A stretch of DNA of 64,000 nt. It comes from Morinoia aosen (Eukaryota > Arthropoda > Malacostraca > Amphipoda > Talitridae). A program made the translations under genes and the position numbers. Every line of letters begins with the position of its first letter. The stretch's first letter is position 1. The stretch is from positions 42,382,068-42,446,067 of the forward strand of contig CM059566.1 in assembly GCA_030386875.1 (NCBI GenBank), read 5' to 3'. This document shows positions 1-64,000 of the stretch, piece by piece. The notes under the pieces are model-generated. The model had not been told where the DNA came from. It saw only the letters and a program-made list of their open reading frames with translations, and searched no databases.

Positions 1-26
1 TGTAAATTTTGATGCCTTAGCATAGT

Positions 27-460
27 TAATTAGATCAAAATAAAGAAGTTTACTTCTATGCACTTTCCGTCTCAAATGAGTATTTTATTAGTTATAGCGG
101 TAAATGACTTACCGCAACTCCAGTGTTTGAAGCGGCAAGTAATTCAAGGAGCAAGTCGAACAGTAACACTGCAATGCGCACTCGCTTCCAGCGCGATCGT
201 CATCAAAGATGAAAACAAACCTACCGCTATAAGTTGTTAAATACTCACTTGATGAAAAAAGTGTATAGAAGAAAAGTTGTTTATTTCGATGTTATTACCA
301 TGATTTAAGCAACAAAAATTTGAAAATCGATGAGTAGCTGTTTATTTGAGCGCATTCGTCAACAAAGACGAAACTAAACTTACCGCTATAAATCGTAAAA
401 TACTCATTTGAGAGGGAAAGTGCATAGAAGAAAACTTGTTTATTTTGATTCAATTAATTA
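27..460. mobile_element. Foldback/MITE-like element with duplicated right arm
   Basis: The left arm (about 27-112, with ACTTCTATGCACTTTCC and ATAGCGGTAA) recurs as an imperfect reverse complement at about 372-460. A second, more diverged right-arm copy lies at about 213-290. The arms end in ATTAATT-like sequence. No coding capacity. Class unknown; probably a non-autonomous DNA transposon. Confidence 0.6.
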
Positions 461-799
461 AGTCCAGGCACTAAAAAGTAGAAAATCGTTAACTGATATA
501 TCCTTCAGATTTACCTAAAAAAGTTGCCTTTGATATATGCAAGTTACTTAACATTATTTGTTCATTATAGGTTTTCTTCATTACTTTTAAAATTCATCTG
601 AGTTACATTCATTGAAAATTAAAACATACTATTGATGAAAGTATTTTCTTGATATCAAATTAGTGCTGGCCTTAATAGTGGAAGAACAAGCTCTTCTCAC
701 CCTGTTAATATTATTGGTTATTATTTAATAGGTTTATTCATACTGTTTTGTAGCAATTTACTATTTACACTTGTGGGAAATTTATTTATTTAACAAGTT

Positions 800-1012
800 A
801 AGTGCGGCGGGTTAAACTAAAGTTCAATATCCAGCTAAAATTTAGAGTCAATTGCAGTAAGAAATTTTGAAAATAGCAAACATTGACTGGATCATGCCTT
901 CATTTAACTTTCATTTAGTATTTATAAAAATTGAGTCAGTGACTGCTGGTCGGCCAGCAGCATTATGAAAATCACCTAAATGACCACCGGTGGGTCATGC
1001 CGCACTAAACGT
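800..1012 (+). repeat. Short interspersed repeat, copy 1
   Basis: Shares many blocks, such as CTGGATCATGCCTT and CAGCAGCATTATGAAAAT, with 39893-40137 (same strand) and 51630-51872 (opposite strand). It is bounded by GTGCGGC and GCCGCAC, suggesting short terminal inverted repeats, i.e. a MITE. Confidence 0.55.
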
Positions 1013-1545
1013 GTTAAATGTTATGTAAATCCAATGCTTTATATTAGTTTGAATTTTAGTTTTGAATTAGTCTATTTTATTGACTGGAAATATTTTTGAA
1101 TCATGCAGACTCTTCATAATTTGAAAAGCTTCAAATTTTCAAGTAATTGGCGTAAGAATGTTTTCTAAGTATAATATAAGAAATGTAAATTATCCCAAAA
1201 AAGTTCTAGTATAGATTTTTAAACAAGCTGATTCCTGGATAATTTTTACGAGCTGTATCGAATAAAATATTAATGCTGCATTGTATAAGATGCTTTCTAA
1301 ATTAGCACCTACACCTTACAGGATAGCAGGCAGTTAGTTTATAACCTATTTTAATAGTATAATGTAATACATAGATAAAATAATAACCATAATTTGTAGA
1401 AGTAATTAGAGCTACTGAACAGCCATCATATATGAATGAAGCAATTGAATTATACATGTGGCAATGAAGATTCTTGATTGTTATTTTTAGTAAATTTTCT
1501 ATGTGAAAATTTTTTCAACTGAATTATTCAACCAACATTTCTGAT

Positions 1546-1682
1546 ATGAAAGCAATGGCAGAGTCATTAGGTTTCACTCTAAAAAATGATGCAGCAGCAG
1601 AGGCAACAATTGCTCAGTGCAGTGAGCTTGAAAGAGTCAACCAACAAATCATCATGGCAAGATTGGAGCTCAAAAATTTAAG
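1546..1682 (+). CDS. TRMO: TRMO coding exon 1
   Basis: Residues 1-45 plus two bases of codon 46. It begins at the first ATG after an in-frame stop and ends at AG|GTAAGT (donor 1683). The encoded stretch is helical and probably coiled coil, and is not part of the catalytic domain. A 5' UTR exon may lie upstream but cannot be defined from sequence. Confidence 0.8.
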
Positions 1683-4600
1683 GTAAGTTTGGAGCAATTA
1701 GAGGCACAGCTCTCCTAGTGACTGTCATAAATTTAAGCAGTTACCTTGACAAATATATATGTGGAAACTTCTCTGTTGAGTTTAACTTTTATGAAATTGG
1801 TATCCTTTTTTAATGTTGTTTATTGGGTGCTTAAGTTTTAATTTCAGGGTTGAGGGAGACAAATATTAAAGGAATAGTTCTCTAAGTATGTCAAACACTA
1901 TTCATAATAGTTTGTATATAATATTACCGTTTAGAAATAAGCCAGAGAAAAGTACAACTACATCTAGTTGCTTTAAATTCATGAACTCATGGTGCTTTAT
2001 AGAACATTTAGACTGCTACTTGAGTAACTCTTTTGGAGCCCAAAGTATTTCTTGAGTCATTTAACTTTTATGCATATGCACAGGTTTCAGCTGCTGCAGA
2101 GCTCTCTTTTTGATGTTGGAGTTTATGCAGTATTTAGAAAAGTAAAAATCTTATAATATTGATTCTTTCTTCAATGGAAGAATATTCTGTTTTACTAATC
2201 AGGATTTGAAGCTCTGTTGCAGGCATAGTAGTTCTGTTGTAGAAATATGTTGTGTGCCTTATTAGATGTTTTTGATCTCAAGGTGCCCTCCAACTGTTGA
2301 AAAAAGTAAACTTGACACTCAACTGCTTTTGTGTTGCAAGGAAGCTGGTGTGTGCAATTTCTTGCTGCCAGTGACAAAGATTAGTGTATAACGTTTGTAC
2401 AAGGTGGGTTTGAACTTGAAGGAAAGGTTGGTAGAACTGTTCAAAAACCCATTATTTTTTGTGTACATATTAGCCCAACCTGCTGTTCAAGTTTTTATAT
2501 TGTGTTTCTTAAATAGAGTATTATTTTTTGACATTTTATGAAAAATTTATCTCAAAGGCTGTAAAATGTCTTTTTGAGAGAGACTTTCTGACCCCTTCAG
2601 TAAGCGCTCAAAACTATTCTAATCAAATTAATGTTTAGTTTTTCAGAGTAGCTTGTAGACTACTAATTTTTAAGTGTTCTTAGCTGTTTTTGGAGTAAAC
2701 CATCCTAGTTAACTATTTTAGTTATTAATTTTTTATGACATGAAGGAAAAGGAAGGAATACTAATACTTTGTATTTTGAGTTTATATCAGTAAATTTGTA
2801 TGCCCTGGTTACAACATTACCTCCCTGAGTTTCAATCTGCTGAGTACAAATCTGAAGATATTTTTGTTCTTTTGTAAGCAGTAATCTTGTACACTTGTAA
2901 TAGTTTAAGTCAACATTGTAACATTAAGTTTGCATTAAAATTAGAAGAGAGGTATAAAAGTCCAGAATTTCTTTGCTGTAAATGTTCAGGGGGATAATAA
3001 ATTTCCCTCATTTGTCAATAGAAAGCCATTTTTGGGATTAGGAATATATTATTTTAGTTTCTGTTGTACCTAAAGTGAAATTCACATAGAATTTACCTAC
3101 CATCATCCCCACTTTTTTTTACTAGTATGTGTTCCTTGCCTATTTCCTGGTAAATTAGTTCTTGAATAATGTGTACAATCTGCTTAGCAGGTTCTTAACC
3201 CTCTATGACCCAAATTAATTTCCACGATTAAAATTTATTCTTTTTTGCTTCTGACGAGTAATTTATGGTCACTTAAAGTTATTTCAGTGATTGGAAAACT
3301 AACTTTCAGTATAGTTATATTTTTATTCTAACGTCCTATATGAAGGACATTGGGTCGTTAGGACATGCAGAATGGAGTTCATCAGAGTGGTGCAAAAACA
3401 CACTTCTTTCAACTAAAACCACAGCAAATACAGTTGAAATGCATCAGTTTATGATTTGGAATGCACATTTTACCCATTAAAAATTAAAAATAATGAATAA
3501 ATATTTATAAATTGCTATAATTTTGTATGAGAAGGAAAATTATAGAAATGTATCAGAAATACTAATTGAGAATAAGGCAACCAAAATGAAATAAATCAAT
3601 ATCTAAAGCGGGTGAAATCTAATGGGTCATGTCTAGATCCTGTCTCAATTGTTATTTATAAGTGAAATTATAGAAGCAGTTCCTGTCTTTGGGGACACAC
3701 AAGAAAACTTAACACTTCATGCAACTAATTGTGGTTTTCTTCCCACATCCAGGCATTTTACATTGGTTTTGATTTTGTCCACTTTCTGGCCAGTGATTGT
3801 TGCCATTTTTCTTGCTTCTGGCATGAAAAATTGGAGCTGTTGGTAAATGATGAGTCTTTATTGAACGAGAATGCCTGCCGAATTTTGGTACCCTAGTGTC
3901 CATCTTTCCTCATCGTAGTAGTGAGTCAGCAATTGAAAAGCTTGAAATCTTGGAGGTCTAAAATGTCCTTTAATGGGACTTCTAGAGCGCAGCAGTCTCT
4001 TTTGTACAATAACCAAGAATTAACAACTGCTACATTGAGAAAGTGAATACAAGCCTTTGGTAATACTTTTTGGATCTAACTGTATTGCGATAAAGTGCAA
4101 CCAAGGAGCCCATTGGGTCTACACCTCCCATAAAGGAGTTGTAGGTATGAACAATTACGGGACAAGTAATTTATAGAATTTCTGTCTTTGATCCATCGGA
4201 TATCCTAGATGACCCTACTTGACGAAAATGAGGGTAGAAGATTTACTTATCTTTTATCTTCTCATTTTACTAATCTAACATCTTCTCCATCAATTGTGTA
4301 TGATAACTCCTTGTAGGAGCCTCGCCCTTTCTTCATCATTTCTTTGTCTGAGGATAATCGTACAAAAATTCCTGACACTCTGTTCAGTCTTACTGTTGCA
4401 AGACGGTAGATATTCCACTCTGCAAGGTGATTGACATGTTGCACAGATGTAAACCAGTTATCAAAATAGAAAAAAAATTGATATCTATTAGAATAGTTTT
4501 TGTCAACTTTGCTACAGTATTGTAACTTGGTCTTGTCAAGCTCACCTGTTTCAAGCTCAATTTGGCCTGTACTTCCTCATGAAAATCATAAATGATCCCA

Positions 4601-7600
4601 TTCAAATCGCATAAATCAAAGACTTTATGGCCCCACTTGTGTGGCTTGCTGGGAATATACTGCTTGAGATAACACTTTCCATAGAAAGGCACAAGTTGCT
4701 CATCCACACACACACCACTTGTGATGGTGGAATAGATCAGAATTTATCTTGCAAGTAAGTCAGAAAAGGCCTTATCTTGAACAAGGGAGCATAATTTGCA
4801 CGATCCCATGACAAATATTGATAATTGTTTGCAAAGTACCAATTTCCCTTCGTAGTTTGCCATCTATTTCAAGATAAATAATTTGCAACAATACTGATCC
4901 AGAAGCTGTTAGTCCAATACAATCGTGAATTAGCCATTGTTGTCAATCTTATAATAAAAAGCATTCCAATGAACTACTCCCATTCATTCATGTCAATATT
5001 GGATGACTTGTTGGGATCTTTCTGAATAGCATATAAGTTGCTCCGTTCCACAATTTGCTCCAAAATCCTTGCATCTATCAAGTCTCTGAAGTAAGAAATT
5101 GGATCCAGTATGCATTTTAGTATGGGAATTGAACCTTTCCACTTGGCTATTTCTCAGAAGGAATTTTTATCAGTGACAACTTTCCACGGTGTTCTTTCTG
5201 CTAATGCATTGCACATAATTATTTATACATAATCGTCAATTTATAAATAAACTTTATAATAGACTTATCTAGTTCAATTGTCATAGACGCATATTCAACA
5301 TTGTCATCAGCACCTGTTTCTTTAGCAATAACTTCAGCAATGCGGCATATAGGAGAGGTAGCATAGAATCTGGGTGGATCCATTGTTTACATGAAACAAT
5401 TGGCATAACGGCCCACTGTCCTGCAAGAATGACATTAGAAAAATTACTTTATAACTCTACAAAACAAAGTTATTTGGTTGAAAAGTTTTTTCAAAAGAGT
5501 CTTGGAAGGTTTATACACGTGCATAAATTATTGTGGCACTCCATGTTCACTATTAGCAAAGAAATTAACACAAACGTACGGAGTGTACAACCACCCACAG
5601 GTATTTCCCGCTCCACCAAACTAAGAAGCCCGTGACAGTTGAGTGAACAAAATATTATGACACACTAAACTCATTTATCAAAGCACAACGTCTCTGCTCT
5701 TCACTAACCTGCAGCACTGCTTGAAAAGGCTCACCTGAAAAAAATAAGTGGGATTTTTCTAATGTCCTTCAGGAAGGATGGTGGGTCATAGAAGGTTAAT
5801 GGTAGGTACTGAGGTGAGGGTTAATTAGGCATTGTATGTTTTTTTTTAAGTAGAATAGGCTTCTATTTTTCATTGCTGTCCTGTTTTTCAGCACCTCTGA
5901 CTTTCTTCTTCAACTTCTATTTTGTTTCAGTACCTTCCTTCTGAACTTACCCTTTCTATGTTTGGGGATCTTGCGGGGAAACACAACTTGTGCGTAGGTT
6001 CTCCTTTTCTTGAAATCCATACTAATTGGTCCTTTCATTCTTATCTCTTTGGAATGCCTTTGTTGGGGTTATGCCCCTCAGGGGGGTACAACTATTGTAT
6101 CTATGGGAATTGGCGCTCCCAGGGGGACTATGTGAGGGCCTGAGCTAAAGTTTAGGTAGGCTTCTTTTTTGGTGTAATAAAATAGGTTTTTGTTATGTTA
6201 CGGACCATCTTTTTTCGGTTCACTACTGTCCTGTTTTTCAGCACCTACTACTTTCTTCTTCAACTTTTTTCTTGTTTCATGAACTTCTTTCCTAGCTTAC
6301 TGCTTCTGTGCACTTTGTGCATAGATTCCGCGTTTCCCTCAACTCCATACCAAATGGTGCCTTCCTCTTTCCTCTCTTGGAACATCTTTGTTGTGGTTAA
6401 GGGAGGCTAAAACTTTCTTATATAATAATAATAATGTTGGGGTTATGAATTCTCTAACTAACATATAATTCAATATTTTCTCACCTGCATCTTGAGTCTA
6501 CTTGGAAATGCATTGCAAAAATGTTTGTTCTACCTACAGAGCACCTCTTATGAAGATTGTGCTGAGTGTGTTGGTTGTTATTATTGAATTAACTGAATTT
6601 TTCATGTATTCCAGTAGTATGTGTGAACAGGACATTCATATTGGAAAATTCAACATTGAGTACTCTGCTAATTTTGATCTTTACAGTGTATAATTCTTAT
6701 GCATTTAACAATGAAAACTTTGTTTAGGGAAATACTCTTGGATAACAATGAAGCATTGAAGCATTGGCTCATTTTTTTATACCTATTTACTAACTCTTTT
6801 TCTATCTTGATTTAATTTTCATCAGTCTAATCTGCCTGTTTGTATCTTTGATATTTCTAGATTACTTGTTGCAACAAAGGTCAGTAAATGAAGCATTCTG
6901 ATGAAATATTTTTAAGGTTCTGTACTATTTTCTTTTGTCTCCTCATTATTGTAAGAACCATTTTTGTTTCTTTCATCATTTCTTATGTGAATATCTCATT
7001 GGCAATTTAGGAATTGGTTTTCCGGAAACTTGTGTTTGCCTCCTAATACTTCCCATTCAACATGCAAAATTTGTATGTATTTTCGTATTTTCATTTTCCT
7101 AATGTATAGATATCTAATAGATACTTTGCACTCATTATGGCATTAGTTGCTGAGTTGTTTTTTTTATACATTTTTTTGCTCTTTATATACATTTTTACTG
7201 TGTCTAAGATGGTCACTTTGCCTGTGTTGAGAGCTGGTCTTGTGGCAACTATCTTAAGAGAATTACACTCAAAAAAACAAGTCATCCCAGATGAGTTGTT
7301 ACTTCTGGTCTATTGCCGAAAATAAATGGACCTTTTTTCTGCATTTTTTCCATTCAGATTTCACAGCGTTTTGTTGGAAATAAATATTTATTTTTCTGAA
7401 TTTCAGGAAGAAAGTGATTGATTTATCTTTCAAACAGAAAAAAGATGTTCAAAACATTAAGCAGCTTCTGGAAGATTGCCAGAACAAGACTGTATTGCAG
7501 GAAAACAAGACAGCTGGATCACACATTCAAAAAAATGAACAAATAGAAGAAAACAAGCCTCCTGGGACAGATTTCTGCTGGAAGCCTATTGGTTAGTTTA

Positions 7601-10600
7601 CTTTGTTTTTTCTTGTGTTTTTTGAAAATATTTAACCTTTACTAGGGTAATGCTTTACCAGAAAAACTTGTGCATCTCCTACCAATTTGAACTGAATTAT
7701 TTTTGTAAAACAATTTACAGCAATTACTTGTATAAGATTACTCTTATGAACTTATCAATTGTAGTATCACAAAAGCATGAATGAAAAACCATGTAATTGC
7801 AACAATATCCACTGGGCCTTACATATATGGAAGATTACTTTCTGATGTTGATATAAGTGTATTATTATTATTAGTGCTTTTGCTAATACTAATGTTGATG
7901 ACTGAATGTGACTACCTGTCTTTTTTACTTCTATTCTGATGAATGTAAATGAATAGTGTGTGATAGTATGGTAGCAACCCAGGAATTGGCTACTGTACTG
8001 TTGCCATTTTCTATTCTAAATCCACTATAAAGACCACATAAACCTCATTTAAATAATAATAGCAGTGCAATCATTCTTCAATCATTGTTGTCGAACAGTT
8101 AAAAATTAATTATTCCTTCAATGTCTTACTAATCGCTCAATGGGATTTTTAAAAATTAGGTCCTGCTCTTGGTTATTGATATTGGTTGCTTCTTTGTCTG
8201 ATCCTACATTAATTTCTTCTGAAATTATGGTAAAAGATCTAACACTCATTTGTTGTTACAGTCTTATCCACCCAAAAATATTGCTTGAATGTGTTGTGAA
8301 ACCAATGGTTGACAACATGCAACATGCTATTTCACTTGTGTCCTGTGTTTCAGCACCTACTGCTTTCTTCAACTTTTATCTTATTGTATAAACTTCTTTC
8401 TGAACTTACTGTTTCTACATGTTGCATGGGAGCATATCTTGTATAAAGATTCCATGTTCTTAAAGTCTGCTAAAAGGTGCTTCATGGGTTATTTTCTTCA
8501 GAATGTTATTGTCTGTTCACTAATGCTATTTGGAATCTTCACTTGAATGTTATGTTCTGTTTTTAGAGTAGAAACATAACAATTTTAAGCATGTGACGGG
8601 AGAGTAACAAGGAGTGAGTGAAGCCAGTGTCTGGTACGAGTAATACCTTCATTAGAGTATTTCACATGAAGAATTGTTCACTGACTGTGTTTCCTTTGTT
8701 ACACAGGCTTCATGGAATCGGCCTTCAAAAATAAAAGTGGCACCCCAAGACAGGGCTGCCTCGTAGCAGCCAGCCGAGGCATCATTTCTATCTCTCCTGA
8801 CATCTTCACTAACCCACACCATAGCCTGCTTGGACTCGAGCAGTACTCTCATGTCTGGTCAGTGAATATTTTCCTGTACTTGTCATGTTGGAATTGTGAG
8901 AAGTGTTCATTTATTACGTATTGGGGGTGAATATTTTAGCCAAACTGGTTTATGTGCTTTAGACTCCATATTATAGTAGAAGTAATCTGATATTTATTGA
9001 ATTTAAGGTATTTTTTATCCGTTCTACAGGATGATTAGCTTTGTTATTCAAAAATATTGATTTAGTGACATTCTTATAAAAATTTGAATATAGCAGTTCT
9101 GGTTTTTACTAAAAAAAATTTATGATGGAAAATAAATGTTTACCTTTATTCTGGTATAGATTACATCATGTAGAATAAAGCTGGAACAACGTGAGCTTCA
9201 CTCGTTTTTGATGTAAGCCCTTGCATACAGCAGGGAGCACACAAACTGGTACTTGTGCAGCTCATTTCAGAATGGACCACACTGGGAAACATCTCCCACT
9301 CCCTAATCCCACGAGAGTTCACCAACGAGTACTGGAGTTTATTCAAGGTCCAGTGGTGCAAGCATCATTGAGATCTGAGTTGGTGTACGAAAGATCATCA
9401 AATTAAGTTCAGCCAAAGGAAAAAATTGAAATCTCGCCGCTTTTGCCTGTGTGTAATTTGCCTAACAGCAAGTTTTTATGGAAGTTATTAGGTGAATAAA
9501 TGACTAATAATGTTACTAATATAAACTATATGTACCAAGCCTACTAATATAAACTATATAAGGATAATTTATATAAGAACACACTTCAATCCACAACTAA
9601 CTGATACAATTTTGCTAAGGTGTAAACTTGACAAATCCCGTTGACATGTGTTCCCACGAGATCATTTGAAGCATACACGATCAACATCATCCTTGCTTGT
9701 GGTATAAGGCTTCGAGACAGGCTGTAGAAGTGATTACAACAAAATTTTGATTTGCCCATCCATCTTAGTTTCTGGGCGGCATATTTGTTCTAAGAAAAAC
9801 TGTTCTGTGTCCTTTGAAGAGTATAGCCGCATTTAGTATTTAGTATAGCTAACTTCTCGTATGAGTGCCTGTTCGTTCTTCTTCCTTTTTAATTTTTGCT
9901 TCTGTGTGATGTTGATGCTACTTCTGTGGTTGGCTGTGTCTACCAAAACACGAAAATTTTACACTCTGATGTCATAGGAATTAAATCTTCATTTCTATGC
10001 TATTGAAATACTCAATTTAGTAAAGTTGTTTTACATGTTTTTAAATCAAAACAATTGCGAGGATTTTTGAATTTTGTAGCACAAGTTAAAAAGCCGCAGT
10101 CCACTTAAAATGTCTTGCTTTACCGTTTAATTTTAGCTATTATCTTTTATAAAAAGTTCAGGTGAATAAACTATCCGTATTTTTTACCTTGTGCTAGAAA
10201 AAATGTTAAGCTATTACTTCAAAAACAGTAATAAATACCCTGTTAATCTAGCACAGAGGTGTCGCAGCCAAATTAGCAGGGCTCCATTTTAAATATTAAT
10301 TTTAACAAGTCTGTTTTTCATTGCTGTAATTTATTCGTACCTTTTTTAATTTGAAAAGTAAATCTGGCGCTTCATGCAGGCTGATGTTTGTGTTCCACGA
10401 CAATGGTACCGGCTGTAATGGCTTCACCAAGGCCAAAGTGTCGCCCCCTCGCCTGGGTGGACAGAAGCTGGGCATATTTGCTACCAGGTCTCCGCACCGC
10501 CCCAACCCCATCGGCCTCACGCTGGCCAAACTCGACGCGGTCGTTGGTGGGTTATGAAATACGTTTTATGGAATAAAGTCAAGTTTTAATTTATGGAATT

Positions 10601-13600
10601 AAATCCATTTTAATTTATGGAATTAAATCCAGTTTTAATTCATGGAATTAAATCATGTTTTAATTTATGGAATAAAATCATGTTTTAATTTATGGAATAA
10701 AATCATGTTTTAATTTATGGAATAAAATCATGTTTTAATTTATGGAATTGAATCCAGTTTTAATTTATGGAATTGAATCCAGTTTTAATTTATGGTATAA
10801 AGTTCAGTTTGTTTTGGGTAGCTCTTATTAGCTGCGAGTGACGCACGCTGTTTGATCTACCTTCTCTAGTGAATGTGGTAAGTTTCGCTTCTGCCTAAGG
10901 AATATCCAGAAGTATGTCCTTAGAAGTGCTCATGACATTGCAGCTGGATTTACTCTTGAAAATAAATTGAGGTAGGAGAATTGGTGAGGCAAAGTTAAGG
11001 CAGCCTGTTTTTGAGGACGTTGAGGACCGCTGGTCAACCACGGTTCAAACTTTTGTTCAATAGCTGTAATTGGTCCTACCTTCACGTGTTGCCGTGATCG
11101 CACGACCCACTTGAAAACGGGTTATGAACCCTCAATGCGCAAAATATGGTTGGGATGTGACAGCTTTCAGTGTGATAGCACTTGAAATGTTTCTAGAGAA
11201 GTGCAACTTGATATCTGAAATTTAACCAGAAGAAGAACAGTCTGAGCAAGGAACTTCTTCACGTCTGAGATGTGGGTGACTAAACCGCAATGTGGCCAGG
11301 CGCGCTGCGTAGATGCCTCTGGGAATTTCAGCGGCTATAAATGGGTGGGTAGCTACGGGGTTTGGCTGTTCTGTGCTTGCGGTTTTTGCGTGGCTCTGTG
11401 TATGATTCTTCAAAGAACAGCTGGGACTATATGATGACTATAGCAATGGTGTAGATGGCAATTGGAATGGCTTTTGTGATGGCTGTTGCTGTGCTTACGT
11501 AATTATAATTGTGACAAGCATTGAATAGCGATTACATAGTATGTTTTTGCTGGAGTGATGCTAAGTTTGTATTCTTGAACTGAGACCTACAGTGTGTTAT
11601 AGTACGAATGACTGAAGCGGTAGGTAATCAATGTTAGTATTACTACTACTTGAGATGCTTTCCACATAAGTGATGCATATAAATTTGTTCATATATCCAG
11701 ATCCTTCTCGGCGTCCTCACCGTAGTATTACCAAGCATCGGTGTTCCTCATAAGAGGTTAAATTTTCTAATTGTTGGCTCGAGCCAGGTTTTCTTGCCAA
11801 TCCGTCATTAATAATTTGTTTATATTTGATGAATATTTTCGTATCTCGAGTACGCAGCTGTGCGAATTCGTTATCAACATGAACATGAACAGGTGAAAAA
11901 GGAAGATGCCAATTTAAGAACACTCAGATAAGTGTGCGTCAACTAACTTAGCCTTAATGATTAATCTGATGATGAAGCAATAGTGGTAATGATGTATGAT
12001 TTAAGCTAAACCACGAGTACCTGTTAGACTCAATTTTATTTGTCTTGTGGAGTTGAAAAAAAAGGCGGAAGAAGGTTGGCAGAATTACGATTGTGGCCCT
12101 GAACACGATTTTGGGAAACTAAGAGGTTTTCGATTAATTTCACAAACAGCTTTAGATAACTGATGGATTACGACGTCACATTGTCAAGCACGGCTTGGGG
12201 AAAATTGGAGTATCGCGGCACTACATTGTCAAGCACGGCTTGGGTGAAAGTGGAGTCTCGCACCACTACATTGTCAAGCACGGCTTGGGTGCAATTGGAG
12301 TCTCGCGCCACTACATTGTCAAGCACGGCTTGGGTGCAATTGGAGTCTCGCGCCACTACATTGTCAAGCACGGCTGGGGGGAAATTGGAGTCTCGCGCCA
12401 CTACATTGTCAAGCACGGCTGGGGGGGAAATTGGAGTCTCGCGCCACTACATTGTCAAGCACGGCTGGGGGGGGGGGGGGGGAAATTGGAGTCTCGCGCC
12501 ACTACATTGTCAAGCACGGCTGGGGTGAAATTGGAGTCTCGCGCCACTACATTATTGAACACGGCTGGGGGGGAATTGGAGTCTCGCGCCACTACATTGT
12601 CAAGCACGGCTGGGGTGAAATTGGAGTCTCGCGCCACTACATTGTTGAGCACGGCTCGGAAGAAACTAGTGGTCAAAACGAGACTTGTACAATTTAGTTA
12701 AAAATGTAATTTTTTAATTATTGCTAGTGTTTAGAACAGTGGTTCTTAACCTTTTTTCTCCAATTCCCCACTTTTTAGTGAGCCAACTCTCCATTTCTCT
12801 CAACATCGTCTCGCAACCATCTTTCTTTTATTTATCTGTGACATTCCTAACCCAGCAGTGTTGCCACTTTTACCCAAACATGACATACAAAACCTCATTG
12901 TGGTTATTTTTGTAACTAAAACAGTCTATAAATGGTGGTGATTTGTAAAGTAAATCAAAATTTTGATGTAATATATTAGATTTTGAAATACTATAGATTT
13001 TTTGTGGGTGGAAACAAATGCACTACATTCCCCACCTGGCCACTCCGCCATTCATCACCAGTGGGGAATTCTCCACAGGTTAAGAACCGCTGGTTAGAAG
13101 AAGGTTGTCACAGCTCTAGTCCGATCAGAATGAAATGACTTTTTGGGTGCGGGGCATGAAACGTCATCCGCGTTGCCAAATTGCCACTGGGGGTACATTT
13201 TTTTAATACAAATAGTATTAAAGGGCCAACTAATATATAATTTGTTTTATTTCAGGCAGGAAAAACATAACGATACCAAGAATATGTATTTGGTATAATC
13301 AAGTAATTAACAATTCAATAATTACCAATAATAATAATAATTCAATTGAGCACGAATAAGATGTGGCAGCATTGTATGAATTTCTAGGAAAACTGTGCCA
13401 AACGTACCAGCAGTGCGGATATTATAAATGTAATGTTCGTATGTAGCTTAATGCGTGTAAGAATATTTTAATAAATATATTTTGATAATAGAAGTTACCT
13501 ATTTTCTGCTAAATTATCGTTGTCGTCTAAAATTTTTGATGGGTAGTGGTTTGTGATTTGGCAACCGTGCATTTCTGGAAACCGTTCCTAAACGGTCTTT

Positions 13601-16600
13601 TCATTCTGGTTGGACTATAGTTATCATCGGCATGTTCTAAAACAAATTAGGTACCAAAATTTATTCACAGATTATTCAACTAGTTATCAAGTAGGCCCTT
13701 GACTCGTTTCTAACCAATGTATACTGAAAACAATACATGTAAAATGCTGGAAAATGCTAGGGTGCTGTCAGTGTAAGGAATGAACTAAGTGTTGAACATT
13801 GTGGTAGTTCTGTCACTACTTTGAAGTAGTTTTGTTCATTTATGAACTACTAATATTTTTCTCGTTTATTTCATCATTTTTTACTTAAATCAACGAGGTA
13901 TTAGCTTGCAAATCCCATTTTTAATTTCAGTCAAGCATCAAGCGCTCTCGCATAAAATTCGGCGATTTGGGTTTATTGAATAGTTTCTATTCATTACACT
14001 TAAAAACTTCGGTCTCCTTCATCAAATAAATCTGATCAGATAGTAAAGCACCAATAGAGTAAAAGGATGGTGGAAAATATTTTCTTCTTAACTTGTACTT
14101 CCGTGTGAGGCTTCGATATTCAAGGTATTGCTAAACGAATGTACAGTATCATTCATTCTTTTCTATTACTCCTAAGTATTGGTAACCCTAAGGTGCTGCT
14201 GAAATGATTTAGCCATAGCTTCAGTGGCAAAACCCTGTACCATTTGATCATTTGTTGCAGGGAACAGCATCCACGTATCTGGCGTGGACCTTTTGAGCGG
14301 CACCCCCATACTTGATATAAAGCCCTTTATCCCTGCCTACGACAACCCTGAGAGCTTCCTTTGCTCTGACAACGGAGATGAGCGGATTGCATGTAGCGTT
14401 GATCCTAGAGAGAATGTACAAAATTGTTTGAAAGCCAACGTTGAACCTCATGCTCAGTACGAGAAGAATGGTAGTAGTAGTAGTAGTTGTAGCCATCACG
14501 AAAATGATGTTGAAATCGCAAGTGCATCTTGTAAAGAACTTACTGATGTCGAAAAACCCTTGGACAGACAAGAAAGTATTACTCTTCGCACAAATGTTGA
14601 TGCGGAAAGAAATCTTCGCTTTGGAAACACCATTCCGAAAAATGAAGAATCTTATTCTTGCCCAAATTACTCCACTCGCATTGTAAACTTAGATGACCAC
14701 GATCCAGTCTCACCGGAAAATACCTTGGGTGGGTCGAAATTTGCCGCGAGCTGCTCTCCAGTTGGTACAAAAAATACTGTTATCAGGGACTGCACAGCTG
14801 CAGACGTGTGTATCAGAGATCCTACAGGAACTCATGGTCAAGCCAGAAGTTGCTCAACCGCCGGAAAAACGAAGATATTGGACGAAACGAACCACTTGCT
14901 GCACCATGCTGAGTCATCGGTTAAGGGCTCGGATGAGGATTCAGGATCTTCTTTGGTTCAAGAACAAATGTCAGATTTTGCACCAGCTTCTGAAGGGGAC
15001 ATGAGTGGTTTTTCTAACATGTCTATAAATTCACCCACAAGCGCAGTAGTTGAAATAATTCCAAAGGATGTCAGTATAGGGAATAATACGGGTCTTAATT
15101 TTGTAGATAGATGTTGTGCTTCGAGTTCACCGGCCAAAAGTACTGGGGAAGAATATAGTGAACACTGTAGTGTTGCGATTGGAAACAGCTCCTCATCATT
15201 TCCACGTCTAACTTCATCACAACAACTGAAGATGGCTGCCGATGAAGAAAAAAATTTGCGGACATTGAGTGCTGAGGTAGGTGTTCGGACGGCTCCGTGG
15301 CTTGAAGCTGCACAGCGGAAGTCGCTGAACATCGTCATGAATCCTGTAGCTGAGAAGCAACTACTCATGTTCTCGGCTTTGGCAGATGCGAAGGAGTATA
15401 GGTAAGAACTGGCATTCTTTAGAGACAGGGTGCATTTGTCCATGACCTGAGTTGATATTTACTTCTAGTCTTACCTTTGCCTAAAAATATCGTAAATTCA
15501 AGAAAAGATTAGGTCATGAGTTAGTTTTTGCTTCTCTATCTATAAGAAAGGCGTTGTCAAAAGCGAAAGGAAAACACTATTTAGTATGAAATTAGGGGAA
15601 TATGGAATCGATGTACAAAATGTTTGCCCACACTCTGCGCATAAATCCCCTCAGGGGGATACAACTGTTGTATCTATGGGAATTAGCGCTCACAGGGGGA
15701 CAATGTGAGGGCCCGAGCTAAAGGTTAGGCAGGCTTTCTTTTTGTTGAAATAACATAGGTTTTTGTTTTGTCACGGACCAACTTTTTTTCGGTTTATTGC
15801 TGTCCTGTTTTTTCAGCACCTACTACTTTCTTATTCAACTTTGATCTTGTTTCATAAACTTCTTTCTCATCTTACTGTATCTATGCCCTTGCTGCATAGA
15901 TTCCACGTTCCCTTAACTCCATACTAAATGGTGCCTTCTTCCTTCCTCTCTTTGGATCTCATTTGTTGAGGATAGGGAGGCTTAAACTAACTAATAATCT
16001 AATCTAATCTACGCATAAATACAATAAGATTCAGAGAAGTTCATAAAACATGATTTACGTTGATGAAGAAAATAATAGTACCTGCTAAAAGAGCAGCAGT
16101 GAACTGAAATAAAGATGGTCCATGACCAAATAAAAAGACGCACACCAAAAGGAGCGTCTGCTTAATTAACTTCTCCTTAGGAACGCTTATTCCTATTGGC
16201 ACAAAAGTTGTATCTACCTGATGGGGCTAGTACTAGATAGTTTTAAATCCATTTTTGTTGCAATGACAATTCTGCAAGCGTTCATTGATATGTAGATACC
16301 TCAGAATGTATTGTCTCTTGCGTGATTATCGTAATTCTGGAAAGATATCTCAATTTTCATTCAATGTACACTAATTAAATCATGTAACTGAAATACAGTT
16401 ATTTGGTGTAGTCACATGGTCAGGATCTCTTGATCGTCCACAAAATTGTCTACGAATCGTTTCAAACACTAAAAAAATCTCATAGTTTGAATTCAAATCT
16501 GTTATCAACGATGTGCTCAGAACCAATTGGCCATAGTAAGCTTAGATAGCTGTTTTTTCCTTCTTTTTTATGTATAATACTCAATCAAGTAATTTTTAAT

Positions 16601-17886
16601 ACGTCAGTGTTTTGGAATCCTTTTTTCCGTTGAATGTTTCAGCCTTTCTTCAGGGCTTCATCTCTTTTTGGGCTAAGTAATATTTATCAGGTGCACTAAA
16701 CAATTTGGTGGCAGTGTCAGTCTATGTAATATGCCTTGAAAACTTAGCGTCCTTAGTAGTGACAGTGACCCACCCTAAAATCAGAAACACTTTTTGCAGC
16801 TGCCGCTTATTGTATGAAGATTTGCTGCTGTTCATTCTCTACGATGTCTTACTTATAATTCTCTTTCAGTTCTCCACTTTCATGTTCTTCTCGTTTAGCT
16901 TTCTTGTCGCATTGAGATGCTCATACCATCTTATTTCACGCTAGTAAATTGACATTTGGCGCTCTTGTTACACCTTTTGAGCTGAGCTCAGAGTTTTTCT
17001 GTGATAATCGTCTAAAATGAGCTGAAATTCAGCTGAACTTGAAATAAATATTAGTGAGTGTTATAACAAGTGAACTTTGTTAGCTAAATGCTCTTGGAAT
17101 TTTTTTCAAACTTTCATGGAGTCAGAATTTATTTTGTAATGCAACCATCAGCTTTTTCTCTCTTAAAATTTGTTAGATCAGCTTTGATTTTTTTTTTAAT
17201 TTTGCTAGTAGGTAGCCACTTGTTTGTTGGTCGCCTCAACGTGATGCGTCAAAGATTTTGCTTGTAAGCATAGGTAGTCGAGTCGTTCAAAGGGTAGATG
17301 TATTTTATCGTCCAGATAACTATCGGTGTAAATGATTATTCCGTTACTTTTAAATTTACCGGAGTAAAATCTCATTTGTCGTTTGGGCTATTCAGAATTT
17401 TCAAGTGGGAATAACTTTGTGAAATAATTCATTAATTGCCATCCAAAGAGGTATCAAAGTACCAACCATTGTTCTTTTGCCTATACATGACTTTTGACAT
17501 TTTAGTCGTGCAATTGACTACCATCATCATGCCGTCCTCCATTGTGGTGTTTAGGTGCTTAAGTTCTCCTTCACGACATTCTGTAAAACTGCTCATGTAA
17601 ACGCTTGGATTTCAGATTTGAAGTAATTTCTTTGGTCTGAGTGACGACCATTGCACGCCTGAACTCTTGCTTTCTTTCCAGGTTAAGGTTCACAGCTGAC
17701 AGCGCAGCACTCCGAAGCCTGATCGTCGACAGTATCGCGTCAGACGTACGATCGCAGTACCGCCGAATGCACTGCCAAGATCTGCTGTACCACTACACGG
17801 TCGACTGCGTGAGAGTGATGGTGGCCTTCCTCAGCCGTGACGAGGCCGAGATACTCAGGGTGACCCCAGCTACAAGCGAGGCATAG
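1546..17886 (+). CDS. TRMO: TRMO: tRNA (adenine-37) N6-methyltransferase, six coding exons (join)
   Basis: TrmO-family enzymes use S-adenosylmethionine to methylate N6 of t6A at position 37 of certain threonine tRNAs, tuning decoding. The predicted protein has 661 residues: join 1546-1682, 7407-7591, 8707-8857, 10380-10546, 14261-15401, 17682-17886; all phases match and the total is 1986 nt. Residues about 1-80 look coiled-coil (Lys/Glu/Gln-rich). The TsaA-like SAM-binding barrel starts at KPIG (about 105-108) and holds [19 protein letters not shown], the family motif [11 protein letters not shown] (193-203) and [10 protein letters not shown] (227-236). The C-terminal TrmO domain (about 555-661) has [19 protein letters not shown] Ser-rich insertion of about 310 residues (242-555) separates them. 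I recall the human protein as about 440 residues, so this one is long at the N terminus and in the middle. The start could also be the ATG at 1555; an in-frame stop lies at 1504-1506. The next gene, Strip, is convergent. Confidence 0.93.
3195..5799 (-). mobile_element. Degenerate piggyBac-like DNA transposon
   Basis: Flanked by TTAA at 3195-3198 and 5796-5799, the piggyBac target site. The ends are 13-bp inverted repeats (CCCTCTATGACCC at 3199-3211; GGGTCATAGAAGG at 5783-5795, 12 of 13 pairing). On the - strand the interior holds pieces of a transposase gene broken by stops and frameshifts. It reads toward the left, against TRMO, within intron 1. Confidence 0.9.
3650..5390 (-). pseudogene. 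piggyBac transposase pseudogene
   Basis: From right to left the - strand encodes an N-terminal part ([16 protein letters not shown], near 5100; [20 protein letters not shown], near 4830), then [19 protein letters not shown] and [14 protein letters not shown] (about 4710-4610), LIDINFFS (about 4485), MGGVDPMGS (about 4125) and a C-terminal Cys-rich tail [17 protein letters not shown] (about 3745-3700). The family's three catalytic aspartates are each visible in their contexts, but the frame is interrupted many times, including a stop in the N-terminal half near 4975 and frame changes between blocks. Non-functional. Confidence 0.9.
5850..6060 (+). mobile_element. SINE-like family, 5'-truncated old copy
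   Basis: Aligns with the 3' half of the family (CATTGCTGTCCTGTTTTTCA, then CTTTCTTCTTCAACTT) but is more diverged than its neighbour and lacks the CCTCAGGGG head. The full copy at 6074 is inserted directly after it. Confidence 0.65.
6074..6434 (+). mobile_element. SINE-like family, full copy with 13-bp target-site duplication
   Basis: Starts CCCCTCAGGGG, ends in a (TAA)n tail, and is flanked by TGTTGGGGTTATG at 6061-6073 and again at 6435-6447. The perfect flanking repeat and short-repeat tail show retroposition. No protein is encoded. Confidence 0.85.
7407..7591 (+). CDS. TRMO: TRMO coding exon 2
   Basis: Residues 46-108. Acceptor TTTCAG at 7401-7406, donor GTTAGT at 7592. It continues the Lys/Gln-rich coiled-coil-like N terminus and ends with FCWKPIG, the first strand of the TsaA barrel. 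Confidence 0.9.
7592..8706 (+). other. TRMO intron 2
   Basis: AT-rich intron; a diverged fragment of the SINE-like family lies at about 8335-8500 (TTTCAGCACCTACTGCTTTC). Nothing else recognised. Confidence 0.6.
8707..8857 (+). CDS. TRMO: TRMO coding exon 3
   Basis: Residues 108-158. Acceptor CACAG before 8707, donor GTCAGT at 8858. It encodes GTPRQ and GLEQYSHVW, both strongly conserved in TrmO proteins, which makes this a secure exon. Confidence 0.95.
8858..10379 (+). other. TRMO intron 3
   Basis: Intron. About 9165-9410 is less AT-rich and open for about 60 codons on both strands, but matches no family I know; possibly an old transposon piece. The rest is featureless. Confidence 0.5.
10380..10546 (+). 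CDS. TRMO: TRMO coding exon 4
   Basis: Residues 158-214. Acceptor ATGCAG before 10380, donor GTGGGT at 10547. It encodes the family signature [18 protein letters not shown] 25-bp minisatellite begins only about 15 bases after the donor. Confidence 0.96.
10562..10801. repeat. 25-bp minisatellite in TRMO intron 4
   Basis: About nine to ten copies of a 25-bp unit of the form TTTATGGAATAAAATCATG plus TTTTAA, with small variants (CCAG for CATG, AATTGAA for AATAAAA). It begins about 15 bases after the exon 4 donor. Confidence 0.9.
10802..12160 (+). other. TRMO intron 4, unique part
   Basis: Intron sequence of mixed composition between two minisatellites. No gene or known repeat recognised. Confidence 0.5.
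12175..12660. repeat. 45-bp minisatellite in TRMO intron 4
   Basis: About eleven copies of a 45-bp unit containing CGCGCCACTACATTGTCAAG and CACGGCTGGGG. Because 45 is a multiple of three, stop-free frames run across the array on both strands, so the apparent repeat proteins are not evidence of a gene. One unit carries a run of about 15 G; distal units carry TTGTTGAG or TTATTGAA in place of TTGTCAAG. Confidence 0.92.
12737..13092. mobile_element. hAT-type MITE
   Basis: Terminal inverted repeats CAGTGGTTCTTAACC (12737-12751) and GGTTAAGAACCGCTG (13078-13092), 14 of 15 pairing, are typical of non-autonomous hAT elements. The 356-bp interior is non-coding. Flanks TTTAGAA and GTTAGAAG resemble a decayed 8-bp target duplication. 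Confidence 0.8.
13115..13621. mobile_element. Non-autonomous TIR element
   Basis: Left end CTAGTCCGATCAGAATGAAA and right end TTTCATTCTGGTTGGACTATAG are imperfect inverted repeats of about 25 bp. The interior of about 450 bp is AT-rich and non-coding. Superfamily uncertain. Confidence 0.6.
14261..15401 (+). CDS. TRMO: TRMO coding exon 5 (large)
   Basis: Residues 214-594. Acceptor TTGTTGCAG before 14261, donor GTAAGA at 15402. The first 25 codons finish the TsaA domain (SGVDLL, LDIKPF). The rest is a long Ser/Asn/Glu-rich, probably disordered segment including a short run of serines, then the start of the C-terminal domain. The frame is open across all 1141 bases. Confidence 0.93.
15402..17681 (+). 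other. TRMO intron 5
   Basis: Holds one complete SINE-like copy (15647-16011). The remaining 1.7 kb is AT-rich with nothing recognised. Confidence 0.6.
15647..16011 (+). mobile_element. SINE-like family, full copy with 9-bp target-site duplication
   Basis: Head CCCCTCAGGGGGATACAA, body as in other copies, and tail of repeated AATCT. CGCATAAAT flanks it at 15638-15646 and 16012-16020. This is the best copy for defining both ends of the family. Confidence 0.88.
17682..17886 (+). CDS. TRMO: TRMO coding exon 6 and stop
   Basis: Residues 594-661 plus TAG. Acceptor TTTCCAG before 17682. It encodes the TrmO C-terminal domain with [16 protein letters not shown] and EILRVTPA, matching the C-terminal end of animal TRMO proteins. 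Confidence 0.95.
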
Positions 17887-18907
17887 TATACTTACATTCA
17901 GTGGCATTCACTTATTCTGTGCCTCATAATAATTTATAGATTTTGTATGTTTTTATTGTGTGAAAGTGTCTTAAAATGTTTTAGGTTTAATTTTTTCTTT
18001 AAGGAACTTTTTCAGGCTTTATTTGTGCATAATGTAACGTTTCATCTCGATATTTTCGAAAGTAGAAAATAAACCATACAAAGACAGGTAAACTCTGTTT
18101 AGCTTTTTCAATAACAGATTGAATTTGATTGAAGGCAGAAAGATAATCAAGACGAAATGGTCTTGTAAATGGAACTCATTCGTGTCGACTAAATATGATA
18201 GTAAAATCAATTCACACGAGTAAATGAGTGAAAAATGAAAAGTGAAAAGCAGCGAATAAATGTGTTCTATTTTTTATATTCAAAGAGCACGAGATACTCC
18301 AACATCATATGTCCAAAAGCAAGTACAAAAGGTGTATAAAAATTGCTTTCTTATTTACGAATTTATTACATCAAATAATTCCGATATTTGGGCTCTTAGA
18401 ATCATGTATTACCAAGCGCCATTTGTAACCAAAACGAGTTATGTATGCCAGTGTTGACCCAAAACATTTTACTGCCTTGAGAGGCTGTCGAAGGACAGAC
18501 TTCAGGAGCCTCAATTCCGCCAACGAAACGGGATCCATTCTTGTGACTCGACGTAACCCTCCAGTGAAGCTTGCTTACAGCGTTTACGTTGTACCTCTTC
18601 ATTTTCTAACTCCTACAATTTGGCGTGAAAATTTCTTGAATCTTCCTTTCATCTCGTGCTCAGGGTTTGAATCCTTGAAGAACAAGCGGATTTAGATATC
18701 CCGTCTCCCGCTCGTTTCGAAGTAAGAAATGAGTGGGGAATGGAGGGAGGGGTCTGGAGTAGCAGCGAACCCTCACTGGTTGCAAACTTGTCTGCGCACA
18801 TAAAAATAGACCATTTATAGGAGCTGAAATTTCAAATCCAATATTGCTGGAATGGAAGATTGAGAACGAGGTATGACCAGAGCAATAGAGGTATGGAAAA
18901 AGGAATG
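17887..18907. other. Intergenic, TRMO 3' flank
   Basis: Contains probable poly(A) signals, then featureless sequence up to the satellite. A short open stretch around 18440-18690 has no recognisable similarity. Confidence 0.5.
18255..18260 (+). terminator. TRMO: Candidate poly(A) signal for TRMO
   Basis: AATAAA followed by a GT/T-rich stretch, 369 bases after the TRMO stop. Another AATAAA lies at 18068-18073. Which is used cannot be told from sequence. Confidence 0.35.
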
Positions 18908-21900
18908 GAGGAATGAATGAGGTTAGGTTAGAGGAATGAAGGAATGAATGAGGTATGAAAAGAGGAACGGAGGAATGAATGTGGTGTGAAAAGAGGAATG
19001 GAAGAATGAATTTCGTATGCATAGAGGAATGGAGGAATGAATGTGGTATGAAAAGAGGAATGGAGGAATGAAAGTGGTATGCATAGAGGAATGGAGGAAT
19101 GAAAGTGGTATGCATAGAGGAATGGAGGAATGAATGTGGTATGCATAGAGGAATGGAGGAATGAATGTGGTATGCATAGAGGAATGAGGGAATGAATGAG
19201 GTATGCATAGAGGAATGGAGGGATGAATGAGTTATGAAAAGAGGAATGGAGGAATGAACATGGTATGCATAGAGGAATTGAGGCATATATGTGGTATGCA
19301 TAGAGGAATGAAGAAATAAGAGGTATGAAAAGAGGAATGGGGGAATAGGCGTGGTATGCATAGAGGAATGAATATGGTATGCATAGAGGAATGGAGGAAT
19401 GAATGTGGTATGCATAAAGGAATGGTTGTATGAATGAGTTATGAATAGAGGAATGGAGGTATGAAAATTGGAATGGAATGAATGAATGTTTGGTTAGAGG
19501 GATGGAGGAATGAATGAGGTATGAAAAGAGGAATGGAGGAATGAACATGGTATGCATAGAGGAATTGAGGCATGAATGTGGTATGCATAGAGGAATTGAG
19601 GCATGAATGTGGTATGCATAGAGGAATGAAGAAATAAATGAGGTATGAAAAGATGGAGGAATGAATGTGGTATTCATAGAGGAATTGAGGCATGAATGTG
19701 GTATGCATAGAGGAATGAAGAAATAAGAGGTATGAAAAGAGGAATGGGGGAATAGGCGTGGTATGCATAGAGGAATGAATATGGTATGCATAGAGGAATG
19801 GAGGAATGAATGTGGTATGCATAAAGGAATGGTTGTATGAATGAGTTATGAATAGAGGAATGGAGGTATGAAAATTGGAATGGAATGAATGAATGTTTGG
19901 TTAGAGGGATGGAGGAATGAATGAGGTATGAAAAGAGGAATGGAAATGAACATGGTATGCATAGAGGAATTGAGGAATGAACATGGTATGCATAGAGGAA
20001 TTGAGGCATGAATGTGGTATGCATAGAGGAATTGAGGCATGAATGTGGTATGCATAGAGGAATGAAGAAATAAATGAGGTATGAAAAGATGAATGGAGGA
20101 ATGAATGTGGTATGATTAGAGGAATGGAATGAATGTTTGGTTAGAGGAATGAATGAGGTATAAACAGAGGAATGAAGAAATAAATGAGCCTTGAACAGAG
20201 GAATGGAGGTGTGAATGAGGTATGAAAAGAGGAATGGAGGAATGAATGAGGTATGAAGAGAGGAATAGTTGTATGAATGAGGTATGAAGAGAGGAATGGT
20301 TGTATGAATGAGTTATGAATAAAGGAATGGAGGTATGAATGAGTTATGGAAAAAGGAATGGAGGAATGAATGTGGTATGCATAGAAGAATGAAGGAATGA
20401 ATGTGGTATGCATAGAGGAATGGAGGAATGAGGTCTGGCTAGAGGAATGGAAGAATGAATGTTTGGTTAGAGGAATGGAGGAATGAATGAGTTCTGAAAA
20501 GAGGAATGGAGGAATGAATGAGTTCTGAAAAGAGGAATGGAGGAATGAATGAGTTCTGAAAAGAGGAATGGAGGAATGAATGAGTTCTGAAAAGAGGAAT
20601 GGAGGAATGAATGAGTTCTGAAAAGAGGAATGGAAGAATGAGTGAGGTCTGGTTAGAGGAATGGAAGAATGAATGTTTGGTTAGAGGAATGGAAGAATGA
20701 GTGAGGTCTGGTTAGAGGAATGGAGGAATGAATGAGGTATGAACAGAGGAATGAAGAAATAAATGAGGTATGAAAAGAGGAATGGAGGTGTGAATGAGTT
20801 CTGAAAAGAGGAATGGAAGAATGAATGAGGTATGAAAAGAGGAATGGAGGAATGAATGAGGTATGAAAAGAGGAATGGAGGAATGAATGTGGTATGCATA
20901 GAGGAATGAAGGAATGAATTAGGTATGCATAGAAGAATGAAGGAATGAAAGTGGTATGCATAGAGGAATGGAGGAATGAATGTGGCATGCATAGAGGAAT
21001 GAGGGAATGAATGAGGTATGCATAGAGGAATGGAGGGATGAATGAGTTATGAAAAGAGGAATGGAGAAATGAACATGGTATGCATAGAGGAATGAATATG
21101 GTATGCATAGAGGAATGGAGGAATGAATGTGGTATATGCATAAAGGAATGGTTGTATGAATGAGTTATGAATAGAGGAATGGAGGTATGAATGAGGAATG
21201 AAAAGTGGAATGGAATGAATGTTTGGTTAGAGGAATGGAGGAATGAATGAGGTATGAAAAGAGGAATGGAGGAATGAATGAGGTATGAAAAGAGGAATTG
21301 AGGAATGAACATGTTATGCATAGAGGAATTGAGGCATGAATGTGGTATGTATAGAGGAATTGAGGCATGAATGTGGTATGCATAGAGGAATGAAGAAATA
21401 AATGAGGTATGAAAAGATGAATGGAGGAATGAATGAGGTATGATTAGAGGAATGGAATGAATGTTTGGTTAGAGGAATGAATGAGGTATGAACAGAGGAA
21501 TGAAGAAATAAATGAGCTTTGAACAGAGGAATGGAAGAATGAATGTGGTATGCATAGAGGAATGGAGGAATGAATGTGGTATGCATAGAGGAATGGAGGA
21601 ATGAATGAGGTATGCGTTGAGGAATGGAGGAATGAATGTGGTATGCATAGAGGACTGGACGAATGAATGAGGTATGAAAAGAGGACTGGACGAATGAATG
21701 AGGTATGAAAAGAGGAATGGACGAATGAATGAGGTATGATTAGAGGATAGGAGGAATGAATGAGGTATGATTAGAGGATAGGAGGAATGAATGAAGTTTG
21801 GTTAGAGGAATGAAGGAATGAATTTGGTATGCATAGAAGAATGAAGGAATGAATGAGGTATGCATAGAGGAATGAAAGAATGAATGAGGTATGCATAGAG

Positions 21901-22170
21901 GAATGAATGAGTTATGAAAAAAGGAATGGAGGAATGAATGAGGTATGCATAGAAGAATGAAGGAATGAATGTGGTATGCATAGAAGAATGGAGGAATGAA
22001 TGTGGTATGCATAGAAGAATGGAGGAATGAATGTGGTATGCATAGAAGAATGGAGGAATGAATGTGGTATGCATAGAGGAATGGAGGAATGAATGTGGTA
22101 TGCATAGAGGAATGGAGGAATAAATGAGGTATAAAGAGAGGACTGGAGGAATGAATGAGGTATGGTCAAA
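18908..22170. repeat. 31-bp satellite array, about 105 units
   Basis: Unit of about 31 bp: GAGGAATGGAGGAATGAATG followed by a variable part (TGGTATGCATA, AGGTATGAAAA, AGTTCTGAAAA or a shorter TTTGGTTA type). Inner words GGAAT and GAATG repeat within the unit. Higher-order blocks recur, e.g. 19345-19500 closely matches 19751-19910 and, less closely, 21075-21235. Long open frames on the - strand (up to 287 codons, rich in His, Ser, Pro, Phe) are a by-product: a stop-free 31-nt unit is open in all three frames. Confidence 0.95.
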
Positions 22171-22770
22171 GGACTGGAGGAATGAATGAGGATTGATAGG
22201 AGGAATGAAAGAAGATTGATATGAGGAATGGAGGAATGAATGTTTGTTTGGAGGAATGAATAAGGTGAGATTGAGAGGTATAGAGGAATGAAAGAGGTAT
22301 GATTGAGGAACGGAGGAATGAACGATGTATGAAAGAGAGGAATGGAGAAACGAAGTAGGTGTGATCAGGGGAATGAAGGAGTGAAAATGGTTCGGAGTAA
22401 ATGAAAATGGCGAAGCAAATTATGCGGGATGGAGTGATGACTTCACGTGTGATAAATGTGAGATGAATCAACGAATGCGGTATGGAGGAATAATTCAGTA
22501 ATGAAAGAATGAGGGTTGAAGGAATGATTGATCGAGAAAGGGAAGAATGAGTGAGTAATCGAAGAATGATTGAGGATTGCCAGAATGAATACATAAGGAA
22601 TGAAATATACAGGAATAAATACAAAAATGGACTGGGAAAAAGAACGAATGAATACAGAAGGGAGTAGTAAAATGAAAAACGGAAGAATGATAGAGAAACG
22701 GAATTAAGGAAATGAATATTGTAGGAATGAAGCTATGAGGGATGACAGAGTGAATGGATGCATGTTCTGA
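22171..22770. repeat. Decaying edge of the 31-bp satellite
   Basis: GGAATGA-type words persist but the 31-bp period breaks down progressively to the right, as expected at an array edge no longer homogenised. Confidence 0.7.
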
Positions 22771-23569
22771 TATGAGTATACACGATGGGATGGATATTTT
22801 CGCTTCGCCTGATCAATATAGAATGCTTGAAAAATATTATTTTGAAATGCGCTGCATGAACTGACGAAATGGCTCATTGTCTGTAACAGTGAAATCTTTA
22901 ACAAGCATTGATATATTTTGACGTACCTTGTGACACAAATACGCTGAATGAAAACAAAAAAATTATTACGTTGAAGCTAATTTAATTATAATTACGCGTG
23001 TGAGACAAAACATAAGTCCTTAATACGACAAGGGTAATCTGGGACATATTTTGTTCACGCAAAATCTGAAATTTGGACACGTGTAATACATTCAACGCAA
23101 AGTTAATGATATCTTGTAGTATTTTCGAGCGACTCGGGGCATTTTTATATTTGCTTTACAACGGAAAGGTGTAAACGCGCGTGCACCACGTGCAAAGTAG
23201 AATTACACCCAAGTATCCAATCGTAATTCGTACACTCACTGTTCAAGGAACAAATATAAAAATTTGAAATGCAGCCAAGGCGGAAATTCAGTTCTCCGAG
23301 AGCGTATTAAGGATATGGACATCTGATGCGTTCGTGATACTAACATGAAATCCACGTAGAAGGAGCTGACTGATAGTAGATTGTAGAAAACGGGAAATCT
23401 ATATACAAGGTGTGTTCCCACACAAGATACCCTGCGCATTAGTAAAATCTAGGAAGAAAGATGAAGAAACGACAAAGCGATGGCAAAGAACACATGAAAA
23501 CTGAAAAAATCAAAGTGGGCACGATTGACAACATCCGCACAAAACACCCTATCCTTCCTATGGAGGTGC
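22771..23569. other. Intergenic, unique
   Basis: No gene recognised. About 23398-23520 resembles parts of other dispersed copies (near 24296 and 58310) beginning ATCTA and containing GTTCCCACAC, so it is probably an old repeat. Confidence 0.5.
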
Positions 23570-24368
23570 CAGTCCCCGTAGCATACGATAAACGGACCTA
23601 ACGAGCCACGTCCAATTGCCTATCCTATGCTTCCTGGAAATAGAAAACACACGTCTAATCTGAGCGTTCAATGGAGTCAAATTTAGCAACAAAAAACTGA
23701 ACTTCACTTGTGGTTTCGTTAGCTACAATTGGATCTAGTTAGAAGGAGCGAAAGAACTTTATATCATTGAACTTCGTTGAGAAGCCTAAATCTGCGTCAA
23801 ATAATCCTAACTTCACCTGATACGTTAATAAACGTGTCTAATCCCGAGGATGGACAAAAAAAAAGAAGCACGGCAAAAATCATGAAATATCTCGGGAAAC
23901 TTCCGATCTAATGTCATGGCGTTTGTCGGACACATTAAACTAACAGTAGACACATGTAAGTGTGATATTTTTACTGAAATTGATTCTCGTCACTGGTCAA
24001 CTTAGGCCGAGACACATCTCTGATGCAGAGCATAAGGTAATAGAATTATATCCTGTTAATTTTTTCGTACTTCCGAATTATAAGGAATTACAAAATTACA
24101 CGGAGAAGCATTGCAAAGTTTCGATTACGTGACAATGACCACATTCCTACACTTCAGAGTAGAATTATTACCTGAAATAAGCCAATAACTTCTAAAAAAA
24201 ATACAGAATAATACGCACATGAGATGTGTAAGTTTGAGCCTCCTAACCACAACAGTGTTCCAGAAAGAGGAAAACATCATTTAGTATGATGGAATCTACG
24301 CACATGGTGCGTTCCCACACGAGATCCCTGGCGTATAGAAAAAATAAGTTGGGAAGTTATCGAATGAA

Positions 24369-24691
24369 TTATCATTATTATTATTATTATTATATAAGAA
24401 AATTTTAGCCTCCCTTAACCACAACAAAGATGTTCCAAGAGAGGAAAAAGGAAGGCACCATTTAGTATGGAGTTGAGGGAACGTGGAATCTATGCACAAG
24501 GTGCACAGAAACAGTAAGCTAGGAAAGAAGTTCATGAAACAAGAAAAAGTTGAAGAAGAAAGTAGTAGGTGCTAAAAAACAGGACAGCAGTGAACCGAAA
24601 AAAGTTGGTCCGTAACAAAACAAAAACCTATTTTATTACAACAAAAAGGAAGCCTACCTAACCTTTAGCTCGGGCCCACACATTGTTAGTA
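24369..24691 (-). mobile_element. SINE-like family, 5'-truncated, with 10-bp target-site duplication
   Basis: Flanked by ATCGAATGAA at 24359-24368 and 24692-24701. It lacks the CCTCAGGGG head, so it is truncated at the 5' end, as expected of retroposons. Tail of ATT repeats at the left. Repeated at 33009-33331. Confidence 0.8.
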
Positions 24692-24732
24692 ATCGAATGA
24701 AACATGATGAAATATGAAGAATATAGTATGCA

Positions 24733-24902
24733 TTGAAACACAGGACTGAAGAGAACCCAAAAAACGACGGTCCGTAACAAAATAAAAAACATTTAATATT
24801 AACAAAAGAAAAACCTACCTACCCTTCAGCCTAGGCCCTTGCATTTTTCCCCCTGTGAGCGCTAATTCCCATAGATACAACAATTACATCCTACTCAGGG
24901 GA
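24733..24902 (-). mobile_element. SINE-like family, 5' fragment
   Basis: Head half only (GAGCGCTAATTCCCATAGAT visible); about 170 bp. Repeated at about 33373-33542. Confidence 0.65.
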
Positions 24903-24959
24903 AGTGTTAGGCCTATGCTGATGGTTCCACAAAATAATTCGTAACACATTCCTCTAAAG

Positions 24960-25255
24960 GGACTTAGGAGACTAACCTGTGAAGTAGAACAGGGTCTTCA
25001 GCTGGGCACGCTGTCAAGATGCACGATGTGCAGGCCGCTGTCAGATCTGTTCAGCTCGTTCGGTGAAGTGGACGCAGGAGCGCAGACCTCTAGGTATAAC
25101 AGGTGTAGAGGACCACAACGCTACTGCAGCTGCGCCGGTCAGGACATGGAACCACTGGTGCTTGTAAATAGAGCATTCCGAATGTTCAACGGCGAAGATG
25201 GGCATGAAAAATGAAGAACGAACCATGCCACATGACACCAATGATATAAACAATG
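24960..25255. other. GC-richer exon-like block, function unknown
   Basis: Clearly richer in G+C than its surroundings. The - strand has a CTGCAG acceptor-like site, an open stretch that includes ELNRSDSGLHIVHLDSVPS before a stop, and a GTTAGT donor-like site. No protein family recognised. A duplicate is at 33600-33895. It may be a captured exon or a retroposon piece. Confidence 0.3.
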
Positions 25256-25304
25256 AAGCAAATCGCTGCCGACACAGTCAAATTTAGAGAATGAAGAGAC
25301 GTCG

Positions 25305-25659
25305 CAGATTAGATTAGATTATTAGTTAGTTTAAGCCTCCCTACCCTCAACAAATGAGATCCAAAGAGAGGATCCCATTTAGTATGGAGTTAAGGGAACG
25401 TGGAATCTATGCAGAAAGGGCATAGAAACAGTAAGATGGGAAAGAAGTTCATGAAACAAGATCAAAGTTGATGAAGAAAGTAGTAGGTGCTGAAAAATAC
25501 AGGACAGCAGTGAACCGAAAAAAGACGGTCCGTAACAAAATAATAACCCATGTTATTTCAACAAAATGAAAGCCTACCTAACCTTCAGCTCGGGCTCTCA
25601 CATGGTTCCCCTGGGAGCGCTAATTCCCATAGATACAATAGTTGTATCCCCCTGAGGGG
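25305..25659 (-). mobile_element. SINE-like family, full copy with 10-bp target-site duplication
   Basis: AGAGACGTCG flanks it at 25295-25304 and 25660-25669. Complete head at right and AATCT-repeat tail at left. Repeated at 33945-34299. Confidence 0.88.
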
Positions 25660-25759
25660 AGAGACGTCGAAATTTAAAATTCTAGTTATAGTTTAAAATC
25701 CAAGGCTAACAAAGAACAGAATCAAATGATAAAAGATTTGGGTGAACTATTGCAGTAAC

Positions 25760-26113
25760 AGATTGAGATTATTTGTTAGTTTGAGCCTCCCTAACCGCTA
25801 CAAAAAAAAACGTATCGAAGAGAGGAAGGCACCATTTAGTATGGATATTATGGAATGCGGAATCTATGCCGAAGGGGCATGGGAACAGTAAGTTGGGAAA
25901 GAAGTTCATGAAATTAGATAAAAGTTGAAGAAGAAAGTCAGAAGTGCTGGAAAACTGACAGTAGAGAATCGAAAAAAGGTGGTCCTTGACATAACAAAAA
26001 AAATTTATTTCAACAAAAAGAAGGCCTACCCAATTCTCAGCTCGGGCCCTCACATTTTCCCCCTGGGGGGCGTTAATTCCCATAGATACAATTGCTGTAT
26101 CCCCCTGAGGGGG
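25760..26113 (-). mobile_element. SINE-like family, full copy with 13-bp target-site duplication
   Basis: CTATTGCAGTAAC flanks it at 25747-25759 and 26114-26126. Repeated at 34400-34752. Confidence 0.88.
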
Positions 26114-26210
26114 CTATTGCAGTAACGTTTTAAGATATATTTTTACCGGTATTTTTATAGAATCAATCATTTGACGAGCGCGAATTGAAAAGTATTTTAT
26201 ACATTACATT

Positions 26211-26551
26211 ATCAGTTATTTTAAGCCTTCCTATCTGCAACAAATGCAATCCGAAGAGGAAAAAGTAGGCACCATTTAGTATGGAGTAAAGGAAACTCGG
26301 AATCTATACAGAAAGGGCATAGAAACAGTAAGGTGAGAAAGAAGTTCATGAAACAAGATCAAAGTTGAAGAAGAAAGTAGAAGGTGCTGAAAAACAGGAC
26401 AACAGTGAACCGAAAAAAGATGGTTCTTAACATAAAGAAAACACTTTTTCAACAAAAATAAAGCCTTCCTAACTCTCAGCTCGGGCCCTTACACATTTTC
26501 CCCTGGGAGTGCTAATTTCCATAGATCCACTAGTTGAACCCACTGATGGGA
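26211..26551 (-). mobile_element. SINE-like family, older copy
   Basis: Recognisable along its whole length but the head is diverged (CACTGATGGG for CCCTGAGGGG); no clear flanking duplication. Repeated at 34850-35190. Confidence 0.75.
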
Positions 26552-26917
26552 CAAGCACACAAACTTTAAAGCAATTTTGTTCGAACTTTCAAAATCTGTT
26601 CCATTAACTAATATAATTGAATACAAGTAAAACGCGTCAAATGAAAACGTGAATTCTTTCGAAAACTGCATAAAAAAGAAAATACCTGAAAAGCTTTCGG
26701 GAAAAATTCACTGCTCTACTACTTGCACTCCTTCAATAAAGAGCGTTGAAAAGGGTAGAATGAAGTCAAAGTAAAAATATAGTCACAATGAAATAAAAGC
26801 GGGATGCTTCAATAATAAAGCAAATCTAAATATTCCTTCCAGAAAGTTGAGATAACTTTTCACAAATTAAAAACAAAGCATTCATAAGTGAATACTGTCT
26901 GGTTTTCCAAAGTATAA

Positions 26918-27402
26918 GTAGTAGTAGTAGTAATAACATCAATTTGCTAGCGCTTCAGTGCCTGCACTATGTCGCGCCGAAGGTCTCGCAATTCAGGTTG
27001 TCTCCACTTCTCAAATTTCGAGGTCTCACTGCCACAAACATCGCACCGCAAGTCAGCAACTATTAAACAAACAAAGACGCGACAGCCACGAGCGTGATCT
27101 GAACAACACTTGATTTCATTGGTGACAGTAGTAGTAGTAGCAGCGGCAGTAATAAAGGAGCTGCTAGTTCAATACCATACTCCTCATGCTTAGGGTTCAA
27201 TCAGTTCATCTAATCATCTTAAGGTACATGCACAGTTTGCACATTGAGCAACAGCCTAACCCCCTAATGGGGGTCTCAGCTCCCCACCCAATTATGGCCG
27301 GGCGCCTTACCCGCGCTGAAACCCCCAGGGGCATTGCGCAGCGCGCCCGGCCATTTTACAGTTCAGTGTTTACATCGCATTACCATGCGTAGAATCTTCA
27401 GG
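26918..27402 (-). other. Retrotransposon 3' region with two TAC-repeat tracts
   Basis: After the ORF2 stop comes a GC-rich patch (27260-27350), then TACTACTACTAC-type tracts at about 27126-27141 and 26918-26933 (on the - strand). Between them lies a - strand open stretch of about 58 codons ending in TAG, with CDVCGSETSKFEKW and ELRDLRRDIVQALKR. This may be part of the element or a transduced host segment. Confidence 0.5.
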
Positions 27403-30400
27403 CTAGATTTTTGAAGACAGATTACACGCTCCAATAAACGACTGCAGCGCTGTCACATTATAAGTTGACCGCTCAGCCTCCCCAAGTATTCCAGTCAAAA
27501 CATCCTGTGCACACCCGCGAAGGTGCGGAAAATGCAGATTCCTGGCAACAGCATTCAGGGGACACTCCGCGAGGAAGTGCTTTACAGTCAAAGGCACACG
27601 ACACCGTTCGCACTGCGGCTGTGGTAGCCGCTCCATCAGGTGCCCGTGTGTTAGCCGCGTATGGCCAATACGGAGGCGACAAAGCATCACCTCTAACCGG
27701 CGACCACGACAACTGGACGATATCCACTCACGTATAGTGGGTTTAATGCTTCTTAATTTATTGTTATCGTTAGCAGCGTTGTCCCATTCATGCTGCCATC
27801 GTTCTCTCACTGCCGCTTTGATCCGAGGGTAATAATCTCGGAAAGGAACCATCAGATTTAGAGTCTCCTCGTTTGCCTCTGCGGCCCGTTTAGCCTCCTG
27901 GTCAGCTCTTTCATTGCCAGACACTCCTACGTGGCCGGGCACCCAGCACAACGTCACAGATTTACGCTCACGTGTTAAATTTATTAAGTTCATGACGATC
28001 TCACCAACGAGCGGATGGGTGCTATTATGCTCTCGAGTGGCCTCCACCACACTTTTTGAATCCACAAAAATAGCAAAAGTATCATACACACAATGTTTAA
28101 TTAGTCGGAGGGCCTCCAGCACACCGTAAAGTTCCGCAGTGAAAATGGACGACTCTGGGAGCAATCTCTTGGCGCTCACCAGCTCCCCCGACACAGCGGC
28201 ACACCCTACAGCGTCTCCCACCTTTGAGCCGTCGGTATAGAACTTCATCGCACGGGCATGTTTTTCGGCAATATGGTCCAAAAAGATCCCCTTTAGTATG
28301 TGTGTAGGCATAGAATCCTTCTTAGGCATTTGACATCCCGGACAAAAACTCCCGATTGGGACACGCCACGTGGGAAAACTTTCCAAGAACACTGGTTGTA
28401 TTCTCATTGGCCTCAGCTGCATTGCAGCCACGACTGCCGAATAATCTTCCGATGAGGGCAGAAAGTAAGGGAAAGGCAGATGTCGGCCTAATGGCGCATG
28501 CACGCTGGTCCATGCAGGAGACAAGGGGACTTGTTCCAACCGCGCCAAGTACTGAAGGGTCAGCTGCACACGTCGGTGCCGTAAAGGAGGTTCACCGCTC
28601 TCCACACACAAGCTGCTGGAAGGGGACGACCTAAACGCGCCAGTGCAGATTCTGATAGCAGCATGATGCACAGGGTCCAGCTTCGAAAGTGAAGTCGCCT
28701 TAGCATATTGATACACTATGCAGCCGTAGTCTATTTTGCTTCTAATAAGAGTACGATATAGTCTCAGTAGGGTCATCCTGTCAGCCCCCCACGTCAGGCC
28801 GGCCAGGCTTTTTAGCAAGTTCAGCCTTCTGACGCAGTCAGCCTTGAGGGTGGCTAGGTAGGGCTTCCAAGAGAGCCTGTCATCAAGCGTCACCCCCAGA
28901 AACTTGGCGCTGTGTGAGAAACTCACTTGTCTTCCCTGCAGTGTGAGCTGTGGGGGATCACTACGGCCACGGCCCTGGAAGTAAAGTCCAACGGTTTTTT
29001 CGGGTGAAAAGTTGAAGCCATGTTCCTGAGCCCACTTATTAGCGTTATTGATGGCTAATTGCATTCTTCGCGTCAGAGCCGGAAGATGTGTTGATGAAGA
29101 GTATACCATAAAGTCGTCCACATATAAGGAGGCAACCGTTCCGGGAGGCAAGGTGGAGGTGATACCATTTAAGGCGACACTAAACAGTGTGCAGCTCATA
29201 ACACTGCCCTGCGGTAAACCTTCGCACTGCAACTGCGAGGAAGAGAGGGTGCCACCGACCTTAACGCGGAAAGTTCTTTCACCAAGAAATTCTCGAATAT
29301 ACAGGGCCATGTTACCACGGAGTCCATACTCATGTAGTGTCTTAAGTATTCCATATCTCCACACGGTGTCATAAGCTTTATGCATATCAAAGAAAAGACA
29401 CATGGTTCGGCGACGCTCGGCAAGGTTGGCCACCAGGTGGTTCTGTAAGCGGAGCAGAGCGTCTGTGGTCCCTCGAAGCTGCCGACTGCCAAATTGGACA
29501 GGGTTCAGTAGCTCCTCCGCCTCTAACCATCTGGTGAGTCGCGCATTGACCATTTTCTCCATCAATTTTCCAAGGCAACTAGTTAGGGCAATGGGTCGGT
29601 AGTTTTCAGGGTTGGATGGAGGTTTGTTGGGTTTTTCAAAAGCCATGATTAATGATGTGCGCCATTGTTGAGGATATGTATGCGTGATCCAGATTTTATT
29701 GAAAATATATAGCAAGAATTTAATGGCTGTAGTATGCATTTTCTTCAACATCCGGTAATGGATACCATCTGGTCCGGGAGCGGTATTTTTACATTTCTTC
29801 AGGGCGTTGTAAAATTCAACCATTGTAAGGGGGTCATTATAAGAGTAGGTGGAGTTTGTTGAGAAGTCCAACTGCTGCTGCTCCTGTTGCTGTTTCAGCA
29901 CTGTAAAGGCAGGAGAGTAGAGTCGTCCGCTACTGACACTATAAAAGCTTCGGGCCAGTGCTTCTGCCACGCACTCCGGGTCTGAGGTGAGAACGCCATT
30001 AACTTCTAGGCACGGCCGTCGATAACTGCATTTTCCCCTCATTTTATTTACTCGCTGCCATACCTTGGCCATTGGAGTATCGCTGTTGAGAGTGGAGACG
30101 TATTTCTGCCACGATACCTTACGGGCGACGTCTTTTATAATCTGAGCTCGCGCTCTAGCCTGATTGTATGCGATCTTGTCGGCTAGTTCTTTTGTTCTTT
30201 GGTATCGTCGCAATGCGCGTTTCCTCTCGATATTAGCGGCCTGGCAGTCATTGTTCCACCACGGGACGCGGTGCACTGGGCAACCGCCTTTAGACTTTGG
30301 AATAGCACTGTTGGCGGCTTCGTGCATTGCACTCACAAAGCTGTCAACCAATTCATCTACGCCATGAGCTTCATTTGGGTCCTCCATTGTCGTCAGCGCT

Positions 30401-31116
30401 CCAAAGTTTCTCCAGTTGGCCTTTTTGAAGTTAAACCTTGGTTCTATCAGCATCTGCTGGTTTTGGACCGAGTGCATTAAGACGGGGTAATGATCACTAC
30501 CGTGTGCATCGCTACTCACGGACCACTGAAATTCGGAAAGGATGTCGGGAGTGCAAAGACTCAGGTCGATGGCGGAGGAAGTCCCAGTCTGCACGTGAAA
30601 ATGCGTGGGGGCTCCGGTGTTCAGAAGACAAAAATCAGAAGCGACGATGAAGTCCTCCACAATTTCACCTCGACGATCGCTCCGGGCGTTTCCCCAAAGT
30701 ATGTGCTTGGCATTGACGTCTCCCAGGATCAAGGCCGGCCTCGCGAGTTGATTGCTTAAGAGGCTGAGATCTTGCAGGGCTAAGGGTTCGCCTGGTGGTA
30801 TGTAGATGTTACATACTGTTATCATACGTTTCCCAATGTAGACACGGAAAGCGATAGCCTGCAGCCTGGTGTTTACCGCAAATCTACTGTAGCCAACTTC
30901 TCTCCGCACAAGCACCGCCAGTCCCGTTCCAGGTACCGGGTTGGGCGCTGGGGAGAACAACTCTATATTGTAGTTGCTTGGAGGCCTTAGGGTAACGTTC
31001 CCCAGCAGTGTTTCCTGCAGACAAACACAACAGGGCTGGTGCCTCTCCAGAAGTGCTCTCAAGTCTCCGTAATTCCGTCTGTAGCCACGTATATTCCATT
31101 GTAAGAAGGTGTTCAT
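27403..31116 (-). CDS. Retrotransposon ORF2: endonuclease, reverse transcriptase, RNase H
   Basis: 1237 codons, uninterrupted. Residues 1-225 are an exonuclease-endonuclease-phosphatase nuclease: N8 in QWNIRG, E35 in LQE, D133/N135 in GDVNAKH, D184, and SDHYP at 207-211. RT spans about 450-760, with D577 in FFDMHKAYD, GLPQGS at 633-638 and the catalytic YVDD at 665-668. RNase H covers about 955-1075, with D962 (YTDGS), E995 (TAEL), D1019 (VDS) and D1072. A C-terminal C-X2-C-X7-H-X4-C motif is at 1169-1185. The protein would nick target DNA and copy the element's RNA in place. The ATG overlaps the ORF1 stop as ATGA. Every key residue I can check is present, so the copy looks recent. Confidence 0.95.
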   Translation of the reverse strand: MNTFLQWNIRGYRRNYGDLRALLERHQPCCVCLQETLLGNVTLRPPSNYNIELFSPAPNPVPGTGLAVLVRREVGYSRFAVNTRLQAIAFRVYIGKRMITVCNIYIPPGEPLALQDLSLLSNQLARPALILGDVNAKHILWGNARSDRRGEIVEDFIVASDFCLLNTGAPTHFHVQTGTSSAIDLSLCTPDILSEFQWSVSSDAHGSDHYPVLMHSVQNQQMLIEPRFNFKKANWRNFGALTTMEDPNEAHGVDELVDSFVSAMHEAANSAIPKSKGGCPVHRVPWWNNDCQAANIERKRALRRYQRTKELADKIAYNQARARAQIIKDVARKVSWQKYVSTLNSDTPMAKVWQRVNKMRGKCSYRRPCLEVNGVLTSDPECVAEALARSFYSVSSGRLYSPAFTVLKQQQEQQQLDFSTNSTYSYNDPLTMVEFYNALKKCKNTAPGPDGIHYRMLKKMHTTAIKFLLYIFNKIWITHTYPQQWRTSLIMAFEKPNKPPSNPENYRPIALTSCLGKLMEKMVNARLTRWLEAEELLNPVQFGSRQLRGTTDALLRLQNHLVANLAERRRTMCLFFDMHKAYDTVWRYGILKTLHEYGLRGNMALYIREFLGERTFRVKVGGTLSSSQLQCEGLPQGSVMSCTLFSVALNGITSTLPPGTVASLYVDDFMVYSSSTHLPALTRRMQLAINNANKWAQEHGFNFSPEKTVGLYFQGRGRSDPPQLTLQGRQVSFSHSAKFLGVTLDDRLSWKPYLATLKADCVRRLNLLKSLAGLTWGADRMTLLRLYRTLIRSKIDYGCIVYQYAKATSLSKLDPVHHAAIRICTGAFRSSPSSSLCVESGEPPLRHRRVQLTLQYLARLEQVPLSPAWTSVHAPLGRHLPFPYFLPSSEDYSAVVAAMQLRPMRIQPVFLESFPTWRVPIGSFCPGCQMPKKDSMPTHILKGIFLDHIAEKHARAMKFYTDGSKVGDAVGCAAVSGELVSAKRLLPESSIFTAELYGVLEALRLIKHCVYDTFAIFVDSKSVVEATREHNSTHPLVGEIVMNLINLTRERKSVTLCWVPGHVGVSGNERADQEAKRAAEANEETLNLMVPFRDYYPRIKAAVRERWQHEWDNAANDNNKLRSIKPTIREWISSSCRGRRLEVMLCRLRIGHTRLTHGHLMERLPQPQCERCRVPLTVKHFLAECPLNAVARNLHFPHLRGCAQDVLTGILGEAERSTYNVTALQSFIGACNLSSKI

Positions 31117-32165
31117 TTTTTGTCAGTTTTAGATGTTATATACGTAGGACCCTTTTCAATTCCCTCACCTGCGGCACACGTCAGTCCGGGTGACGTAGAG
31201 ACAGGAGGTCTGTCAATCCACGGGTGGACAGGTACCGCCGGACGAGGCCCGGTGGGGAGGTTTTTTGGGGGTGGGAAGATTTTTAACAGGTGTGCTGCTA
31301 CTTCTTTTGGGACGGTCGTAACCCGCTCTAAAGAACGAATGCGTTGGGTAACAATGTTACGCTGCTTTTCACTGTCAATGTGGGAGCTATTCTTTTCTTT
31401 GGTCGGCAGCGACAAGTCACGCCCGGATCCCCTTTCCTGCTTGTCTCCACGGCTGGGCCCTCGCACGGCAGATCGAGATTCCCTCACAGTGCTGCGTTCG
31501 TGCTCTGCCCTTCCACCGGTTGTAGCCACTGAATCCCTGACAGGATCCTTCTCTTGACTCGGGATAGCTTGGCCTTGATTGTCTGCTGGGGTGTCTTCCA
31601 TAAATCTCAGTGTTTTCGGAGTTTTTGTTTGTTTTACATCTTGTGGGGGCGATATGTCGCTTTTAGTTCTTTTGCGGGAGGTAATAATTGAGGGGATTGA
31701 TTGAAACTGTTCGTTAGATGAATCTTTCTGGTGAGTGGTGGAAGCTGGATCTTTTGAAATTTCCTTATTAGAGGGTCCTGATTGAGCCAAAGGTTGGGTC
31801 ACGCGCACTGGAGGCTTTTGGGCCAGGCTCTGGCTTCTTAGAGCAGAGGCATCCACAAGGCTCAAAGGCTCTGGCTCCTGCTCATCTCGCCGTGCTGCCA
31901 CACTCCGCGAGTGCGGTTGCTCAGGTTGCCGGAAGATTGGCTGAGAGTTCAGTCTCCGGTGTTGGGCGACGTCAGCGTAAGAAGTGCGGGGAGAAACATA
32001 CCTGGATGTCACCGTCCTCTTGGCTTCTCCATAGCTAATGCTCTCTCTCACCTGAGTTGCGAGGATTTCTGCTTCAATCTCATAGTGGGAACATGATGTG
32101 GAGCTGGCTGGATGCGGACCCTCACAGTTGGCGCATCTCGCAGGTCGGACACAAGGCGACTCATG
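31113..32165 (-). pseudogene. Retrotransposon ORF1 (gag-like), 5'-truncated
   Basis: Reading left from 32165 the frame is open to the TGA at 31113 (350 codons). It starts in a zinc knuckle, CANCEGPHPASSTSC (C-X2-C-X3-H-X6-C), preceded by CVRPARC as in arthropod gag proteins. An in-frame TAA lies at 32166-32168 and the upstream gag sequence is missing. The rest is a polar, low-complexity tail rich in Ser, Arg, Gln and Pro. Its normal job is RNA binding and RNP formation. Confidence 0.8.
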
Positions 32166-32208
32166 TTACTCCATTGAGCAATTTGCGCACGTGCCTCGCT
32201 GGGCGCGG

Positions 32209-35200
32209 CAGTCCCCGTAGCATACGATAAACGGACCTAACGAGCCACGTCCAATTGCCTATCCTATGCTTCCTGGAAATAGAAAACACACGTCTAATCT
32301 GAGCGTTCAATGGAGTCAAATTTAGCAACAAAAAACTGAACTTCACTTGTGGTTTCGTTAGCTACAATTGGATCTAGTTAGAAGGAGCGAAAGAACTTTA
32401 TATCATTGAACTTCGTTGAGAAGCCTAAATCTGCGTCAAATAATCCTAACTTCACCTGATACGTTAATAAACGTGTCTAATCCCGAGGATGGACAAAAAA
32501 AAAAGCAGCACGGCAAAAATCATGAAATATCTCGGGAAACTTCCGATCTAATGTCATGGCGTTTGTCGGACACATTAAACTAACAGTAGACACATGTAAG
32601 TGTGATATTTTTACTGAAATTGATTCTCGTCACTGGTCAACTTAGGCCGAGACACATCTCTGATGCAGAGCATAAGGTAATAGAATTATATCCTGTTAAT
32701 TTTTTCGTACTTCCGAATTATAAGGAATTACAAAATTACACGGAGAAGCATTGCAAAGTTTCGATTACGTGACAATGACCACATTCCTACACTTCAGAGT
32801 AGAATTATTACCTGAAATAAGCCAATAACTTCTAAAAAAAATACAGAATAATACGCACATGAGATGTGTAAGTTTGAGCCTCCTAACCACAACAGTGTTC
32901 CAGAAAGAGGAAAACATCATTTAGTATGATGGAATCTACGCACATGGTGCGTTCCCACACGAGATCCCTGGCGTATAGAAAAAATAAGTTGGGAAGTTAT
33001 CGAATGAATTATCATTATTATTATTATTATTATATAAGAAAATTTTAGCCTCCCTTAACCACAACAAAGATGTTCCAAGAGAGGAAAAAGGAAGGCACCA
33101 TTTAGTATGGAGTTGAGGGAACGTGGAATCTATGCACAAGGTGCACAGAAACAGTAAGCTAGGAAAGAAGTTCATGAAACAAGAAAAAGTTGAAGAAGAA
33201 AGTAGTAGGTGCTAAAAAACAGGACAGCAGTGAACCGAAAAAAGATGGTCCGTAACAAAACAAAAACCTATTTTATTACAACAAAAAGGAAGCCTACCTA
33301 ACCTTTAGCTCGGGCCCACACATTGTTAGTAATCGAATGAAACATGATGAAATATGAAGAATATAGTATGCATTGAAACACAGGACTGAAGAGAACCCAA
33401 AAAACGACGGTCCGTAACAAAATAAAAAACATTTAATATTAACAAAAGAAAAACCTACCTACCCTTCAGCCTAGGCCCTTGCATTTTTCCCCCTGTGAGC
33501 GCTAATTCCCATAGATACAACAATTACATCCTACTCAGGGGAAGTGTTAGGCCTATGCTGATGGTTCCACAAAATAATTCGTAACACATTCCTCTAAAGG
33601 GACTTAGGAGACTAACCTGTGAAGTAGAACAGGGTCTTCAGCTGGGCACGCTGTCAAGATGCACGATGTGCAGGCCGCTGTCAGATCTGTTCAGCTCGTT
33701 CGGTGAAGTGGACGCAGGAGCGCAGACCTCTAGGTATAACAGGTGTAGAGGACCACAACGCTACTGCAGCTGCGCCGGTCAGGACATGGAATCACTGGTG
33801 CTTGTAAATAGAGCATTCCGAATGTTCAACGGCGAAGATGGGCATGAAAAATGAAGAACGAACCATGCCACATGACACCAATGATATAAACAATGAAGCA
33901 AATCGCTGCCGACACAGTCAAATTTAGAGAATGAAGAGACGTCGCAGATTAGATTAGATTATTAGTTAGTTTAAGCCTCCCTACCCTCAACAAATGAGAT
34001 CCAAAGAGAGGATCCCATTTAGTATGGAGTTAAGGGAACGTGGAATCTATGCAGAAAGGGCATAGAAACAGTAAGATGGGAAAGAAGTTCATGAAACAAG
34101 ATCAAAGTTGATGAAGAAAGTAGTAGGTGCTGAAAAATACAGGACAGCAGTGAACCGAAAAAAGACGGTCCGTAACAAAATAATAACCCATGTTATTTCA
34201 ACAAAATGAAAGCCTACCTAACCTTCAGCTCGGGCTCTCACATGGTTCCCCTGGGAGCGCTAATTCCCATAGATACAATAGTTGTATCCCCCTGAGGGGA
34301 GAGACGTCGAAATTTAAAATTCTAGTTATAGTTTAAAATCCAAGGCTAACAAAGAACAGAATCAAATGATAAAAGATTTGGGTGAACTATTGCAGTAACA
34401 GATTGAGATTATTTGTTAGTTTGAGCCTCCCTAACCGCTACAAAAAAAACGTATCGAAGAGAGGAAGGCACCATTTAGTATGGATATTATGGAATGCGGA
34501 ATCTATGCAGAAGGGGCATGGGAACAGTAAGTTGGGAAAGAAGTTCATGAAATAAGATAAAAGTTGAAGAAGAAAGTCAGAAGTGCTGGAAAACTGACAG
34601 TAGAGAATCGAAAAAAGGTGGTCCTTGACATAACAAAAAAAATTTATTTCAACAAAAAGAAGGCCTACCCAATTCTCAGCTCGGGCCCTCACATTTTCCC
34701 CCTGGGGGGCGTTAATTCCCATAGATACAATTGCTGTATCCCCCTGAGGGGGCTATTGCAGTAACGTTTTAAGATATATTTTTACCGGTATTTTTATAGA
34801 ATCAATCATTTGACGAGCGCGAATTGAAAAGTATTTTATACATTACATTATCAGTTATTTTAAGCCTTCCTATCTGCAACAAATGCAATCCGAAGAGGAA
34901 AAAGTAGGCACCATTTAGTATGGAGTAAAGGAAACTCGGAATCTATACAGAAAGGGCATAGAAACAGTAAGGTGAGAAAGAAGTTCATGAAACAAGATCA
35001 AAGTTGAAGAAGAAAGTAGAAGGTGCTGAAAAACAGGACAACAGTGAACCGAAAAAAGATGGTTCTTAACATAAAGAAAACACTTTTTCAACAAAAATAA
35101 AGCCTTCCTAACTCTCAGCTCGGGCCCTTACACATTTCCCCCTGGGAGTGCTAATTTCCATAGATCCACTAGTTGAACCCACTGATGGGACAAGCACACA

Positions 35201-35556
35201 AACTTTAAAGCAATTTTGTTCGAACTTTCAAAATCTGTTCCATTAACTAATATAATTGAATACAAGTAAAACGCGTCAAATGAAAACGTGAATTCTTTCG
35301 AAAACTGCATAAAAAAGAAAATACCTGAAAAGCTTTCGGGAAAAATTCACTGCTCTACTACTTGCACTCCTTCAATAAAGAGCGTTGAAAAGGGTAGAAT
35401 GAAGTCAAAGTAAAAATATAGTCACAATGAAATAAAAGCGGGATGCTTCAATAATAAAGCAAATCTAAATATTCCTTCCAGAAAGTTGAGATAACTTTTC
35501 ACAAATTAAAAACAAAGCATTCATAAGTGAATACTGTCTGGTTTTCCAAAGTATAA
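32209..35556. repeat. 3348-bp direct repeat, right copy
   Basis: Second copy of 23570-26917, beginning exactly at the truncated 5' end of the retrotransposon. It carries the same SINE-like nest (33009-33331, about 33373-33542, 33945-34299, 34400-34752, 34850-35190) and exon-like block (33600-33895). Sequence to its right (from 35557) is unique, while that to the left of the left copy (before 23570) continues a dispersed repeat, so each outer border looks ancestral. Confidence 0.95.
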
Positions 35557-37455
35557 ATAACAATCCATACAAACCAACCGTCCGCAAAGGGAACTTAATG
35601 AACAGTCTACATACAACACACATCAATAGAACAAAAACCTAAATAAAAGTAGCTAAATGGCTGGTATTTACTTTTAGTCTTTCACGACTTACTTCCCACG
35701 AATCAGGAAATAGAAAGAAACCCCTTGTCAAGATAACTGGATTTGGCTACCTCGCGTCTCAAAGAAGCCATGTGACTCTCCCCTAAACTTATCCTAATCC
35801 ATTAGGCTGCCACGAGATGGTGAAAACAACCAAGCTTATTTACGAAACAAAAAAAGAAATCAGATTTCCTGAAGTACTGCGCAGCATTGGGGAGAGAAGC
35901 ACTTGTGACGTCCTGATACTAGAATTTAAGGGATGCAATACCGTACCGGTAAACTTCTTATGATGTAGAAAAAACTTATTCAAAACTTCTATAGCACGGA
36001 AGAAGGTACAATTAACATGTATAAACGGAGCTCAAAATACTAAGGTAGACGAACAACAAAAATGGCTTCTCGTGAGGTACTTTGCCGAAGAATTTGCCAT
36101 ACGCTGGTTCAAACAATTTCTTGCAGCCTGCCGTGAAACCCAGCCCTAACTACGGAAGAATTCCATAACACAATGAAAAGTTGGTCACGAACATCGTCAG
36201 CTGATATATTATGGCAACAGCTGTACAACATTTTGAGAGATTGAATTAAATTATACAAAATTTAAACACAATAGCCAGTCAATGAATTCGTTTACAATAG
36301 AACTAACCATTTTGCCACAACAAATAAATTAAAGGGCAAAAACTTGTATGGTAAGGAAGACAAGTAACCGAGAGACCGCCAGCATGAAACACTCGACACC
36401 CTAAGAGCTCAGAGAAATCCAAGATACTGCGTCACCCACTAAGTTTTTCAGCAATGTTCATTTTGCAGTGGATTGCGATGGACACCTCATAGAAGAGCTC
36501 TACTCTTTCCAAATCACACACATACAGTTCACATCAAGAGTAGGCTGAAGACAACATCTGAATACGGAGCTTAGATCTCTTCAAATGATAATACATTGGT
36601 AACCTTTTCTGTAAAATGATTTGCCAGCTTTTTTAAATACTATCGAGTATTTTCGATTTAATTGTAGTTCAAATTGAAAGCTATCAAGAACTACCGATAT
36701 CTAGTACGTGCATACTTTAAAACAGGATTGATAAATTAAGCGATACTGATCATAAACAGAAAGCCTAATCAATTACGTGATAACGTTACATTTTCCTAAC
36801 AGTAATTACAAATTACTTGTTTTCACACAGAAAAAATGCAGGCAAACATTGCGAATATTCCAGAAGGAATAATTTATTCTAAAATGAGTCTTTGCACGTA
36901 AGTCGAATATTAGTTGTGTCCATTGCCACATTCATTCAGGTAACTGTAAAATTAACATTGAAATTATTATTTTCTGAATGCATAGACAGCATGCCTCCCG
37001 CGTCCCTCATCATAAAGAATAAGATTGTAGTTTACAGCGACAACAACCTGACGACACATACTCAACTCTCAGACTATTAAGGGTACAGAGAAGTAGCTGA
37101 TACTGTGAGAAGACAAACACTTCAGATTTTTCAACATCTACTAACACGCTTAAATAAACGCAGTCATGAACAAGCACAGAACCAGAAGCTCTATAACATA
37201 AAGGAGTTTAAGCTAAAAATAAAAGTCCCGTATCGGATAGCTCACTACATTCAGTAGCAATTGTCACAAATAAAATACGCAACAAAAAAATACTATAAAA
37301 TGAACCATTCTGTATTTTAACTTAAGAGCTAAACGATGCTAACGCCTACAACAACCCTCATTTGAAATGGCAGAAACATCACTGCTTTAATATCTGCGAG
37401 GATCGTAATTGCTGTCGGACGAGAAAATAAAGAGTTATGGACTAGGATCAAGAAC
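35557..37455. other. Intergenic, Strip 3' flank
   Basis: AT-rich. No gene, repeat family or array recognised apart from possible Strip poly(A) signals near its right end. Confidence 0.55.
37386..37391 (-). terminator. Strip: Possible poly(A) signal for Strip
   Basis: ATTAAA on the - strand, about 65 bases past the stop. A canonical AATAAA appears farther down at 36873-36878. Assignment is tentative. Confidence 0.25.
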
Positions 37456-38058
37456 TTATACTTTATCCGCCTGCTTGCCATCGGTTTTCACCTTAGATGA
37501 GCCTTTTCCTCCACCATCCTCGGCAGAACCACCATCATCATCAATGGGTATGTCAACAATTGCAGCAGCAGTACCGTTTAAACCAGTGCTCGTTTTCTTG
37601 ATCATAGTTTGCATCCTCTCTTTCTTGTCATACTCGTCTTCATCGGGGGACTCGACACGTCCATGCGCAGGTCTCGATTCGTCGTGATGCCTGTAGAATT
37701 GACCACTCAGCTGCTGAATTAAGGGTGTGTAGTCACCGCTTGCACCTACCAAAACCAATTTTTTTCCACACTCACAGCCTTCTGATTTCGCAAGTTTCTG
37801 AGCTTCAGATGATGCTTCAGTTGATTGCCCGCTTTTGGCGGTCACCCTGCACTTCTCACAAGAGGATTTTTTGGACGAGGCCGATGTGTCGACAGCGTTT
37901 GTGTTGGTGGAGAGCAACAGGTCCCAATGTATGGTCGTGTGCAGCACCTCTCGTTGCAGCCACACTTCGTAGGACCGCGTGAACTCCTCCGTCAGTTCAA
38001 CATGGCGACCCAACACTGAAGTGATGCAGTTGTCTACAGGCTCGAATTCGCTGTCACC
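37456..38058 (-). CDS. Strip: Strip coding exon 18 and stop
   Basis: Residues 889-1088 plus TAA, acceptor TTACAG. The first 50 codons (EPVDNCITSVLG, WLQREVLH, HWDLLL) match the end of FAM40 proteins. The following 150 codons form a tail with Cys pairs (CEKC, CECGKK), an acidic patch and a Gly/Lys-rich end. The tail is open and looks coding, but I know of no equivalent in vertebrate STRIP1. Confidence 0.92.
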   Translation of the reverse strand, partial: GDSEFEPVDNCITSVLGRHVELTEEFTRSYEVWLQREVLHTTIHWDLLLSTNTNAVDTSASSKKSSCEKCRVTAKSGQSTEASSEAQKLAKSEGCECGKKLVLVGASGDYTPLIQQLSGQFYRHHDESRPAHGRVESPDEDEYDKKERMQTMIKKTSTGLNGTAAAIVDIPIDDDGGSAEDGGGKGSSKVKTDGKQADKV

Positions 38059-41000
38059 CTGTAAAAATGAAACCATAGATGCGAAGGTGAAACGTAAATC
38101 TGGGAAAGCACAATGATTTCGTACACTTATTGAGTATGAATGTATATGATAGGATTCACTTACTCTAATTCACGTCATGACAACCACGCTATATTGAATT
38201 TGTGCTAGTAACACAGTAAAACCAAGCTCATTTCGGCAAGGAAAAGAACATATACTGTATTAATTTAAAGAATATATCAGTGCAGAATTAAGACCAAACA
38301 AGCTCCCAAAATAAAAAGGATACATCGGAAAATCAGTATCAGCTATTGACAAAATGTTAGCAGTGAAAGTTTTGAATCCAAAAACAACATGCACCCAGAT
38401 CAGTCTACAAGTAGTAGTAGTTGCTAGAGTGGGGTTTCGGTAAGCGCTTTAGGTTCAAGGCTTACAGATCGATCTAATGCTATTATGGAATAAAATGATG
38501 AAAGCATTGAAACAACCCAACGTGAAACGATGCTAGGTGACAAAATGTCCCAGGACTTACAAAAGCAAGCAAAATTAAAGTCACCATCAAAAGTGGGAGA
38601 CTTAGCAGGAATTTAAGAAGCGCAACAACACCAACAAGAAAATAGAGAACATAGACCAAAAGAGTAAGAAAGACACACAAAACCCTACAGTTTGGGCGTG
38701 ATGGTAGCGTCGTGTGTTGAAGCGGTCGACGGCAGCCCTTAGAGAACACTCTTCCGTCTGGAAGTCCCAAGGTCGCGCGTCTGGGTCGTTCCCGTACGCC
38801 CAGTCGTCGTTCAGGCGGTGCCGCACCTCAATAAAAATTCAATTATTAATTATATACTTCTTCATTTGATACGTAGAACTTTAAACTGCATTTCAAATGC
38901 AAACAAATTTTTGATGTCAAGTCTGCAAAAAAGAGTTTGAAGTTAGATTTATAGTTTCATTACACAAGATAAGACACTTGACTCTGACACGTACTATGGC
39001 AGCAGACTTGAAATACTAAAAAGCAGAAATATTCGAAAGGAAAACCTCAGCCTATTTTCTAAAAACAGCATGGTTAAAACGTAATTTTTACATTAATCTC
39101 ACAACACCTTCTACATCCACTCGCTCCAGCTGAAGAAATTCCACACGTATTACGTCCACTATTATATAAGCTTTTCAAAATATGAAGTTAGAAATATTAT
39201 GACCCAGCTACAGTTTATTAGTTTATTAGTTAGTTTAAGCCTCCCTATCCTCAACAATGAGATGTAAAGAGAGGAAGGAAGAAGGCACCATTTAGTATGG
39301 AGTTAAGGGAACGTGGAATCTATGCAGAAAGGGCACAGAAACAGAAAGCTAAGAAAGAAGTTCATGAAACAAGAAAAAGTTGAAGAAGAAAGTAGTAGGC
39401 GGTGAAAAACAGGACAGCAGTGAACCGAAAAAAAGATGGTCCGTAACACAACAAAACCTATTCTATTTTAACAAAAGAAAGCCTACCTAACCTTTAGCTC
39501 GGGCCCTCACATTGTCCCCCTGGGAGCGCTAGTTCCCATAGATACAATAGTTGTATCCCCCTGAGGGGTGACCCAGCTACATCTACCTTGCTCAATCATA
39601 CTACGCAGAGAACACGATAGACGGAATAACAAAATTTTCAGAAGCCGATTACAGGTGCTTCAATGTAAAGAATAACGCGAACACAAAAACTTACAAAATA
39701 ATCAATGAACCATTGAACACATTGCATGCAATTAATTAACGAGATGGGTTGCTTCATATTGATGGGAAAATTATCTTTATCAATATTGGTTTCAAATTAA
39801 TAACTTAGCATGGGTAGGGTTAGGCTTTTTTCCACCAGTAATATACCTGTATGACATCCCCATTAAAAACGTTGCAGACAACGTCGTGAATTAAAATAGC
39901 AAAACCATTAACATTTTGACTACAGCAGGTGAAACTGAAATTTAACATTCAACTCATATTCGAAGTCAATTGTTGAATGCAATGTTGAAAATAGGAAACA
40001 TTGCCTGGATAATGCCTTAATTAGGTTTTGATTGAATCAAGTGTTCATGAAAATAGAGTTTTTGACTACTGGTCGATCAGCAGCATTATGAAAATTCCCT
40101 CTGTGTACCAACGGTGGCTTACGTCGCAGTCAATGTTAATTAAAAACGGACACCATTCAGTACACATAAGAGCCTCACCATTTGGTAGATGGCGGACAAA
40201 GTCTTCATGTTGCTCTTCCGCCACTGCCGTCCCAAGTACTTGGTCTGCATCTTGAGCAGCTTCAGCACGTACAGTTGCATCATCGCGTGCTTCACCTGCA
40301 CATGCGCACAGCTTTCACAACGCTTACTTAGTTTCATTTACTCCTACGTTCGGTGAAAGGTTATTCAACAAATGAGCAAATAAATGGTGCCTAATTTGGC
40401 CACCAATCCATATCGATTGAAAAACAAAAAATGAACAACGATTTTACATCTCGAATTTTTTGGTCCCTACACGGAGGAAACAACCCAATATGGGTTAGGC
40501 CCTAACACAATCACACTATTTGAGCGTTAACATACAGAGCTATCCCATTGTTTGGTACAATTATCAGAAGAATGAGAAGAGAAAATGATTTTTTCCTCCG
40601 CGGAATTCTTTAAAAATAGAAAATTCTGCTATTTTACGTAATGCAGCCGTTCCACACATACGATTCGTGCATTTCAACCTTCATTTTGACAGTAGTCCAA
40701 AATTACAAGTCATAGGCTCAGTAAAAAATTGAAAGAAAAGTAATCACTTGCTCAGAATGTAGAAGTAGCAGGGCAATTAAAAAATTAAGGTATTGACAGC
40801 ATAGACTGGTGAAAACAAAAGGCAGCGTACGTTACCTGATCTTAAAGTAAAATTCTTGCACAACTTCGGGATGAAGGAGAATTGGAGCACATTGTGTTGA
40901 AAATAAACATGAGAAGACTGTCATTAGGATCATGTAGAATGTTGAATATTCAACCAACAAAATGTTAATGAATACTGGAAGGTGAGCAACAAGAAATTCA

Positions 41001-44000
41001 CTACTCTCAATACAGAAGCCAAGAAAGACTGTTCTAAAACTCAGGTACACGCTGTTCAAAATTTATACCACCAGACTTTACGAGTACAATGCATACTCTT
41101 CAGATGCGCCAGACCCAGAAACCCACAGTTACAAAGCATAAGAGCACGTGCCTCTGCCAAAACAAAAACTAACAACACACTATGTAGCAGTGCTACGAGA
41201 ATAAAATAAACACTACGTTATCGATGTACATAAACAACATGAAATGAGTTATAACTGCAAGTGGGTATACAAACAGCGCCCCCTCGGGAAGGTGTGGATT
41301 GGCTGGAATACTTACTAAGCGTCAACTCAACTAGCCTACCAGGACAGCGGCGGTTTCACCCACCATGAGCGTGCGCTTGAGTATAGGGGCGCTCTTGAAG
41401 ACGACCAGCATCATGATGCGCGAGTGCTTCCACTTGCACAGCTTGTTGAGGACGCGCAACAGGTTGATGCAGGAGAACATGTTCCGCCAGCAGCACGCAG
41501 CACTCGTCTCCGCAAGATTGCTGCTCCCACCCCCAGCTGCCCCTCCTCCATTGCCGTTATTATTGTTATTGTTGTTGTTGTTATTGTTGGAGGAGGATGA
41601 AGGTGTGGAGGGAGGGTTGGACGAGAGGGTGCTGCTGTCACTGCTTAGCAAGTTGCTGTTGCTGGCGCCGTCGAAGCTTTTACCTTCTGTTGATGTGGTT
41701 ATCAAATATATTTGGACACTGTACATATAATGAATGCAAATGATAGCCCAGAAGACAGAAAGGCTGACTTGACGTTGGTCAAACACACCACTCTATGGTT
41801 TCCAAGGTGGCCTATGTAGCTAAGATTTTCACACCCGCGGTACAAGTTCATTTTGTCTACACTAAAAACACAAAACATTACACCTGATATTTACACTTTG
41901 CAAACTCAACACACGCATTAAGAACGTAAAAATCCCTATCGGATGTTGCATTGCGAGGGAAAATTTTCACTACAAACCAATTCCCTCTCAACTGCAAGAA
42001 TGAAGAAGAAAAAACCTCAAGGAGTCACGTTTCCTTGAGTCAAGTTTATCTAAGCATTACGACACAGAGTATCTTAACCCCCACGTATCCACGGGCGTTG
42101 GTGGGGGTAGGCGCACCCAAACTGACCGTGACTCTCCAGAGCGCCGCCAGCAGCAGCACCGATGCTGGCCAGCAGGGCGTCATTGCTGAGATCAGCACCA
42201 TCACCGATCACGCAGGATGGGAAATCCAGAAGCGCGATGCTGGGAAGAGCAGCCAAGCGTCAGTGAACACGTTCCCCGCGTATTGGGTCATATGTGTACC
42301 ATTGCTCTTTCATGTAACCAGTATAAATGAACGATATTTCGTCTGTTTTGTGATCTTTTTAAAGAATAACTGATCATACAAGGTGAAATGTTAATATTTC
42401 GAAAGAAGGATAGAAATGTATTCGAGCAGTAAAGTCGATTTCCCATTTCTGCTACTTACAACCTAACAAACCAACCGTTAACAACCGCGGTGAACGTGTT
42501 AAAAGAGAGCTCACTTGCGACCACCATGAGCAAGCGTTTGTCAAAAGAAATTTTATCAACACCTTTATCAGCAGGCAGTATATTGAACACCTTTTACATG
42601 CTTGTAGTTTAATTATTAAGGTTTCTCAGAGATTTTACTTTTTTAATTGCTCACATTAAATTGATTGGTGAACCGGCAACATTAGCCAGATAACAAAGCT
42701 ACTGTCTAGCAGGAAAGAATAGTTAACAGAAATGCGTCTTCAAGGTAGGAAGGCTGCAATGGAACATAAGCTAAGATTGAAGTCAAGACTCACGTATTCT
42801 TGGTGCGTACGTATGCCATGATATTCTGGTTGAAGAACTTGAGGATGAGAGGGATACAGTTGGCAAAGACGAGATGCTGGGACATGAACTCGAACTGGTA
42901 CACGTGATTGAGCTTGAGGTGCTTGAGCAGCAGCAACAGCGTTGCTGACACAGCCTTCACCAGGATCTCTTTGTGGCGGTTCACGTCCAGGCCTAGCTTC
43001 ATGCTCTGCACCACTGTGAGCCTGCGATTGTTGGGCCAAAGTTACTATTTGTAGTAGTTTGTTAATTGCTTAATTATTATACAGGACATAAAGCCGCGAT
43101 AACCAAGAAAGTCTCGTCACATTAAAATACAAAGACGACAGCCTAAGTCAGAGGATATTGAGCATTAAATCAAAATATGACGACAGGAACGAGCTGAATG
43201 GCCCATTCTCTAGTTTCTAGCAAAGTCCTATGTCGTCAGATATGGATGAGTAGAAGTCCCTGAGTAGAAGAAGAGGAGAAACAACAGCCACACTCACAAC
43301 CGTGGTTACTTTCCCATTGTAGTTGTTTCCTGTTCAATTATCACGCAGTTGTTACAACCACTACAATCTGTTGAGCTGTTCACATCCAGACGTACCTACA
43401 AGAACTTTCGTCAGTTCGAGGTCATTTCCAACACTCGCTAGTGATCTCTGGTGTTACGTGCCGCAACCACTCCAAATTCTCAGGTCGCTGCAATGACTCG
43501 TCGCATGCCTTACAGCTCATTATAGCTCAAAAGCAACAGAGGTACTTTTGCATTCTCAGCATATGTGAAGAAGTGAAAATCATTCCTACCAATGGCGTAG
43601 GTTCAGTGAAAGCTTTTATCACCAATTCATGTCCATAAGCAATTAGCTTATTATCAATTAGCTTATTATTAGCTTCGATCAAAACAAAGGCAACTTCGCG
43701 ATAGCAGCGGTTTACTTAAATATTACCAACACAATCATAATGGCAGCACCTCTCCATATAAATGGCATTACTAGTCTGCCAACGTACATATTATCATCAT
43801 TGAATTTTAAAACAAAATAAAATTGATTTATTACCGAAAATGAGACAAAAATAAAACCACCTGTCATCAGTTTAAATCGACCATCTCCAGCTAAAATTTA
43901 TACGTAAAATACTTCAATGTTCAATATTTAAATTTTAAATGATTAAAAGTACGAGATGACTCCTCACCTCCTACTCTCGATATCAGAACATGCATAATAA

Positions 44001-47000
44001 TTTAGTGAAAGTTGGTGAAATTTTAGGATAGATTTGTTTCAACCCATTTTCCTCTCGGTAAAACTGCCAGAACCTATTCCAGTAAGCCGCGCATGGCCCC
44101 GTTCGAAAGTGATATCCATTACTGTACTAACCACAGAAAGCTTAATCCCTCACACATGAAAAAAACCCAAAGGCGAGTGGGTCTACTCAAGCAACCCATC
44201 ACAGTCAATCCCATACGAAAAGCTGCGCATGGAGACACCAGCAATAGCCACTCACGGCATCTCCTCAGGCAGTACGTCAGCCATGATGTTTATAGAGTCC
44301 GTCTTGGCTTTAGAGGTGGGAGCGGCGGCCAGCAGCACCTTCAGCAGAGCGATCATGCACTGCGGCAGCGTCGGCAGCAGACACTGACAAGAAGGACGTA
44401 CGTTATCATTGCAATGTCACCTCGCAGGTGTGCCATCACTGTACACGCTGGCCCACAAATACGCAAAACTCTGATGTTAAATTCCGATAACTTTCTAATT
44501 ATTTTCGTACGGTTTCTGAACTTTCTGTTATCGAAAGTAAAAGAGTATCAATGATACACTGGTGAGTCATTAAAGAGTTCGGGTTTTCTGTTGCCCACCT
44601 TGTGTATCTGCTTAGTGTTGTAAGGGGTGCAAGAAGCTGATAATCTTCACCAGTGTGGGTTAAAAAGGCACAAAGAACAGTTATAGTACATTTGCTGGCA
44701 GTCTCGTTTAGTTTAGAGGTTTCAAAACTTGTAGAGCTAGAGTCTGTCATAAGAATACGTTCTGTATTGAATAAGAATATATTCCAGGAAAAAATTGACT
44801 GCTAATGTTAAAAAAATACTTTCTACAGTACTAAAGTTAAAGAAAAATACTAGAGAACCTAATGTAACTGATTCATACATCTACATGTACGAGTCAATTG
44901 AACTGCAATGCATAGACAGATTAATGCTACGCAAATCTATTCTAAACACTAATTTAAACTGAATGATAAATATTTTCCCCTATCTTTGACGAAAAAACGG
45001 CAGAAAATTCAAAAAAATCAGAAGTATTTGTTAACAATGAATTTATAATGTAATCAATTTATTCACTGACACAAAGTTTGTGTACTTATCTAAATATAAG
45101 CCCGGCATTCAAAAGATCAACTACACTTCCCATTTGCTGTTATTAGTGTACACTTTTTAGCAAGAGAGGTCCACCGAAATTCTTAAACAAGAATGAAAGT
45201 ATCCCACAAAAAACAGTAGGGTGTGACAAGTAAGCAGCCCTCAACCCTTGAAGAGCAAGGGATTGATTCAAAATTTACAGAACTCACCTTAACGGCTTAC
45301 TGCACTTCTTCCTGGTGATGAAATGCTTAGAAACAGTCATTTTAATCCGGCATATATTAGCTCACACACACTAGAAACAGAAGAACGACGTTACTTACGA
45401 TATAATTACTGTAAGTATGAATGACAGTAATTATATCGTAAGTAACGTCGTTCATACTTACAGTAATTACATCGTAAGTAACGTCGTTATAATTACTGTA
45501 AGTATGAATGACAGTACACAGCACTTGAGCAAAGGTTTACTTACAATTCCACACACAAAGAATAGAAAAACGTTACTTACGATATAATTACTGCAAGTAT
45601 GAATGAGAGCACACAGCACTTGAGTAAACGTTTGCTCACACTTTCTACACACGCAGAATAGAAACAGGACGCTACCTAGGAAATGTTGCATGCAAGCATG
45701 ACGGACCTGATAGAGCACTTCAGCAGGGGTCTGCAGCACGTCCTTCTCAGGCCGGGACAGCGGGTTGCGGTTCACTTCTTCCTCACGCTTCATCTGCACC
45801 TCGCTCAGGGATGTGTAGATGTGCTGCACACACACACACAATGTTAGCACTCGGTGCTTTAATCGAGTTCAAAATACCTATTGGTAAAAATAAATATATA
45901 TTTTTTTTAATATTATGAAAATTACCTCCTACTGTTGAGAAAATTAAGGAAAAAACAAACAACCAAAAAAACTGAGCTAAATTAACGTAGATTAATTAAT
46001 GAAAGCGTCAAATGAAACTGGCTCAGAATTCTAACATCATGCAGTACACGTCACCGATTTCTGCTCTAATTTTAACCCTTATTGCTAGGTCATTGTGTGT
46101 TACGAATACTCAAATTACAGCTTTTCCTTCATCCCGCTGGTGGTAAGCATTCAGAACATGATTTTCTATTTTACTAAAACAGAAACAATGCAGCATAGAC
46201 CTTGTCTAACATAGTTAGCCTCTGAACACTTTGGTGATTAATTAAAACATTTTGAAAATAATTAAATGGAATCACCCTCACAACCAAAAAAGGAGTGTAC
46301 CTTTCCTAAGTCAACTATAATCCCTAAGATTATACAGACCCAATCGTACAACAATTCTTGATTGGTTGGTCTCTGTCACACCCTGTTAACAGGAGAACTA
46401 ACATGATAAACATAATTAATTTACGGATTTTTAGTCATAAATTGCAATCTGTGTACTTAAAAAACTCTGATATCATTAGCTTGTATGCTTGGTCCTCTAC
46501 ATTGCATTCAGTAATATCATAAGACAAGAATCAACAACCTCCCTTCAGTAATGGCAGGGGAGAAAATTCATCTTTGTTTCATATTACAGATAGTAATTCA
46601 AGTTTTCCATTATTACGTGAGAAAAAATTCAAGTTGTTTTTAGTCAAACTTTAACTCCGACCTCGCACCATGTATTGGGGATATGGCGTGCTACAAATGT
46701 TCATTTTATGAAATAAATTACTAATTGTTTCTTCAGCAAATTTTTTTGAGAAGTGTTTTAAATCGACATCAAATTGACCCATACTCAACGGATCACATGG
46801 GGTCTAGTTATTTATACTGACTAAAATTCATTCAAAAATTATTCCACCACAAAAATGAAGGAATCGAAAGAACATAAAACATGAATTTAATAGTCATATT
46901 GAAGAGCATGACTTCACAAACGAATTGTAGCTCAGACTGGATCTTAACATCGCAGGTTTTGACAAATTTCGACAAATATCCAGTCGTAAGACCTCCAGTT

Positions 47001-50000
47001 GTAGGCAGAGCACCAGAATGTAGCCATGCTTCACATCACAACAGATAAGTACCGGAACTCAAGCAGAGCTACGCCACGGTAGAAGAAAGAGGGTAGGGTC
47101 AAACCAGTCTTTTTTCGTCGACCGTGTGGCAATGCTGACGTCATGGCAACGAACCAATAGCAGCGCTCATATTGCATCCGACAACACTGCTAGCCCCAAA
47201 TCTGGCTCCGCTATTGGCCTAACGACATGGCGCAACGGTGACGTCACAAAGTATATTTGAAGTAAAGCCATTTTATTGGAGAGCCCAGGGCTTCTCAACC
47301 GAGGGGTACATTTAACATACTTCATATATTTAAATGTACAACACATGTACAACCGTTAAATGTACAACCGTACAAGTATGTATAATTATTTATTAATCAG
47401 GTAGTGTATTTTTATAGTTTTTTAAACCTTTAACTGTGCTGGGGGTACATGAAGACACGCAATTAAGCCAAGGGGTACACGACAGTAAAAAGATTGAGAA
47501 GCCCGAGCTAGCCAAACAAAAGGAGGCGTATTATTTCCCCCATAGTATGCATGGTTTCCCCCCTATTCTACTTTGTTTCGTCTACCGTGGCCACGCACCA
47601 CAGCCCCCTCACCTTGGAGAGGGTGTGCACCCCCTCGTGTATGGGGGGCGGGAGGCCGGCCAGGGTGGTGCGGTCGCCCACTAGCTGGAAGCCCACGAAC
47701 TTCTCGCGACTCACGTCCAAGAAATTGTCTATGTCTTTTTGGCGCACTTTTGGGGCCCATGGGAGGCCTGCAAGAAAAATTACGAGTTGTAACTAAAATT
47801 GGAATTAAATTTCAAAAACATTGGCAAACAGGTGGTAGTAGGAGCATCATTTAGTAGCTCAGCAAGCGGCAGCAGCAGCAATCTACTGCCTCCTTCGGAT
47901 GGCAGTGGTGCTTTTAAGTTCTACAAAATAGTAGCCTTAGCTCTCCGAGGATCGTCAGGCACGTCTAGAGATTCATCACGTATTATTCATTCAATCAGAA
48001 TAATAAAAATGATCTTAGGGTTAAGTTTCCCTAGGGTTTCCAGCAATTTGCCGCGATGGACTTACCCTAGCTTAGACTAGGTGAGCATAAGTTGCTTTTA
48101 AAACGCGTATGAGTTTTAGTAGTGGTAGCTGAGTCCCCAAAGCGGGGGTTATAACTATTCACCCTCAGTTTGGCTCAAAACTTGAAGATCACAACATACT
48201 TAAGGCACTATGATGAGACTATTTCGTTGACTTCAAAAACATCAAGATGGACCACCAAAACCTTACTCTGAGACCAAATGGCAATCAGCATATGAATGAT
48301 ACACTCCTCCTTCCAATAACAGAAATGATGGAATTGATTACGAAGTTTTGCTATTTAATGTCAAAGTTTTATCTTTTGTTGCGCACCTTGCGAAGGGGAG
48401 CTCCAGGACAACAGCAACAACACGGCTCACCTTTATTGGGAGGGGGAGGAGGCACTGGAGTGTGGGGAAGGGCTGGAGTGAGGGGCCGCGGTGACCCAGG
48501 AGTGTCGATGGGGTCTTCTTCGCCCCTCATCTCCCTCTCGTCCAGGGGACCGTCAGGAGAGGCTTCTCCGCTGCTCGTCTCGTCCTCACCAATGCCGGAG
48601 TCGCTGTTGTCACCTGCAGCACCGCGTCTTGTTATGGCGTGTGTCTCTGAATACGGGTTATCGAATGAGGCTTACTTCCGGCCAAAAATCACGGGGTTTG
48701 GGCTTTGTTTTTAAATGAAAATTGACCATGAATACAACTCCCCAGGGGGAATTAATGCGGAGTGGTTGAATTTAATTCCAACACAGCACAAAATTGAGGA
48801 TTACGATAAGAAAATAGTTATTCTGAAACCATGCCCTTAACTATTGTTTCATGACAGAGGTTCTCAACTACAGTGTAACTGGCCTTAACGATAGTTGACA
48901 AAGCTTCCATACAAAACATATTCTGCAGTCTACTTTTACAGCAACACCCACACATGCAGCTTAAAAGGGATACCTTTAAAATTTATGTAGATGAAGGATA
49001 CTCTGATGGGGGCTACATCACCTCAATCCCAAAGAGGGCACAAGAAATGTCAATGACAGAATATTACCCCTACACCGAAGAAGGCACTACATCACTCCAA
49101 TCTCAAAGAAGGCACTACATCACTACAATCCCAAAGAAGGCACTACATCACTACAATCCCAAAGAAGGCACTACATCACTACAATCCCAAAGAAGGCACT
49201 ACATCACTCCAATCCTAAAGAAGGCACTACATCACTCCAATCCTAAAGAAGGCACTACATCACTCCAATCCCAAAGAGTGCACAACAAGAGATGTCCAAG
49301 TCCAAAGGCCAGAGCGCGCGGCACGTACCAGAGCCGCCACCGTCGGCGCCGTTGCGGACAGCAGAGCCCGCTCCTCCGCCGGCGCCTCCAGCATCGTCCT
49401 CGCCAGCCAGATCCAAGTCGCCCATGCTGTCGTCCAGGCTGCTTTGTTTCATCAGCGATTGCTGCGCATGTAGAACAATACATACACAATAAAAACGAGA
49501 CAGTAAAAGAGATAGTAAAAGAGTAAAAGAGATAGTAAAAGAGATAGTAAAAGAGACAGTAAAAGAGACAGTAAAAGAGACAGTAAAAGAGACAGTAAAA
49601 GAGACAGTAAAAGAGACAGTAAAAGAGACAGTAAAAGAGACAGTAAAAGAGACAGTAAAAGAGACAGTAAAAGAGACAGTAAAAGAGACAGTAAAAGAGA
49701 CAGTAAAAGAGACAGTAAAAGAGACAGTAAAAGAGACAGTAAAAGAGACAGTAAAAGAGACAGTAAAAGAGACAGTAAAAGAGACAGTAAAAGAGACAGT
49801 AAAAGAGACAGTAAAAGAGACAGTAAAAGAGACAGTAAAAGAGACAGTAAAAGAGACAGTAAAAGAGACAGTAAAAGAGACAGTAAAAGAGACAGTAAAA
49901 GAGACAGTAAAAGAGACAGTAAAAGAGACAGTAAAAGAGACAGTAAAAGAGACAGTAAAAGAGACAGTAAAAGAGACAGTAAAAGAGACAGTAAAAGAGA

Positions 50001-53000
50001 CAGTAAAAGAGACAGTAAAAGAGACAGTAAAAGAGACAGTAAAAGAGACAGTAAAAGAGACAGTAAAAGAGACAGTAAAAGAGACAGTAAAAGAGACAGT
50101 AAAAGAGACAGTAAAAGAGACAGTAAAAGAGACAGTAAAAGAGACAGTAAAAGAGACAGTAAAAGAGACAGTAAAAGAGACAGTAAAAGAGACAGTAAAA
50201 GAGACAGTAAAAGAGACAGTAAAAGAGACAGTAAAAGAGACAGTAAAAGAGACAGTAAAAGAGACAGTAAAAGAGACAGTAAAAGAGACAGTAAAAGAGA
50301 CAGTAAAAGAGACAGTAAAAGAGACAGTATAAGAGACAGTATAAGAGACAGTAAAAGAGACACTTAAAGTGACAGCAAAATAGACAGCAAAATAGACAGT
50401 AAGATGGACAGTAAAATAGTTAGTGGAAAAGACAATAAAAAGACAGTAAAAAAGACAATACTAGAGACAATACTATGTAGTGACAATAATATGGACGATA
50501 CTTAGATATTGATTAATTACATCCGTTCACATAGTGTGTTTATTTTTGAACTAGTCTTCTTGATGACGAACCTCAACTTATGCAGATATAAAAAAGTAGA
50601 AACTAAATGTTCTAAGTTATTTGTAATTTGAATCAAGTATCGCATGTTTTGAACAACTAGGACTCATTTTCCCCAAGTAAGTTGCAGTTAGTGTAAGAAA
50701 CGAACAGCTCGATGATTTACCGTTTGATGATAATACTTCCTATTATCTTCAATGATCAATGTAGATAAACAGACAACCTGAAACCATTATTGATAAATAA
50801 AATGCTACTAAATAATTTCACTTATCTGCTTTTGTTTTTCTACAACGTCTTTCGAACGCATCTAACTCCTTCGATCACGCACTTTGAAAGAAGCTTTGTT
50901 ATCAAGTCTCCTCCCAAAAATTCGACTATTCAGTTTTATTACTTATAACTAGGCATACGAGGACGTTAATGTTTCATAAGAATGCATTCTTTTAAATTTC
51001 GCCCAACAGATGGTTGTTCTTCTAGAACTGAGTCAATATATCATTAATTGTCAGCAAAATAAAGCACTAATTCATAATGCATGAATATAAAATGAAGAAA
51101 AAAATTTAGTTGAGCTCAAAACCCAAACAACCTGAGACACACTTTTTAAAGAACTGATTTTCAAAGCCAATTCGTGTCTCTGCATTGTTTACTAAGAACT
51201 TCTACCAAGCAACAAACACATTTGAAGCAAAAACTTGACCACTTACCAAACCATGGCAGCCCATCTGACCGTAGCGCGCACATGATGAGCACATGAGCAT
51301 TTAAGCGCTTCTCAAGTCATTACCAAAGTGCAACAAGGGAAGAGCAGACCGCAGCGCGTACACAAGCATATTTTAGCAATTCTTAAGTCATTGGAGAGCA
51401 CTGACCCGCCTGAACGGCCTCCGCCTGACCATGTTGTGCTGCTGCTGTTGCTGCTGGTCGAGCAGGTCGGTGGCAGGTGCAGGGGGCGACGCAGGCCTCA
51501 GGCCGCGACACACACTCACCGTGTCCTCTTCAGGCCCCGGACACGACAGGTTCGCCCTCACGCGATACTCGCCTGCACACAAAATAGATACTTTAACACG
51601 TGGTTTGTGATGTGACCCGTCGGTGAGTTGTGCTTAGCGCTTCGACCGCAAAGCGCGCATCCAGTAGCAACGGAGGGGATTTTCATAATGCTGCTGATTG
51701 ATCGGTAGTCACAAACTCAATTGTCATAAATACTTAATTAGGGCCAAATAAAGACATGATCCAGTTAACGATTACAATTCTCAAAATTGCTTATTACAAT
51801 TGACTTTAAATTTGAGTTGAATGATGAACTTCAGTTTTACCAATTGCAGTCAAAATGTTAAGTTCCTGCTGCAAAACGACCTACCGATGGGTTTTTTGAA
51901 ATATGTTAACAATCTTTAAAAATCATTGGTATTTAATGGAGCCAGATAATGTTTGGTATTGATAACTTGATAACAACTTCCGACTTTAAATTTGAGTTGG
52001 ATACTAAACTTCAATTTAACCCATCGCAGTCGAAGTGTTAAGATTCACTCACTTTAACAACGTTAGGTACTCAACAGATTTATCAACTTCGATGGGACTC
52101 TTTACCCAAATTTTACCCAATTCTAAGCAGGTGCAACGAGCATGCTCTTTGCACCTGCTAGCCTATGTGCAAATAAACATAATTCATCAACAAGGAATTA
52201 TTAAAAAATTATCCTATAAAGACAATCTTCTCATTAATGCAACAGAAACCTAAGTAGATTTACGATATTAGCTTTATATTTTTCGAATTACTTCTCCTGT
52301 CACTGCCACCAAGATCATCCATGCCACTCACACTTCAGAGCCCACAACGCGTCGGTGCCACCGAGAGTCACCAGGATCACTTTCCAGAGAAGGAGCAACA
52401 ACTTCCTGATGGGGAAGTGAGGAGGGGACGAGTTGCAGAAGCGCGTCACCATCCCCAGCAGCGTCACTGCCAGCAGCTCCTCCGTCTCCTCTTGTGGCTG
52501 CAGTTGCACAAACAAAGTTATCCTGTTATGAAAAAATCGTTTTCAATGAAATTAATGCATAAAACGAACAACAAATTGGTTTGAAGACACGTCTTAATGC
52601 ATAAATCCATGGTTGGTCAACATTATTTTATAGGAATCACAATAGCTCACTGATTGGTTGAACAAAAGATTGGGAAGATGCAGAAATGTATTTCCTAAGT
52701 TTGTTACGTCTATCTTTAACAAAGCTCATGAACAAGCAACAAAAAAGTCAGAGACATAATGATAAAAAATGCCTTAGAGGACACCGTCTCAGTTAGCAAT
52801 GGCAAATAAGCCTTAAGATTCTGTAATACTAACTTATTTCATTGACAGAATGACGAAGTAAATGATGGTGTATCAAAGACTAAAAGGTCCACAGTTCAGA
52901 AATTTGAAACAAACTTTTTGTCCATTCATATAGACATTTATCAAGTAACAAGCAAGTACTAATCAGCAAGACCGTACTTCAACACACGTCCTATGTTACA

Positions 53001-56000
53001 TTCATTCCTCGTGACTTCGAGACAGTGAGACAAAACTTGACAGTGCACCAAGAGTTCACTAATGTTTGCACATCGGGTGAAGATGTGAGGTCCATCATTG
53101 CGTGGAACTGCTAGGGAAAGTCAAAAAAGCTTAGTTGCGAGGCAAATTAGTCTATAATTGTGGTCTCTGCTGACCTAAAATCTTGTCCTAATATGTCAAT
53201 TTTCATCATATGTAAAAAAGTATGAAGAACTAATCATACATTAGGGAACACAATTTTCTTTCTTAAAAAAAAACCTGGTATGCTGGTACATGTATAAAAT
53301 CAGAACGGGTCAATTATAGAGTTTTAGTTAAAAAATATAAAGGTACCGTTTTAAAAAAATTACCTGTCAAACCATGCTTTATGGCAGCACTATTCAGCCA
53401 ACTGAGTTATACTTAAATGTACGAGGAGTTCGTGGGCTCGAACTCAGGACTAGAGATCACCGCGCCAACACGCTATCGACTGCGCTATCGATCACCCTAA
53501 AAGGTGACCGAAGCACAACGAAAGCAATGTTTTGGCACAGTGAAAGCAGGCGCACTGTCCTGACAGATATTTAATTCCCATATGTATCGAGAGCTCAAAG
53601 TCTAGTCACCCCCAGAAACAGTTAATTCTGGTACGGGAAGACACTGCTTCCACAAGGTTTTTTCAAATGAAATAAATGTACGAGGAGTTTGTGGGCTCGA
53701 ACTCAGGACTAGAGATCACCGCGCCAACACGGATCTGTCAGGACAGTGCGCCTGCTTTCACTGTGCCAAAACATTGCTTTCGTTGTGCTTCGGTCACCTT
53801 TTAGGGTGATCGATAGCGCAGTCGATAGCGTGTTGGCGCGGTGATCTCTAGTCCTGAGTTCGAGCCCACGAACTCCTCGTACATTTATTTCATTTGAAAA
53901 AACCTTGTGGAAGCAGTGTCATCTTTCAAAACTCAAGAACACTCAGGAAGCAATATCTTTATAGGAGACGTTTCACGTCTGTCTATTGGTAAATATGTCA
54001 CAAGTAGTAGAGAATGGATTTTCATTCATCACTTGATAATAAAACAATGAGCAAGCATCCTTGCGTAACATAAGCAAGAAAAGTAAACGTGCTAAAAGCA
54101 GCAAGCATAATTCAAATTAAATCATGTCACTGAGCAACTGAAACAAAATGGTACGACATATATAGCTGAATTGTTGGTTAGTTTAAAGCATCCTAGCCAC
54201 AACAAAGGTGATCTCAAGAAAAGTAACCATTAAGTACAAACTACAGAAAAGGATAAATCTATGCATCTTTGGCAGCCATGCAGTCCGGAAAGCCTATCTA
54301 AAGAGGAAACAACCTACCCGTATCCCTTCCGAAGGCGCCAGTCCCCATCACAACGTAGGATAGACAAACTTAACTCGCCTAAATCTACTGGCTATCCTAT
54401 GCCTTCAAAGGAGGCCCCACAGAAGACTGCATAATAGACAATACATCTTCACCACTACGCCAATACATTGACAATACATCTTTACCACTACGACAATAAA
54501 CGATGCTATGATAATACATCTTCACCACTACACGACTTGGAGAGGCAAGAACAGAAGAACAACAGAAGCATGGATGTTACAAAAGAAAACGCCCAGTACC
54601 AATGCGAGATCAGCACAAAAGGCCGCTCTGAGCTGGCGCTCCTCCTCTGTGTCTGCCTGCGACGGCCACCGCAGCGTCTCCACCATCGTGTAGAGGATGG
54701 ACAGCAGCACGCGCACTTGTGACGACGTGGACACTGTCATGTGACTGCCAGGCTGTTGTTGCTGCTGCTTGTTTGAGCCTGATGCATTGCTGTCAGACGA
54801 CACCCAAGCTCTGTTCAAGAAAATCATGGCTTGTATTCTGGTCCTCTTCTATTGATTTTAAAACATAAGCACATCACTGGAATCCTTACTTTAAGTTCAG
54901 GATCTCTTGAAATAAATTTAAATATGTTAACAGGTTTTGAAAATCTTGGATGAATCTTTGTACTTGATGAACCTAGGTATGACACAAGCTGCTCATTCAA
55001 GTCATTTAATGAAAAAGAAAGCAGATAGGACTTTGTTTATGCCATTTTTCAGGATATTCAGACCTCTCGAAAATGAATAAAGCAGCTTTCAATGAAGGTA
55101 TAAAACTGATTCATTTTTAACGGTGACACAAGTAGCGTAACATTTCACCTCAACTTTTTTTTATCAATCAGGAGCTGAAGAACAAATTTAGCAAAAATTA
55201 GTAGATGCACCTATGAAAACTGAACACAACTGGATGTTCACTGCCTTCATTGGAAGTCATGTAGAAATTGTGTGAGGCAAGTCATCTGAAAAACTATTTT
55301 CATTTTAATATTGGATGACGGACATAATTTCTCATAATCCACAAGTGAAAGTCACACAACACGCTAGGTCAGTCATGCTACTCGCAAAAGTTGCATGACA
55401 GTCACTCGCTTTGCAATGTATACCAATTCAGTTGGAAGACAAAAATTATTTTCAGAGTTATCCAAAAACATCAGCAGAACAGTGATTGAACATCTTTCTG
55501 CAAGAAGATTCTCTCTCCCAAAAATATGGTCATCAGCACACAGTAAAACATTGATAAAAAATTTACATGAGTACTGCTATAGTTAGTATTTTCATAGGAG
55601 ACTTGCCATCTAGTCGATGTTGTGCTGCTGTGAAACTCTGTCACGACTCGTATTGCTGCCCTACTCTGTGGTGCAGCTCAGATTCTCGTAACACTGTTGC
55701 CAAATTTGATCTCAGTGAGTTTAGAGTTGCCATCAGAAGGTAAGTCATGGGTGGTGGTAACCTGACGATTGTTAAGTTTATGGTGTTAACGGATCTCCTT
55801 CCAGCTGATGTCTCATAAGGCGATTGGCTTTTAATAACTACAATGTCCATCAAATATTTTAGACTAGTAAAACATTTCTGAAATTAGTACTGAAGAAAGA
55901 GCGACACTCTAACCTCTCATATCAATACAGCTAGCTTTTTCTTCCTACAGTAGAGTCTGAAAAATAATAGCCTTTCGAATTTAGGCCTGAGATTATTTAC

Positions 56001-59000
56001 TCTAAGACTAATACATCAAATTCCCTTCAAGTATACTGCATGGAAGATAGGCGACATTCAACAGGTTTGAAATAATGACCTGAACTCGACGTCGACATGA
56101 CTTTAGTTATTATTAAGGAACGTGATTTTATGGCTGCTGAATGAGAATTGTCAAACATCAGTGTTTCTAAGGTAGCTCTATAACGTTCTGAATGCTAGTT
56201 CTATTTGGAGAAGAGTTTAATGCATGCTAAACCTTTCAGTCAAACTCAGACTGATATGACTGAGTTGCTGGACATGTAATTCCTGTGTTGTGCAGTAGAA
56301 GAAGGAGGTCCTTGTTGCATTCTTCTACACACCATAATAGAAATGCTTCAGTCTAAGAAAAATTGTTCAAACGTTGTGCTTTACCTATACGGCGTTACCA
56401 AAAAAATTGTACGTTGTGCTTTACCTATACCGTGTTTAGTATAATTCAATTCACTGATAGACTTTATTGAGCAGCTCTGCTAGTAAAGAAAACGAATGTA
56501 AAGTTAAAAAAGTGGCTTCGATTATTATTTAGAACTAAGCGAATAGGTACACTAGTTTCTTTAACTGAGAATTTTATAGCTAAATATAATATATACAACA
56601 CAAATATTTTTTGCTCTCAAAAAAAAAAAAATCATGGTAACACTGGATTCTATAGTGAAGACAATATAGTCCAATAAAATATCTTAATCCAAGATCTTAG
56701 TTGAAAAAATGAAAGATTTTTTCCTTGCTGGAGCTAATAAGCTTCAAAATCTATACATTTAACATTCTGCTGCTCATGACAACCGTGGGACCGGTGAAAT
56801 ACTTCAAATTACTCAGCAGCAGTCAGAACTGCTTCACCTCCTGACACCTGTCAGCTAATTGCAGACTTTGCAGCCTCCCAATACCAAGAAAAATATCAAC
56901 TTTTCATGCGAGTAACCACTGCCCTATTTAAACCTGGTACTTCTGAACCAGTATGCATCATAAGCATTCATAAGAGCACCCTGAATACATCCTCATAAAC
57001 AGCCCAAGTTCTAAAGAGTTAAACACCAATTCAAATACATGCTTCCATGCATAACTTGGCTATAAACGTACAAGTACTTATGGATGAAAATTGCCGACTG
57101 CGAGCGTGATTATTATTTCTATTCTACCTCTACTCTAGTGCCAGTGAGAGATTGACATTTAATGCACGGGACTTGGGTAGCAACTAAAGAATAAGCCACT
57201 TGGCTTGTTCCTATAGCCCAGCTCTATTTTGTTCTACTACGCAATTCAATAAAAAACACTCGACACCATAGCACTGTATTGTAATCTTACTCAATCTCCA
57301 TGTTGAGGAGTTGGATGCAAGAGGCCCAAGCGTTGCAGCGCAGCAACGTGAAGCAGTTGCGGCGCACCCAGCCAACCTGTTCCTGGTCGCTCTGCACCTC
57401 GCCCCAGCAGCCCTGTGCACACCACGTGCTGAACCCACACATTGCTGCACAGACACTCACTGCTGCACACAACACTACATGCAGCTCTAGTTGCTGCACA
57501 CAACACTACACACAGCTCTAGTTGCTGTACAGTACACTACACGCAACTCTAGTTGCTATACAGTACACTACACGCAACTCTAGTTGCCGCCAGCACTACA
57601 CGCAGCTCTAGTGGCTGCACACAACACTACACACAGCTCTAGCTGCTGTACTCTTGCACCTCGTCACTTGGTGCTGACCAAAAATTCATATCAATATTCT
57701 CATTAAATAGGCTAAATCTAAACAGATTTATAGGAACATACAGTCTATACAGCATTCTGGAGTCACAGCGTGTTTTGAAAGACTTCACCATCATCAATAG
57801 GTAGCAGCCCAGAAAGGGGTTAATGGTGAAGTCCTATAATCTTCAGCTCTTACTATTGCTTATACGAGCACACTTGATTTTTACAGGTATTCAAACACAA
57901 AATATAATCTTCCAGCAGACAGCTTGTACTACTGTTTATAAGTGCACACATTATTTTTTGAGGGATTCAAACACAATATAAATGGCACAAATCTAGCTTT
58001 TGAAATTATTCTACCATACATTTTCTGAACTAAACAATATCATTCCATTACACTATAATTTTAGAATGGCACTCTACCCTGTCTACTGACTAATGAGAAT
58101 GACACATTCAACTCAGCAGGAGTTGTACAGACAACATCACAGGGATAACCATGTCCCAACTGTTCACATAAACTGAGCAGATAAAATTCAGATAATAAAC
58201 CTAATTTAACAGATCATGTTTTAATTAACAGATCAAGACTATTTCCACTGCAAAAATGTTTTCATAGAGAAAAAAGAAGAGAGTATTTAAAATAAACAAA
58301 AGAAAACATAAAATCTATGCTCAAGGTGTGCTCCTACAAAAGATATCCTGAACATGGAAACCACAAGTTTGGAATAGAGACAAAGAAAAGATGAAGAGAT
58401 AGCAAAAAAGGTATGAAAACAAAGAAAAGGGGCATGAAAGATAGAAGTCCTGAAGGTGTTTCTGTAGGTGAGGCAACCTTACAGTATCTCCCCAAAGAGC
58501 ACCAGTTCTAAAAACTGAGAGTAGATGGTTTGTTTTAAACGAAGCCCACTTGAAAAGCAAAGAAATTTCCTTTGTCAATCAAGTTCGGACTAACAAAAGT
58601 TTTGAAAGTTTTCAATAATTTCTCTCAGAACTATTGCTTCTGTATTTGAGGGCACATCAAGTAAAACACAGTTACACTCAAAGAATAGTTTACCTAAAAA
58701 TATTCCTTCCTACCTAAGAAAGAAGCAATTTCAAGACAGTATTTTAATCACTGAAGGTGAGGCATTGGATTCCCTTCCATTTCAACATTTTGGTGTCATT
58801 CCCTTGAAGCACAAAATCAACTGTTTTCACTGTAGCCCTCATGGGTAACTTCAACCTTGCACACGATATGATCTCTCTTCCAGTTGCACTTTTGCACCCT
58901 CAACACTAGGAGCACACAGAATACCTGAGCAATGTAGAGCATAGCACGTGAAGCTGTGGCTCTGGCAGCACTGTCGCACAGCTCCATCTGATCTGTGACC

Positions 59001-62000
59001 CGAGTGAGGAGACTGAAATGCTTCTGTTCTGTCATGCTTTGCCATAGTGCCAGTACTTTTGCCTCGCTGCATACCGACTCAAAGGCCTGCAAAGGAACAA
59101 TGCGGATAAAGTGTGATGATATGTAAAAAGTATAGCAAAAGTTTAGAGATTACTTAGAAAAGACATGAAATTTTGAATAACAATCTAGGGCTAACTGAAA
59201 AAATAATAGGCACACCAATGAGCCTCTATGTTAACCTTGAGCAGAATTATAGTCCTAATTTAAAACATGTACCGCAAATTTTAAATCATTACATCAAATG
59301 CTGGCTGATATGATACAACTTATAAATTTTATTAGAATATTAGAACTTGAATATTATGCAATTAAAAAATTGCCTTATAATCTTCCTATCAAACATCTAC
59401 AAGTAAATATGAAGAAATTGAAAAATATTTCATTATACCTCACCTAGCCCTAATTTTTAAGCACTTCTGGCACATAAAAACACTAACATGGATCAATTTA
59501 ATGGACCCCCTTAAGCACCAATTACCACTTCATTTCTCATTACAGACTTCTGTCGCTTACACAAAGATAAGAAAATACCTAGGCTTCTCATACCACTTAT
59601 AAGTATGGCTTTAAATGAAAATCTGAGGATAAATATGGCTCTCCTCACTTGTGAGCTCTCACACATGTGCATCATGGAATGTGTGAGGGTAATGGACAGA
59701 CGAGGTGAGTTTTGACATAACCATTAATTTTCATTTGGAAGAAAATATTGCATGCATCTAATACTTAACTATACAAAATACTTAACTATTGGCCATTAAC
59801 TATTGGCTAGGGTTTCTAATAATTTCCTCAGCATTTCTTAGGATAGTTAGCTTGAGCTTTCCTAACAAAAACAAAGTATTCTAAAGAGTGGAGGGATGAA
59901 AGCACAATTTACTATGGAGTTACGGGAATGCAGAATCTAATCACAAGGAGTGTTCCCATACAAGATCCCTAGAGCATAAAATCAGTCAGATAGGAAGTTT
60001 ATAAATCAAGCTGAAAGTTGAAAAAGGAAGTAGCAGGTGCTGAAAAACCTGACAGCAGCAGAGAACCAAAAAAAAAAGTCTCTGACAAAATAAGAATTCT
60101 TTTCTATTTCTATAGAAGGCCTATCTACCTCTCAGCTGGAGACCTCACATTTTCTACCAGGGAGTGCTTAGTCCTGTAGACAATATCTGTGTCCTTGAGA
60201 GGGATACAGCATGTCTTTATTAACTACAAGATTCAATCATATTCCTCCCTATCTGAGGATATGTGACAAGCAAGTCCTCCGCTAGGAAATGAATTAATTC
60301 AAATAATAGACATAAGCAAATTGACGAGCTTCAGAAAAGTAATCATTGATAAAAAGTAGAGCTATTCAAGTTTAGCGCATTACTTACCTTGATATTTAGC
60401 TGGAATTCAGGCCCCTCAGAATAAGAGTAGAGCTCAGCTATCTCATTCTCATAGGAGTCAGAGTCAGCGTATGTGAAGTCAATCTCAGGGCAGTCAGACA
60501 TGCTGGTCTGCAAATTATTAAACAAAGGTAAATATAATAATTCAGATATATTACACCTTAGACTTGAACAACTTGCAGCATCCTTGTGAACAACCAATTA
60601 ACAATGGAGAAAAAATTATTTCAAATTATCCCAACAGTTGCCAATAAAAATTTCTACCAATTTATAAAGGTGCCTACCAACATACAGCTGTCCCTCTTGT
60701 CTCCAGGGGAGATAAACTTGTTACCTGCTTACTTATATGTAAGTGGCAACTTGCAGGGAAGGAAAATAAAACTCTTGAAATTTCTAAGTTGTATTTGGAA
60801 AAGGGATACAAATGAAAATGTAATGGGCAACAGATCTTGATGGAACTGGGTAAATAAGAGGTTCTCCTAAAGCCTAAGGAAGCCTGAATGGAGAAGTGAA
60901 GATTACACTAAACTGAATTAATGGAACATGGATAGTAAGACCCATATTAATGGAGCATGGCCAGTAAGAACTAGATTGATGGATCATGACTAGTACAAAC
61001 CAGACTAACAGAGCCTGGTCATATGGGAAGAAGACACTGTAGGAAGTACATAATTCAAACCTTAAATTAATTACCTGCAATATGAAGTACCTATGAGACC
61101 AGTGGAGGGCATACGAGGGGATGCACCATGCAAATACCTTAAACAACAACATAATATAATACATGAGGTAAACAACCATACAAAATAGAGCAAATAACAT
61201 AGTTACCTTAAACACGATGGAGAAAAATACACACACAAAAAATATTTTACAGGAAACAAAGAGAAAATTAGGGATTTACAAATAAACATGCATAACTAAA
61301 AGAAACATTTGATACTATTCTAACTTAAATATGTATACAAATTGAAATAAATTTCATTACTCAAAAACCAAAAAGGAACTCTAAACATGAAACAAAACTA
61401 ATACAAATCCATGGAAAGAAAGTAAAAACTGAATTTCAACAAAATGAACAACAAACCAACAAGCAAGTAACACAATATAGTATAGCAAAATTACTCATAT
61501 GACCTTAGAAGAGATAACTTATAAACTTGCCTGCCAAAGCAACTGATGGTTACCTTAGAATTATTTTGGGCTTACTACTAGTATCTTATAGTACACAAAT
61601 TTATTAGCAAAGCTGAAAAGGCTGAGAATATAAGCAATTAGGATATAATCAAAAAGAAAATATCAATAAAATTATTTGTTTTAAAGACATGAAGACTGTG
61701 CAGCAAAAAGTAACAATGCAATCCCTGGTTACGCAGCTAACACAATACTCGTATAAAATTATAACACTTCCTGCAAAATTTCAGATGAGTCTTTTTCTGT
61801 ACTTAGCCTTGCATCAAACTGTGCAATGCTTAGGCCATAAGTGTACAAGTAGAGCAGGAAATTTGTTTAGCACACATTAAAGCAGTTGCCTACCACTTGC
61901 AAGTTGGTTTTTTGCAACTGCACAAAAGAAGAACATTTGACCTAAGATCTGTGTAATTTAAGATAGAAAAAATTATTTCATTAGATTATACATTAGTTTA

Positions 62001-62589
62001 AGCCTTTCTAACCGCTACAAAAAAAGGGTATTGAATAGAGGAAAGAAGAAGGCACCATTTAGTGAAGAGGCAAGGGAATGCAGAATCTATGCAGAAAGGG
62101 CATAGAAACAGTAAGTTGAGAAAGAAGTTCATGAAACTAGATAAAAGTTGAAAAAGTAGTAGATACTGAAAAAAGGACAGCAGTGAACCAAAAAAAGGGG
62201 ATTTTTAACAAAAAAACATTTTATTTCAATAAAATGTAAGCCTATTTAACTCACAGCTAGGGCCCTTCATCTTCTGTAGCAGGTATATTTGATTAGTATC
62301 ACCAACTAGAACTTGAAACTATCAATGCTAGTTGTGCAAATAACACAATTCAGAAATACACCTAGATTAAATAAAACTGCTCAACTGCCATTAACCTTAT
62401 GGACAGAACCCAAGTCCAAGGAATGAAATAGATCAGAAAATTTCAAAGCTCAATTTATTTATTATTTGCACAATACTTGAAAATGTAACAAAATAAGACC
62501 ATGCTTACCTCAGAGTCTTGACGTTGTCTGCGATAAATTTCAAAAAGCTTTGGCACGCCACTTTTCTGAGTTGTTTTGTTATCCTCCAT
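37456..62589 (-). CDS. Strip: Strip: striatin-interacting protein (STRIP1/2, FAM40), 18 coding exons (join)
   Basis: STRIP1/2 is a core scaffold of STRIPAK, the complex of striatin-bound PP2A and GCKIII kinases that acts in Hippo signalling, endosome and microtubule transport and cytoskeletal control. The 18 exons sum to 3267 nt (1088 codons plus stop) with every phase matching. Family landmarks: SYSEGPEF (N-terminal N1221 domain), RAMLYIAQ, IQLLNMEIE, GMVTRFC, HFPIRKLLLLLWK, RPASPPAPATDLLDQQ, GLPWAPKVRQKDID, then the DUF3402 half with SKAKTDSIN, VVQSMKLGLDVNRHKE, HLVFANCIPLILKFFNQNI, NMFSCINLLRVLNKL, KYLGRQWRKSNMKT and RHRLNDDWAYGNDPDARPWD. I recall human STRIP1 as about 837 residues, ending soon after the region matching HWDLLL. 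Here there are extra low-complexity linkers and about 150 further C-terminal residues. The gene is transcribed toward TRMO. Confidence 0.95.
38405..38480 (-). repeat. Possible 3' tail of a truncated non-LTR element
   Basis: On the - strand, CTCTAGCAACTACTACTACT resembles the end of the retrotransposon 3' region (GCTAGCAA, then TAC repeats). Short and uncertain. It lies in Strip intron 17. Confidence 0.3.
38689..38826 (-). CDS. Strip: Strip coding exon 17
   Basis: Residues 843-888, phase 0, acceptor TTGAG, donor GTAGGG. It encodes RHRLNDDWAYGNDPDARPWD, the family hallmark near the C terminus. Confidence 0.97.
39213..39568 (-). mobile_element. SINE-like family, full copy with 13-bp target-site duplication
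   Basis: TGACCCAGCTACA flanks it at 39200-39212 and 39569-39581, a perfect match. Complete head and body. Same orientation as Strip transcription. Confidence 0.9.
39893..40137 (+). repeat. Short interspersed repeat, copy 2
   Basis: Aligned with 800-1012 through CTGGATAATGCCTT, TTTTTGACTACTGGTCGATC and CAGCAGCATTATGAAAAT. Confidence 0.55.
40179..40295 (-). CDS. Strip: Strip coding exon 16
   Basis: Residues 804-842, phase 0, acceptor GTGCAG, donor GTGAGG. It encodes VKHAMMQLYVLKLLK and TKYLGRQWRKSNMKT. Confidence 0.97.
40296..41363 (-). other. Strip intron 15
   Basis: AT-rich intron, nothing recognised. Confidence 0.5.
41364..41686 (-). CDS. Strip: Strip coding exon 15
   Basis: Residues 696-803, acceptor CAACAG, donor GTGGGT. 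The first half is Ser-rich with an 11-residue Asn run encoded by a mixed AAT/AAC tract, then Gly-rich. The second half is the conserved CWRNMFSCINLLRVLNKL and MMLVVFKSAPILKR. Confidence 0.92.
41687..42793 (-). other. Strip introns 14 and 13 (around exon 14)
   Basis: Apart from exon 14 (42127-42239) nothing is recognised here. Confidence 0.5.
42127..42239 (-). CDS. Strip: Strip coding exon 14
   Basis: Residues 658-696, acceptor TTCCCAG, donor GTCAGT. It begins IALLDFPSCV (human SVLDYPHCV) and runs into an Ala/Gly-rich linker. Confidence 0.88.
42794..43021 (-). CDS. Strip: Strip coding exon 13
   Basis: Residues 582-658, acceptor ATCGCAG, donor GTGAGT. It encodes VVQSMKLGLDVNRHKE, KHLKLNHVYQFEFM and the HLVFANCIPLILKFFNQNI block, the best conserved part of the protein. 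Confidence 0.97.
43022..44255 (-). other. Strip intron 12
   Basis: AT-rich intron, nothing recognised. Confidence 0.5.
44256..44383 (-). CDS. Strip: Strip coding exon 12
   Basis: Residues 540-582, acceptor TTGTCAG, donor GTGAGT. It encodes MIALLKVLLAAAPTSKAKTD and ADVLPEEM, nearly identical to vertebrate STRIP1. Confidence 0.96.
44384..45383 (-). other. Strip intron 11, distal part
   Basis: AT-rich, no feature recognised. The proximal part of the intron is described separately. Confidence 0.5.
45384..45706 (-). repeat. Tandem copies of the exon 11 end plus a perfect hairpin
   Basis: From the donor leftward, units of about 85-95 bp resemble the exon 11 end and its flank (GAAGTGCT / CAAGTGCTGTGTG, then TTTCTATTCT and GTGTGTG). 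The far end forms a long palindrome: ACGTTACTTACGATATAATT at 45388-45407 is mirrored at 45429-45448 and again, imperfectly, to 45480. Confidence 0.75.
45707..45823 (-). CDS. Strip: Strip coding exon 11
   Basis: Residues 501-539, phase 0, acceptor GTGCAG after a TG run. The donor GTCCGT is weak, but splicing there gives AEVLYQ joined to LLPTLPQ, as in other FAM40 proteins. Diverged tandem copies of the exon end lie just inside the intron and offer in-frame GTAAGT donors at 45580 and 45544. Confidence 0.9.
45824..47100 (-). other. Strip intron 10, left part
   Basis: AT-rich intron, nothing recognised. Confidence 0.5.
47129..47247. promoter_or_regulatory. Mirror-image CRE and CCAAT motifs in Strip intron 10
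   Basis: TGACGTCA at 47136-47143 followed by CCAAT at 47154-47158, then the reverse arrangement: ATTGG at 47213-47217 and TGACGTCA at 47239-47246. CATGGCAAC next to the first site resembles an RFX half-site. The block is GC-richer than the intron. It could be an internal promoter or enhancer, or the ends of an inverted-repeat transposon. Confidence 0.4.
47284..47506. mobile_element. hAT-type MITE in Strip intron 10
   Basis: Ends GGGCTTCTCAACCGAGGGGTACA and TTGAGAAGCCC are inverted repeats (GGGCTTCTCAA pairs perfectly). GGGGTACA / GGGGGTACAT words lie just inside. About 220 bp, non-coding. Confidence 0.65.
47613..47767 (-). CDS. Strip: Strip coding exon 10
   Basis: Residues 449-500, acceptor TTGCAG, donor GTGAGG. 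It encodes GLPWAPKVRQKDIDNFLD and GLPPPIHEGVHTL, conserved at the start of the C-terminal half. Confidence 0.95.
47768..48430 (-). other. Strip intron 9
   Basis: No repeat or gene recognised. Confidence 0.5.
48431..48613 (-). CDS. Strip: Strip coding exon 9
   Basis: Residues 388-449, acceptor CTGCAG, donor GTGAGC. It is acidic and proline-rich (EDETSSGEASPDGP, PVPPPPPNK), a variable linker between the N1221 and DUF3402 halves. Confidence 0.88.
49010..49280. repeat. 28-bp minisatellite just past the exon 8 donor
   Basis: About eight units of GAAGGCACTACATCACTACA plus ATCCCAAA (28 bp), regular from 49078 to 49277 and degenerate to the left. It ends about 50 bases from exon 8. Confidence 0.9.
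49329..49461 (-). CDS. Strip: Strip coding exon 8
   Basis: Residues 344-388, acceptor GCGCAG, donor GTACGT. It encodes QSLMKQSSLDD and then a Gly/Ala/Asp-rich linker not recognisable outside close relatives. The exon is squeezed between a 28-bp array just past its donor and a 12-bp array just before its acceptor. Confidence 0.85.
49500..50345. repeat. 12-bp satellite (AGTAAAAGAGAC)n in Strip intron 7
   Basis: About 70 nearly perfect 12-bp units. The left edge has AGAGATAGT variants and the right edge decays through single substitutions to about 50480. On the Strip strand it reads as a pyrimidine-rich repeat ending about 40 bases before the exon 8 acceptor. The 303-codon Leu/Ser open frame on the - strand is a by-product. 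Confidence 0.97.
50480..51405 (-). other. Strip intron 7, unique part
   Basis: AT-rich intron, nothing recognised. Confidence 0.5.
51406..51572 (-). CDS. Strip: Strip coding exon 7
   Basis: Residues 288-343, acceptor TGTGCAG, donor GTCAGT. It encodes RPASPPAPATDLLDQQ followed by a Gln run, aligning with the human RAASPPASASDLIEQQQ stretch. Confidence 0.92.
51630..51872 (-). repeat. Short interspersed repeat, copy 3
   Basis: Reverse orientation to 800-1012 (ATTTTCATAATGCTGCTGAT, GACATGATCCAG). A partial second copy follows at about 51950-52042. It lies within 60 bases of the exon 7 acceptor. Confidence 0.55.
52332..52497 (-). CDS. Strip: Strip coding exon 6
   Basis: Residues 233-288, acceptor CTGCAG, donor GTGAGT. 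It encodes LLGMVTRFC, PPHFPIRKLLLLLWK and VTLGG, all highly conserved. Confidence 0.95.
52498..53400 (-). other. Strip intron 5, left part
   Basis: AT-rich, nothing recognised before the tRNA-derived SINE foldback. Confidence 0.5.
53405..53570 (-). mobile_element. tRNA-derived SINE, - strand copy
   Basis: Reverse complement of the copy at 53740-53890. Pol III B box (GAGTTCGAGCC) at 53435-53445 and A box (TAGCGCAGTCGA) at 53476-53487, read on the - strand, correctly ordered and spaced for a tRNA-like promoter. Confidence 0.8.
53641..53930 (+). mobile_element. tRNA-derived SINE, + strand copy, with foldback
   Basis: A box TAGCGCAGTCGA at 53814-53825 and B box GAGTTCGAGCC at 53856-53866. 53641-53737 is the reverse complement of 53832-53929, so the copy is partly folded on itself; together with 53419-53568 it makes two nested inverted repeats with arms of about 95 and 150 bp. 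Confidence 0.8.
54600..54810 (-). CDS. Strip: Strip coding exon 5
   Basis: Residues 162-232. Acceptor GAACAG; the donor GTACTG at 54599 is weak but is the one that joins in frame to GMVTRFC of exon 6. It contains a short Gln run and the conserved RVLLSILYTMVET. Confidence 0.85.
54811..57290 (-). other. Strip intron 4
   Basis: A 2.5-kb AT-rich intron. A phrase of about 25 bases (TTGTGCTTTACCTATAC) occurs twice near 56375-56435. Nothing else recognised. Confidence 0.5.
57291..57412 (-). CDS. Strip: Strip coding exon 4
   Basis: Residues 122-162, acceptor GTGCACAG, donor GTAAGA. It encodes GCWGEVQSDQEQ and ends IQLLNMEI. The upstream intron lacks a normal pyrimidine tract and instead carries a 31-bp tandem array. 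Confidence 0.9.
57457..57650. repeat. 31-bp tandem array beside the exon 4 acceptor
   Basis: About six units of roughly 31 bp containing CTACACGCAACTCTAGTTGC and variants. On the Strip strand many units present GTGTGCAG-type acceptor look-alikes just upstream of the real acceptor. Confidence 0.8.
57651..58924 (-). other. Strip intron 3, remainder
   Basis: AT-rich. About 58305-58450 resembles the dispersed repeat at 23398-23520 (ATCTATGCTCAAGGTGTG). Nothing else recognised. Confidence 0.45.
58925..59086 (-). CDS. Strip: Strip coding exon 3
   Basis: Residues 68-121, phase 0, acceptor TTTGCAG, donor GTATTC. It ends in SRAMLYIAQ, matching VARAILYVAQ of human STRIP1 as I recall it. Confidence 0.93.
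59850..60205 (-). mobile_element. SINE-like family, diverged copy in Strip intron 2
   Basis: Family order is kept (TTAGCTTGAGCTTTCCTAAC, TTTACTATGGAGTTACGGGA, AGGTGCTGAAAAACC) but with many changes. The rest of intron 2 is featureless. Confidence 0.7.
60388..60507 (-). CDS. Strip: Strip coding exon 2
   Basis: Residues 28-67, phase 0 at both ends, acceptor TTTGCAG, donor GTAAGT. It encodes the conserved IDFTYADSD and ELYSYSEGPEF. Confidence 0.95.
60508..61980 (-). other. Strip intron 1, left part
   Basis: AT-rich intron, nothing recognised. Confidence 0.5.
61985..62280 (-). mobile_element. SINE-like family, copy in Strip intron 1
   Basis: TTTAAGCCTTTCTAACCGCT through GAAGGCACCATTTAGT to CTCACAGCTAGGGCCCTTCA; the CCTCAGGGG head is missing. 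Confidence 0.7.
62509..62589 (-). CDS. Strip: Strip coding exon 1
   Basis: Residues 1-27, phase 0, donor GTAAGC at 62508. The ATG at 62589 is the first in frame after an upstream TAA. A TTATTAG acceptor-like site about 25 bases upstream suggests a separate 5' UTR exon. The end, RRQRQDSE, matches the conserved FAM40 N terminus. Confidence 0.85.
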
Positions 62590-62614
62590 AGAGAAGCTCA
62601 GGGTTTCATCACTA

Positions 62615-63390
62615 ATAAGAACAGATTAATGTCTATTTCATAAAAACTGAAAGATAAATTAAAATAATATGCTGTTTTCTTCGCTAAGTGTTCAACTAAT
62701 GATAAAGACCTCACATGAATGTATTGCACCTGAAACAAATGCAATGGTTGTTGACGATAAAATTACTCAATTTTACACCAACCTTGAGGCAAAGATAAAT
62801 AAAGATGCAAATATATGTACATATTATTACAGTTCATTGCAAGTTTTTAACATAATCTTTTAAGAAAAACATTAGAAAAAATAGCAGGAAAAATGAAAAT
62901 CAGAAGTAGCCATACCATTTGCCACATCTGAACACTTAAGCAATATATACATATATATATATACAATATTTTGGTCAGATTAATCATAATTTTTAATGAA
63001 AATTTATAGAACATTGATTTTCAAATAAAAGAGAGTTCTCAGTTAGAAGAGAGTTATGGGACACAGGAGTTAATAACACAGAACAAAAATTCCAACCAGT
63101 TCTTGAACTCGAGTATGAGAAGCATAAAGATCTTCTGTCACAATTTTTAATTTCCTTTAATATGCAAACAGCAGCATGGCTACCATCAGTTTTTACCCAT
63201 GTACCAAGCTTGTCTTGGAAAAAAACTCAGGACTCATTCTGTATCATTCAATGCAACTTTAACCATGAGTGTGACATCTGGTGAGCCAGTTTGTCAAAAG
63301 TAACGGTCAAAATGGAGTTTAAGCCTTTCACGGAATTTAAAAATTCTGTCCCGAAGAATCACTAAAAGAACACATTTAAAAACGTTTCAC
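62615..63390 (-). other. Strip 5' flank
   Basis: AT-rich sequence upstream of the first coding exon. A 5' UTR exon and promoter should lie here or beyond the window, but I see no decisive motif. A short TA repeat lies at about 62945-62962. Confidence 0.5.
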
Positions 63391-63394
63391 ATGA

Positions 63395-64000
63395 ACGACA
63401 TTCTGCTTCCTGATGCGTTATTTTTGAGTTATTCAACTTTGAAATTTTGGTGTTCCATAGCAGTCCCAGTCAGTTGACTGCTTGAGCTGGAGCTGTTGGA
63501 GTACGCTTGGGTACTTTGTAACTTATTTGCTGACCCTGCAGAGCGTGAATCCACTTCTAGGATGTTTTAATTAGTTAATAACACAATAAAAGTTATCACC
63601 CAAAAATATTACGTCATAAAAATATTATATTAAAACTACGATATTCACTCCTACGGTTTTGCTAATCTTCTATGGTGGCAGCCATATTGGAACTGATGTC
63701 AACAGCATATCTATTCAAGTCTTCACTATTCAAGTCTTGCTAATATTTTTGGGTGATAACCTATATTGTGTTATTAACTAAGACATCCTAGAAGTGGGTT
63801 CAGGCTCCGCGGGATGGGCTAATAATAAATTACGCCATATATTGCAAAAACAATAACTTTTTGACCGCTCCACGCACTTGCAGCATTGTTGGAACATGCT
63901 CTGCTTTGCACGGGAAAGCCATTTCATGAGCGCCGTTACTATAACCTCAAAGTTAAATAACTCAAAAATAAGGCATCAGCGAGCAGAAAGTCATTCCTGT
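63395..64000. mobile_element. Long foldback element at the right edge (incomplete)
   Basis: The left arm (63399-63610) pairs with the right arm (63743 to at least 63995): TATTTTTGAGTTATTCAACT pairs with AGTTAAATAACTCAAAAATA, and CCACTTCTAGGATG with CATCCTAGAAGTGG. The loop is about 130 bp. No coding capacity. The right end may lie beyond the window. Confidence 0.75.

Follow-up and report, generated by a model that had tools for sequence, protein, structure and literature searches.

The window analysed here is a 64-kb stretch of DNA (64,000 nt, C11:42382068-42446067) from a 1.99-Gb genome of 29 contigs. In it a non-LTR retrotransposon, LINE E, lies between two direct copies of a block of target sequence, block A (Table 1). 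According to the original prediction two 3348-bp copies end flush with the element, and this proved exact: each copy has the full 3,348 bp, and LINE E fills the whole of the sequence between them. End-to-end alignment of the copies gave 8 differences, i.e. 6 substitutions and two 1-bp differences in A-runs (about eight differing sites had been counted by eye), and an identity of 99.76%; a 3.3-kb direct repeat of this identity is far beyond chance. Past both inner borders, homology between the copies ends and the adjoining sequences are unrelated. Due to the fact that bases 1-3 of the right copy (CAG) are assignable to LINE E as well, the length of the duplication is 3,345-3,348 bp. A direct repeat of the target that is flush with both ends of a LINE is the arrangement of a large target-site duplication, or of a LINE-mediated tandem duplication.

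Table 1. Features of the block A/LINE E structure and its surroundings (positions of the window).
Feature	Position	Strand	Basis and remarks
Dispersed repeat crossing the outer left border 23569/23570	23550..23641	.	C7 match 23550-23636, C6 match 23557-23641
Block A, left copy (duplicated target block)	23570..26917	+	3,348 bp; 8 differences to 32209-35556
LINE E, 5'-truncated, 5,291 bp	26918..32208	-	without the first 1,246 bp of full-length relatives
3' tail of LINE E, five TAC units	26918..26932	-	reading and relatives; same tail type as relatives
ORF2, 1,237 aa, open; APE-type endonuclease, reverse transcriptase, RNase H	27403..31116	-	ORF list and domain search
ORF1 remnant, 5'-truncated; zinc-knuckle region recognised by eye	31113..32207	-	ORF list and reading
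CAG (CTG in the LINE orientation), 3 bp of microhomology of the target with the LINE sequence as it extends in relatives	32209..32211	.	comparison with relatives
Block A, right copy (duplicated target block)	32209..35556	+	end-to-end alignment with left copy
Last 58 bp of block A and outer right flank (empty site)	35499..39212	.	contiguous in right arm at 98.3% (C11:42481191-42477458)
Left arm of large palindrome	35499..64000	.	BLAST; outer part, down to about 17.6 kb, less alike

ORF2 had been described as intact, and it is open throughout with the three expected domains (Pfam matches Exo_endo_phos_2, 1.7e-20; RVT_1, 3.7e-35; RNase_H, 8.9e-14). This domain composition is that of a non-LTR retrotransposon with an APE endonuclease and an RNase H, and in the PDB ORF2 matches human L1 ORF2p best and, after it, R2 proteins and TRAS1. 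By domain order and residues, LINE E would be a non-L1 LINE of the I/Nimb-like group. The ORF1 remnant has one in-frame stop near its 5' end, at about 32166-32168. The (TAC)5 tail (GTA repeats when read on the + strand) touches the left copy of block A, and the truncated 5' end touches the right copy. A search for ORF2 relatives in viral contigs gave no match to the peptide patterns used, and an Rfam scan of the 64-kb window returned zero RNA families at gathering scores. As a side observation, a 30-mer of TTAGG repeats had 6,769 forward and 8,723 reverse matches, and its backward control had 0; this abundance points to an arthropod genome.

Relatives of LINE E were collected with its first 1,109 bp as query. 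All 40 scored matches, which include LINE E itself and were taken from 112 first-look candidates, cover the whole query at 99-100% identity. Of the 29 other copies that were fetched, 22 reach nearly the same 5' end, 1,246 bp further 5', giving a full length of about 6.54 kb; thus LINE E is 5'-truncated inside ORF1. A full-length start 474 bp upstream of LINE E was rejected, as the reference copy for it (L016) is itself truncated. Target duplications were read in a sample of 31 other copies, namely 29 of the 39 other matches to the first 1,109 bp and 2 copies chosen by likeness of the 3' end, so that the sample is biased towards copies resembling the 5' part of LINE E. After dropping four copies unreadable at one end (L021, L026, L033 and L041), 27 of the 31 were readable at both ends. 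In 26 of these 27 the target duplication is 8-16 bp, lengths which are longest matches and may include a few bases of tail or element; L029 has no target duplication within 8 kb. Twenty-two of the 26 were straightforward, and the other four (L024, L027, L034 and L044) are embedded in tandem repeats or in sequence resembling the tail; for these the script gave 131, 39, 66 and 20 bp and reading by eye 12-14 bp. Six of the 26 are 5'-truncated as LINE E is (L016, L027, L030, L038, L075 and L076). The TAC tail is common to the readable copies, and 17 of 18 straightforward duplications of one batch begin with T or CT, as the target of LINE E begins with T. A 3' tail together with short, variable target-site duplications in the family is a further mark of a non-LTR retrotransposon. 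The expectation that duplications of such elements are usually under about 20 bp holds for the sampled copies of this family, and the same count lends no support to long duplications as a family habit. The genome check proposed for other copies with long flanking direct repeats found none among the 27 readable sampled copies, and LINE E is an outlier in duplication length among the sampled copies of its family.

The structure lies in the left arm of a large palindrome, the centre of which is about 2.8 kb past the right end of the window. The arms agree at 99.6% close to the centre and at 98.3% over the right flank of the structure. For block A together with the left flank, BLAST gave 91-92%, and 200-bp bins are mostly at 89-98%, with four bins at 76-86%. 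The right arm (about C11:42477-42485 kb) holds the left flank, a single block A and the right flank, without the LINE, and runs uninterrupted through the point that matches the 3' insertion site of LINE E. Thus the form of the locus with one copy and no element, which the original prediction had named as something to look for, is present in the same genome. The right arm also has some 220 bp of its own sequence opposite 26412, and it is without one dispersed repeat of about 320 bp within block A and without about 126-130 bp around the outer left border. Because of this last gap, the empty site is base-exact on the right side only, and its left border rests on dispersed repeats. Since block A occurs in the right arm without the LINE, the idea that block A was carried in by the LINE was rejected. 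Moreover, the two copies of block A are 99.76% alike, whereas both have diverged from the right arm by several per cent, hence the insertion and duplication took place after the arms had split. When the right arm is used as outgroup, 4 of the 6 substitutions fall on the left copy and 1 on the right copy, and 1 is undecided.

Among the 40 scored places from 15,209 first-look candidates, the right arm is the only other long match to block A. This bears on the possibility that some other repair route, by template switching or by copying from elsewhere, placed a second block beside the LINE after an ordinary insertion. The 5' ends of LINEs are joined by error-prone repair, and the fly cases of PMC11226609, among which are Jockey insertions of complex structure with deletions in the flanks and two hobo insertions that carry duplications, may be taken as support for such a route. 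However, the second event must end exactly at the 5' end of the LINE, and the right arm is too diverged to be the donor; we regard this route as improbable.

As the right arm lacks the sequence around the outer left border, that border was checked with dispersed repeats. Among the 40 scored of 189 candidates, unbroken matches over 23569/23570 were found at C7:5370705-5370789 and C6:16282418-16282504. The same two places, together with four others, match the right copy of block A as well, but there the match begins only at base 1 or 2. At the outer right border, the right arm is contiguous. From the empty site and the border-crossing dispersed repeats it follows that the outer borders are ancestral, as they had appeared to be from the window alone, and that both inner borders are new.

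At the 5' joint of LINE E, CTG is common to the sequence of the full-length relatives (...AAAACCTG) and to that of the target ahead of the joint (...GGGGACTG). A 5'-truncated LINE whose 5' end was joined by annealing typically looks like this (PMC4245944). The 3-bp microhomology is weak evidence in itself, with a chance of occurrence of about 1 in 20 by our own estimate. An ordinary short duplication was not found at the borders of LINE E. In sequence, the inner junctions look like normal products of the family, with a TAC tail, a target starting with T, a 5' truncation and the short microhomology.

The structure is known from the assembly, and both repeats and palindromes are classic places of misassembly, where a single block may have been written twice or an array of alternating blocks and LINEs may have been collapsed. 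Against such an error, the copies of block A differ at 8 places, a false join must produce a truncated LINE 5' end with microhomology to the start of the block, the contig is chromosome-sized (67 Mb), and the arms of the palindrome differ by 0.4% to about 9% in BLAST blocks and hence are not one sequence folded back. We consider an assembly error rather improbable. The original prediction had named it as the main rival, a place that we give instead to unequal crossing-over, which was absent from that prediction and gives the same geometry.

The age of LINE E was set against the divergence of the copies of block A, as had been proposed. Relative to 26-28 relatives, LINE E has 7 private changes in 3,299 well-sampled sites, a count that also holds changes already present in its source element, and between the copies of block A there are 6 substitutions over 2 x 3,346 sites; an equal age of LINE and duplication was not rejected (one-sided binomial P about 0.10). 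In another order of events, a tandem duplication would already have been present when an unrelated LINE inserted into it, precisely where the two blocks met. Such an order is favoured by the frequency of tandem duplications and by the apparent recent activity of the LINE family, but the insertion must hit one position in about 6,700, and the copies are no more diverged than the age of the LINE allows, so that the duplication is not clearly older. A later insertion into an existing tandem duplication should also leave a short duplication of its own, and the absence of one at the borders of LINE E, unlike nearly all of its readable relatives, speaks against it. This order of events is very improbable.

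LINE E carries six minority variants at well-sampled sites (253, 277, 802, 2604, 4999 and 5182), each present in 2-5 of 28-29 copies. L017 has 6 of the 6, L075 five, L016 four, L018 and L076 two each (L076 covers the 3' part only) and L035 one; LINE positions about 2609-4592 were compared with one or two copies only. As the variants at positions 253-5182 are common to L017, both ends of the LINE come from one sublineage. LINE E is thus no visible mosaic at the sites compared, which disfavours a recombinant of two insertions, whereas a crossover outside 253-5182, or two parents of one sublineage, would escape this comparison.

These data bear on unequal crossing-over between two same-orientation insertions of one LINE, one at each border of the block, on different chromosomes. 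In the Drosophila Bar duplication, unequal exchange placed an element at the junction. Such an exchange yields exactly block-LINE-block with a LINE at the new junction only; the family is young, as the identities of all scored matches show, so that polymorphic nearby copies are possible, and the 6 substitutions between the copies could be old allelic differences. On the other hand, it requires two young insertions on the same strand within 3.3 kb, and the LINE is absent from both outer borders. Two independent insertions would mostly give a mosaic, unless they were of the same sublineage or the crossover fell outside the compared sites, and we estimate that this shifts the odds about fivefold against the exchange. 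The likeness to the Bar case is therefore limited to an element at the junction of a tandem duplication, since exchange of that type needs two parental insertions and LINE E has no mosaic sign. We consider unequal crossing-over unlikely, though it is the most serious of the rivals.

It was observed that the LINE abuts both copies of the block, that an empty site exists, that the outer borders are ancestral, that the family normally makes short duplications, that there is microhomology at the 5' joint and that the LINE belongs to a single sublineage. From these observations we infer a single event. The reading as a giant target-site duplication is the best-supported of the interpretations. As regards the original prediction of a giant target-site duplication made in one recent event, the geometry and the empty site bear it out, and a single event for insertion and duplication is strongly suggested; on the comparisons made here, we hold it fairly probable that one retrotransposition event made both. 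In such an event, the LINE endonuclease would nick the + strand after 26917, and the (TAC)n tail of the RNA would be reverse-transcribed from the 3' end at 26917, i.e. by target-primed reverse transcription, which would halt 1,246 bp before the 5' end of the RNA. Instead of being joined to a break about 12 bp away, as is the family norm, the cDNA end would then be joined at 23570, to a 3' end that lies 3.3 kb off and shares the CTG microhomology with it. Fill-in from 23570 would copy the 3,348-bp block a second time, beyond the LINE. The distant 3' end would most simply belong to the sister chromatid or to a gap left by replication or repair; we suppose a break or gap on the sister chromatid to be more likely because a single chromatid needs two nicks and a strand separation of 3.3 kb. 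The event would be a rare accident, since the other sampled copies of the family are without a long duplication.

Events of this type are already known for human L1, in cultured cells (often repair-deficient) and in tumours. In the experiments reported in PMC5223499, engineered L1 gave target duplications of up to 5.3 kb in NER-deficient cultured cells and of up to 1.6 kb after complementation; PMC5717806 gives maxima of 29.9 kb for CSA-deficient and 3.45 kb for complemented cells, the median lengths being 12-13 bp. For long L1 duplications, a distant second nick or break is proposed in these accounts (PMC5223499, PMC5717806). The likeness to LINE E is that a LINE is flanked by direct repeats of the target, whereas those insertions are reporters (PMC5223499, PMC5717806), and the present insertion is natural, belongs to another kind of LINE and lies in an arthropod-like genome of 2 Gb that also holds the empty site. 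For tumours, PMC7058536 describes an L1 at a 22.6-Mb tandem duplication, with a model in which the cDNA is joined to a 3' overhang on the sister chromatid. A single LINE at the junction of a direct tandem duplication is common to both cases, but the tumour event is somatic and of 22.6 Mb (PMC7058536), and the present one is of 3.3 kb and presumably inherited, as it was found in a reference genome. The 5'-truncated LINEs described in PMC4245944 resemble LINE E in 5' truncation with microhomology at the 5' joint; in contrast to the 3.3 kb here, human L1 in DT40 cells gave almost only duplications of 10-20 bp in that report (PMC4245944). According to an appendix of a 2016 eLife paper, its authors knew only of canonical short sizes for insertions outside HeLa cells. 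In searches of open-licence papers, we recognised no natural kilobase-scale target duplication of a LINE. A 3.3-kb case such as this one, natural, presumably inherited, involving a non-L1 LINE and accompanied by its empty site elsewhere in the genome, appears to be rare.

The case, which is natural and probably germline, bears on how LINEs cut and join the second strand, and its own empty site in the opposite arm of the palindrome makes this step datable and testable. With nearly the same confidence as we have in the single event, we propose that in an arthropod germline the insertion of a LINE can be completed at a break kilobases away, resulting in a kilobase tandem duplication with the LINE as spacer. 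Our data suggest that a single step can be enough for an active LINE to start a tandem duplication, and that genome scans which accept short duplications only would miss such cases. If true, segmental duplications would have a natural route of origin that is confined neither to mammals nor to cultured or tumour cells.

The window enters a large palindrome at 17625 and remains in it to 64000, and the palindrome extends beyond the right end of the window to ~108.5 kb in window coordinates (~42399.7-42490.5 kb of the contig CM059566.1). Its arms are 98.3-99.6% identical across ~31 kb each, with lower similarity farther outward. By eye, the spacer is almost nil at the centre, near position 42448861 of the contig, where AAGATGGCGGC is present, a sequence that resembles a YY1 site.

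The right arm has repeats related to the 31-bp-unit array, at window coordinates ~104.4-107.2 kb. The 12-bp repeat is located within the palindrome arm. A dispersed repeat of ~300-360 bp, for which SINE-like or short transposon is a suggested label, occurs at multiple sites in the window, including four inside block A, the 3,348-bp direct repeat on either side of the LINE. The copy at 24368-24688 is missing from the right palindrome arm, and this difference is therefore an insertion or deletion between the arms.

Features in the window
Feature	Position	Strand	Remark
Open frame	14284-15405	+	weak TrmO match
Tandem array	18888-22385		diverged, 31-bp unit, 3.5 kb
Tandem repeat	49493-50469		12 bp (AAAAGAGACAGT), ~82 units
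Dispersed repeat, left block A	24368-24688, 25303-25660, 25760-26112, 26200-26551		counterparts in right block
Dispersed repeat, outside block A	6074-6435, 15646-16013, 39186-39571, 59844-60194, 61969-62267		
Open frame, STRIP-like	37456-38076	-	striatin-interacting protein 1, C-terminal end (7k36_I, E 1.8e-9)

Two other copies of the same LINE, L017 and L041, were noted. L017 (C8:2883017 region) has an inversion of its 5′ portion, of the kind produced by twin priming, and a target duplication of 13 bp. L041 (C4:17666078 region) is interrupted near position 2,460 of the stretch used for comparison, where the 5′ end of another LINE copy directly adjoins it: a nested or tandem insertion.

The weak TrmO match of the first open frame in the table involves its 20 initial residues, which align with the end of the TrmO N-terminal domain at E 0.0004, a hit that falls below the cut-off of Pfam. 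The STRIP-like frame sits inside the palindrome arm, and thus the genome probably carries two STRIP-like copies, head to head.
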